A stretch of DNA of 42,572 nt from Verrucomicrobiota bacterium (GTDB lineage: Bacteria > Verrucomicrobiota > Lentisphaeria > JABSQK01 > JAJFLO01). The number at the start of each line of letters is the position of its first letter. Position 1 is the first letter of the stretch. The notes beneath the pieces were generated by a model. The model ran no database searches, was not told where the DNA came from, and was given only the letters and a program-made list of their open reading frames with translations. The position numbers and the translations under genes were made by a program. The stretch lies in NCBI GenBank assembly GCA_021772675.1, contig JAJFLO010000465.1:1-42572 (forward strand), written 5' to 3'. Below, piece after piece: positions 1 through 42,572 of this stretch.

Positions 1-439
1 CCTTGGCATGAAGCATCCCCTTTTTTTTGAGTGAAATTGCATAGCAATTCAATGCTCCATCATAGTATCCCACATTTCCCCCATTCAAAAAACGAGAAGG
101 ATTACAGGACAAAATCAGGGGGGGGGCTAAACGATTACACCAGGGTAGATATGCTGGACGATGCGAACCGTTGGCATCCATCGTTTGAATGAAGTCAAAC
201 TTGGCCAGATTGAACCCTTTCATTAATGCCTGACCATAGGAAAGGTTCGGTTCGTGTAAATATGAAAGATGTGTACTATCATTTTCACCAAGGGAACTCC
301 CGTTCGTAATATCGATATTGATGATCTCATATTCCGTAACATGAAGGTCAAGCATCGTTATTAGTTCATTAATGAAATCACTAAAATTAAGCGAACCATC
401 TATTTTCAATAAATGTACCAGAAAGACTACTTCAACTTT
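1..439 (-). CDS. Degenerate GT2 (dolichyl-phosphate-sugar synthase-like) glycosyltransferase, partial
   Basis: The minus-strand frame is open from 439 to the left edge (about 145 codons), so the C-terminus is missing. The translation follows the GT2 / DPM-synthase pattern: a beta-strand (VVFLV), later YEIINIDITNGSS where the family has a YEIIFVDDGS-type motif, then NLSYGQALMKGF matching the N-G-G-ALxxGF segment, and FDFIQTMDANGSHRP matching the usual D-F-x-x-x-MDADLxHPP. The key acidic positions look altered (DDG to DIT, DAD to DAN). No ATG lies before the first strand; the first candidate start is TTG at 409-407, inside the fold. A TAA at 442-440 closes the frame upstream, within the end of the preceding gene, so translation would have to be coupled to it. 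It is either a decayed gene or an atypical binding-only GT2. A run of nine G (118-126) lies inside the frame, so sequencing error is also possible. The GT2 fold call is fairly secure; activity is doubtful. Confidence 0.5.
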
Positions 440-2193
440 TTATAAATGATAGCATCCGACTCTAAATCCTGTTTTTCATATTTCCTGGTATATTTGTCAA
501 TCGTTTCTTTCAATAAATTTCGAACACTGTTGGTTCCCAGTTGCTGACCGTACATCTTGTCAAGTTTTTCCATTTCAGCATTGCTACCTGTTAACTGCAA
601 GACTGAGTATTGAACTTTTGCCATTTCGACATCATAAGGATTATTAATTCGAAAATGATTTGCTTTTGCCAAAGCTCCTTCAACATCACCAGACATGACT
701 ATCGAAGAGATCAATAGCTTCGCACAATCTCGATAACCAATATTTTCATAAACAATTTCAAAATAACTGATTGCCTCGGGAATTGCTCCAAATTCTAAGG
801 CTGTCCGTCCAGTATTGTAACGGTCTGCATTATTGATATGTTTTGCGAATGGCTGGCTGACTGCCGTCAGAGTAATACAGCATAAAGCAGCGATCATAAC
901 AGTTTTTGTATTTCTATTTTTCCACTTGTCTATAAGCATTACAATTCCTATAGACGAGTATACGATCATAAAGGGTAGTGCCGGAATGCGGTAACGGCCG
1001 ATAATATAGAAAGCAACTACAGTTAGATAAAATCCCCAAAAAAATAGTTGATACGACCAATACTGCCTGCTTCTGGCAAGAAAAATTATGGTTACGGTGA
1101 GGAATAGTGATCCGATGAACCCGAACGGAATAAACATGACATTCAAAAGGCTTGAGTTGTTTTTGATAATATAGAAATTGATATTTTGTGAATATTCTAC
1201 ACTCCACCAAAAGCCAATCGCTTTTTTTAGTTGATGTTTCCAAAATTGTAATTTCACTGGAGACATTAGAGGTGAATCTGTATACCTGAAATTGAATACA
1301 GTGGATTGTTCTGAATTCGCACTCTTATACGTAGGAAAACCATTTGTGCTGATAAATACGATTTTGTCTGAATGGATATTATTACGCACAACAACAGCGG
1401 TAATGGGTATTGCAAAAAATATGATAATAATTGTGATCAATTTTATTACATTTGCTCGCTGATTCACATTTGATTCCAAAAATAAACCCACAAGTAGAAC
1501 AGGAAATAGTATCAAAAAATTTGGACGAACTAGACATAATGCTGCAAAAATTAGACCTATTGTTGCTGAAAGAAAAAATGAATCCGATGTAATTTTTTGC
1601 GGGTGAGATTCTAATGTAGCCGCTCCAATTTCTGTATTTTGAAGATCAATGTCAGTCGCTAATATATCCGTGGCTTTATACTCAAAAAAGCGGAACGCCG
1701 TAATTAAAAAAAGCAGTAGAGATGCTAAAAATAGTTCCATGATCGTACTATGGAGTACGATGATCCAACATGCTGCCCCACCGTAGAACAATAAAAGAAT
1801 TCCCGCGATCCAGCCACCAAGCCGTCCAATTTCAAGTTGGGCAGTCATCATGACTAACCCGACAGAAAAACTAAAGAGTATGGCTTGAATTAGGGTAACT
1901 CCTACGTGAGTTGTGCCAATTAATCCCATGAAAGCCAATGCATATGAAAAAAAAGGCGCTCTATAAAACGGTTCTGCTTTAGGCCATTCTCCGTTCAAAA
2001 TACCATTTGCATGAGAGATGTATGTGTACATATCGCTACCTGGCATGAGGCTGATGTTGAAAATAGTCGCCGAAGACAATTCAATGATTAACAAAAAGGT
2101 AAGAATGATTGATATACAGCTTATAATTAGTAAGTCTTTGCCAAAAATCTTATTTTTTACGCAGGAGAGAAGTCGTGATTTAGGCAGCAGCAT
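427..2193 (-). CDS. Multi-pass membrane glycosyltransferase (GT-C / PMT-like) with C-terminal TPR-like tail
   Basis: This 588-aa protein has a hydrophobic first segment (residues about 20-45), an extracytoplasmic loop with SDMYTYISHANGIL then RAPFFSYAL, and about ten further membrane segments to residue 450. The early loop Asp and the Tyr/Ala/Gly-rich stretch are typical of lipid-phosphate-sugar dependent GT-C enzymes (PMT/ArnT, GT39/GT83), which move a sugar from a polyprenyl-phosphate donor on the periplasmic face. Residues from about 455 to the end are soluble and helical and read like degenerate TPRs (ALEFGAIPEAISYFEIVYE). It lies directly upstream of, and in the same direction as, a DPM-synthase-like GT2 frame, the usual pairing of donor-making and donor-using enzymes. 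No strong Shine-Dalgarno is visible before the ATG. The acceptor substrate cannot be predicted. Confidence 0.75.
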   Translation of the reverse strand: MLLPKSRLLSCVKNKIFGKDLLIISCISIILTFLLIIELSSATIFNISLMPGSDMYTYISHANGILNGEWPKAEPFYRAPFFSYALAFMGLIGTTHVGVTLIQAILFSFSVGLVMMTAQLEIGRLGGWIAGILLLFYGGAACWIIVLHSTIMELFLASLLLFLITAFRFFEYKATDILATDIDLQNTEIGAATLESHPQKITSDSFFLSATIGLIFAALCLVRPNFLILFPVLLVGLFLESNVNQRANVIKLITIIIIFFAIPITAVVVRNNIHSDKIVFISTNGFPTYKSANSEQSTVFNFRYTDSPLMSPVKLQFWKHQLKKAIGFWWSVEYSQNINFYIIKNNSSLLNVMFIPFGFIGSLFLTVTIIFLARSRQYWSYQLFFWGFYLTVVAFYIIGRYRIPALPFMIVYSSIGIVMLIDKWKNRNTKTVMIAALCCITLTAVSQPFAKHINNADRYNTGRTALEFGAIPEAISYFEIVYENIGYRDCAKLLISSIVMSGDVEGALAKANHFRINNPYDVEMAKVQYSVLQLTGSNAEMEKLDKMYGQQLGTNSVRNLLKETIDKYTRKYEKQDLESDAIIYKKLK

Positions 2194-2524
2194 TTTGAAT
2201 TTTTTTTATCTGTATGATGGTCGTCTGAATATCGCGAAATTTAATAAGTATATCAAGAGAATGAACTCGGAGCTGATATCACTTTTAAATCATAGTTGAC
2301 TGAAGTGTGGTACTTTAGAATTTCTAAAGGTTATCGATATTCTCAATTACTCTATCATCTGATGTCAAAAATATGAGAATATTTGAAGATTTTCCCGCAT
2401 AGTTGGGTTTCTATTTGTAGCATTAACTCACATACTATTACCAAATTGGAATAAATCAACGTAATCAAGTGTTTTATCACTAACGAATATTTCTTATACT
2501 TTGCGCCATTTTCAAGCGGCATAT
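2194..2524. other. AT-rich intergenic region
   Basis: About 330 bases between the glycosyltransferase start and the small Sm-like gene. I see no coding pattern. There is one short stem (TTTAGAA-TTTCTAAA, around 2321-2335). It probably carries the promoter of the minus-strand glycosyltransferase gene, but no convincing -35/-10 pair stood out. Confidence 0.4.
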
Positions 2525-2788
2525 CTATATGACGATAATATCTGAAAGCAGTGATATGGATATGACTTTATTTGCGTTAATCCAAATCGATTTGCGACTT
2601 GGTGAAAATCCATGTTCCGAACATTCGATCAAATATTTTTCAACTGGAATTTTAATGATTTTTGTATCAATGATTAAAACATCCTCCAGTAGGAATGAAT
2701 GCTCTTCAAATCTGATTAACAGGCCCACATATGACAGGTGTGTGTCCGTATCAACAACGATATTTTGTTTTAAAAAATGACTGTACAT
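2525..2788 (-). CDS. Small conserved hypothetical protein, Sm-like fold suspected
   Basis: This 87-aa protein has an alternating strand pattern: NIVVDTDTHLSYVGLLIRF, then FLLEDVLIIDT, then KYLIECSEHGFSPSRKSIWI and a closing VISISLLSDIIVI. This arrangement (V-V-D-T...YVG.L.....L.DV.I.D......YL.E....G....RK..WI....V.SISLL.D.I) is one I recognise from small uncharacterised bacterial proteins of 80-100 aa. The first half resembles an Sm/LSm-type beta barrel (strand, G-x-L, strand with a late Asp). The complementary strand also has an open frame (2529-2780), but it shows no such pattern. The gene stands alone, with no clear ribosome binding site. A function in RNA binding would be only a guess. 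Confidence 0.55.
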   Translation of the reverse strand: MYSHFLKQNIVVDTDTHLSYVGLLIRFEEHSFLLEDVLIIDTKIIKIPVEKYLIECSEHGFSPSRKSIWINANKVISISLLSDIIVI

Positions 2789-2890
2789 ATTGCCGATCTA
2801 ATTATAGGTTTTCAGGTCAGTAAAATTCGATGTCAAAATTTAATCCCTGTAGATGTCATGTCAACGTACAAGATTCAAAGGTAATATGAA

Positions 2891-3278
2891 TTCAGGTGTA
2901 ATAATAAAACCTGATAAACTTATGAGCATCTATTTGCCTGTCTTCCTTTTTAAAAGTGAGTAATGAAGAACCAGGAATCTTGATGGATTTATCTTCGGAG
3001 CAAGCACCGCGAAAAGCTTTACTATATCGCAATTTTATACCGGTTCGGCCATCATAATTATAGATTTCCCCAATGCGCGGAGAGTCGTTGGTTTCAATGG
3101 CAGGTGGATTTTATATTAGATCCCCGCGAATCGTTTGAGAGGCTCCAAAAACTGAGGTATTATTCAGGCTTTCAATCGGATTGTTATAATTCACGTCGGC
3201 AACACTTTCAGATCCTATCTGATAGTTATAGACTCCATTAAGAATTAGATTTGTATTCTTCAAAATCCCTATATTTCA
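2891..3278 (-). pseudogene. TonB-dependent receptor remnant (middle of the barrel)
   Basis: Read on the minus strand, the frame between 3278 and 2891 gives LKNTNLILNGVYNYQIGSES, then after one in-frame TAA (about 3111-3113) SPRIGEIYNYDGRTGIKLRY and SKAFRGACSEDKSIKIPGSS. This aligns with the barrel of the TBDRs elsewhere in this window, for example LSKNVNLMAGGTYQRLIGDD and SPRLGTIIRFNENWRAKLLY followed by GEAFRSPYSLETSISVPGIL. The fragment covers only about 120 codons. The signal peptide, plug and C-terminal strands are missing, and no flanking frame restores them. It is therefore a decayed receptor rather than a functional gene. It is more diverged from each intact receptor than they are from each other, so it is not a recent copy. 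Confidence 0.7.
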
Positions 3279-3367
3279 AAAACTAATGGAAATTGGTAGA
3301 ATATTTGCCATTTCCAGGGAACGAATTTGGAATGTTGAGGAAATTTAAATTGGAACTGACTACTACA

Positions 3368-4543
3368 CTACATGCTCTGCAAGCGATCGGTAATTGAATT
3401 CCTTATCTCCTGTTTAGATTCTAACGGCAGTATGACGACAAATTCTGAACCATGCTTTGCCTGACTTGTAGCATATATAGACCCACGCATTCTGGTGACG
3501 ATACTCTTTGCCTTAGTTAGTCCGATACCCGTACCATCCATGTAGGGACTCGATAGAAGCCTTTTGAATGGAGTAAAAATCCACTCCACAAAATCTTCAT
3601 CGAATCCCCTGCCGTTATCTTTGAACTTAAGTTTGACGAGATCATTGACTATTTGGCTCGAGATATGAACTTTCGGAGGTATTCCATCCTGATGATACTG
3701 AAGACCATTCTCTAATAAGATGGAAAAGAGTCTTTTTATTTGATTTTCATTAGCATTAATACTTGGCAAAGCATCTTTGGTGATACGTCCCTGTGTTTGT
3801 TTCATTAGACTGCTGATATTTGCAATAACCTGGTCGGCAACTTGATTAAGATCAATCTTGATCTCGTCTCGTCCATCAGTGTCTGTTTTTATTCCGTTTA
3901 TCGATGTCAATGCTTCTATTTGACTCTTCATAAATTCGATCGATTTATCAATCCGCTTTAGGTAATTCAACTCCTTTTCCGAGCCGTTATTCTCCAGCTC
4001 CATCTTGAGCAAGAGAGCTGAAGAGCTTATCAACTGCAAGGGAGTTGACACATACCCAGACACTATTTCCGTAAACTCCAGTATACTTCTATTTGTATTT
4101 TCTAAATCAGTGAAGGTTTTTTTGAGTTCATAAAGGGTACTCTGTAACTGTTTTTTTTGTAGGTGTAATTCTAAGAAAACGCTAACTTTGCTCTTGAGAA
4201 TATGGCTATCAAATGGTTTCGTTAGATAATCGACAGCACCACCTTTATAACCTTTGAATTCAAATTTTTCATCTTTCGCGATTGCTGTAACAAATATGAT
4301 GGGAATATGCCTGGTATCTGGATGACCAAGGATCAAAGATGCTGTTTCAAAGCCATCCATTTCTGGCATCTGAACGTCCATAAGAATGAGGAAAAAATCA
4401 TGAACGTGTGCTACTTCCAAAGCCTGTTGTCCAGACATTACGTCGACAATTTCAAGATCTAACGGTTCTAAACTCCTTTTGTAAACACGGTGATTATTTG
4501 GATGATCATCGACGATCAGTATTTTAGATTTAGTTCTATTCAT
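3368..4543 (-). CDS. Receiver domain fused to a histidine-kinase-like module lacking the phospho-acceptor His
   Basis: Order: an N-terminal CheY-like receiver (ILIVDDHPNN; phosphorylatable D56 in LILMDVQMPEMDG; K in YLTKPF), a coiled linker (about 125-155), a HisKA-like two-helix segment, then HATPase_c. Where the kinase motif should read SHDLRTPL, this protein has SGYVSTPL, so Gly163 replaces His. The ATPase half is well kept: N-box LLENGLQYH, G1 DNGRGF, G2 DGTGIGL. It resembles the light-regulated or bacteriophytochrome-associated receiver-kinases, but cannot autophosphorylate at the normal site. It is last in an operon after a large hybrid kinase, cheR and a cheB remnant. I prefer the ATG at 4543-4541, because the receiver begins right after it; an in-frame ATG 13 codons upstream (4582) runs into the cheB remnant. 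Possible roles are an ATP-binding regulator of the large kinase, or a decaying gene. Confidence 0.8.
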   Translation of the reverse strand: MNRTKSKILIVDDHPNNHRVYKRSLEPLDLEIVDVMSGQQALEVAHVHDFFLILMDVQMPEMDGFETASLILGHPDTRHIPIIFVTAIAKDEKFEFKGYKGGAVDYLTKPFDSHILKSKVSVFLELHLQKKQLQSTLYELKKTFTDLENTNRSILEFTEIVSGYVSTPLQLISSSALLLKMELENNGSEKELNYLKRIDKSIEFMKSQIEALTSINGIKTDTDGRDEIKIDLNQVADQVIANISSLMKQTQGRITKDALPSINANENQIKRLFSILLENGLQYHQDGIPPKVHISSQIVNDLVKLKFKDNGRGFDEDFVEWIFTPFKRLLSSPYMDGTGIGLTKAKSIVTRMRGSIYATSQAKHGSEFVVILPLESKQEIRNSITDRLQSM

Positions 4544-4586
4544 AATTTCCCGCTTTATTTTTTTTTGGGTAACACATCTCATATGG

Positions 4587-4727
4587 AAAAATTTCTATCG
4601 GCTCTTGGCATAACCGGAAACTCTGCTCGCTCTGGATCTTGAACTAACGTGAAACCTCCTTACTCTTTCATCGTTTTTAGTCCATGACTCTTGCCTGCTG
4701 ATACTCTCCCGACGATAATCGCTTCAT
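4587..4727 (-). pseudogene. cheB: cheB remnant: both ends of the methylesterase gene with the middle deleted
   Basis: Immediately after the cheR stop (GTATGA, 4727-4724) the minus strand encodes YEAIIVGRVSAGKSHGLKT, matching the CheB catalytic-domain N-terminus (EAIVIGxSAGGxEALKT). A stop follows, then in the same frame GGFTLVQDPERAEFPVMPRA, matching the conserved CheB C-terminal segment (GGxTxVQDPxxAxxPxMPRAA). About 140 of the roughly 440 codons' worth of central sequence expected for the catalytic domain separates these blocks in intact proteins and is gone here. The position between cheR and a receiver-kinase is the usual one for cheB in such operons. The gene is clearly dead. The block contains an AAGGAGG sequence by chance. 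Confidence 0.8.
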
Positions 4728-5554
4728 ACAGTTATCTTTTTCCTGTAAATACGTCCTTTTTTATAATGCTCTGTAAATGCGTCAATTACCCCCGTGAAAT
4801 CCAGGGTTTCTTTATCGCCGAGAACAAGAAAACCTCGATGAATGAGTGTGTTCTTTAATAGGTTCAGTACTCTACTCTGTAATTTTTTGTCAAAATAAAT
4901 TAATACGTTACGGCATAAGACCAGATGCATTTCGGCAAAGCCGCTGTCTTTCACAAGATTATGATTGGCAAAAGTAATCTTTTTTTTAAGAGACTCTCTT
5001 ATCTTTGCTGAATTATATTTAGCCTGGTAATAATCGGCAAAGGATGCTTTACCCCCTGCAGCAATATAATTCTTAGTGAACTGCGTTATTTGGGCTGCGG
5101 GATATATTCCCTTTTTGGCGACTTCTAGTGAGTGATTATTAAAGTCAGTAGCGTAAATTTGCGTTTTTCCTAACAATTCTTCTTCTTCCAGAAGGATAGC
5201 CATGGAATAAACTTCTTCACCAGTCGCGCAACCAGCATGCCAGATGTTAATTCTCGGGTATTTTCTTAATTGCTCACAAACAGATTGTCGTATTGTATCG
5301 AATACATGAGGATCACGAAACATTGCCGTAACAGTGATGGACATATCTTTAAGAAATATGTCAAAGAAATCAGTATCATGCATGATTTTAGGTATCATAT
5401 CCGATATACTTCCAAGCCCCAAAAGTTGCACTCTATGTTTAATTTTCCTTTCCAGGGTGGCTCTTGCATAATTTCTGAAATCGTAGCCGTAGCAAAAAAA
5501 AATTGCATCCAACAATTGAGTTACTTCAAAATTTTGTGTTTCATTTTTCTTCAT
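4724..5554 (-). CDS. cheR: CheR-type protein-glutamate O-methyltransferase
   Basis: This 276-aa SAM-dependent methyltransferase normally methylates glutamates on chemoreceptor coiled coils. The N-terminal helical domain is followed by the family hallmarks: TVTAMFRDPHVF (CheR T-x-FFR-x motif), the SAM-binding loop INIWHAGCATGEEVYSMAIL, IYATDFN for the ribose-binding acidic residue, LVLCRNVLIYFD, and the closing GFLVLGDKETL. I chose the ATG at 5554-5552, which overlaps the TGA of the upstream kinase as ATGA (translational coupling). An in-frame TTG six codons upstream is less likely. No chemoreceptor and no intact cheB is present; only a cheB remnant follows directly. The substrate may be the long Glu/Gln-rich coiled coil of the upstream 1515-aa kinase, which is inference. 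Confidence 0.92.
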   Translation of the reverse strand: MKKNETQNFEVTQLLDAIFFCYGYDFRNYARATLERKIKHRVQLLGLGSISDMIPKIMHDTDFFDIFLKDMSITVTAMFRDPHVFDTIRQSVCEQLRKYPRINIWHAGCATGEEVYSMAILLEEEELLGKTQIYATDFNNHSLEVAKKGIYPAAQITQFTKNYIAAGGKASFADYYQAKYNSAKIRESLKKKITFANHNLVKDSGFAEMHLVLCRNVLIYFDKKLQSRVLNLLKNTLIHRGFLVLGDKETLDFTGVIDAFTEHYKKGRIYRKKITV

Positions 5555-8500
5555 GATCGTTTGAATAACCAAATTCGAAGAAGAGACAGCAGCTTCCCAA
5601 AGTCTATGGGTTTTGTTAAATACTCGGACGCTCCTGCATCAAGTGACTTTTGGCGATCTTCGGTCATCGCTTTGGCTGTGAGCGCAATAATGGGAATATT
5701 TTTATGTTCGGGCATTTTGCGAATGCGTCTGGTCGCTTCGTATCCATCCATGACCGGCATCATAACATCCATAAGCACCAGTTCGTAAGAATGGTCTTTT
5801 CTCATAATTTCCACCGCTTCTTGTCCATCCTTGGCCATTTTTACCGAAAGACCAACATCAATTAGTTGTTTTGATAGAGCATAGGTGTTTCTCATATCAT
5901 CATCGACTAATAATATCTTTCGGCCGTTGAGCAACCCATCCTCATCATGGAGCATGCGGATTACTTCTTTTTGCTTGTCATCAAGCTTCGATTCGACAGT
6001 ATGCAGAAAAAGGGAAACGTCATCCAATAAGCGCTCGGGTGAACCGGCTCCTTTAACAACAATTGAAGAAGAATATTTATACAGCTCTTTATGTTCTTCG
6101 TCTGTGATTTCTCTACCGGTATAAACGATGACAGGGGGCAAATCACCTGCCCCATTTTCATTTATGTTCTTTAGTATGTCAAAGACACGCATATCTGGAA
6201 GGCCAAGGTCTATAATTACACAATCACATCGATTCGAATGAATTTCAAAACAGTCTTCTTTCCCGATCCCGACATATTTAAGATTAGTGTGGCTGTCTTC
6301 CAGAATTCCGCTGATCTCGTGCCTACTATCTCCATCATCGCCAATGATAAGAATGTTCTTGACAGCAGTTTCCACAAGTCTACTAATTTCATTCAGAACA
6401 GAATTTAGTTGGTCTTCATTGACAGGTTTTGTTAAATATCCGATTGCCCCTTGTAAACGGGTTTTACATTGCTTCTCATCATGGGCGGAGATAACCTGTA
6501 CCGGAATGTGCCGTGTTTTAAGACTGAATTTAAGCTGATCCAATACCTCATATCCGTCAATGTCAGGCAGTCCGACATCTAATAATATGCCATTCGGCTC
6601 ATACTCCTGAGCAAGCAAAATTCCTGATCGGCCATCACCCGCGACAATACATTTGTAGCCATTATCTCTGCCGTGATCATACAGGATTTTGGCAAATTTT
6701 TTGTCATCATCTACTATGAGAAGGGTTTTGTCTCCTTGATGAATATTCGTGCGGTCATCTGGAATATATTCAGGGATAGAATCGGTAGTACCAAGGCTGT
6801 TCTCCCTTGGGCTAGTGAGATTTCCCTCAACATGTCGCTTTTCTGGGACAGATGGCGAAATTTCAACCTTTGTTTGGTCGAGGGAGTCCTGGTCTAACGT
6901 TATTGGTATGAAAAGCGTGAAAGTACTTCCCAAATTTTGAGAACTTTTTACCTGTATTTCTCCTCCCAGAAGTCGGGAGAGGTCCTTTGATATGGTCAGC
7001 CCTAAGCCCGTACCTCCATATTTACGGCTGGTTGATCCATCCTCTTGCTGGAATGTTTCAAAAATAACTTGTTGTTTGTCTTCTGGAATACCAACACCGG
7101 TATCCATAACAGCAAAACCAATTGATGTATTTGCTGTCAGATTACTGTGCCTAAAAATGACTTCAGGTCCGGGCTGCATAACGTTTAAGGTAACGGTTCC
7201 GTTATCCGTGAATTTCATTGCATTGGCAAGCAGGTTTTTGAGGATCTGTTGCAATCTTTGAATGTCACTCTTTATGGTTACCGGTAGATTATCATCTATG
7301 TCTATTTCGAAAGCCAGATTCTTATCGGCCGCAACTGGATCAAATATTTTGCGCAGGCTGCCGGTAACCGTACCTATATTAACATCTTCAATTGTAACAC
7401 TGAGCATTCCGGCTTCGATCTTTGAAAAGTCCATTATATCGTCAATGAGTTTCAGAAGGTCGTTTCCACCGTCATAGATAACTTTTGCATCTTCCACCTC
7501 GCTTTTATCAAGGTGCCCCTTTTTATTATTAGCCAGAGCCTGTGAAAGTAGAAGTAGGCTGTTAAGAGGAGTTCTAAGCTCATGGCTCATATTCGCCAGG
7601 AACTCTGATTTGTATTTACTGGCCAATGCCAATTCCCTCGCTTTAATTTCAACGTCCTCCTTCGCTGCCTCAACCTTATCATTTTGCTGTTTCAACAGCT
7701 TTTGTTTTACCACGAGCCCTTCATTCAAATCTTTCAATTCTTCGCTCTGCTCCTCTAATTCATTTTGGGAACTCTTCAACAGCTGTGTTTGTTCTTCCAG
7801 ATTTTCATTGGCGGCTTTGAGCTGTTCTTGTCGATTTTGTAGTTCTTCTGCTTGTCTTTGGGTTTGTTCTAACAGGTCCTTCATCAATCGCCGTTCTATA
7901 ACGGATGAAATCTCTACAGCAATGCTTTCGGAAAGCAGCTCACACAAGGAAATATGTATGTCCAGAATCGGCGAGAACGACCCAATTTCCAGTACAGCTA
8001 TTACCGAGTTCTTATGGATTACCGGAACTACCAGAATGTTCTGCGGTACTTCGTTGCCAAGACCTGACTGGATGCGAATATAGTTGTCCGGAACATCGGC
8101 AATGAGTATGCTGTTTTTTTCAAGTACAGCTTGGCCGATAAGGCCTTCACCTGGCTTAAATTGGCTGGCCAGATCTTTTCGCTGAACATGTGCATAACTG
8201 CCCATGAGCCTGAAAGTGTGATCCTCATCGGCAACATAAATAATGGCCACCTGAATCCTGAGGTAATCGGCTATCCAGGAAACCACGTTCTTGCAAAGGG
8301 TCTCTAAATCGTAGTCGCCTCGAAGTTTTTCAGCAAGTTCTGTCTGCCCGTTTTTTAGCCAACTTTCTATTTCATTCTTCTTCATCGTCTCCTCAAGTCG
8401 CTCGGTCATATCATTTATGGATATGGCAAGTAGATCATGTTCGCTCTTCACAACCACTTTCGTCTTGAGATCACCCGCAGCAACTGCTTGCACAGTATTG

Positions 8501-10098
8501 GCAACATTTTTCATGGTCAGCACCATAGCATCAAATGATAATGCCAATTCGCCTATTTCATCACTGCTTTCAATTCCAGATATAACCTCTAAGTCACCTT
8601 CCTTGATCCGATTTGACGCCGCCAAAAGATTCGAGACTGGATTGGTAACGCCACTTGTGATTAACTGTCCCAGAAACGTGATAATGATGACCGATAGAAG
8701 TGTCCCCCATACTATAATGTTTTGCGCAACAAGGACAGATTTCGCAGATTGTTTCTCGCGTTTGGCCAACAAATCCATTTCTTCGCCAACAAAGTCATGT
8801 TCAATAGTGCGAATTTTATCAACAATATCTTTGCCAATACCGGCTTCTATCAGTGCGATCACATCCTCCATTTTTTCAGCATTATTCATTTGCTGGCGAA
8901 TGCGAATTTTCACCTCAATGTTATTTTTTATCCAGGATTTCTCAAATGATCGGATCCGTTGAAGACTTGCCTTTGCAGCAGTAGGGTCATATGAATTTCT
9001 CACCGATAACTTCAACGATTTCAGGTGTCTTGCGAAGGCGGCTTTTCCTTTTCGAAACAGGACGAGATAATAATCATCTCCGGTGACCATAAATCCACGT
9101 TGACCTATTTCCATGTCCGCAATATCTTTCGATATGGCACGGACGATATTTTCTTTGTCCATTTCTTCAGCCAAACGGAAGACATCTCTGAGATCGCCTA
9201 GCTCTGCACGAACCTTGTCAATAATGTTTTGACTAGTGGTTGTGGACACCATCTTCTCTATTTCTGAAAATTGCTTTCCCACGATGTCTACCTGCTTACG
9301 CTGAAAGATTTCATTTCCAACCGTATCCTCCAGCCAGCTTTCGATCAAGACTTCAAGGTTTGAAGTATGTTCTTCTACCCAGGTTCTGTCATAGGCAGAA
9401 TCGACAATGCGAGTGAGTTCATCTATATGCTGCTGGAAAGAAATCTGCCTATTTTCAAAGCGCTTAAGAAACTCAGCTCTGCCCGTTATTAGAAATCCCA
9501 ATTCACTAGTTTCCATGTCCACGAGGTCCTTGCCGATTGCTGTTACCAACTTGCTGGCATGGAAATTATTTACTTTTTCAAAGGAATACTCAAGACTTGC
9601 AAGCTCTTTTTTCAACGGATTCTGATTTTTGTCCTTTACATCTGAAACCAAAATATCTTGAAGCTCTTTCTCTAATTTACTGCCAGCAGTTATATTTCTT
9701 CGCGATGCAATCTCCGGCGTAGCCGCTTTGTCAAACCACTGCGACACAAGATTTTCTATTTCGATTAAGCGTTCCACCTGAATGGGGTTATCCTCAACCA
9801 ATTTCTTTGCCTCATTGATCTTAGCATTGATGGTCGCCCTAGCCTTGGTATACGGTTCAAGAAAATCGTCTTTGCCGGTAATTAAAAATCCTCGTTCACC
9901 AGTCTCCATGTCAATAAGAAGTTTCCCAATCTGTTCGGCTACTCTTACTGCACGATGAGTGTGTTCTACCCATGATTTGTTATCTATCAGATTGCGCATT
10001 TGATTATATGATAGGATTCCGAGAAGAACCAGAATACCCACAGATAATCCGAGTAATATGGCCATCTTTATTTTTAACGAAATATTTCTAAATTTCAT
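5551..10098 (-). CDS. Large hybrid histidine kinase: triple CHASE3-like, HAMP, GAF, HisKA, HATPase, three receivers
   Basis: This 1515-aa inner-membrane sensor has TM1 at about residues 12-32. It then has three CHASE3-like helical units whose signature recurs at D63 (DMETGERGFLITG), D194 (DMETSELGFLITG) and D328 (DMEIGQRGFMVTG), a period of 131-134 residues. TM2 lies at about 456-480, followed by one or two HAMP units to about 575, a GAF domain (about 590-735), and a Glu/Gln-rich coiled coil (about 740-830). HisKA carries H839 (MSHELRTPL). HATPase_c has the N-box LLANAMKF and GTGLGL. The receivers carry D1174, D1297 and D1444; the middle one is the most degenerate (its G-D-D and VKG regions deviate). 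The gene is first in an operon with cheR, a cheB remnant and the His-less receiver-kinase. An AGAGGA precedes the ATG by about ten bases. It probably senses an extracellular or membrane stress signal; the ligand is unknown. Confidence 0.93.
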   Translation of the reverse strand: MKFRNISLKIKMAILLGLSVGILVLLGILSYNQMRNLIDNKSWVEHTHRAVRVAEQIGKLLIDMETGERGFLITGKDDFLEPYTKARATINAKINEAKKLVEDNPIQVERLIEIENLVSQWFDKAATPEIASRRNITAGSKLEKELQDILVSDVKDKNQNPLKKELASLEYSFEKVNNFHASKLVTAIGKDLVDMETSELGFLITGRAEFLKRFENRQISFQQHIDELTRIVDSAYDRTWVEEHTSNLEVLIESWLEDTVGNEIFQRKQVDIVGKQFSEIEKMVSTTTSQNIIDKVRAELGDLRDVFRLAEEMDKENIVRAISKDIADMEIGQRGFMVTGDDYYLVLFRKGKAAFARHLKSLKLSVRNSYDPTAAKASLQRIRSFEKSWIKNNIEVKIRIRQQMNNAEKMEDVIALIEAGIGKDIVDKIRTIEHDFVGEEMDLLAKREKQSAKSVLVAQNIIVWGTLLSVIIITFLGQLITSGVTNPVSNLLAASNRIKEGDLEVISGIESSDEIGELALSFDAMVLTMKNVANTVQAVAAGDLKTKVVVKSEHDLLAISINDMTERLEETMKKNEIESWLKNGQTELAEKLRGDYDLETLCKNVVSWIADYLRIQVAIIYVADEDHTFRLMGSYAHVQRKDLASQFKPGEGLIGQAVLEKNSILIADVPDNYIRIQSGLGNEVPQNILVVPVIHKNSVIAVLEIGSFSPILDIHISLCELLSESIAVEISSVIERRLMKDLLEQTQRQAEELQNRQEQLKAANENLEEQTQLLKSSQNELEEQSEELKDLNEGLVVKQKLLKQQNDKVEAAKEDVEIKARELALASKYKSEFLANMSHELRTPLNSLLLLSQALANNKKGHLDKSEVEDAKVIYDGGNDLLKLIDDIMDFSKIEAGMLSVTIEDVNIGTVTGSLRKIFDPVAADKNLAFEIDIDDNLPVTIKSDIQRLQQILKNLLANAMKFTDNGTVTLNVMQPGPEVIFRHSNLTANTSIGFAVMDTGVGIPEDKQQVIFETFQQEDGSTSRKYGGTGLGLTISKDLSRLLGGEIQVKSSQNLGSTFTLFIPITLDQDSLDQTKVEISPSVPEKRHVEGNLTSPRENSLGTTDSIPEYIPDDRTNIHQGDKTLLIVDDDKKFAKILYDHGRDNGYKCIVAGDGRSGILLAQEYEPNGILLDVGLPDIDGYEVLDQLKFSLKTRHIPVQVISAHDEKQCKTRLQGAIGYLTKPVNEDQLNSVLNEISRLVETAVKNILIIGDDGDSRHEISGILEDSHTNLKYVGIGKEDCFEIHSNRCDCVIIDLGLPDMRVFDILKNINENGAGDLPPVIVYTGREITDEEHKELYKYSSSIVVKGAGSPERLLDDVSLFLHTVESKLDDKQKEVIRMLHDEDGLLNGRKILLVDDDMRNTYALSKQLIDVGLSVKMAKDGQEAVEIMRKDHSYELVLMDVMMPVMDGYEATRRIRKMPEHKNIPIIALTAKAMTEDRQKSLDAGASEYLTKPIDFGKLLSLLRIWLFKRS

Positions 10099-10239
10099 GG
10101 CGATGTAGTCCTCTGTTCATTTTTGTGATTTTCCGTGTCCTGAAGTCTCAATTTTAAGAATGAATTAGGCTGGCAGCAACAATTAGTTAAGGCGGTATGG
10201 AATTAGACAGATGGCCCGTATCAGATCATCTACTCGAAT

Positions 10240-10277
10240 ATTATATTGGCACATTTGGCATTCTAAAATGTGGGCAA
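10240..10277 (-). promoter_or_regulatory. Candidate promoter with overlapping inverted repeat, upstream of the 1515-aa kinase
   Basis: On the minus strand a TATAAT (10245-10240) lies about 145 bases upstream of the kinase ATG. Overlapping its upstream side is an inverted repeat, CACATTT near 10249-10255 and AAATGTG near 10267-10273, where an activator or repressor could bind. The -35 element is poor. The site could instead be a weak terminator for the 667-aa kinase that ends at 10319, but there is no U-run. Confidence 0.3.
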
Positions 10278-10318
10278 TAATAGGTAAACTTTTTCAAGTG
10301 ACTCCCAAGAGATTTAGC

Positions 10319-12322
10319 TCATTTGAGATACCGATTAATGACTTTATTAAGTTCGTTTACGTTAAACGGCTTAGCTAAACTTCCAGTGAAACCCACTTCT
10401 ATTGCTTTATTTATGGTGTTTTTGTCTATGCTAGCAGTTAAGGCAATAATTGGTATTTCGGCAAACTCAGGGAGAAGCCTAAGTTGTGCTGTTGCATCAA
10501 ATCCATTCATGACTGGCATTTGTAAATCTAGCAAAATAAGCTCTGGTATGAAGGTTTTTGCTGCTTCTATGGCTTCACGTCCATTTATTGCCGAACGGAA
10601 TTGTAGACCGTTGCTCTCTAATACGTCAATGATGAGTTCGCGATTCAGATCAATATCATCCACCACTAATACGCGACGACCTATGAGATGAGGAGGACGA
10701 AAAAAAACATTTTCAACTCCGGATTTTTTCTCTTCCAATGGTCCAACGATGATTGGCAACGTAAACCAAAAAATACAGCCTTTTCCTAAAGTGCTTTTTA
10801 CTCCAATTTCGCCCCCATGAAGTTCGACCAATCGTTTTGATAGAGCTAGACCAATCCCGGTACCGCCCAGGTTTTCGTCGCGAATTCGATCCTCCTGGTA
10901 GAATTCAGAAAAAATTTTCCCCAAGTTCTCTTCTTTGATCCCGATTCCGCTATCAATAACTTTGAAGAGTGCGGTGTCCTTTCCATTTATTTCACCACTG
11001 ATCAGGATTCGTCCTTTCTCAGGGGAATATTTTATGGCATTTGATAATAGATTAAGGATTATCTGCTTAAATTTTCGTAAATCAGCTGTCAGTAAGCTTA
11101 GTGAATCTGCGATTTCTAAATCGACGACTATTTTTTTATTGTGAATCTGAATACCCATCATATCGATAACGGCGCGTATTTTGGAGAGAGGTTGAAATTT
11201 CTTCAATATCACCGTTGAGTCACCTCCATCAATTCGTACAAATTCAAGAAGATCACTAACCAGTTCAAGTAAATGATTTCCGCTTTTGGAGATATTTTTT
11301 AAGTAGTGTAGATGTTTTGGATTCATTTGACTTTTGTGACGATTTTCCATCAATTGGGCAAATCCAAGTATTCCCGTCAGAGGTGTCCGTAACTCGTGGC
11401 TTATTGTTGATAGAAAACGGTTTTTATGATTATTGGCATCCTCTAACATGATATTAGAGGCTTTTAATTCTTTGATTTTATCGTTTAATTCCTGGGTGCG
11501 GTTTTTTACCTGGATCTCCAAGTCTTTGCGTGCCAGTAAAAGTTGATCCATCATCTGTTTTTTTTCACTGATATCGAGAAAGGTAACCACTGCGCCGGTA
11601 ATCTCGTTGTCCTTATAAATTGGATTTGACCAGAGTTCAACCGGGAATTGACTGTTATCTTGACGTTGAAAAGAATGGTCATGTAAATGAATTTTGCGAC
11701 TTTCTATAAATGAGTTTAAAATCTGACAATTTACTCTGCCACAGGATTTGCCATTGCCAGAGATATGAGGAACTAATTCGTGCATGTCTTTTCCAGCTAG
11801 TTCATCATCGTTCTCGTACCCTAAAAATTGCATACAGGCATTATTACAAAATGTAATTTTTCCATCAAGGTCAATTCCAAAAATCCCCTCTGCTGTTGAG
11901 TTCAACAGTAATTTTATTCTTTCTTCGCTGTCACGGAGTTGACGTTCCATGCCGTGCTTATAAAGCGCTGTTTCGATTGAGGTTTGAAGCATTGTTTCAT
12001 TAAATGGTTTTGGCAGATAGCCAAACGGTTGTGTTCTATTTGCACGGTCCATGGTTTTTTTGTCGGTGTGCGAGGTTAGATAGATAACCGGTACATCAAA
12101 TTTACACCGCAAAACATCCGCGGTTTCTACGCCGTCCATTTCTCCCTTAATTATGATATCCATCATCACGAGGTCCGGACGAATATCCGCAACTATCCGA
12201 AGCGCTTCACTGCCATTATCGACGACTGCCGGCACCTCATATCCAAGGGATGACAATCGGCTTTCTATGTCCATTGCGATAAGACTTTCGTCTTCTACAA
12301 TTAAAATTTTTGGCATTACCAT
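10319..12322 (-). CDS. Cytoplasmic hybrid sensor kinase: receiver-PAS-HisKA-HATPase-receiver
   Basis: This 667-aa protein has no membrane segment. An N-terminal receiver (ILIVEDESLIAMDI, D55 in MMDIIIKGEMDG, K in YLPKPF) belongs to the subtype common in receiver-PAS kinases. A PAS domain follows (about 140-260; LLLNSTAEGIFGIDLDGKI, with VTFLDISEKK at its end), then a coiled coil. HisKA carries H309 (TISHELRTPL), HATPase_c has LLSNAIKYS, DSGIGI and GTGIGL, and a C-terminal receiver carries D599 (LLDLQMPVMNG). The N-terminal receiver suggests input from another kinase, and the C-terminal one suggests phosphorelay output. AAGGA sits 7-8 bases before the ATG. The 671-aa kinase at 29225-31240 has the same receiver-PAS opening (LLLNSTAEGI), so the two share ancestry in their front halves. 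No DNA-binding output is encoded. Confidence 0.92.
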   Translation of the reverse strand: MVMPKILIVEDESLIAMDIESRLSSLGYEVPAVVDNGSEALRIVADIRPDLVMMDIIIKGEMDGVETADVLRCKFDVPVIYLTSHTDKKTMDRANRTQPFGYLPKPFNETMLQTSIETALYKHGMERQLRDSEERIKLLLNSTAEGIFGIDLDGKITFCNNACMQFLGYENDDELAGKDMHELVPHISGNGKSCGRVNCQILNSFIESRKIHLHDHSFQRQDNSQFPVELWSNPIYKDNEITGAVVTFLDISEKKQMMDQLLLARKDLEIQVKNRTQELNDKIKELKASNIMLEDANNHKNRFLSTISHELRTPLTGILGFAQLMENRHKSQMNPKHLHYLKNISKSGNHLLELVSDLLEFVRIDGGDSTVILKKFQPLSKIRAVIDMMGIQIHNKKIVVDLEIADSLSLLTADLRKFKQIILNLLSNAIKYSPEKGRILISGEINGKDTALFKVIDSGIGIKEENLGKIFSEFYQEDRIRDENLGGTGIGLALSKRLVELHGGEIGVKSTLGKGCIFWFTLPIIVGPLEEKKSGVENVFFRPPHLIGRRVLVVDDIDLNRELIIDVLESNGLQFRSAINGREAIEAAKTFIPELILLDLQMPVMNGFDATAQLRLLPEFAEIPIIALTASIDKNTINKAIEVGFTGSLAKPFNVNELNKVINRYLK

Positions 12323-12629
12323 TTTTCATTTCCTTGTTTATTAAATACGTACAAAATTTTTGTTGAGGTTTTAAAAATAAGTCAAGCTCTAACCATTTAA
12401 CTGGTAATATGTTGTTGATCATCGTTTGCAAATATTTCAATGTTGGTCCTAAAAAATAAAGAGCATTATGATAGCCAATACATGTGCCTGTAATTGTAAT
12501 ATTCTATGATTTATTGGTTTATGCATTTTATTACTGCCTTAGTTGGTCTCAAGCAGGTGTAACAAAATTGATAGTGTTGTCGACCGGATTGCCAAGATTG
12601 AAAAAGCCTAAAATAGTTAATGAAATTTA
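12323..12629. other. Intergenic region between two kinases
   Basis: About 300 AT-rich bases upstream of the 667-aa kinase and downstream of the first HisKA_2 kinase. No gene is visible. The part from about 12462 to 12629 is the downstream flank of the 2.6-kb duplicated segment and matches 18216-18383, including a shared tract with GGTGTAACAAA (near 12557) that reads GGTGTGATAAA in the other copy. Confidence 0.5.
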
Positions 12630-15065
12630 TCATGTTTGCCATTCCCTATCGGTATATTTAATTTCGTCAAATTCATTTTCATATCTAAATCCATCGTTAA
12701 AACTAAATTTGGATTTTCCATCCAATTGTTTCGTCAGACCCTGTACAATGCGCAGCCCCAATGAATCAAGTTGGTTAATATCAATTTCTTCAGACATACC
12801 AACTCCATTGTCACCAATACAAAGATGGAATCTGCCTTCATCCCCCATAGACAACTTGACATAGATTTCAGGGTTTTTGTTTGAAATTTGACTAGCGGTA
12901 GGGAACGCATGTTTTAATGAATTGGATACCAGCTCATTAATGATCAGTCCACAGGGAATTGCGGTTTCTATGTTTAGATTGATGTTGTCAATTTCAATTT
13001 TGAAATCGACGGCGATTCCAGGCTGTATTCGGTAAGATTGAGATAGACCTTGTACGAGGCTGTTCCCGTATTCTGAAAAATTTATTTTTCCTAAATCGTC
13101 GGATTTATACAGTTTTTCGTGAATAAGAGCCATGGTTTCAACCCTTGCCTGGCTTTCCATAAATAACCCACGGTAAGTCTCGTCAGTTATTCGGTTTGAC
13201 TGTAGACGAAGCAGGCTTGAAATCACCTGGAGGTTATTTTTCACTCGATGATGGACTTCTTTAAGTAGCATTTCTTTTTCACGAAGTGATTTTCTAATCT
13301 TTTCTTCTCCATCTTTAAGGCTGGTAATGTCGGTAAATGTGCCGACAAAGCCATTTACGTGGTTTGAAATATCACGAGTTACGGTAGCCTGACCTATTAC
13401 CCAACAGTCTTTTCCGGTCGTATTACAAAAACGGAACTGGGATTTGAAATTCACTTGATTTTTTATAGCTGAATTCCATGCCCTTAATACATTTGTCCGA
13501 TCGTCTGCGTGTACAAAACTGATCCACATGTCACTAAAAGAGGAACTGGATTTAGCCCCTAAAATGTGTTTGAACTGAGGATTGGTAAAAATAAACTTTC
13601 CCGATAAATCTGCCTGAAAAATCCCGACGGGTGACTCCTGAGCAAGGGTTTGAAATCGAGCTTCACTTATTTGCAGTGCTGCGACCAAATCTGTCAGTTG
13701 ATCTCGATGTTTAGCCAGTTCTATAGAAAATGTTTCAGCCTTATCTCTTTCTTTGACCAGCTCGTTATCTCGGGATTCAATCTGATCCAACATATAATTA
13801 AATCCATCAATCAGTACACCCATCTCACCTTCGTAATTTCTTTTATCTACCCTAAGTGAATAGTCGTTTTTCTTTGAAATTGTTGTGGTGATATCAGTCA
13901 ACGATACTATGGGGTCGGAAATTATCCGCTGTAACTTTTTGGATAAAAAATATGCTAAAGTGGATGATAAAAGCATAATCACTACAATAGCCAAAATTTG
14001 TTGTCGTATCACCTTATACATACCCACAAGATCTTTTTCGATATAAATCTTACCGATTAATTCTTCCTGTAAGATGATTGGCTTGGCCATTTGAAGGGTA
14101 TTTGAAGTAAAATTGTGACCGTGGTCAATATTCTTTGGGGGAACGTGATTTGTATTCGTTTTTGATAAATACGATGTAAATAACTGCCCTTTTTTATTGT
14201 AAATAGCTGCATATGAAATGGTTGGATCTTCTATTAATTCATTCAAAATCTTTTGGGCGTCTTTTTCTTCCTGGAATTCAAGGGAATAAACAGAGGCATT
14301 TGCTAACATCTTAGCTTGAATAGTAAGATCGAAGGTGATTTGGTCACGTAAGCTAATCATTTGAAAAACCATGAGTGCGATGCCCGCTATTATAAAGGAA
14401 GTCACACAGGTCGTCATTGTTAAAAATGTCAACTTTTGGTTAATTGTATTTAATCGGCTGTACATAGTTTAATAAATCATTTGTCTTTGAATTAAAACTG
14501 GTCGGTTCTGACGACCTATATTTTGCGGAGAATTATGAATGTAATGATTGCATAAAGGTTTCAAAAAATATCGGGTGTTAGTCACGAATCACTTTTCGTG
14601 CGTATCTAAGTAAACGGCTATCGATTTTCAATCCTACATTTTTAATTGAATTTAGATTAACATCAAACCTCAACTTCCCATGTTCTATGAACAAGTAAAT
14701 CATTCCATTGTCTTCTAAAAAGTATTTTCTGTCACTAACTGCTAGTACAGGATGATCTGTTAGTCTTTGGGCAATCTTTCTTGTATTTCTCTTTTCGGAG
14801 TCGGAAATAAATAGCAGTTGACAATCATGTAATTTTTGCCCTTGTTTAAATCGGCCAAAGCGTTTTATGACAACTTTTTTCCCGGCAATTCGGATATCTT
14901 CGACCGGATTGAAATAATTCTCAAATGGATCGTCTCCGACAATTCCAATGCGAATGGTATCATCATTGGTAATTCGTTGAGGCCAACTCACGAACTTCAG
15001 GAAACTTACCAGAAATACCGCTTTTAATTTGTATTCAGGTTGAATTTTTTCTTTGCCGTAAGAGG
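12462..15065 (-). repeat. 2.6-kb duplicated segment, copy 1 (kinase + YfiR-like)
   Basis: This stretch matches 18216-20818 almost base for base. It starts at the shared AGCATTATGATAGCCAA, runs through the whole HisKA_2 kinase, an equal-length 112-bp spacer and most of the yfiR-like gene, and fades in the YfiR signal peptide. By my own count the two kinases differ at about 41 of 611 residues. The receptor genes upstream of each copy do not share this identity. Confidence 0.9.
12630..14465 (-). CDS. Membrane sensor kinase: YfiN-like (CHASE8-type) sensor, HAMP, PAS, HisKA_2
   Basis: This 611-aa protein has TM1 at about 14-37 and a periplasmic domain of about 115 residues: MLANASVYSLEFQEEKDAQK, SYAAIYNKKGQLFTSY, then IILQEELIGKIYIEKDL. 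TM2 lies at about 160-182, followed by HAMP (to about 240), a short coiled coil, PAS (about 270-385, FQTLAQESPVGIFQADLSG) and HisKA_2 (LLKEVHHRVKNNLQVISSLL, HH405-406). The ATPase part has INELVSNSLKHAF, GDNGVGM and SLGLRIV. The periplasmic domain plus HAMP closely follows the plan of YfiN/TpbB (residues LANASVYSLEF against its IARSISYTVEA), the diguanylate cyclase held off by YfiR. Here the GGDEF is replaced by a kinase. It lies 112 bp downstream of a yfiR-like gene, which strongly suggests YfiR is its periplasmic partner. There is a second, near-identical copy at 18384-20219. No cognate receiver is fused to it. Confidence 0.93.
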   Translation of the reverse strand: MYSRLNTINQKLTFLTMTTCVTSFIIAGIALMVFQMISLRDQITFDLTIQAKMLANASVYSLEFQEEKDAQKILNELIEDPTISYAAIYNKKGQLFTSYLSKTNTNHVPPKNIDHGHNFTSNTLQMAKPIILQEELIGKIYIEKDLVGMYKVIRQQILAIVVIMLLSSTLAYFLSKKLQRIISDPIVSLTDITTTISKKNDYSLRVDKRNYEGEMGVLIDGFNYMLDQIESRDNELVKERDKAETFSIELAKHRDQLTDLVAALQISEARFQTLAQESPVGIFQADLSGKFIFTNPQFKHILGAKSSSSFSDMWISFVHADDRTNVLRAWNSAIKNQVNFKSQFRFCNTTGKDCWVIGQATVTRDISNHVNGFVGTFTDITSLKDGEEKIRKSLREKEMLLKEVHHRVKNNLQVISSLLRLQSNRITDETYRGLFMESQARVETMALIHEKLYKSDDLGKINFSEYGNSLVQGLSQSYRIQPGIAVDFKIEIDNINLNIETAIPCGLIINELVSNSLKHAFPTASQISNKNPEIYVKLSMGDEGRFHLCIGDNGVGMSEEIDINQLDSLGLRIVQGLTKQLDGKSKFSFNDGFRYENEFDEIKYTDREWQT

Positions 15066-15180
15066 AAATAGGCAATAAGATCACCAGGAAAAGTAATGAA
15101 TTTATATATTTCATTAACGATTTCTTATATTGGTGTCGTCTATAGTGCAAAATTTGGGTTGTCAGATTTTTATTTAACAT
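14578..15180 (-). CDS. yfiR-like: YfiR-like periplasmic regulator (DUF4154 family)
   Basis: This 200-aa protein has a long N-region, then a hydrophobic signal core (YINSLLFLVILLPISSYG). The mature part carries the family pattern: YKLKAVFLVSFLKFVSWP, RIGIVGDDPFENYF, IAGKKVVIKRF, CQLLFISDSE, then DRKYFLEDNGMIYLFIEHGK, LRFDVNLNSIKNVGLKID and SRLLRYARKV. In Pseudomonas, YfiR binds and represses the periplasmic domain of YfiN. Only one Cys remains in the mature part, so the disulfides that control P. aeruginosa YfiR are absent. The ATG at 15180 is favoured over the internal Met23, because the paralogue at 20332 conserves the same long N-region but not that Met. The gene lies between a TonB receptor and the YfiN-like kinase, and probably reports receptor state to the kinase. 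Confidence 0.88.
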   Translation of the reverse strand: MLNKNLTTQILHYRRHQYKKSLMKYINSLLFLVILLPISSYGKEKIQPEYKLKAVFLVSFLKFVSWPQRITNDDTIRIGIVGDDPFENYFNPVEDIRIAGKKVVIKRFGRFKQGQKLHDCQLLFISDSEKRNTRKIAQRLTDHPVLAVSDRKYFLEDNGMIYLFIEHGKLRFDVNLNSIKNVGLKIDSRLLRYARKVIRD

Positions 15181-15353
15181 TTTTTACTTCAAAAAAAAGA
15201 TATTTCCTATTCAGGTTCAGCTTTGTGGCAGAACGATAAAGGAATCACTTATCTCTTAAGTTAACGGCATTGGAATGTCACCGAATATTCAGGGACTGGG
15301 GTATTAAACCTCGAGCTTCGCAATAAATTTGTTTTCACAATTTTCATCTCGCT

Positions 15354-17276
15354 TTAAAACTTCATCGCAACTTTCACATACACCGCCCGGCCGGAGCGAG
15401 ATTGTATGGCGTTCACCAGTGCTGGACTTGGTGGTTGTGATCCTGATATTTTTTCATCTAACAAATTGAAGCCGTAGATAGAGAAATCGACACCCTCGGG
15501 TATGAATGGAATAAAATGATTTACCTCAAAGATGAGATTGATGGTCAGTAGGTGGTAGCTATCAGGGTTGGGGTTAGTTGACGCTGTTACTGCATGTGTC
15601 GACGAGCTGCCTACATAACGGTCAAACACATCTAAACTGATACCATCCCATCCGGTATAGGTAAACCCTGCCTTGGCTATCCAGTTAGGCGTAGCAAATA
15701 CGTCCTGCACACCAGTTGCACCTTCACTTTCCTGATAGCTGTATGACCCCCGAATTTTCCAATGGGCATTGATAGTAGCCTCACCTTCCAGCGTGAGACC
15801 AAGTGCATCGATATCACTACCATTGATATAGTTAATGCCATTTATATCAAATAATGTACCGATGGTATTTTCATGGTGGCTATCGAACAATGTCAGCGCT
15901 CCAAAATAGCTTGTATTGCGATAGGTAATCTGTGCGTCAATCGTACTGACTTTCTCTGGTATTAGGTCAGGATCACCAACAACAAGACCGGGGGCATTGA
16001 TAAATTGCTCGGTTGGATAGGGCGAGCGAAAGGCTTCTCCATAAAGCAATTTACCTCCCCAATTCTCATTAAATTGCATGGTTGCTCCTACGCGTGGTGA
16101 AAAATCCCCCTTCGCACCCTCGGAATCATTAAACTGCACGCCGGCCACTAGTTTTAACCGGCCTATCGGCGTATAATCCATTTGCGCGTATGCACCGAGA
16201 CGTGTGGAATCCCAATTTAGTACATTCAGTAAATCATCCCCGATAAGCCGCTGGTATGTACCGCCTGCCATCAGGTTCACATTTTTCGATAATTTTCCAT
16301 CCAGTGACAGCTCACCCAACCAATCATTACCATCAAGACGCACAATCTGTGTATAGCGTTGCTTCCACCCGGTATGCGCACCATTGATTTTAAGTGTCCA
16401 ATCATCCGAAATGTTGTGGGTATAGCCTAAGTCAATCATGCGTTGCTTAAACCAGCTATCTTGAAACGGGAATGCATTGGGCACCTGAATTTGATCTTGT
16501 GCAAGGTAGCCTTTCATCACATTTAAGGTGAAGCCTTTATAATCCGCATTTAATACGAAATTTGCGTTAGTATCCGCGCGTTTATCTGAGCCAAAGGCAC
16601 CGGCAATGTCATTCCCTGAGACTTTAAAACCATCGCTTTCTCTAAGCAAAAAGGCAGAGGAAACATTGTAGTCTTCTCCAGCAGAGCCAGCGTAATATTC
16701 TGTGCCGCGGGAGTTGAAGCTTCCATAACTAATAGATGCCTGGCTTTCTAGTTTTTCTTGTGCTTTTTGGGTGATGACATTCACTACACCGCTATAGGCA
16801 TTTGAGCCGTAAAGCACCGAGCCAGGTCCACGTATCACCTCTACACGCTCAACAATGCTCAAGGGTAACGTGCGTAGCGGTATAAAATCAATTGAACCAC
16901 TAACGCCCTCACGGACAGGACGGCCGTTTAATAATATCAAGGTATGATAATTACCACTAGTAGGAGAATCACCGCGAATGCCAATGGAATGCTCACCAAA
17001 ATGTGCGTTATGTTGACCGAACACGCCCGGCATCCGCTCCAACGCTTCCATCAAAGTACGTGCACCGGATGCACGAATTTCGTTCCGGGTCAGCACATTA
17101 ACTACGCTCGGAGCATCGGAGATTTCCTCAGAGCGTTTCGAGGCCACTGTTATGGTCAGAAGCTGCTTCAAATCCATTGCCCAAAGCTTATCCTGCTCCG
17201 GGTCTGCATCCTGCGCCAGAGCAGGCGCGGCGGATAAACATACCAATATCGCGGTGGCTAATAATAATTTTTTCAT
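15354..17276 (-). CDS. TonB-dependent outer-membrane receptor 1
   Basis: This 640-aa protein has a signal peptide (MKKLLLATAILVCLSAAPALA) and a short N-terminal tail with a TonB-box-like LLTITVASKR. The plug domain spans about 55-170: VVNVLTRNEIRASGARTL, IRGDSPTSGNYHTLILLNGR, VERVEVIRGPGSVLYGSNAY, SGVVNVIT. The 22-strand barrel closes with VKVAMKF, a terminal Phe as the Bam complex expects. There is no STN domain, so it is not a FecA-type transducer. AAAAGGAGAGAG directly precedes the ATG. It is first in a TBDR - YfiR - kinase operon. The substrate cannot be deduced; the family includes siderophore, heme, vitamin and metal receptors. It is only moderately similar to receptor 2, although their downstream partners are near-identical. 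Confidence 0.93.
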   Translation of the reverse strand: MKKLLLATAILVCLSAAPALAQDADPEQDKLWAMDLKQLLTITVASKRSEEISDAPSVVNVLTRNEIRASGARTLMEALERMPGVFGQHNAHFGEHSIGIRGDSPTSGNYHTLILLNGRPVREGVSGSIDFIPLRTLPLSIVERVEVIRGPGSVLYGSNAYSGVVNVITQKAQEKLESQASISYGSFNSRGTEYYAGSAGEDYNVSSAFLLRESDGFKVSGNDIAGAFGSDKRADTNANFVLNADYKGFTLNVMKGYLAQDQIQVPNAFPFQDSWFKQRMIDLGYTHNISDDWTLKINGAHTGWKQRYTQIVRLDGNDWLGELSLDGKLSKNVNLMAGGTYQRLIGDDLLNVLNWDSTRLGAYAQMDYTPIGRLKLVAGVQFNDSEGAKGDFSPRVGATMQFNENWGGKLLYGEAFRSPYPTEQFINAPGLVVGDPDLIPEKVSTIDAQITYRNTSYFGALTLFDSHHENTIGTLFDINGINYINGSDIDALGLTLEGEATINAHWKIRGSYSYQESEGATGVQDVFATPNWIAKAGFTYTGWDGISLDVFDRYVGSSSTHAVTASTNPNPDSYHLLTINLIFEVNHFIPFIPEGVDFSIYGFNLLDEKISGSQPPSPALVNAIQSRSGRAVYVKVAMKF

Positions 17277-17348
17277 CTCTCTCCTTTTCTTGATGGCGGT
17301 TAAAACTTCACACTCAACTCTACATACCTGAAGTTTTCATTGAATTAA

Positions 17349-17421
17349 GTTAACTATGAGATTTTACCTCGAAATATAGTTAACCTATTTTTGTTTTATT
17401 GAAATAACCGTTTAGGTTATT
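17349..17421. promoter_or_regulatory. Two palindromes upstream of receptor 1 (operator candidates)
   Basis: GTTAACTAT (17349-17357) and ATAGTTAAC (17376-17384) form a perfect 9-bp inverted repeat with an 18-bp spacer. A second palindrome, AATAACC-GTTTA-GGTTATT, lies at 17403-17421. Both sit 75-145 bp upstream of the receptor 1 ATG, the right place for repressor or activator binding. They share the core GGTTA/TAACC, so the same regulator could bind both. The regulator is unknown; the arrangement does not look like a standard Fur box. Confidence 0.4.
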
Positions 17422-17463
17422 ATTGAGTTCAAATGGTTATCCCAAACTTAGCAAATCGTATTG

Positions 17464-17712
17464 TTACGTCATAATCATAAAGATTTCAGGTACATACACC
17501 GCCCGGCCGGAGCGGATGGTGTTCAGATTGCTGCGCGCCAATTCCGGGAAGTGCACGTCCTCATCCAGCAAATTATCAACATAGATTGAAAAAGTAGTGT
17601 TGGACATCCGCGACCTCCTTGTGACTTCCTTCATATCAATATTGATTTTGACTGTCAGCCAGTTGTACGCTTCGGCATAGGGATTTAACCCGCATTTCTC
17701 ACAAGAAAACTC
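17464..17712 (-). pseudogene. TonB-dependent receptor C-terminal remnant
   Basis: The minus strand reads NPYAEAYNWLTVKINIDMKE, then FSIYVDNLLDEDVHFPELAR and NTIRSGRAVYVPE before a stop. This is the last 70 or so residues of a TBDR barrel, matching receptor 3 (DAYNWLTFKASLNL, LYGENLLNEDVHFPEL, GGRAVYFTVKLKF). The final strand is garbled after GRAVYV, and everything upstream is missing. It lies between the two duplicated modules, so it probably marks a third receptor lost during the duplication or by recombination. Its codons are GC-richer than its surroundings. Confidence 0.8.
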
Positions 17713-17836
17713 TTACAACTTTGAATTAGGCAGTATTTTCGACAGTAACTTGATAGTATAGGAATTTGTATTGTAAGTTGTTGTTATTGCTGAAAAAGTA
17801 CATAATCAGTGAAACCATTGTCATGGAGGAGTCTGA

Positions 17837-17944
17837 GTTTGTAGTCCCGTCTTTAGGCGGAAGTTTTAACGACGCTTCAGCGAGTGCTACTTTTGACTCG
17901 CTAAAGCTCATCTGAGGCTTCCGTCTAAAGACGGGACTACAAAC
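17837..17944. repeat. 108-bp palindromic element with nested stem
   Basis: The arms 17837-17863 and 17918-17944 are 27-bp inverted repeats with one mismatch; the outer part reads TTTGTAGTCCCGTCTTTAG. Between them lies a second stem, GCTTCAGCGAGT (17874-17885) against ACTCGCTAAAGC (17896-17907), with one mismatch. The nested cruciform shape and its intergenic position suggest a small dispersed repeat (MITE or REP-like). No second copy occurs in this window. Confidence 0.75.
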
Positions 17945-18215
17945 CTTACCCCGTCCGAGTTTTTCGTTGATTTGATTGTATAAACACTTGTATTTTGAGT
18001 TACAATTGATGTGAGACAAAAGCTCCGGCATAGCCGGTTAAGTTCATCGACTATCCTCCTCGTACAGTTAGTACGATTGTGGGATTCAACCATCGCAACA
18101 CCCGAAACTAAAACCTAATAAAATGTTTCACAACGATTTCTTGTGAGAAATAGGGGTTAATACGAACACACCCGGTTTAAACTCTTCATGTTTGTCCGTA
18201 TCTGAAAAATGTAAT

Positions 18216-20818
18216 AGCATTATGATAGCCAACACATGCGTATATTTATGTAATATGCTATTGTTTAATTGTTTGCGAATTTTATAATTGCCTTTATTTA
18301 TTTCAGGTGGGTGTGATAAAATTGACAGTGTTGTCAACCAGATTGCCAAAATTGAATAAGCCTAAAGTAGCTAATGAAATTTATCATGTTTGCCATTCCC
18401 TATCGGTATATTTAATTTCGTCAAATTCGTTATCATATTTAAATCCATCATTAAAACTAAATTTGGATTTTCCATCCAATTGTTTCGTCAGGCCTTGTAC
18501 AATGCGCAGCCCCAATGAATCAAGATGATTAATATCTATTTCTTCAGACATACCAACTCCATTGTCACCAATACAAAGATGGAATCTGCCTTCATCCCCC
18601 ATAGACAACTTGACATAGATTTCAGGTTTTGTGTCTGAAATTTGACTAGCGGTAGGGAACGCATGTTTTAATGAATTGGATATCAGCTCATTAATGATCA
18701 GTCCACAGGGAATTGCGGTTTCTATGTTTAGATTGATATTGTCGATCTCAATTTTGAAATCAACGGCGATTCCAGGCTGTATCCGATAAGATTGAGATAG
18801 ACCCTGTATGAGGCTGTTCCCGTATTCAGAAAAATCTATTCTTCCAAGATCATTGGATTTATATAGCTTTTCGTGAATAAGAGCCATGGTTTCAACCCTT
18901 GCCTGGCTTTCCATAAATAACCCACGGTAAGTCTCGTCAGTTATTCGGTTTGACTGTAGACGAAGCAGGCTTGAAATCACCTGTAGATTATTTTTCACTC
19001 GATGATGAACCTCTTTAAGTAGCATTTCCTTTTCACGAAGTGATTTTCTAATCTTTTCTTCTCCATCTTTAAGGCCGGTAATGTCGGTAAATGTGCCGAC
19101 AAAGCCATTTACCTGGTTTGAAATATCACGAGTTACGGCGGCCTGTCCTATTACCCAACAGTCTTTTCCTGTCGTACTACAAAAACGGAACTGGGATTTG
19201 AAATTTACTTGATTTTTTATAGCTGTATTCCACGCTTTCAATACGTGTGTCCGATCGTCTGCGTGTAAAAAACTGATCCACATGTCACTAAAAGAGGAAC
19301 TGGATTTAGTCCCTAAAATATGTTTGAACTGAGGATTGATAAAAATAAACTTTCCCGATAAATCTGCCTGAAAAATCCCGACGGGTGACTCCTGAGCAAG
19401 GGTTTGAAATCGGGCTTCACTTATTTGCAGCGCTGCGACCAAATCTGCCAGTTGATCTCGATGTTTAGCCAGTTCTATAGAAATTTTTTCAGCCTTATCT
19501 CTTTCTTTAACCAGGTCGCCATCTCTGGATTCAATCTGATCCAACATATAATTAAATCCATCAATCAATACACCCATCTCACCTTCGTAATTTCTTTTAT
19601 CTACCCTAAGTGAATAGTCGTTTTTCTTTGAAATTGTTGTGGTAATATCAGTCAACGATAATATGGGGCCGGAAATTATCGGCTGTAACTTTTTGGATAA
19701 AAAATATGCTAAAGTGGATGATAAAAGCATAATCACTACAATAGCCAAAATTTGTTGTCGTATCACCTTATACATACCCATAAGATCTTTTTCGATATAA
19801 ATCTTACCGATTAATTCTTCCTGTAAGATAATTGGCTGAACCATTTGAAGGGAATTTGAAGTAAAACTGTGACCGTGGTCAATATTCTTTGGGGGAATGT
19901 GATTTGTATTCGTTTTTGATAAATACGACGTAAATAACTGCCATTTTTTATTGTAAATTGCTGCATATGAAATAGTTGGATCTTCTTTTAATTCATTCAA
20001 AATCTTTTGGGCGTCTTTTTCTTCCTGGAATTCAAGGGAATAAACAGAGGCATTTGCTAACATTTTAGCTTGAATAGTAAGATCGAAGGTGATTTGGTCA
20101 CGTAAGTTAATCATTTGAAAAACCATGAGTGCGATGCCCGCTATTATAAAGGAAGTCACACAGGTCGTCATTGTTAAAAATGTCAACTTTTGGTTAATTG
20201 TATGTAATCGGCTGTACATAGTTTAATAACTCATTTGTCTTTGAATTAAAACCGGTCGGTTCTGATGACCTATATTTTGCGGAGAATTATGAATGAAATG
20301 ATTGCATATAGGTTTCAAAAAATATCGGGTGTTATTCACGAATAACTTTTCGTGCGTATCTAAGTAAACGGCTATCGATTTTCAATCCTACATTTCTAAT
20401 TGAATTTAAATTAACATCAAACTTTAACTTCCCATGTTCTATGAATAAGTAAATCATTCCATCGTCTTCTAAAAAGTATTTTCTATCACTAACTGTTAGT
20501 GCAGGATGATCTGTTAGTCTTTGGGCAATCTTTCTTGTATTTCTCTTTTCGGAATCGGAAATGAATAGCAGTTGACAATCATGTAATTTTTGCCCCTGCC
20601 TTAATCGACCAAAGCGTTCTATCACAACTTTTTTTCCAGCAATTCGGATACCTTCGACCGGATTGAAATAATTCTCAAATGGATCGTCTCCGACAATTCC
20701 AATGCGAATAGTATCATTATTGGTGATTCGTTGAGGCCAACTCACAAACTTCAAAAAACTTACCAGAAAGGCAGCTTTTATTTCATATTCCGGACGAATT
20801 CTTTCTTTGCTGTACGAT
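18216..20818 (-). repeat. 2.6-kb duplicated segment, copy 2 (kinase + YfiR-like)
   Basis: This is the partner of 12462-15065, in the same orientation about 5.75 kb away. Gene order and spacing inside (kinase, 112 bp, yfiR-like) are identical. Homology starts at AGCATTATGATAGCCAA and fades inside the YfiR signal peptide, so the receptor genes are outside it. Confidence 0.9.
18384..20219 (-). CDS. Membrane sensor kinase: YfiN-like sensor, HAMP, PAS, HisKA_2 (copy 2)
   Basis: This 611-aa protein is a near-identical paralogue of the kinase at 12630-14465, about 93% by my count, with every motif kept: CHASE8-like periplasmic domain, HAMP, PAS, EVHHRVKNNLQ and GDNGVGM. Differences are spread over the protein but slightly denser in the periplasmic and linker parts (for example KKGQLF to KKWQLF, QMAKPI to QMVQPI, KLQRIISDPI to KLQPIISGPI). 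The HisKA_2 core is unchanged over about 60 residues. Both copies look intact, so both are probably functional. The periplasmic changes could tune pairing with each copy's own YfiR. Confidence 0.93.
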   Translation of the reverse strand: MYSRLHTINQKLTFLTMTTCVTSFIIAGIALMVFQMINLRDQITFDLTIQAKMLANASVYSLEFQEEKDAQKILNELKEDPTISYAAIYNKKWQLFTSYLSKTNTNHIPPKNIDHGHSFTSNSLQMVQPIILQEELIGKIYIEKDLMGMYKVIRQQILAIVVIMLLSSTLAYFLSKKLQPIISGPILSLTDITTTISKKNDYSLRVDKRNYEGEMGVLIDGFNYMLDQIESRDGDLVKERDKAEKISIELAKHRDQLADLVAALQISEARFQTLAQESPVGIFQADLSGKFIFINPQFKHILGTKSSSSFSDMWISFLHADDRTHVLKAWNTAIKNQVNFKSQFRFCSTTGKDCWVIGQAAVTRDISNQVNGFVGTFTDITGLKDGEEKIRKSLREKEMLLKEVHHRVKNNLQVISSLLRLQSNRITDETYRGLFMESQARVETMALIHEKLYKSNDLGRIDFSEYGNSLIQGLSQSYRIQPGIAVDFKIEIDNINLNIETAIPCGLIINELISNSLKHAFPTASQISDTKPEIYVKLSMGDEGRFHLCIGDNGVGMSEEIDINHLDSLGLRIVQGLTKQLDGKSKFSFNDGFKYDNEFDEIKYTDREWQT

Positions 20819-20934
20819 GGAATTGGAGACATTGTGGCCAGGCAGAATACCAGAATTGCAAATCGTTTTAGCCAATTTTGGTATTGATCTCGTTTAGGAT
20901 GAAAAATGTTGTTGATGAGAGTATCCTTAATCAT
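20332..20934 (-). CDS. yfiR-like: YfiR-like periplasmic regulator (copy 2)
   Basis: This 200-aa paralogue of the protein at 14578-15180 has the same length and nearly the same mature sequence (AAFLVSFLKFVSWPQRI, IRIGIVGDDPFENYF, DRKYFLEDDGMIYLFIEHGK, LKIDSRLLRYARKVIRE). The first 45 residues differ much more, including a different signal core (FAILVFCLATMSPIPSYS). The homology of the duplicated segment therefore ends in the signal peptide. It lies between receptor 2 and kinase copy 2, separated from the receptor by 401 bp that contains a palindromic element. Like copy 1 it has only one Cys in the mature part. Confidence 0.88.
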   Translation of the reverse strand: MIKDTLINNIFHPKRDQYQNWLKRFAILVFCLATMSPIPSYSKERIRPEYEIKAAFLVSFLKFVSWPQRITNNDTIRIGIVGDDPFENYFNPVEGIRIAGKKVVIERFGRLRQGQKLHDCQLLFISDSEKRNTRKIAQRLTDHPALTVSDRKYFLEDDGMIYLFIEHGKLKFDVNLNSIRNVGLKIDSRLLRYARKVIRE

Positions 20935-20978
20935 TTTTATATTTGAAAGTTGAGGTAATGTGTACTTTCCCCATCTAA

Positions 20979-21158
20979 GGAACTTGGAAAAAATAAATCA
21001 TCCCATTTTGGCGCTTATCTTCATGCTGCATTTGACTGCGCCTCAATCGTAAAATCCTCGAAATAGGCATCTTATTTCTGTGGTTTTACTCAATCGTCAC
21101 AGCCAAATCTAACACAAATCTATGGACAATCTGAGACAATTAATTTTTTCCAAGTTCC
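20979..21158. repeat. 180-bp palindromic element between receptor 2 and its yfiR-like gene
   Basis: The terminal inverted repeats are 20 bp: GGAACTTGGAAAAAATAAAT (20979-20998) against the complement of 21139-21158, with one mismatch. Inside is a hairpin at about 21049-21089 (GTAAAA...TTTTAC outer, GAAATA...TATTTC inner), flanked by 9-bp direct repeats CTCAATCGT (21042-21050 and 21089-21097). It has no coding capacity. The equivalent gap in module 1 (15181-15353) lacks it, so it looks inserted after the modules were formed. It could act as a processing or attenuation site inside the operon. Confidence 0.7.
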
Positions 21159-21335
21159 TAATTCAATACTAGTCGCAAAATCAATGCCGCTTTTTCCTTT
21201 GATTTTGCATGTAAATAATTCTGTAACATTGAGTTAATATTCGAGCATATCTATTACATAGAGTCGTTTAACTTTGTTAGGCGACACAAGATCATCAAAG
21301 CTGTAATATGGAAGTTTCGTTTTCTATACATCGAT

Positions 21336-23297
21336 TTATATATTTATTTTTAATACTAGATAGAAAGCTCTACCGGAGTGTTGAGGGATCGATCGTGTTG
21401 ACTTGCTATTAAAATCCGGAAAGTTGATTTCTTCGTCAAGTAGATTGTCCCCATAAATCGTCAATGTAGCGTCTGGTAGCGTATTTTTACGCAGTAAAGT
21501 TGGAATGTGTAAATTCATATTAAATGTAAGTAGATGGTAGGGGTCTGGCTTGGGATTTAAGCCAGATGCAGCCGGATTAACATCTTGTACTGACGTCGGA
21601 TTACCAAAGTAAGAGTCAAACAGGCCCATAGAAAACCCTTTGCCAACGTCATAAGAAACACCAAGTTTAGCCATCCAGTTTGGCGTAAAGGTGACATCAT
21701 CCACACCATTCTGATTTTTATTCGTCTGCCAACTAACAGAGCCGGATAGGCTCAAGCCATCCGTTAGCCTGGTTTTCCCTTCCAACTCCACACCTTGAGA
21801 AGTGATCTCTCCTAAATTTACCCATTCAAAGAAAGCAGGTCCCGTACTGGGAACAAATGTAATGATATCAGATATTTCGCTATAAAAGTAGGATAATCCA
21901 AAATAGGTATCAAGGGTTCTATAAAAAATTTGAGCTTCAGCCGTTTCAATAATTTCAGGTTTGAGATCTGGGTTAGCTGAAATGAATGCGTTTTGGAAAA
22001 AATTTTCAGCTCCAAATGGAGCTCGAAATGCTTCACCATAGCCGATTTTTAGACCCCAATATTGATCAAGGTTAACTATTGCCGAAAGTCTTGGGGAAAA
22101 ATTTTGCTTAACCCCCGTGGGTTTGTTCCATTGCATGCCCCCGATTAATTTCACGCAATCGGAAAGTTGATAGTCTATCTGATTGTAGGCACTATACCAC
22201 TGTGTATGAAAACCAATATCGTTAAGTAAGCCGTTATGCCATTCAAGTACCCCTCCGAAGGTTGTGTTCAATTTGTCACTAATTTTTCCCCTTAAAGTAA
22301 ATTCAGCATGCAGATCATTTGTAGAATTGTTGTCTGTACCCTGTAGCGTACGAAGTCCGTTATGAGTGATATTTGTCTCACCCTGCCAAATATCGTTAAT
22401 TTTAAGTATATACTCGGAATTAATTATCCAGCGTTTGAAGTCTGAATTTGATTTTCCAGAAGCAGAAGCAGAGTTAAAATTTGCGATCTCATCCTCTCCA
22501 TAAAAAGCACTCAAAGTCAAATTGTTTCGGTGTGCCATTGCGAATACCCCCATGGTCTCATTATCTCGGTCAAAGTATCCATTTATAGTCCCGCCACCTG
22601 ATGGTTGGCTATAACGAAAGCGCCAGCCCTTTGAATCTAGATGTGTAAATGCCACGAGTGATTCCCAATCGTCCCCGTATGCAGCAATCGTAGCATTTCC
22701 TACCTTTGTATTAAATGATCCATAACTTCCTGATAAACTGAGTGGTTGTAAGTCGCGGGCAGTTTTTGTGACAATATTTATAACTCCGGCAAATGCATTG
22801 CTACCGTAAAGTACCGAACCTGGGCCTCGGATAAACTCAATTCGCTCAATTATGTCAATTGGGAAACCTTGAAGCAGAGGTGAGTTGCTTCCGCCGTTAA
22901 GGCTATCGCGAAAGGGTTTGCCATTGATTAGGTAAAGGATATGGTTATCAAATTGGAACGTTGATTGACCCCGCAAAAAAACGGACATTTGAGGTGCATA
23001 ATTGGAAGCGACAGATTGAAAACTGGTGGCTCGATTCAAAACATCGCGCAGATTACGTCCACCAAATTGTTTAATCTCCTCAGCAGTAATCACGGCGACA
23101 ATGCCGGGTGCGTCTTCAAGTCTTTCAATACGTTTAGACGCCACCGAGATCTGCATAAGTTGATTTAAATCTAAATCAAAAACATTGTCGGTTTGGTGAC
23201 TTTGAGATAATGTTGATGATGTTATAGCTGAAATCAGTAATAAAAGTATCCCAAATCTGAAGTGTTTCGAATGAATCAATTTCCTACGATTTTTCAT
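21336..23297 (-). CDS. TonB-dependent outer-membrane receptor 2
   Basis: This 653-aa protein has an N-terminal signal sequence (FGILLLLISAITSSTLSQS) and a TonB-box-like LNQLMQISVASKR. The plug spans about 65-185: VAVITAEEIKQFGGRNLRD, VFLRGQSTFQFDNHILYLIN, IERIEFIRGPGSVLYGSNAF, AGVINIVT. The barrel ends with FYLVLKINI, ending in Ile rather than the usual Phe. There is no STN domain. The Shine-Dalgarno AAAGGAGAT is excellent. It heads the second TBDR - YfiR - kinase module. It is clearly diverged from receptor 1 in the extracellular loops and most strands, so the modules probably respond to different substrates while using the same downstream machinery. Confidence 0.93.
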   Translation of the reverse strand: MKNRRKLIHSKHFRFGILLLLISAITSSTLSQSHQTDNVFDLDLNQLMQISVASKRIERLEDAPGIVAVITAEEIKQFGGRNLRDVLNRATSFQSVASNYAPQMSVFLRGQSTFQFDNHILYLINGKPFRDSLNGGSNSPLLQGFPIDIIERIEFIRGPGSVLYGSNAFAGVINIVTKTARDLQPLSLSGSYGSFNTKVGNATIAAYGDDWESLVAFTHLDSKGWRFRYSQPSGGGTINGYFDRDNETMGVFAMAHRNNLTLSAFYGEDEIANFNSASASGKSNSDFKRWIINSEYILKINDIWQGETNITHNGLRTLQGTDNNSTNDLHAEFTLRGKISDKLNTTFGGVLEWHNGLLNDIGFHTQWYSAYNQIDYQLSDCVKLIGGMQWNKPTGVKQNFSPRLSAIVNLDQYWGLKIGYGEAFRAPFGAENFFQNAFISANPDLKPEIIETAEAQIFYRTLDTYFGLSYFYSEISDIITFVPSTGPAFFEWVNLGEITSQGVELEGKTRLTDGLSLSGSVSWQTNKNQNGVDDVTFTPNWMAKLGVSYDVGKGFSMGLFDSYFGNPTSVQDVNPAASGLNPKPDPYHLLTFNMNLHIPTLLRKNTLPDATLTIYGDNLLDEEINFPDFNSKSTRSIPQHSGRAFYLVLKINI

Positions 23298-23356
23298 TAG
23301 TTATCTCCTTTCTAAATTATTTCGTAGAGTTAGTTTATGCACAATTTGATCGGGGA

Positions 23357-23404
23357 GATGAGCCTGGATGTCAGCCGGCTCAAAAAAGCAAATTGAGGCT
23401 CATC
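23357..23404. promoter_or_regulatory. Inverted repeat upstream of receptor 2 (operator or leader hairpin candidate)
   Basis: GATGAGCCT (23357-23365) and AGGCTCATC (23396-23404) form a 9-bp inverted repeat with a 30-bp spacer, 60-107 bp upstream of the receptor 2 ATG. The flanks carry an imperfect direct repeat, TTTGATCGGGGAG and TTTGATCGGAGAG (about 23346 and 23427). The receptor 1 palindromes are not repeated here, so the two modules may be under different control. Confidence 0.35.
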
Positions 23405-23476
23405 CTGATGTGAAATAATTCTACAGAGATTTGATCGGAGAGTGCTTCAACGTGCCGCTTGATTCTAATTCAATAT

Positions 23477-23896
23477 TCAAGATTTCGTTACTATGTTTTC
23501 AAGATAGTGACAAACGGTCTCCAGCAGGTCATACATATCAAATGGCTTTTCCAGAAGTTTGTCAAATCCGATATTAGTGCAACGTTTTGCCGTATGTTTA
23601 TTATCACCCCCAGTGATTCCTATAATCGGCGTCATTCTAAAGTCTGGATGGAGTCTTAATCGTCTCGTTGCTTCATATCCATTCATCACTGGCATATCCA
23701 GATCCATAATAATTACTTCCGGTTGAAATAGTTCCGCTCGCTCAAGTGCTTCCAGACCGTTATTCGCCGTCTTTGTATTTAGATTATCTGCTTCAAGCAA
23801 ACTTGTTATTAATGATCGGATTGACTCATTATCATCGACGACCAATATTCGCCGATTTTCGATAGTGACCGCAGATTGGCATACTTCATTATTCAT
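23477..23896 (-). CDS. Single-domain response regulator (CheY-like receiver)
   Basis: This 139-aa protein has a short N-tail followed by one receiver domain: RILVVDDNESIRSLI, phosphorylatable D65 in IIMDLDMPVMNGYEATRRL, Thr of IGITGG in switch position, and K in LLEKPF. There is no output domain. It lies about 180 bp upstream of receptor 2 in the same direction and is a plausible phosphate acceptor for the orphan HisKA_2 kinases. It resembles the C-terminal receivers of the hybrid kinases in this window (MNGYEATRRLR), so it could also be a phosphorelay intermediate. Confidence 0.93.
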   Translation of the reverse strand: MNNEVCQSAVTIENRRILVVDDNESIRSLITSLLEADNLNTKTANNGLEALERAELFQPEVIIMDLDMPVMNGYEATRRLRLHPDFRMTPIIGITGGDNKHTAKRCTNIGFDKLLEKPFDMYDLLETVCHYLENIVTKS

Positions 23897-24274
23897 AGAT
23901 GTATAATTTTCTTATAGTTCACATCGCCTAAACATTCAGGCGAATTAATTTTGAAAGTGTTTCAGGATTTACTCCAGTAGATCAAAACGCATTCTTCTCC
24001 AGCATTTTAAATGCCAATCAGTTTTTCAATTTAATAAATCACAAAAATAAATTGAAAAAATATGAAAAATCATATCAGAATCTTCTGTCAGTTTTTAGGT
24101 TATGTGTTTAGACTTCAAGAAATGATTTAGTGCTATAAATTTCTTGTTTTGAGTTGGATAACGTTTGTTTCGTTTTTTATTTTGAGGATTTTTTTCGATA
24201 AATTACTCGATTTGCTAGGCACTAATTTGTTGTCGTATTTCCACAGGTTGCAAGAACTAGTGATGCAAAGGGGG

Positions 24275-24289
24275 GTAACAAATGTTACG
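24275..24289. repeat. Palindromic 15-mer, copy 1
   Basis: GTAACAAATGTTACG, with GTAAC/GTTAC arms; an identical copy lies at 25139-25153. It could be an operator or the scar of a mobile element flanking the 850 bp between the copies. Confidence 0.5.
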
Positions 24290-25138
24290 GCACCGCAAGA
24301 TAAGACATCATTTACGAACATATGATAGTGCTATTTCACCAACGGCTGTAGTCGAAACCATTAGTACCGTTTTTAATATAGGCCGACAGATTATCTATCA
24401 AATTCTATTCTGCATATATAAGACTTGTCCGAATATTTCTTGATGTTCGTTTGGTTTAGGTATTGCAGCAAAGCTGATAGTTTAGAAGTTACGGTGATTC
24501 TCTCACAACTAAACTGATGAGACTCATTGACATCGCCCGAAAGATGAACGGATTCGAATTTGTAGGTGGTTAGCCCGCTTTTCTCACCAACATGGTAACG
24601 AGAGGACATAAATTGGGTTATTTTAATATTTTACTGTGGGATAGAGACAGTGTGTCGAGATACACAAAATACAAAAGTCAAGGTAAAATGCTGAAGTAAC
24701 GTGATATACGATCTCATATGTAGATACTTTGTAAGAAATGCGGGTTAGAAATTTTATTAAATGCTCTAATTCCACATGACAAATCCACTTCATTTTGGTT
24801 CTCTATGAATATTTGCTTTTTCATGAATTGTTCAGGTTTGTTAAAAAACATTCCATGATTGAAGTTGTTTGCAAAGGTTTTTTAGTTTTTCTGACAGGTG
24901 GTCGAACCTATGAAACTACGCCTACTGGTAACTTGCCCTTTTTCCTCCAATTTCAAGCTTTTAAAATCTATGGTGCCATCATTTAGAGTGGTAGAAACAT
25001 CTGTAAGCGATTGACGTACGTGAACATCCAATGCATTGCTAATATAAACTAACATTGATGCCTGATATTCAGGTTCTATCCTTGGAAGCAAGATATGCCG
25101 TATATCAGTTTAGGACCAGAATAAATCGGGTCATGGGT

Positions 25139-25153
25139 GTAACAAATGTTACG
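25139..25153. repeat. Palindromic 15-mer, copy 2
   Basis: Identical to 24275-24289 and about 490 bp upstream of receptor 3. A partial, inverted relative (TTTGTTACAC, near 25398) lies closer to the gene, which favours a binding-site reading over a transposon scar. Confidence 0.5.
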
Positions 25154-25291
25154 ATTAATGCATAGTGGAACTTGATGAGTGGAGGCGTGCAGGTAATTGA
25201 TGAATCTTCAATAAACTAGCACAAACGTATAGACCCAAATGCAACTCTTCCACTGTTAACCTAGAAATTCCGGTTAATTGACTGTGATTTC

Positions 25292-25335
25292 AGAGATTGA
25301 TCGATATCTCATTCATACTTTTGCGATCAATCTCT
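25292..25335. repeat. 12-bp inverted repeat upstream of receptor 3
   Basis: AGAGATTGATCG (25292-25303) and CGATCAATCTCT (25324-25335) form a perfect stem with a 20-base loop, about 310 bp upstream of receptor 3. It could be a regulator site or a small palindromic repeat. No U-run follows on either strand, so a terminator is unlikely. Confidence 0.55.
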
Positions 25336-25643
25336 AAATTGCTGTCCATGAGAAGAATTTGTAATATGTAAATTACACACGATAATCCAAGACAGGGTCA
25401 AATTTGTTACACTCATTCGCATCCTCAACATTCTTTCCTGATATTTACAAAATACTAATCCACAGCAATTTAGTTAAATTAATGTACTAAACGGCCTTTA
25501 GAATGCTGTACCAAATTTGGGCAATGTTGTGAGAATAAGGTGCATCACTAGCAGACATTGTCTAACGAAGTGTCAACGTGAACATGTTCATTGCAATCTT
25601 GGCGTGATTGTCGTGGCAGCTATTTTAAACAGATGATATAACT

Positions 25644-27578
25644 ATGCCAAAAGGGATTCCAATATATATAATAATGCTGATGTGCGGTATTATTTTGTGT
25701 CTCAATCAACCCAGTATCGCAGCAACAGATAATGTCGAGCCGACAAATTTGTTCACGCTGGATATTGAAAGTTTGATGCATGTTAAGGTATCGGTAGCGT
25801 CTAAACGCGATGAGAATATCTACGACGCACCCGGAGTTGTTAGTGTAATGACGGACACGGATATCGAACGCTTCGGAGCGAATAGTTTGTCCGACGTTAT
25901 TGCACGCTTCCCCAATGTTTATAAGTGGGGATCGGAAGTCTTTCGTAATAATACCACCTCCATTCGAGGTCAAACATTGACACATGTCGATAATACCGTG
26001 CTGCTACTGCTCAATGGCCGCCCGATGCGCGAAAGTTTTGGCGGGGGTTTGAATCTTGCCATTTACGAATCGTTTCCTGTGGAAGCGATCAAGCGTATCG
26101 AGATGATCCGTGGACCTGGATCCGTGTTGTACGGCTCCAATGCATTCTCGGGCGTCATTAACATAATTACCAAATCACCAGCAGACGGGGGTGAAAATTA
26201 TCAAGTAAGCTCTAGTTATGGTTCATTTAATACACAGGCATATCAGGTTGCGATGACGAAGCAGATTGGTGAGGTCGGTACCGTTTTCTCTCTCTCCTCA
26301 CGCAATGAGGATGGTTGGAATTTTGCATTTACGGATGCCGCAGGAAACCATGGCGAGGAAAAACACGGCAATGACACGCATGGCGTTTTTATTCAATCAA
26401 AATATAAGGGGCTGACCCTAACTGGATTTGTCGGCTACTCACGGTACGATGAACTGGATACAGGTATGACACTTCCAGCATCGCAGCGACTGCACCAACG
26501 TCATTTTGTTGATGCACAATACGAACATCAACTCAGTGAGCGTTGGGGAACGACACTTAATCTTACCTTCAACAACTGGGAATCACAAAATAGTGAAGAT
26601 GCCACTGACGGCTTATTCGAGATTAGCTTTAATGGTCAATTGACGGACGACATTGAGCTCGTTACCGGTGCCAGTATAGACCACCATAATTCAACTGTAA
26701 CTGACGCTTCTACATCAAGACTTTCTACGAGTTATTATCTACAGGGAGAATATAGGGTATTAAATTGGTTGACGTTAGTTGGCGGATTGCAACTAAATAA
26801 ACCGGATGATATTGATCTCGATCTTTCACCGCGGCTGGGCACTATCATACGATTCAATGAAAACTGGCGTGCAAAATTGCTTTACGGAGAGGCTTTTCGC
26901 TCTCCCTATTCCCTGGAAACATCTATTTCTGTCCCTGGAATCTTAGTCGGATCAAGCGATTTAGAGGCCGAGACGATTTCTACCTTCGATGCGCAGTTAC
27001 TCTACAATAACCATGATTATTCTAGTGCCTTGACCTTTTATCAGAGTAAACAGAAAGATACGATTGTCCGCTCCGGTGCCCGTCCGGCAACGTTTATCAA
27101 CGGTGGAGAAGTAAACTATTGGGGCATTGAATGGGAAGGCAGAATTCAACTTGGCTCACATTGGGATATACAGGGATCACTGACCTATCAGGCAGGTGAG
27201 GATGAGGCTGACAACGAGGATGTTGGACTGGTGCCACATTATATGGCGAAAATAGGTGTTTCGTATAACTCTGGTAAGGGTTACCAAATTGGTGTGTTTA
27301 ATTCTTACTTTTCTGATGCCGCTCAGATTGAAGATATTAGTAACGCGGCTGTGGTCAACTCGACAGCCGATGCCTATAACTGGTTAACCTTTAAAGCGTC
27401 GCTGAATTTGCGAGATTTTACCGGCAATAGCACCCTGCCAGATATCGATTTTGATCTATACGGCGAGAATTTGCTGAATGAAGACGTGCATTTTCCTGAA
27501 TTGATACGCAAGCAGATCAACACCGTTCCCCTTCATGGAGGGCGGGCGGTCTATTTTACTGTAAAATTGAAATTCTAG
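25644..27578 (+). CDS. TonB-dependent outer-membrane receptor 3
   Basis: This 644-aa protein has a signal peptide (about 1-27, IIMLMCGIILCLNQPSIA) and a TonB-box-like MHVKVSVASKR. The plug spans about 60-175: VVSVMTDTDIERFGANSL, SIRGQTLTHVDNTVLLLLNG, IKRIEMIRGPGSVLYGSNAF, SGVINIIT. The barrel ends in FTVKLKF. There is no STN domain. It is the only receptor on the plus strand and has no yfiR-like gene beside it; its neighbour is a convergent NtrC/NtrB-like pair. Its codon use looks a little GC-richer than the surrounding DNA, and the C-terminal remnant at 17464-17712 resembles it more than receptors 1 or 2 (shared DEDVHFPEL and AYNWLT), suggesting a shared recent origin. Confidence 0.93.
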   Translation: MPKGIPIYIIMLMCGIILCLNQPSIAATDNVEPTNLFTLDIESLMHVKVSVASKRDENIYDAPGVVSVMTDTDIERFGANSLSDVIARFPNVYKWGSEVFRNNTTSIRGQTLTHVDNTVLLLLNGRPMRESFGGGLNLAIYESFPVEAIKRIEMIRGPGSVLYGSNAFSGVINIITKSPADGGENYQVSSSYGSFNTQAYQVAMTKQIGEVGTVFSLSSRNEDGWNFAFTDAAGNHGEEKHGNDTHGVFIQSKYKGLTLTGFVGYSRYDELDTGMTLPASQRLHQRHFVDAQYEHQLSERWGTTLNLTFNNWESQNSEDATDGLFEISFNGQLTDDIELVTGASIDHHNSTVTDASTSRLSTSYYLQGEYRVLNWLTLVGGLQLNKPDDIDLDLSPRLGTIIRFNENWRAKLLYGEAFRSPYSLETSISVPGILVGSSDLEAETISTFDAQLLYNNHDYSSALTFYQSKQKDTIVRSGARPATFINGGEVNYWGIEWEGRIQLGSHWDIQGSLTYQAGEDEADNEDVGLVPHYMAKIGVSYNSGKGYQIGVFNSYFSDAAQIEDISNAAVVNSTADAYNWLTFKASLNLRDFTGNSTLPDIDFDLYGENLLNEDVHFPELIRKQINTVPLHGGRAVYFTVKLKF

Positions 27579-27636
27579 TTGATTTATCATACAGGATTAA
27601 GATTACGAATTTCAATTATGATTATGAAAATCTGGT

Positions 27637-27654
27637 TTTGCAACACGTTGCAAA
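27637..27654. promoter_or_regulatory. Perfect 18-bp palindrome between convergent genes
   Basis: TTTGCAAC-AC-GTTGCAAA sits 59 bp after the receptor 3 stop and about 160 bp after the end of the NtrC-like gene on the other strand. It resembles a transcription-factor site more than a terminator (2-base loop, no U-run). It might still stop transcription weakly in both directions. Confidence 0.35.
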
Positions 27655-27812
27655 CTCCGATATTCGTTAGGAATAGTGGTCGTGTTGCGCAGCGTGGAAC
27701 GAATTGTTACAGTTTTGCAGAAGAGCATCAATAAACAAACAGGTGTTAATCAGGTAAGCTTATGAGAAAGTGGTTATAAAATGAGTCCCGTAAGGTCGTA
27801 GTGATTAAATCG

Positions 27813-29228
27813 TTATTCTTCTGTAGATTTCAGACGTCGGCTTAATGCTGGTCGGGAAATTCCCAGATATCGAGAGGCAATTGTTTGATTACCTTGCGCG
27901 CGCTTCATTGCCTCAGCGATTAATGCTTGAGTTGCGCACCGAATTGAGGGTAGCTCCTCTAGTTCCGAGAATAGTGAATTCCCCTCCGAAGCTATCGGTG
28001 TCTCTGGTCCGAATGCATCTGTATTTTGACCCATTCGGTGTTTAAACACCTTCATGGAAAGCATTCCAGAATCATGGCGGCTCACCGCGTCGAAAACAAT
28101 TGCCTCAAATTCACGTATATTGCCCAGAAACGGATAGTTGTTCAATAAAATCAACAATTCCTTTGGGTACGAAGGCTTCTCCTTATTTAGTGTGTCTGCG
28201 GCGATTTGAAGGAAGTGATCCAGCAGGAGTGGGAGGTCATCTAAACGCTGGCGTAACGGGGGGATTTTAAAATAATGGGTTGATATTCGGTAGAAAAGAT
28301 CCCTTCTGAATGCTCCGGAATTCTGTTGTTGGTCGAGGTCCTGGTTGGTTGCAACCAAAATACGAATATTTGATTTTTTATTCACATCCGCACCAAGGGG
28401 TAGGTATTCACGTTCTTGAATAACTCGCAGTAATTTAATCTGTGAGTTATGATTTAAGTCACCGATTTCATCAAGAAATAATGTGCCCCCAGCTGCTTTT
28501 TCGATTAACCCGCTTCTAACGCTTTCGGCACCAGTAAAGGCGCCTTTAAGGTGACCAAACAACGTGTCTGAGAATGCGTTATCGTCTAGGCCGGCAACAT
28601 TTACCGATACAAAGGGGCCTGACAGCTCACTAAGTTTGTGGATTGCCCGGGCAAACAATTCTTTCCCAACCCCCGTCTCACCTGTAATCAAGATAGGTTG
28701 GGGACTATTGGCAATAGCTTCGATATATTTAAAAATGGACCTCATTCCAGAGTTTGCCGTTATTATCTTAGCAAACGCTTCTGGGTGTTCTACTTTGGTC
28801 GACATTAAGTTCTGTCGAATCGATCTGTTTTCATCACGCAGTTCCTGAATTTCGATCGCTCGTTTTACAGTTGATATTAGGCGATTTGTCTCCACTGGCT
28901 TTACGACATAGTCAAAGGCGCCATTCTTCATACATCCTACAGCCGTTTCGAGTCGGTTCTGTCCAGTAATTACAATTACAGAAATACTTGGAAATTCTTG
29001 CGAAATTTGTTTTAACAACTCGTCACCTGTTATATAAGGCATTGTTAAATCCAGTAGAATTACAGCAGCATTTGTTTTGGCAATTGATGCCATTGCCTTG
29101 CGGCTGTCGGAACACAAAATGACATGATCTAGCCCCACAGATAGAAGCACCATTTTTATTGTTTCCAGAGCGTCGGTTTCATCGTCAACGAGTAAAATAG
29201 GTAGCTTAGGATATTTTAAGGATTTCAT
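27813..29228 (-). CDS. NtrC-family sigma-54-dependent response regulator
   Basis: This 471-aa protein has an N-terminal receiver (ILLVDDETDALETI, D60 in ILLDLTMPYITG, K in YVVKPV). The AAA+ domain follows, with Walker A GETGVGKE, the sigma-54 contact loop GAFTGA, Walker B GGTLFLDEIGD and the arginine-finger region FRRDLFYRI. A C-terminal Fis-type helix-turn-helix reads NQTIASRYLGISRPALSRRL. It activates RNA polymerase with sigma-54 at enhancer sites after phosphorylation. Its start overlaps the stop of the upstream kinase as ATGA (29228-29225), so that kinase is almost certainly the partner. I did not find a convincing GG-N10-GC sigma-54 promoter in the nearby upstream regions, so the target genes are open; receptor 3 is the obvious candidate. 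Confidence 0.95.
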   Translation of the reverse strand: MKSLKYPKLPILLVDDETDALETIKMVLLSVGLDHVILCSDSRKAMASIAKTNAAVILLDLTMPYITGDELLKQISQEFPSISVIVITGQNRLETAVGCMKNGAFDYVVKPVETNRLISTVKRAIEIQELRDENRSIRQNLMSTKVEHPEAFAKIITANSGMRSIFKYIEAIANSPQPILITGETGVGKELFARAIHKLSELSGPFVSVNVAGLDDNAFSDTLFGHLKGAFTGAESVRSGLIEKAAGGTLFLDEIGDLNHNSQIKLLRVIQEREYLPLGADVNKKSNIRILVATNQDLDQQQNSGAFRRDLFYRISTHYFKIPPLRQRLDDLPLLLDHFLQIAADTLNKEKPSYPKELLILLNNYPFLGNIREFEAIVFDAVSRHDSGMLSMKVFKHRMGQNTDAFGPETPIASEGNSLFSELEELPSIRCATQALIAEAMKRAQGNQTIASRYLGISRPALSRRLKSTEE

Positions 29229-31240
29229 TTTTTATTTTTCCCATTGCATAAGGGGATGGCGACCTGGGCATCTGTTCCGATTCCCAACTCAGATTGAAGA
29301 GATAAGGAACCTCCATGTTCATTGATAATAGTTGTCGATATGCTCAGTCCTAAACCAGTCCCTCCCAAATCACGTTTAGTTGTAAAGAATGGATCAAATA
29401 CCCGATTTAGGTTTTTCTGGGAAATACCGCAGCCTTCGTCCTTAATATTTACTATGATAAGGTTATTTCTTTGATCATATTGAGAGGAAATAAAGATGCC
29501 TTTTTGAATGTCAGGCAGCGCTTGGCAGGCATTTTGTAACAAATTGACAAATACTTGTTCTAGTCGTTGATAACTCCCATGAAGTATAGGGATATCTTTA
29601 CCCATATTTAATTGTAGCTTTATTGTCGATTTTTTAATCATGTTTGAGAGTAATGCTGTTACCGAATTGATAACAGCATTAATATCTACCGGTTCAGGGG
29701 AATAATTCCGTTCTTCATAAGCAAAACCTCTGAGTTCAGAAACTATGGAAGCAATTCGAACTGAACCGGATTGTATACGTGAAATGATATCTGGCATCTG
29801 CTTTTTGAGATAGGAAAAACTTAGGCCACCCACAATGAAGTCGCCATTTTTATTTGAATATGTTTGAAGAATAGGAGTAATTCCATCCCAGATTCGTTGA
29901 ATTAAACAAATATTAGACATTATATTATGATTTGGATTATTAATTTCGTGGGCAACTCCGGAAACCAGAATTCCCAGAGATGTCATCTTATCAGCTTGAA
30001 CAAGTTGTTTTTGACGGATACGGCTCATTTTTTCAACTTCTTTTCTTTCGGTAATATCTCTGGTAATTCCACGGTAACCATATAATTGACATTCAGAATC
30101 AATAATCGGCACACCGCTAGTTTCAAGAGCAACCTCATGTCCATTCTTGTGCTGGCATCTAAATTCCAATCCTGCAAAGGGTTTATTACTTTGGATGAAG
30201 CTTGAAAATAACGTTTGAAACCGTTTGGCTTCCTCCATTTCCATAAAGTCAAATTGACTTTTTTGGATTACCTCTTCAGGTTTGTATCCGATGATGTCCA
30301 TTACTTTAGGACTTGAGTAAACAAAGACTCCCTCATGACTAATTTCCCATACCCAGTCGCTCGTCGTTTCTACCAGTGATCGAAATCGATGTTCGCTTTC
30401 GGAAAGTTCCTGAGTTCGCTCTTCAATGGTTTTTTCCAGGTTGGCTTGTAATTCTGTCAGTTGGGCAGCGGTCTTTTTTTTCTCGGTGACGTCGAGAAAA
30501 GTGAGAACGCCACCAACAACCTGTTGATTCTTGAATATTGGCGAGGATCGACATTCAGCCTGAAAATTCTTACCATCGGCTTTCCACATGATCTCGTCCT
30601 CACTATGAATTGTCGTTTGATTGAGTAGTATAGAATTTATTCGACTATTGTGTTTGGGGTGAGCGTCTTCAGTCGGAAGGGGAGGGCGTACAAGCATTTC
30701 CACGTTTTGACCTAAAAGTTGCTTTTTGTCATCATAACCTAGTAACGTTAAGCAGGATTGGTTGCAAAATGTACATTTACCGTCCACATCAAACCCATAA
30801 ATTCCTTCTGCCGTAGAATTTAATAAGAGTTTTATTTGTTCTTCACTTTCCTTAAGCCGATTTTCATAACGATGGGTAACTAACGCAATTTCTATTGTCG
30901 TTCGCAACGAGGTTTCTGTAAATGGTTTTGTAATGTATGCATATGGCTGGGTCTTTAAGGCTCGGGTTATGGTTGCAGTATCAGAGTGAGAGGTGAGGTA
31001 AACTACAGGGATATTATGTTCTTTTCGGATTACCTCTGCTGTTTCTATTCCATCATTATCGCCTCTGAGAACAATGTCCATCAATACCAGATCCGGGCGT
31101 ATTACCGTTATTAATTCCAACGCTCTTTTCCCGGACGACGTCGGTTCCGGAACTTCGTAACCAATTTCTTCCAATTGGTTTTGAATGTTCATGGCAACCA
31201 GAGCTTCGTCTTCCACAATTAGGACTTTTGCAGCGTTCAC
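29225..31240 (-). CDS. Cytoplasmic receiver-PAS-PAS sensor kinase of the NtrB type
   Basis: This 671-aa protein has a receiver (VLIVEDEALVAMNI, D55 in LMDIVLRGDNDG), PAS1 (about 140-265, LLLNSTAEGIYGFDVDGKC), a coiled coil, and PAS2 (about 285-410, FRSLVETTSDWVWEISHEG to GITRDITERK). An NtrB-like HisKA carries H431 (LVSGVAHEINNPNHNI), followed by HATPase_c with LLQNACQAL, DEGCGI, FDPFFTTK and GTGLGL. There is no membrane segment, so it senses an internal signal or is fed through its receiver. The start is GTG, with AAGGA 8 bases before; no ATG exists in frame there. It is translationally coupled to the NtrC-type regulator. Its receiver-PAS front is paralogous to the 667-aa hybrid at 10319-12322. 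Confidence 0.94.
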   Translation of the reverse strand: MNAAKVLIVEDEALVAMNIQNQLEEIGYEVPEPTSSGKRALELITVIRPDLVLMDIVLRGDNDGIETAEVIRKEHNIPVVYLTSHSDTATITRALKTQPYAYITKPFTETSLRTTIEIALVTHRYENRLKESEEQIKLLLNSTAEGIYGFDVDGKCTFCNQSCLTLLGYDDKKQLLGQNVEMLVRPPLPTEDAHPKHNSRINSILLNQTTIHSEDEIMWKADGKNFQAECRSSPIFKNQQVVGGVLTFLDVTEKKKTAAQLTELQANLEKTIEERTQELSESEHRFRSLVETTSDWVWEISHEGVFVYSSPKVMDIIGYKPEEVIQKSQFDFMEMEEAKRFQTLFSSFIQSNKPFAGLEFRCQHKNGHEVALETSGVPIIDSECQLYGYRGITRDITERKEVEKMSRIRQKQLVQADKMTSLGILVSGVAHEINNPNHNIMSNICLIQRIWDGITPILQTYSNKNGDFIVGGLSFSYLKKQMPDIISRIQSGSVRIASIVSELRGFAYEERNYSPEPVDINAVINSVTALLSNMIKKSTIKLQLNMGKDIPILHGSYQRLEQVFVNLLQNACQALPDIQKGIFISSQYDQRNNLIIVNIKDEGCGISQKNLNRVFDPFFTTKRDLGGTGLGLSISTTIINEHGGSLSLQSELGIGTDAQVAIPLCNGKNKK

Positions 31241-31378
31241 ATCATTTTTCCTTTGTTGATAAATCTAACCTGATCAATTCACGCATTTTTGTTTCGAAAT
31301 TAATTTTAATGTAATCATTTTCTATTTCATTCCTAACATATTCAGTCATGGCCTTATCATTCAATCCCAACTACACTA

Positions 31379-31544
31379 ACCTGTATAATTCATAAACTTT
31401 CTATTACGAGTCATTAGATCAACGAGTTATAAAAATTTTGGGTTCGAAATAGTTCACTATTCCTGCACGCGAGCGACATCCATAACTCATTGATTTCACG
31501 CAATCTAATAACTTTCATCTCAAAACCTTATGAATAATCCAGGT
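31379..31544 (+). repeat. MITE-like palindromic repeat, copy A
   Basis: This 166-bp element opens with ACCTGTATAATTCATAAAC and closes with TTATGAATAATCCAGGT, so its ends are inverted repeats. Most of its interior also folds back on itself (TAACTCATTGATTTCACG against the left-arm sequence). Its centre carries GGGTTCGAAATAGTTCACTA. Related copies are at 33001-33175 and 33870-34076. Confidence 0.8.
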
Positions 31545-32016
31545 CAATATAAAAACTTTTTCTAAAATGAGTGTGAATTTAGAACGCAGGCGCAATTTTA
31601 ACGCCATAAAGTGCTCACATTCTTGGAATTGAGTATATTTTTTTCTTTCAAGAATTTATCTGACTAGGTGAAATCTGGACGAATGTCAGAGTCGTAATTA
31701 TTTGGTAGTAAGTATATTGCATTACTTTTCATGATTGTAGGAGTGTATGCTGTTAGTTAAAAATATGCCATATCAAATTACTTGCACTTAATCGATAGTA
31801 AGTAAAATTTAGACTATTTAACTTCAAAAATTTATCAATTTGCAATAAAAAGTATGAGAAATAATTTGGTATGTAGAATTTCAAGCCAGATTGGCTCAAT
31901 GTGATATTGAGCTGGTTCGCAGTGGCTTCTATATCTATAAGTTTTAGTCTGACGTCCGATAAATAGCTTGAAATATTTATTTCGCTTTTGGGAAGGCAGT
32001 GAAAAACGTGAACGTA

Positions 32017-32078
32017 CTAGATAAGCTCGGCGTAAGTCCTCCGTGCACACCCGAAGGACTTACGCCGAGCTTATCTAG
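32017..32078. repeat. Perfect 24-bp inverted repeat (strong hairpin)
   Basis: Arms 32017-32040 and 32055-32078 are exact reverse complements (core AGCTCGGCGTAAGTCCT), with a 14-base spacer. The arms are GC-rich against an AT-rich background. The stem can extend by two pairs after one mismatch. It lies 220 bp upstream of tsaE. There is no U-run, so it is more likely a dispersed palindromic element than a simple terminator. Confidence 0.75.
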
Positions 32079-32299
32079 AGGTGCAGACGATTTTGCCAAC
32101 GTCACCCAATGGTGAATAGAAGTGCAACCCATTTAAGGCGAATGTCTTTTTGCGCTCAGAAAACATTGAAATGAAACAACGATACTCTGCATTGCTTTAT
32201 TCATTTCTATGCACTTAAAGCATCAAAATACATCTCGCCAAATTCAAGTTATTTGCGGGACGCTACACTTGTGGAAAAACTGAAATCAGATTTGCGACT

Positions 32300-32776
32300 A
32301 TGACACTAATAAATTCAAATAATTTAATTGAAGAATTTATATCCAATAGTGAGCAGGAAACGGAACGTAAAGGTTCCAGTCTCGCCAAAACTCTCGCAAC
32401 CGAAACCACCTTGGCTCTCCATGGTGATTTTGGTTGCGGAAAGACTGTGTTCACCAGGGGCATTGCTCGTGGATTGGGAATAGAATTACCAATTACCAGC
32501 CCGAGTTTTACGATTATCCAGGAATATGAACATGCGCACAGAATGTTGTATCATTTAGATTTATATCGAATTGATACGGAAGAGAATGCCTTGGCATTCG
32601 GCATTGATGAATTTATTAATAATAAAAACGCGATTACTGTCATTGAGTGGGCGGATCGTATCCCAAATTTACTAATTGGTGATTGTATTACTATCAAATT
32701 TGAGTCAGTGTCATTGCAACAGAGGGTCATTCGATTTTATCATAAAAGTGTTCCAAGCTCTCTTAAATCTGATTAA
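32300..32776 (+). CDS. tsaE: tRNA threonylcarbamoyladenosine biosynthesis ATPase TsaE
   Basis: This 158-aa P-loop protein works with TsaB and TsaD to make t6A37 on ANN-decoding tRNAs. Visible motifs: Walker A GDFGCGKT (residues 42-49; the family usually has G-x-L-G-A/S-GKT), TRGIARGLG, the signature SPSFTIIQEYE, LYHLDLYRI, and VIEWADRIP in the Walker B region. The length is typical. The Phe-Gly-Cys-Gly version of the P-loop is slightly unusual but keeps Gly-Lys-Thr. No Shine-Dalgarno is evident, and the tsaB/tsaD partners are not in the window. Confidence 0.94.
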   Translation: MTLINSNNLIEEFISNSEQETERKGSSLAKTLATETTLALHGDFGCGKTVFTRGIARGLGIELPITSPSFTIIQEYEHAHRMLYHLDLYRIDTEENALAFGIDEFINNKNAITVIEWADRIPNLLIGDCITIKFESVSLQQRVIRFYHKSVPSSLKSD

Positions 32777-33222
32777 ATTTTCTGATATTTGACTCAATTA
32801 TTAGGAACAGTTAAGTGTCACATACATTCAAAGTACCTAAAACGTAGGATAAAAGTCGAATCTGTGAATCTTTCGTAAAGTACGACTCAGGATAATTTTG
32901 CTGGAAGCACTAATTGATATACGAATTAAGAGGTTCATATTATCACCCGTTTAGTAATGATAATGTTATTGAAGTACGAACTTAATCAAAATCGCGTTAG
33001 CCTGAATAATTCATAAACTTTTTATTACGAGCCATAATGTCATGCGATATCAATGGGTTACAAAATTATCCGGGTTCGAAATAGTAGACTACTTCTGTAC
33101 GCAGATAAAATTCATAACTCATTGATTTTACGCGATATAATGACTCTCACTACGAAAGTTTATGAATTATTCAGGATCGTCCTGTCAACGCTTAATAAAA
33201 TTATATAAAGGGATAATCAACA
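32777..33222. other. Intergenic region upstream of skp with MITE copy B
   Basis: 446 bases between tsaE and the Skp/OmpH gene. The right half is MITE-like copy B (33001-33175), which ends 47 bp before the skp ATG; the left half shows nothing recognisable. In many diderms bamA precedes skp; here it does not. Confidence 0.5.
33001..33175 (+). repeat. MITE-like palindromic repeat, copy B
   Basis: This 175-bp element starts CCTGAATAATTCATAAACTT and ends AAGTTTATGAATTATTCAGG, so its terminal inverted repeats are nearly perfect. The interior matches copy A in the same orientation (GGGTTCGAAATAGTAGACTA; CATAACTCATTGATTTTACG). Its outer end lies so close to skp that it may affect that gene's promoter. 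Confidence 0.85.
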
Positions 33223-33849
33223 ATGTTGTACGCAAAGAATAAAATATTAAGTGTTTTAATATTTATGTTGTCAGTCGGAAGTGTTTTTGCTCAAGGAATA
33301 AATTGGGTATATATCGACATGGACCGTATTTTTCAAGGGTATTATAAAACGATAAAAGAAAATAGAGTGATACAAAAACAAAGCGAAATTTTTACAGAAT
33401 ATGCAAGTAATCTGGATAAAGAACGCAAGGTATTAGAAGATGCATTTAACGGATTACGTGACGAGTCTCAAAATATTGCATTAAATGAAGAGGTTCGTGA
33501 AGTGAAACGAAATGAAGCTCAAACAAAATTTATGCTCCTTCAGGAAAAGAAAAAGGAAATGCAGGAATATAATAAAGAAAAGCAGACAGATATGCGTAAT
33601 CGGCTTGAAGAGTTGACCAATAAAATTGTGAAGGAAATTTCTGACATTGTCAAGGTATATTCAGAACAGCAGGCGTATGATTTGGTTATTGACAGTTCGG
33701 GCATCACACTAAACCGTCTTCCAACATTTATCTATTTGAAACCAGATAATGATATCACGGATACGATCCTTGGCATGATAAATAAGGGCCATGAAGAGGA
33801 ATTGGAGACCATAAAGCAAAAGGCAAAAGCAAAAGGCTCTGAAGAATAA
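33223..33849 (+). CDS. skp: Skp/OmpH-family periplasmic chaperone
   Basis: This 208-aa exported protein has a signal peptide of about 23 residues (ILSVLIFMLSVGSVFAQ). The OmpH opening is INWVYIDMDRIFQGYYKTIK. A long Lys/Glu-rich coiled coil (about 45-145) forms the tentacle arms of the Skp trimer, and the closing part is AYDLVIDSSGITL. Skp holds unfolded outer-membrane proteins for the Bam complex, which fits a genome with many TonB receptors. AAAGGGAT precedes the ATG. It is followed by lpxD, as is common, but separated from it by a MITE copy (33870-34076). The C-terminus (about 175-208) is a charged extension beyond the usual family length of about 160-180. Confidence 0.88.
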   Translation: MLYAKNKILSVLIFMLSVGSVFAQGINWVYIDMDRIFQGYYKTIKENRVIQKQSEIFTEYASNLDKERKVLEDAFNGLRDESQNIALNEEVREVKRNEAQTKFMLLQEKKKEMQEYNKEKQTDMRNRLEELTNKIVKEISDIVKVYSEQQAYDLVIDSSGITLNRLPTFIYLKPDNDITDTILGMINKGHEEELETIKQKAKAKGSEE

Positions 33850-33869
33850 TTTTATCGCACAACTCTTAG

Positions 33870-34076
33870 CCTACATTATGCATAAATTTTTGTGACGAGA
33901 GTTATTAGATTGCGTGAAATCAATGAGTTATGAATATTGTTCGCGTGCAGGCTTCCAGCTCGTAGAGCCTACAGCTCGGAGAGATTAGTGAACTATTTCG
34001 AACCCGTAGAATTTTATAACTCGTTGATATTATGTGACATAATGACTCGTGATAGAAAGTTTATGAATAATCCAGG
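33870..34076 (-). repeat. MITE-like palindromic repeat, copy C (inverted)
   Basis: This 207-bp element lies in the opposite orientation to copies A and B: the central motif appears as the complement (TAGTGAACTATTTCGAACCC). The left end CCTACATTATGCATAAA is diverged, while the right end TTTATGAATAATCCAGG is well kept. It carries an extra inner segment (about 33945-33990, AGCTCGTAGAGCCTACAGCT). TTAG stands on both outer sides, a possible target duplication. Confidence 0.75.
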
Positions 34077-34224
34077 TTAGACTCCTTTACTTGACAAAGT
34101 AAAATACCGGTAGAGTAAAGTACCGTTACATGACGATCCTTTATATTTTGAACTTGCTCCGTTTTAACCGTAATGTCACTCCATTAATTAAATACCATTT
34201 TTACAGAAAAATGCCGTTAATTCA
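34077..34224 (+). promoter_or_regulatory. Leader region of lpxD with TTGACA and a short tandem repeat
   Basis: A consensus TTGACA lies at 34091-34096, right after MITE copy C. The following 35 bases are a tandem near-repeat (AGTAAAATACCGGTAG then AGTAAAGTACCGTTAC). The -10 at the proper distance is weak (AGTAAA). It is a plausible promoter for lpxD, separate from skp. Confidence 0.3.
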
Positions 34225-35283
34225 ATGAAAGATGACAATATAAGCCAACTAAGCGCAAAACAGATATGCAAGATGTTGGATGGAGTTCTGGTAGGTCCTG
34301 AAACGATAGCAGTTAAAGGAATCGCCACTCTTGCTGACGCGACAACATTTGATATTTCATTTTTAGGGAATGACAAATATAGAAAGCAAGTTTTAACATC
34401 TAAGTCGGCAATCGTTCTTGTTCCGCATAACTTTGTGACTCCACCACCAGAAAACCGCGCTTGGATAAAGTGTGATAATCCCTCCGAAGCGTTTATTGAG
34501 ATTACACAAAAATTTAATTCCTATCAATACATTCCTGCTTGTGGAATTCATGATTCGGCCAGTATTCACCATTCGGTTGCTATAGGAAATAACGTGCATA
34601 TCGGTGCAGCTGTCATTTTAGAAGAAAATGTGAAAATAGGGTGCGAATCAGTTATCGAAGCGGGCAGCTATATCGGACCAAATTCTCAGATTGGTGAACA
34701 TTGCCGCATTCATCCGAATGTGACCATTCGTGAACGAAGTATTATTGGTCAGCGGGTCATTATTCATAGTGGAACAGTAATTGGCAGCGACGGGTTTGGT
34801 TATATTAATAGCTCGGATGGCCATAAGAAGATTCCGCAATCGGGTGTAGTACAAATTGATGACGATGTAGAAATTGGAGCGAATGTTACCATTGATCGCG
34901 CAAGATTCGATAAAACCTGGATCAAACGAGGAGCAAAGATAGATAACCTCGTACAAATCGGCCACAATGTAATTATAGGAGAGAACGTTATCATTGTTGC
35001 GCAGGCTGGTGTTTCGGGTAGCGTTGATATTGGCAATAATGTGATTATCGCGGGGCAATCGGGAGTTGTCGGTCATTTGAAGATTGGTGAAGGAGCAATC
35101 CTTATGGCAAAATCTGTTTGGTCTCGTGATGCAGAACCAGGAGTGGCATATTGCGGATATCCTGCAGTTCCACGTCAAACCTTCTGGAAACAAGCTGCTG
35201 CCGTTCAGAAGCTTCCCGAATTACTTAAAAGAGTGAAATCACTTGAAAAAGAAATTGAAGAAATGAAGCAAGCAGCTGATTGA
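34225..35283 (+). CDS. lpxD: UDP-3-O-(3-hydroxyacyl)glucosamine N-acyltransferase LpxD
   Basis: This 352-aa protein carries out the third step of lipid A synthesis, adding a hydroxyacyl chain from acyl-ACP to the 2-amino group. The N-terminal uridine-binding domain (to about 100) is followed by the left-handed beta-helix of hexapeptide repeats (about 105-300). The signature SDGFGYINSSDGHKKIPQSG is present, followed by ERGAxIDN-like KRGAKIDNLVQIGHNVIIGE, with catalytic His at 247, and a C-terminal coiled helix (LLKRVKSLEKEIEEMK). The length is normal (about 340). No clear Shine-Dalgarno precedes the ATG. Its presence shows the cell makes LPS. Confidence 0.96.
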   Translation: MKDDNISQLSAKQICKMLDGVLVGPETIAVKGIATLADATTFDISFLGNDKYRKQVLTSKSAIVLVPHNFVTPPPENRAWIKCDNPSEAFIEITQKFNSYQYIPACGIHDSASIHHSVAIGNNVHIGAAVILEENVKIGCESVIEAGSYIGPNSQIGEHCRIHPNVTIRERSIIGQRVIIHSGTVIGSDGFGYINSSDGHKKIPQSGVVQIDDDVEIGANVTIDRARFDKTWIKRGAKIDNLVQIGHNVIIGENVIIVAQAGVSGSVDIGNNVIIAGQSGVVGHLKIGEGAILMAKSVWSRDAEPGVAYCGYPAVPRQTFWKQAAAVQKLPELLKRVKSLEKEIEEMKQAAD

Positions 35284-35295
35284 GAGACAAAGGGA

Positions 35296-35961
35296 TCATT
35301 GATTTTTAAAAATTTGGATGTCCCAGCCTCTTTTTTCGGCATGCATTTTTAATTCAGGCATCGGGTTTACTGGGCCAGGGAATCCAACTGCCTCCATAAT
35401 AACGATATCGGCGACGCTGTCTGCGTAGTAGTAACATTGACTTAAATCAGAGTGGAAACGTTCACAAAACGCCTTTATATATGGAATTTTTCCTTTGCCT
35501 CCACAATACTCTCCTACAATGGATCCTGTATAGAGACCATCTTTTTCTTCAGGCATCGTCGCAATCACGTGTTCAAAGCCAAAATAATCCGCAACTGGTT
35601 TTGCGATAACCGCATTTGTCGCAGTGATCATGCACAATTTTTCCCCATTAGAAAGCGATCGTCTAACTATTGAAAATGCCTGATGATAGATTTGAGATTT
35701 AACGAATTTCTCAAAAAATTGTTGTGTCAAAGGCTCCAAATCTATGTTTGACTTATTTTTGAATTCTTTCAGCTGGAATGTGATAAAGTCATTGATAACC
35801 AGATTTCCTGAAATATACTGGTCCCAGTAAAGGTCTGCCTGTTCAAGAGCATTGTCTGGGGCTAAACCCAGTTCCATCAAATATCGTTTCCATGCGACAT
35901 CGCTGTCGATTGCGATTAAAGTATGATCCATATCCCAAAATTTTATAGTTGTATCCTTCAT
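35296..35961 (-). CDS. HAD-superfamily IB phosphatase (SerB-like)
   Basis: This 221-aa protein has motif I WDMDHTLIAIDSD (D10 nucleophile, D12 acid/base), a helical cap, motif II CMITATN, motif III Lys in CGGKGK, and motif IV YYYADSVADIVIMEAV. This matches the HAD-IB group containing phosphoserine phosphatase and related small-molecule phosphatases. The text around motif I resembles the subgroup often labelled HAD-IB hydrolase rather than true SerB, so the substrate is unsettled. I prefer the ATG at 35961, which has AGAGAG about 9 bases upstream; a GTG eight codons earlier (35985) lacks a ribosome site. It is convergent with lpxD, 12 bases apart. Confidence 0.9.
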   Translation of the reverse strand: MKDTTIKFWDMDHTLIAIDSDVAWKRYLMELGLAPDNALEQADLYWDQYISGNLVINDFITFQLKEFKNKSNIDLEPLTQQFFEKFVKSQIYHQAFSIVRRSLSNGEKLCMITATNAVIAKPVADYFGFEHVIATMPEEKDGLYTGSIVGEYCGGKGKIPYIKAFCERFHSDLSQCYYYADSVADIVIMEAVGFPGPVNPMPELKMHAEKRGWDIQIFKNQ

Positions 35962-36110
35962 TATTTTTAAACTCTCTATTGACACTTTTGATTTTATTTT
36001 TACTATTCAGGTTAGGAGTAATTGAAAAAGTATAGATTTACTGTTTTGTGAGTGTAAGGTTGAGATTGAGAATTTGTTAAGAGAAATTTAATCTCCGTAT
36101 AAGGTATACC

Positions 36111-36428
36111 ATGGATATCAGTCTTGTCTATATTACGGCTCGTGATAAAGAAGAAGCCGTAATGATCGGAAAAACATTGGTGGCGGAAAAATTGGTTGCC
36201 TGTGTAAATATTATTGATAATATGACGTCTATATATCGATGGCAAGGTAAGATTTGTGAAAGTAATGAAACTGTAATTATATGTAAAACTTCCTCGAAAT
36301 TGATTGAATCTGTCAGTAAAAAAGTTAATTCAATTCATAGTTATGATTGCCCGTGCATCGCTGCAATTCCAATTAGTGGCGGGAATCCTGAATTTTTACG
36401 TTGGGTCGAATCGGCGTCGAGATGCTAA
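36111..36428 (+). CDS. cutA: CutA1-family divalent-cation tolerance protein
   Basis: This 105-aa protein covers a whole CutA1: SLVYITARDKEEAVMIGKTL, VAEKLVACVNIIDNMTSIYR, the conserved WQGKICESNETVIICKT, and HSYDCPCIAAIPISGGNPEF followed by LRWV. The family forms stable trimers like PII proteins; a role in copper or other metal tolerance is known in E. coli but the mechanism is unclear. AAGG sits about 7 bases before the ATG. It lies 36 bp upstream of pckA in the same direction and may be co-transcribed. Confidence 0.95.
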   Translation: MDISLVYITARDKEEAVMIGKTLVAEKLVACVNIIDNMTSIYRWQGKICESNETVIICKTSSKLIESVSKKVNSIHSYDCPCIAAIPISGGNPEFLRWVESASRC

Positions 36429-36464
36429 TTAGAACTTCTTGCAAAAATTTTTAAAAAAGGAATT

Positions 36465-38060
36465 ATGATTTTTATGCCTTATTCATTTGATTTATCTAAG
36501 CACAAAATAAACGTCGGCCGTATTCTACGAAACGTTGCCCCGTCGAAACTATATGAAGAAGCGCTGAAAAATGAGAAAGAATCGCTGATTTCAAGCAAGG
36601 GCTCCCTTGTGGTGTCATCTGGCGCGAAAACCGGACGCAGTCCGGGTGATAAACGTATTGTAAACCACGAGGCAAGTCGGGATGATATAAATTGGGGACC
36701 AATAAATATATCTTTAGACGATCTGACATTTTTGATCAATCATGAACGTGCGGTCGATTATCTTAATACCTATGAGCAACTTTATGTTATAGATGGATTT
36801 GCTGGCTGGAATAAGACGCATCAAATGAAAGTAAGAATTATCTGTTCACGCGCATACCATGCGCTGTTCATGTTTAACATGTTAATTCGACCCTCCGAAG
36901 ATGAACTGGATAATTTTGGAGAACCGGATTTCACTATCTATAACGCCGGACGTTTTCCTGCGAATAGATATACATCCCAAATGACCTCAACAACAAGTAT
37001 TGACGTCAGTTTTGAACGTAAAAAGATGGTTATACTTGGAACGGAATATGCCGGTGAAATGAAAAAAGGCATATTTACTGTTATGAATTACTTGATGCCT
37101 CAGAAAGGTATTTTGTCCATGCATTGTTCTGCAAATGAGGGAGATCAAGGAAAGGTTTCGCTTTTTTTCGGCCTCTCTGGTACGGGGAAAACAACGCTTT
37201 CAGCGGATTCTCGTCGTCGACTTATTGGAGATGATGAACATTGTTGGGATGACGAAGGTGTCTATAATATTGAAGGAGGATGTTATGCTAAATGTATTAA
37301 CTTATCTTCCAATAATGAACCTGAAATATTTAACGCCATAAAATTTGGTACTGTATTAGAAAACGTAGTTCTTGAATCCGGTAGCAGAATTGTTGACTAT
37401 GATGATTGTAGTCTTACACAAAATACTCGGGCATCCTATCCTATTGAATATATTCCTAATGCAAAAATACCATGTGTCGGAGGGCATCCAAATAATATTA
37501 TTTTCCTAACATGTGATGCCTTTGGTATTTTACCACCGGTTAGTAAATTGAATGCTGCGCAGGCAATGTATCACTTTATCAGTGGTTACACTGCAAAGGT
37601 TGCAGGAACTGAAATGGGGGTAACGGAACCCCAGGCAACATTTTCAGCCTGTTTCGGTGAGGCCTTTATGGTTTGGCATCCGCAGAAGTACGCAGAGTTG
37701 TTATCACAAAAGATTAAAAAACATAAAACGGATGTTTGGTTGGTCAATACTGGTTGGACTGGTGGCGGCTATGGAATTGGTTCAAGGATGTCAATCCCCC
37801 ATACACGGTCAATAATCGATGCAATCCATGATGGATCACTGGCAAAAATGGCAACGGATATCGATCCCGTTTTTGATTTTCAGATTCCTCAGAGCTGCCC
37901 GAATGTACCGGATGAGCTATTAGTACCGAGAAATAGCTGGACGGATAAGAATGAATATGATAAAACGGCAAATCATCTTGCAGGATTATTTCAGGACAAC
38001 TTTGATAAATATAAAGACGGTGCGAGTGATGAAGTCACTAGCGCTGGACCCAAAGTCTGA
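36465..38060 (+). CDS. pckA: Phosphoenolpyruvate carboxykinase (ATP)
   Basis: This 531-aa cytosolic enzyme makes PEP from oxaloacetate and ATP in gluconeogenesis. Motifs: early VSSGAKTGRSPGDKRI (substrate-binding Arg), VMNYLMPQKGILSMHCSAN, kinase-1a P-loop FFGLSGTGKTTLSAD (about 233-247), kinase-2 LIGDDEHCWDDEGVYNIEGG, metal ligands in that block, and the C-terminal WLVNTGWTGGGYGIGSRMS. The length is typical (about 530). Two start ATGs are possible, 36465 and 36474; AAAAAAGGAATT lies just before the first, so spacing is short for one and long for the other. It is followed by no partner gene. Confidence 0.97.
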   Translation: MIFMPYSFDLSKHKINVGRILRNVAPSKLYEEALKNEKESLISSKGSLVVSSGAKTGRSPGDKRIVNHEASRDDINWGPINISLDDLTFLINHERAVDYLNTYEQLYVIDGFAGWNKTHQMKVRIICSRAYHALFMFNMLIRPSEDELDNFGEPDFTIYNAGRFPANRYTSQMTSTTSIDVSFERKKMVILGTEYAGEMKKGIFTVMNYLMPQKGILSMHCSANEGDQGKVSLFFGLSGTGKTTLSADSRRRLIGDDEHCWDDEGVYNIEGGCYAKCINLSSNNEPEIFNAIKFGTVLENVVLESGSRIVDYDDCSLTQNTRASYPIEYIPNAKIPCVGGHPNNIIFLTCDAFGILPPVSKLNAAQAMYHFISGYTAKVAGTEMGVTEPQATFSACFGEAFMVWHPQKYAELLSQKIKKHKTDVWLVNTGWTGGGYGIGSRMSIPHTRSIIDAIHDGSLAKMATDIDPVFDFQIPQSCPNVPDELLVPRNSWTDKNEYDKTANHLAGLFQDNFDKYKDGASDEVTSAGPKV

Positions 38061-38503
38061 TTGAGGCAACGTCCACGCCTGCTGCCCGGCGGCGATTAAT
38101 CCTGCATAAAGATGACACTTGGATTGACGATCGATTTCTTGGCAATCATACCATTTTACTTGCCGAGTTCTACAATTCTTCCATCGTTATCTGTAATCGA
38201 ATGGTATTAACAATCCAAAATCGTAATTCCATCAAGTTTCAAACGAGCACCTTTCGAGCGAGTCCAATTCTTGGTCCGGCTTAATTGAATAAGAAACTTG
38301 GTTTTGAGGTAACCTGAGCACCTAATCCTGGAACCTGAAACCTGAAACCCTAAAATACTTAAGTTTCAAATCGCTGCGATGCTTTGGTCCGGTGACGGTT
38401 TTAGCCTATATCCATCGGTTGACAGGGAGTATGCTACCCCTCCCCCTCGCGAGGGCATGTTTCACCCGATTTATTTCAACATAAAAAAACGATTTCCACT
38501 AAA
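38061..38503. other. Intergenic region between pckA and the His-rich protein gene
   Basis: 443 bases between convergent genes. On the minus strand, about 38275-38105, one frame interrupted by two stops reads KGARLKLDGITILDC, ITDNDGRIVELGK, MIAKKSIVNPSVIFMQD. This faintly resembles the end of a SnoaL/ester-cyclase-like domain (x-DGITIxRxxDGKIVE). Further right are a low-complexity tract (GAACCTGAAACCTGAAACC) and a perfect palindrome CCCTCGCGAGGG (38444-38455). No clear terminator for pckA is seen. Confidence 0.35.
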
Positions 38504-38941
38504 CTACTTAGCGATTTCAACATTTTTTATGACGGACATTCCATCACGTTTTGACAAAATTCCGTTGAACGTCATTTTTTTTCCGGCATTGGCTGAAAGC
38601 GACTTTTTCAAAGACTTATCTGCACCTACCACGAGATAAATTGTGCCGTCGTCGGTTTTAATGCCAGCAGGAGCTCCGCTTGCCAAACATGATTTGACGC
38701 AGGATGCATTACCATATCCTTTTTCGCCTTTACTGACATAACAACCGATATCGATAACTTCTCCTTTAATGCTTGAAGAAGCTGCTTTATGTGATCCTTC
38801 GTGTTTATGAGAGTGGGAACCTTCTTTCTTTGGTTTATGTGATCCTTCATGCTTGTGTGCATGGGAGCCTTCTTGAGCAAAAGCTATGCCGCAGGCAAAA
38901 GAAATTGAAGTTAGTAGAACGATTAATTTTTTTGTTAACAT
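38504..38941 (-). CDS. Exported His-rich protein, metal binding suspected
   Basis: This 145-aa protein has a signal peptide (about 1-22, LIVLLTSISFACGIAFAQ). A repeat region at about 23-53 contains four EGSH units with Lys/His between them (EGSHAHKHEGSHKPKKEGSH then SHKHEGSHK). The C-terminal domain of about 90 residues reads KGEVIDIGCYVSKGEKGYGN, then SCVKSCLASGAPAGIKTDDG and an OB-like ending with MTFNGILSKRDGMSVIKNVE. Three Cys (G-C-Y, S-C-V, S-C-L) plus the His tract suit copper or zinc binding. The C-terminal pattern (C...C..xC...G.P.G) recurs in uncharacterised periplasmic proteins. The Shine-Dalgarno AAAGGAG is good. Function is unknown; metal storage or delivery is inferred. Confidence 0.8.
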   Translation of the reverse strand: MLTKKLIVLLTSISFACGIAFAQEGSHAHKHEGSHKPKKEGSHSHKHEGSHKAASSSIKGEVIDIGCYVSKGEKGYGNASCVKSCLASGAPAGIKTDDGTIYLVVGADKSLKKSLSANAGKKMTFNGILSKRDGMSVIKNVEIAK

Positions 38942-39206
38942 TTATTACTCCTTTATTATATTTAGATTATTAAAGATGTGAAAGAAATCGTTGCCGAATA
39001 TACCTTATATCCACAAAACACTATAAGCAGATGTTTAAGGCGTTGGAGCAGAAAACACTACAGGCATACCCATTGGTTACGGGGGCTGCCTTGTAATTTT
39101 TTATGGAATTAGGAATACGATATATGTATTCGCAATACCAAAATAGTTATGTCACCAAATTTCGATAAAGCCTAAAAAGAAATTATGAAGTCCATACCTT
39201 AACCAT

Positions 39207-40232
39207 TTAACCATTTAACCGTTCAATAATCGCCTGAGCGAACTCATCGGTACCAAGTTCACCGCCCAAATCTCTGGTTTTTTTCCCATCTGACAAAGCC
39301 TGATTATATCCCTGCTTAATTTTATTTGCGGCCATTTTATACTCATCATTTTTGGATTTTGATATATGATTTAACATCATGACTGCAGACATGATCAAAG
39401 CAAGAGGATTTGCTGTATTTTGGTCAGCAATATCGGGTGCTGATCCGTGCACGGCTTCGAAGACAGATTGTTTTTCGCCAATATTTGCACCGGGAACAAC
39501 ACCTAAACCACCGACCAGCCCAGCACATAAATCACTAACGACGTCGCCATATAGGTTTTCAAGAAGTAATATATCAAACTGTGACGGATCCTGAACGAGT
39601 TTCATACATCCAGCGTCAATGATGACCTCTTCGTACTCAATGTTGGGATACTCAGTTTCATGTATTTCCTTCGCACATTCAATAAATAATCCGTCAGTAA
39701 GTTTCATGATATTGGCTTTGTGAAAAACTGTGATTTTTTTTCGATTGCGTATGGTTGCATATCGAAAAGACCAACGCGCGATTCGGGTACAGGCGACTCG
39801 TGTCGCCACTTTCATACTCATGACAACACCTGGTGTAATTTCATTTTCAACGCCACTGTATAGACCTTCAGTATTTTCTCTAACAATAACTAAATCGACA
39901 TTGTCAAAACGACTTTTTATTTCTGGGAAATTTCGGACAGGGCGAACAGCGGCATAAAGATCCAGTTTTTTTCGTAGTTGTACATTGATAGATCTGAATC
40001 CTTTTCCTACCGGGGTTGTACAGGGTCCCTTTAGTGCAATTTTATAGTGCTCTATAGCTTCTAATGTGTCTTCAGGTAAAACATCTTTGCCTTCCTTAAT
40101 TGCTGCGATGCCAGCCTTTTTTTCAAGCCAATCAATATCAGCCCCAGCAGCAGAGATTACCTTTTTTGTAGCTTCTGTAATTTCTGGACCAATTCCATCA
40201 CCGGGTATTAATACAACCTTATTTTTTTTCAT
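39207..40232 (-). CDS. NAD-dependent isocitrate dehydrogenase (IMDH/IDH family)
   Basis: This 341-aa homodimeric-type decarboxylating dehydrogenase has GDGIGPEI, the isocitrate-binding loop GKGFRSINVQLRKKLDLYA (Ser and Asn as in IDH, not the Leu pattern of LeuB), RENTEGLYSGVE, Lys in HKANIMKLTDGL, metal Asp residues in LLENLYGDVVSDL, and the coenzyme loop HGSAPDIADQNTANP. In that loop, Asp-Ile after AP points to NAD rather than NADP. The length of about 340 matches eukaryote-like NAD-IDH and archaeal/bacterial counterparts. The homoisocitrate/tartrate branches of the family are less likely but not excluded. No strong ribosome site; the gene stands alone. Confidence 0.92.
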   Translation of the reverse strand: MKKNKVVLIPGDGIGPEITEATKKVISAAGADIDWLEKKAGIAAIKEGKDVLPEDTLEAIEHYKIALKGPCTTPVGKGFRSINVQLRKKLDLYAAVRPVRNFPEIKSRFDNVDLVIVRENTEGLYSGVENEITPGVVMSMKVATRVACTRIARWSFRYATIRNRKKITVFHKANIMKLTDGLFIECAKEIHETEYPNIEYEEVIIDAGCMKLVQDPSQFDILLLENLYGDVVSDLCAGLVGGLGVVPGANIGEKQSVFEAVHGSAPDIADQNTANPLALIMSAVMMLNHISKSKNDEYKMAANKIKQGYNQALSDGKKTRDLGGELGTDEFAQAIIERLNG

Positions 40233-40475
40233 AAATAATATTTAAATAATTATTAAAGTTTGAGTAGCATTGCAGCATTAAAATTATTTGGATAGCACGC
40301 ACGAACTTATGGTCGAGGAGTCGAAACATTTACGGTGCCGATGTAATAATGAATCGAGAAATTAACTAGACCGATTGCCATCAGGATTTCCGATAGGTTT
40401 CTGTAATAAAATTCTGCCTGGAATGATAAACGAATGTTGAAAAACCTTCTGTTTGTAGTATACCTTTGTTTATAT

Positions 40476-41837
40476 CTATTGCTCAAGCGCAATATTGTCG
40501 ATATAAACGCTTCCATACCCATCTCCGTTGGGAAAACAAAATGATTCAAAACAAATTGATAGGGATGCAAGCTTATGTTTATCAATCGTGAATTCTTCAA
40601 GAGGAATTTTTACCTTTTGCCATGTTTTATTAAGTTTAGAATTTTTAGCGTAGTACGTTACTTGATTTGACTTAACGGAATCTCCAAGTTCATCCCATCG
40701 TTTGTCTGCCAAACCAATAGCAAAATTTTCTCTTCCTGTTTCTCCTTTTACCCAAAATGAAACATAATTGAAGTTTGAGGCGTTTAAGTAGCTATCGGTA
40801 TTTTCATCTTTCAACATGGTATAATATCCACACCAGCCTCCTTTCCAATGGGGGCCTCCTTTATTTTTCTTGTCAAATTCAATTCTTATTACTCCAGATT
40901 TTACACCTTCGATCGTATCAGTTTGAAAATCAATTAGCGTTGTCGATGGAGCCATTTGATAGGTGTTAGAACGATTACCAAGAATATTTTTGCGCTCAGC
41001 AGAATTAAAATCATCAATGAGTAAATTGTTTGACTTTAATGTGAATAAAAATTGAGTGTCTTCAGCTACAGCTTTGTTCTTTGCAGACTGCTTTTTCGCC
41101 TTTTTCATCGTTTTAGCTCTTTTTTCAACAAGCCTCACACGGCTGGATGATTTTTCGGTTGGCGATTCTAATTTTACAGATTTGTGGGATTTTTTTAATT
41201 TTCGCCTTTCGCTCCAAGATAACTCAGATTTTTTCTTTTTATGCCAATGAAATCTGCTGAAAAATGAAGATTTCTTTTTCTTTTTTTTCATTTTAACCTT
41301 TTCATCAGCAGCAGAATTGAATTTTTTCATTGTTTTCAGCTTTAAATCGTCCAGATCATTTTCTACTAAAGATTTAATTCTGGCATAGTCACTTTCGGCA
41401 CTATTCATAATTCCCTTGAGCTTTTTGACGACTATTTGGCTGTGCTCCGCTTGATTTTCGATGTTGACAAGTTTTACCTCCAGCACATTGGCTTCTTTGC
41501 CAATTCGTTCAATCTTTTTTTCTATAGCCTTTATTTCGTCTTTAGAGTAGTCGTTTTCATTATTGACTGTCGCGAAAAAAAGTTGCTTCTTTTCTTTTAT
41601 CTTCCGTGCATATTGTTTACGGAGATATTCAAGCTTTGCATTTAACTCATTGCTATTGTTTTCTTTTAAATCAATTTGTTCGTATGCATTCGAAATCCAC
41701 GGAACTTCAGAAGGGGCACTGTTGAGTGTGAGACATGGTGTTGCGCATAATAAAAGCATAAAAACTAAATAAAGTTTCCAACAGTTTTGTTTGGGTGTAT
41801 CAAGCCGAATGGTTTGGATTTTACGATTGATCGTCAT
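40476..41837 (-). CDS. Exported coiled-coil, Lys-rich protein with C-terminal CIA30/CBM-like domain
   Basis: This 453-aa protein (from the ATG at 41837) has a signal sequence (LYLVFMLLLCATPCLTLNSA). A coiled coil (about 50-150; Glu/Lys/Asn-rich) leads to a very basic stretch of about 80 residues (about 165-255) with runs of Lys such as KMKKKKKKSS and HWHKKKKSE. The last 180 residues form a beta-sandwich pattern: LLIDDFNSAERKNILGN, GVIRIEFDKKNKGGPHWKGG, FNYVSFWVKGETG, KTWQKVKIPLEEFT, GSVYIDNIALEQ. This resembles CIA30 or carbohydrate-binding jelly-roll domains. The start is set by AAAGGAGATTCTT-ATG; an ORF extension 25 codons upstream is not needed. Binding to cell-surface glycan is a reasonable guess, with the basic stretch perhaps meeting LPS or nucleic acid. 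No enzymatic motif is seen. Confidence 0.75.
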   Translation of the reverse strand: MTINRKIQTIRLDTPKQNCWKLYLVFMLLLCATPCLTLNSAPSEVPWISNAYEQIDLKENNSNELNAKLEYLRKQYARKIKEKKQLFFATVNNENDYSKDEIKAIEKKIERIGKEANVLEVKLVNIENQAEHSQIVVKKLKGIMNSAESDYARIKSLVENDLDDLKLKTMKKFNSAADEKVKMKKKKKKSSFFSRFHWHKKKKSELSWSERRKLKKSHKSVKLESPTEKSSSRVRLVEKRAKTMKKAKKQSAKNKAVAEDTQFLFTLKSNNLLIDDFNSAERKNILGNRSNTYQMAPSTTLIDFQTDTIEGVKSGVIRIEFDKKNKGGPHWKGGWCGYYTMLKDENTDSYLNASNFNYVSFWVKGETGRENFAIGLADKRWDELGDSVKSNQVTYYAKNSKLNKTWQKVKIPLEEFTIDKHKLASLSICFESFCFPNGDGYGSVYIDNIALEQ

Positions 41838-42104
41838 AAGAATCTCCTTTTTGTCAATATATATTCCAAGTAGTGATTGTGTGTGTGATTCAGTTTTGAG
41901 TATAATATTCAATGAATTGCCATGGCAATTAACGCTCTGTTTTCTAGGTGGAATCTGAAATAATCAATTTTAACAGTATAATATCATCGTCAGGATTTAA
42001 AATGCACTTTTAAGAATTCTAATAATTTATTGGAAAATCCACTATCCAGAACGAAAGATAGATGTGCTCAGTTTAATATTCTTTTTTACCGGTGAAATTA
42101 TTTT

Positions 42105-42437
42105 ATGCCAGCAAAAGAAAATCGACATAATGTTGAAAATAATACCTGTTTGCAGGCTGAATCAGGTTTTGGTTCGGATCTGCACTATGAAGAAAATAAT
42201 ATTGATCATGTCAATAATCCCGTCCGCAGACAACTCGAAAAAATTGACCAGTTCTTTAGCAAAAAAATATGGCTGGTTAAAACCCAAAAATTAAGTTTAA
42301 GTAAACGTATTGGTTACGCGTTACTCAAAATAATTTACATTGTCTTGAAAGGTATCGTCCGAAATAAAATTTCTCTACAGGCGTCTTCCCTCACTTTTAT
42401 CACTCTTATGTCACTCGTTCCCCTGCTATCACTATAG
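42105..42437 (+). pseudogene. YihY/BrkB-family membrane protein, cut off after 110 codons
   Basis: After a hydrophilic N-terminus of about 65 residues, the translation reads KIIYIVLKGIVRNKISLQAS and SLTFITLMSLVPLLSL, the opening membrane helix of YihY/BrkB proteins (AAxLTYYTLLSLVPLLA). The family normally continues for 200-300 more residues with five more helices. Here a TAG (42435-42437) follows at once, and the sequence changes into the promoter and start of another gene. The gene is therefore interrupted, most simply by an insertion sequence at about 42434-42436. The rest should lie beyond the right edge. Confidence 0.6.
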
Positions 42438-42452
42438 TTATCCGCAATTGAA

Positions 42453-42480
42453 TTGATACTTTTTTATGATGTGTTATAAT
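42453..42480 (+). promoter_or_regulatory. Sigma-70 promoter of the right-edge gene
   Basis: TTGATA (42453-42458) and TATAAT (42475-42480) are separated by 16 bases, close to consensus, 30 bp before the ATG at 42510. Confidence 0.6.
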
Positions 42481-42509
42481 ATTTCAACTCTAAAACAATT
42501 TGAGGTATT

Positions 42510-42572
42510 ATGGCAATTCAAGGAAAGGCACTTACGCCGGAAGTTAAGAAGTTAGTTGTTTCGGTTAAAAAT
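42510..42572 (+). CDS. Start of an unidentified gene, possibly a transposase N-terminus
   Basis: ATG at 42510 with GAGG a few bases upstream; 21 codons are visible, beginning MAIQGKALTPEVKKLVVSV. The LTPEVKKLVVSVK stretch looks like the first helix of a helix-turn-helix such as those opening IS630/Tc1-type transposases. Too little is present for a firm call. Its position exactly where the BrkB reading breaks off supports a mobile-element gene. Confidence 0.4.
   Translation, partial: MAIQGKALTPEVKKLVVSVKN

Follow-up and report, generated by a model that had tools for sequence, protein, structure and literature searches.

How might a TonB-dependent receptor (TBDR) that carries no STN domain pass a signal from the outer membrane to the cytoplasm? 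To our knowledge, TonB receptor signalling is known mainly through STN/FecR/sigma systems, and the question is raised by a 42,572-nucleotide stretch of DNA from a Verrucomicrobiota bacterium (contig JAJFLO010000465.1), which was analysed over its full length and is called the window below. An earlier note, made from the letters of this DNA, had described a receptor gene followed by a yfiR-like gene and a gene for a kinase with a YfiN-like sensor region, and had proposed that the three form a signalling module like YfiBNR, except that a TBDR stands where YfiB would be and a kinase takes over from the GGDEF domain.

Two receptor-YfiR-kinase sets in the window

The open reading frames of the first set lie exactly at 12630-17276 on the minus strand in the order TBDR, YfiR, kinase, as the earlier note had it (Table 1). 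Pfam found only Plug and the TonB barrel in the receptor; no STN match appeared up to E = 1, and Plug begins at residue 52, in agreement with its description as STN-less. In the kinase, CHASE8 (1.8e-11; 44.6 bits, cut-off 27), PAS_3, HisKA_2 (2.1e-29) and HATPase_c were recovered above the Pfam cut-offs and the H, N and G boxes are intact, but the HAMP domain that had also been described scored 20.8 bits, under its cut-off of 25. The sensor region proved related to YfiN by profile: in addition to the CHASE8 match, residues 6-263 matched the DgcN/YfiN model NF007423 with an E value of 7.4e-27, under the family cut-off.

The earlier description of the locus was correct for this set but incomplete, as it had overlooked a second set, a receptor relic and eight other DUF4154 genes. 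The second set, TBDR2-YfiR2-HK2 (18384-23297, minus strand), lies upstream of the first on the same strand. In each set the kinase and the mature portion of YfiR belong to a 2.6-kb duplication. The similarity breaks off sharply within the yfiR gene: 54 of the 92 nucleotide differences between YfiR1 and YfiR2 fall in the first 45 codons. The codons of HK1 and HK2 show 40 synonymous and 39 non-synonymous differences out of 612. Judging from these sequences, we read the duplication and the relic as probable receptor turnover in front of a retained YfiR-kinase pair; the alternative is gene conversion of the kinase block. The two copies suggest that a single YfiR-kinase pair has been combined with several receptors.

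Table 1. Features of the two sets and their surroundings, in window coordinates.
Feature	Position	Strand	Evidence
TBDR1, TonB-dependent receptor, 640 aa, no STN	15354-17276	-	Pfam Plug 1.4e-22, barrel 2.7e-30; falls in YfiR-linked receptor clade
N-terminal periplasmic motif of TBDR1, residues 29-46, DKLWAMDLKQLLTITVAS	17139-17192	-	Weak: 6.9 bits (same receptor, locus L125); held-out model <5 bits; recognisable by eye
YfiR1, YfiR/HmsC-like periplasmic protein (DUF4154), 200 aa	14578-15180	-	Pfam 1.9e-38; NF053591 115.7 bits (cut-off 125)
HK1, CHASE8-HAMP-PAS-HisKA_2-HATPase sensor kinase, 611 aa	12630-14465	-	Pfam; NF053592 198.1 bits (cut-off 194)
CHASE8 periplasmic domain of HK1	14040-14348	-	Pfam
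YSLEF of HK1, residues 60-64, aligned with the YfiN AAVVF YfiR-binding motif; Phe kept	14274-14288	-	CHASE8 alignment
TBDR2, receptor of second copy, 653 aa, 35% identical to TBDR1	21336-23297	-	ORF, Pfam, pairwise comparison
N-terminal periplasmic motif of TBDR2, residues 38-54, NVFDLDLNQLMQISVAS	23136-23186	-	7.9 bits (same receptor, locus L124)
YfiR2, 78% identical to YfiR1	20332-20934	-	Pfam, pairwise comparison; divergence mostly in first 45 codons
HK2, CHASE8-PAS-HisKA_2 kinase, 94% identical to HK1	18384-20219	-	Pfam; NF053592 196.3 bits (cut-off 194)
Duplicated block, copy 1 (kinase and mature YfiR)	12449-15067	-	93.5% DNA identity to 18202-20822
Duplicated block, copy 2	18202-20822	-	93.5% DNA identity to 12449-15067
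Relic of a third receptor, C-terminal TBDR piece, between HK2 and TBDR1	~17464-17694	-	tblastn 1e-17 to receptor 25644-27578, 8e-13 to TBDR2
Single-domain response regulator, 139 aa, 180 bp upstream of TBDR2, candidate phosphoacceptor	23477-23896	-	Response_reg 1.7e-26

In a genome of the same family (G002, loci L029 and L030) a receiver gene likewise lies near, directly behind the kinase. Elsewhere in the window, a third TBDR on the opposite strand (25644-27578, plus) has no adjoining yfiR and carries the same kind of N-terminal motif, TNLFTLDIESLMHVKVSVA, at 9.2 bits; it clusters with the YfiR-linked receptors and may feed the same YfiR in trans. Adjoining it are a PAS kinase and a sigma-54 response regulator (27813-31240, minus), a possible downstream or parallel pathway. 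Between the two sets, at 17837-17944, lies an imperfect, MITE-like inverted repeat; members of a MITE-like repeat family are scattered further on, in both orientations, at 31376-31543, 32998-33175 and 33875-34080.

The assembly surveyed (7.3 Mb, 86% complete, 605 contigs) contains a TonB gene, ten DUF4154 places, eight of these genes lying outside the window, and eight CHASE8 places, the two kinds mostly on shared contigs. Seven of the eight stand-alone YfiRs lie directly behind a TBDR, and the eighth (L014) comes after a 369-aa protein whose match to a barrel family is weak (Phenol_MetA_deg, 21.9 bits, cut-off 22). The remaining two YfiRs form part of hybrid kinases, and one of these fusions is encoded immediately after a TBDR. 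Such fusions, with YfiR at the N-terminus of the hybrid kinase, were seen at L016:6108-9335, where a TBDR lies directly upstream, at L017:1011-3806 and at L037-L039.

Gene order in other genomes and known systems

The earlier note had called for a search for the same order outside this genome and had named its absence there as a refutation; the search clearly spoke against such an absence. The triad recurs in at least ten phyla, a recurrence that argues against a chance arrangement, and this confirmed that the module is a real, widespread and conserved TBDR-YfiR-CHASE8 signalling unit. The main counts come from loci sampled by Pfam model, and so not chosen for their receptors, in Verrucomicrobiota, Desulfobacterota and Proteobacteria. 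In these loci a TBDR lies directly upstream of a stand-alone YfiR in 39/61 cases and within three genes in 50/61, and a CHASE8 gene follows YfiR directly in 59/64. The figures for Verrucomicrobiota are 20/29 (TBDR directly upstream) and 25/29 (CHASE8 directly downstream); those for Desulfobacterota and Proteobacteria are 19/32 and 34/35, with eight further loci in which the TBDR lies one or two genes downstream. A GTDB scan added 80 loci from Acidobacteria, Nitrospirae, Planctomycetes, Bacteroidota, KSB1, Ignavibacteriae, Myxococcota and others; its query was two TBDR-linked YfiRs, which biases it towards linked loci, and the summary counts were therefore taken from the Pfam-sampled genomes. 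Gaps of 30 bp or less separate TBDR and YfiR in 81/101 cases, with a recurring 13-bp overlap, and YfiR and CHASE8 genes in 124/135, with a recurring 4-bp overlap, a spacing that is operon-like. The full triad is also present in a cultured, annotated example, on plasmid pSRL1 of Sphingobium indicum B90A (SIDU_RS18035-18045).

The output behind CHASE8 varies: we found hybrid and plain kinases (HisKA), HisKA_2 (the window and L060), GGDEF (seven loci) and chemoreceptor/MCP domains (L110 and L118). The HisKA_2 output is one among several interchangeable outputs and not the core of the system. Incomplete sets also occur, with YfiR-CHASE8 kinase pairs lacking a nearby receptor in genomes of the same class (L031-L035) and TBDR-YfiR pairs lacking an adjoining CHASE8 gene at L011, L027, L112 and L115, where YfiR may act on a kinase encoded elsewhere in the genome. 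At L101:6498-7583 a VWA-OmpA protein, reminiscent of YfiB, lies upstream of a YfiR that has no adjoining CHASE8 gene. On a plasmid of Pseudoalteromonas sp. HL-AS1 (L250), YfiR is followed by a CHASE8-GGDEF gene and the upstream receptor is broken up, with an IS30 transposase gene between it and YfiR. An apparent TBDR-YfiR fusion at L088 was rejected as an assembly gap (a run of N), and apparent YfiR fusions at L073 and L110 were set aside as well, their length probably being due to over-long ORF calls.

The likeness to YfiBNR that had been proposed holds for gene order, domains and contact residues, but two features that define YfiBNR are missing. As in the TpbB system of Pseudomonas aeruginosa and YfiR-DgcN-YfiB of E. 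coli, YfiR is encoded directly upstream of a CHASE8-HAMP protein, an outer-membrane partner is encoded alongside, and the AAxxF patch and YfiR F162/N165/L181 are largely kept; the window itself has a DUF4154 YfiR and a YfiN-type CHASE8 and HAMP, the latter below its cut-off. In those systems, however, the partner is the OmpA-like lipoprotein YfiB instead of a TBDR, the output is GGDEF instead of PAS-HisKA_2-HATPase, and Pseudomonas YfiR has a Cys145-Cys152 pair that is mostly absent here. We would accordingly describe the module, by analogy and from two shared components, as a variant of YfiBNR and not a member.

The novelty of a kinase output behind YfiR had been overstated. Divergent YfiNR cores with histidine kinase, HPT, GGDEF-EAL and MCP outputs, mostly without YfiB, were reported by Malone in 2012 (PMC3375315). 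These systems share the YfiR-YfiN core and the exchanged output with ours, and Desulfobacterium autotrophicum, used in that work, has a relative here (L100) with the module order; a term search of the paper found no mention of TonB receptors, and the systems are treated there as lacking an outer-membrane partner. NCBIfam models exist for the same three components: NF053590 (TOL_0244 TBDR), NF053591 (TOL_0243 YfiR-like) and NF053592 ("sensor histidine kinase, YfiR-like protein-associated"). Both window kinases pass NF053592; both YfiRs fall short of NF053591 (115.7 and 113.1 bits, cut-off 125), as do both receptors of NF053590 (106.1 and 119.3 bits, cut-off 645). TOL_0244 of Thalassolituus oleivorans, the founder of NF053590, is up sevenfold on long-chain alkane (PMC6304351, PMC9788540). 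OmpS of Alcanivorax dieselolei is reported to be an alkane sensor that triggers chemotaxis (PMC6304351, PMC5174103, PMC9788540). For both TBDRs a role at the start of alkane sensing and chemotaxis has been reported or proposed, although their similarity is only 40%.

The module also stands apart from FecA-FecR-FecI, as had been claimed. Like that system it would use a TBDR as outer-membrane sensor and carry a periplasmic message to the inner membrane, but the receptor here has no STN, and neither a FecR nor a sigma factor gene lies within the module: FecR matches fell only on other contigs (two FecR proteins in the genome), and a Pfam scan of the neighbouring window proteins found no sigma factor. 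Searches of the accessible literature for TBDRs with YfiR or CHASE8 returned no paper on the triad, and none on the mechanism of the three NCBIfam components came to light.

YfiR contact residues and a shared receptor motif

In YfiN, the AAVVF patch, and in YfiR, a hydrophobic surface that includes F162, L166, I169 and L181, are proposed or crystallographic contacts (PMC3375315, PMC4655355, PMC4887326). The Phe of AAVVF is kept in 131/134 CHASE8 domains and both Ala residues in about 76%, with AA replaced by YS in the window kinase. Of 154 YfiRs, 120 have F162, 138 have N165 and 133 have L181; I169 is mostly Ala, with Ile in the window. By these alignments the YfiR/YfiN interaction residues are largely retained. 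Complex models, obtained by reading through the stop between adjacent genes, gave good folds and no readable interface; judged by their overall scores, they speak neither for nor against one. The YfiR-CHASE8 model had a pTM of 0.52 with the relative placement not fixed, and the TBDR-YfiR model (L047), on overall scores only, reached a pLDDT of 87.3 and a pTM of 0.81, with 65-73 in the motif region.

In the receptor tree, one branch (support 66) sets apart the full group of 112 YfiR-linked receptors together with 10/53 unlinked ones, and the next branch holds the 112 with 11 unlinked (support 94). The linked/unlinked label changes 10 times on the tree, compared with 37-51 times in 200 shuffles. 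Linked receptors share a motif, approximately DLTxLSLEELMNIEVTS, between signal peptide and plug and directly before a TonB-box-like stretch. A motif profile built from 38 receptors of the GTDB-scan loci was applied to other genomes at a threshold of 5 bits, after the unlinked set had been cleaned of copies of linked receptors. It recovered 39/54 held-out linked receptors and 7/59 unlinked ones (Fisher p 5e-11). Four of these seven lie beside a YfiR module and one (L221) is actually linked, leaving L234 and L247 as truly unlinked; low-scoring linked receptors, TBDR1 among them, have a weaker version of the motif by eye. E. coli YfiB does not match the profile, and for this reason we do not claim homology between the motif and the YfiB arm. 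The shared motif is the new part of the system, and we have not seen it described elsewhere.

Outside TBDRs, matches of at least 3 bits were few among 6765 ORFs: a linked receptor missed by our labelling (L223), a YfiR protein (L099, 6.8 bits), one match at noise level, and three proteins encoded upstream of YfiR where the locus has no TBDR. The first of these three is the L014 protein (9.3 bits), which is plug-less and barrel-like. The others, L084:3369-5051 (8.1 bits) and L084:5531-7159 (3.3 bits), have cadherin/RTX repeats and lie behind ABC and HlyD (type I secretion) genes, and one of them has two motif copies by eye. By the precedent of retained type I adhesins such as LapA, proteins of the L084 type would have a periplasmic N-terminus. 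It is mainly because of these non-TBDR carriers (three proteins, two loci) that we take the motif to be a likely YfiR contact. Motif and receptor clade are confounded by descent, and only the same three cases, one of them at 3.3 bits, break this.

A putative relay and its alternatives

The reading we put forward, on which our own confidence is evenly balanced, is a trans-envelope relay of the YfiBNR type in which a TBDR replaces YfiB and a HisKA_2 kinase replaces GGDEF. YfiR would rest against the AAxxF patch in CHASE8 and keep the kinase in one state. Binding of ligand, perhaps with pulling by TonB, would make the short N-terminal motif next to the receptor's TonB box more or less accessible, and the motif would then take YfiR off the kinase by filling the hydrophobic surface that the YfiB N-terminal arm uses in Pseudomonas. 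Kinase activity would change, and a receiver, possibly the one at 23477-23896, would pass the signal on; the contact, the direction of control and the ligand are the conjectural parts. Gene order, tight spacing, the YfiR-hybrid kinase fusions, the contact residues, the receptor clade, the motif and the TonB gene argue for such a relay. We count against it the complex models with no readable interface, the shared descent of motif and receptor clade, the weak motif of TBDR1, the change from AA to YS in the window, the prevalence of Ala at I169 and the incomplete sets at some loci.

The motif could also be nothing but part of the TonB-box region of one TBDR subfamily that lies beside yfiR by chance, with no signalling role. 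Its position before a TonB-box-like stretch and the single clade of linked receptors would both follow from that, yet the plug-less L014 protein and the L084 RTX/cadherin proteins carry it upstream of YfiR without a TonB box, and we think this explanation somewhat unlikely. The same carriers bear on a different route, in which the receptor imports a ligand and the ligand-loaded periplasmic YfiR controls the CHASE8 kinase, making contact between receptor and YfiR unnecessary. The control of LuxQ by LuxP is a parallel. A receptor without STN would suit this route, and in Foldseek the YfiR model hits substrate-binding proteins (5z6v, E 6.8e-6; 3lft) besides YfiR crystal structures (E 2.7e-9); in Pseudomonas YfiR, moreover, the YfiB pocket is a weak binding site for vitamin B6 and Trp (PMC4887326). 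It leaves unexplained, however, why the receptors have a common N-terminal motif and why adhesin-like proteins and non-TBDR barrels that take the receptor's place carry it too, and by inspection most other YfiR loci have no adjoining ABC importer. We regard it as unlikely.

The receptor might instead be a mere uptake gene under the control of a kinase that senses alone via YfiR and CHASE8, responding to redox conditions or the state of the envelope, a role suggested for YfiR in Pseudomonas. Kinases often adjoin the genes they control, and the receptor-less pairs of L031-L035 would fit this arrangement. We nevertheless consider co-regulation alone distinctly improbable: across many phyla the partner is nearly always one TBDR clade though the outputs switch, GGDEF and chemoreceptor outputs exert no direct transcriptional control, and the Cys145-Cys152 pair of Pseudomonas YfiR is missing from most YfiRs.

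Returning to the relay, a broader version can be offered tentatively, and we think it rather more doubtful than not. The motif may be a transferable YfiR-docking peptide, such that any outer-membrane or surface-retained carrier, whether a TBDR, another barrel or a type I-secreted adhesin, would signal via YfiR to exchangeable kinase, cyclase or chemoreceptor outputs. The motif is also a peptide open to direct testing. If the triad works as we infer, STN-less receptors in many phyla would be sensors that act on phosphorelays, cyclic-di-GMP and chemotaxis, among other outputs, and they would provide a signal source for many YfiR systems without YfiB. If the docking-peptide reading is also true, Gram-negative bacteria would have in it a general means of sensing what state their outer-membrane proteins are in.
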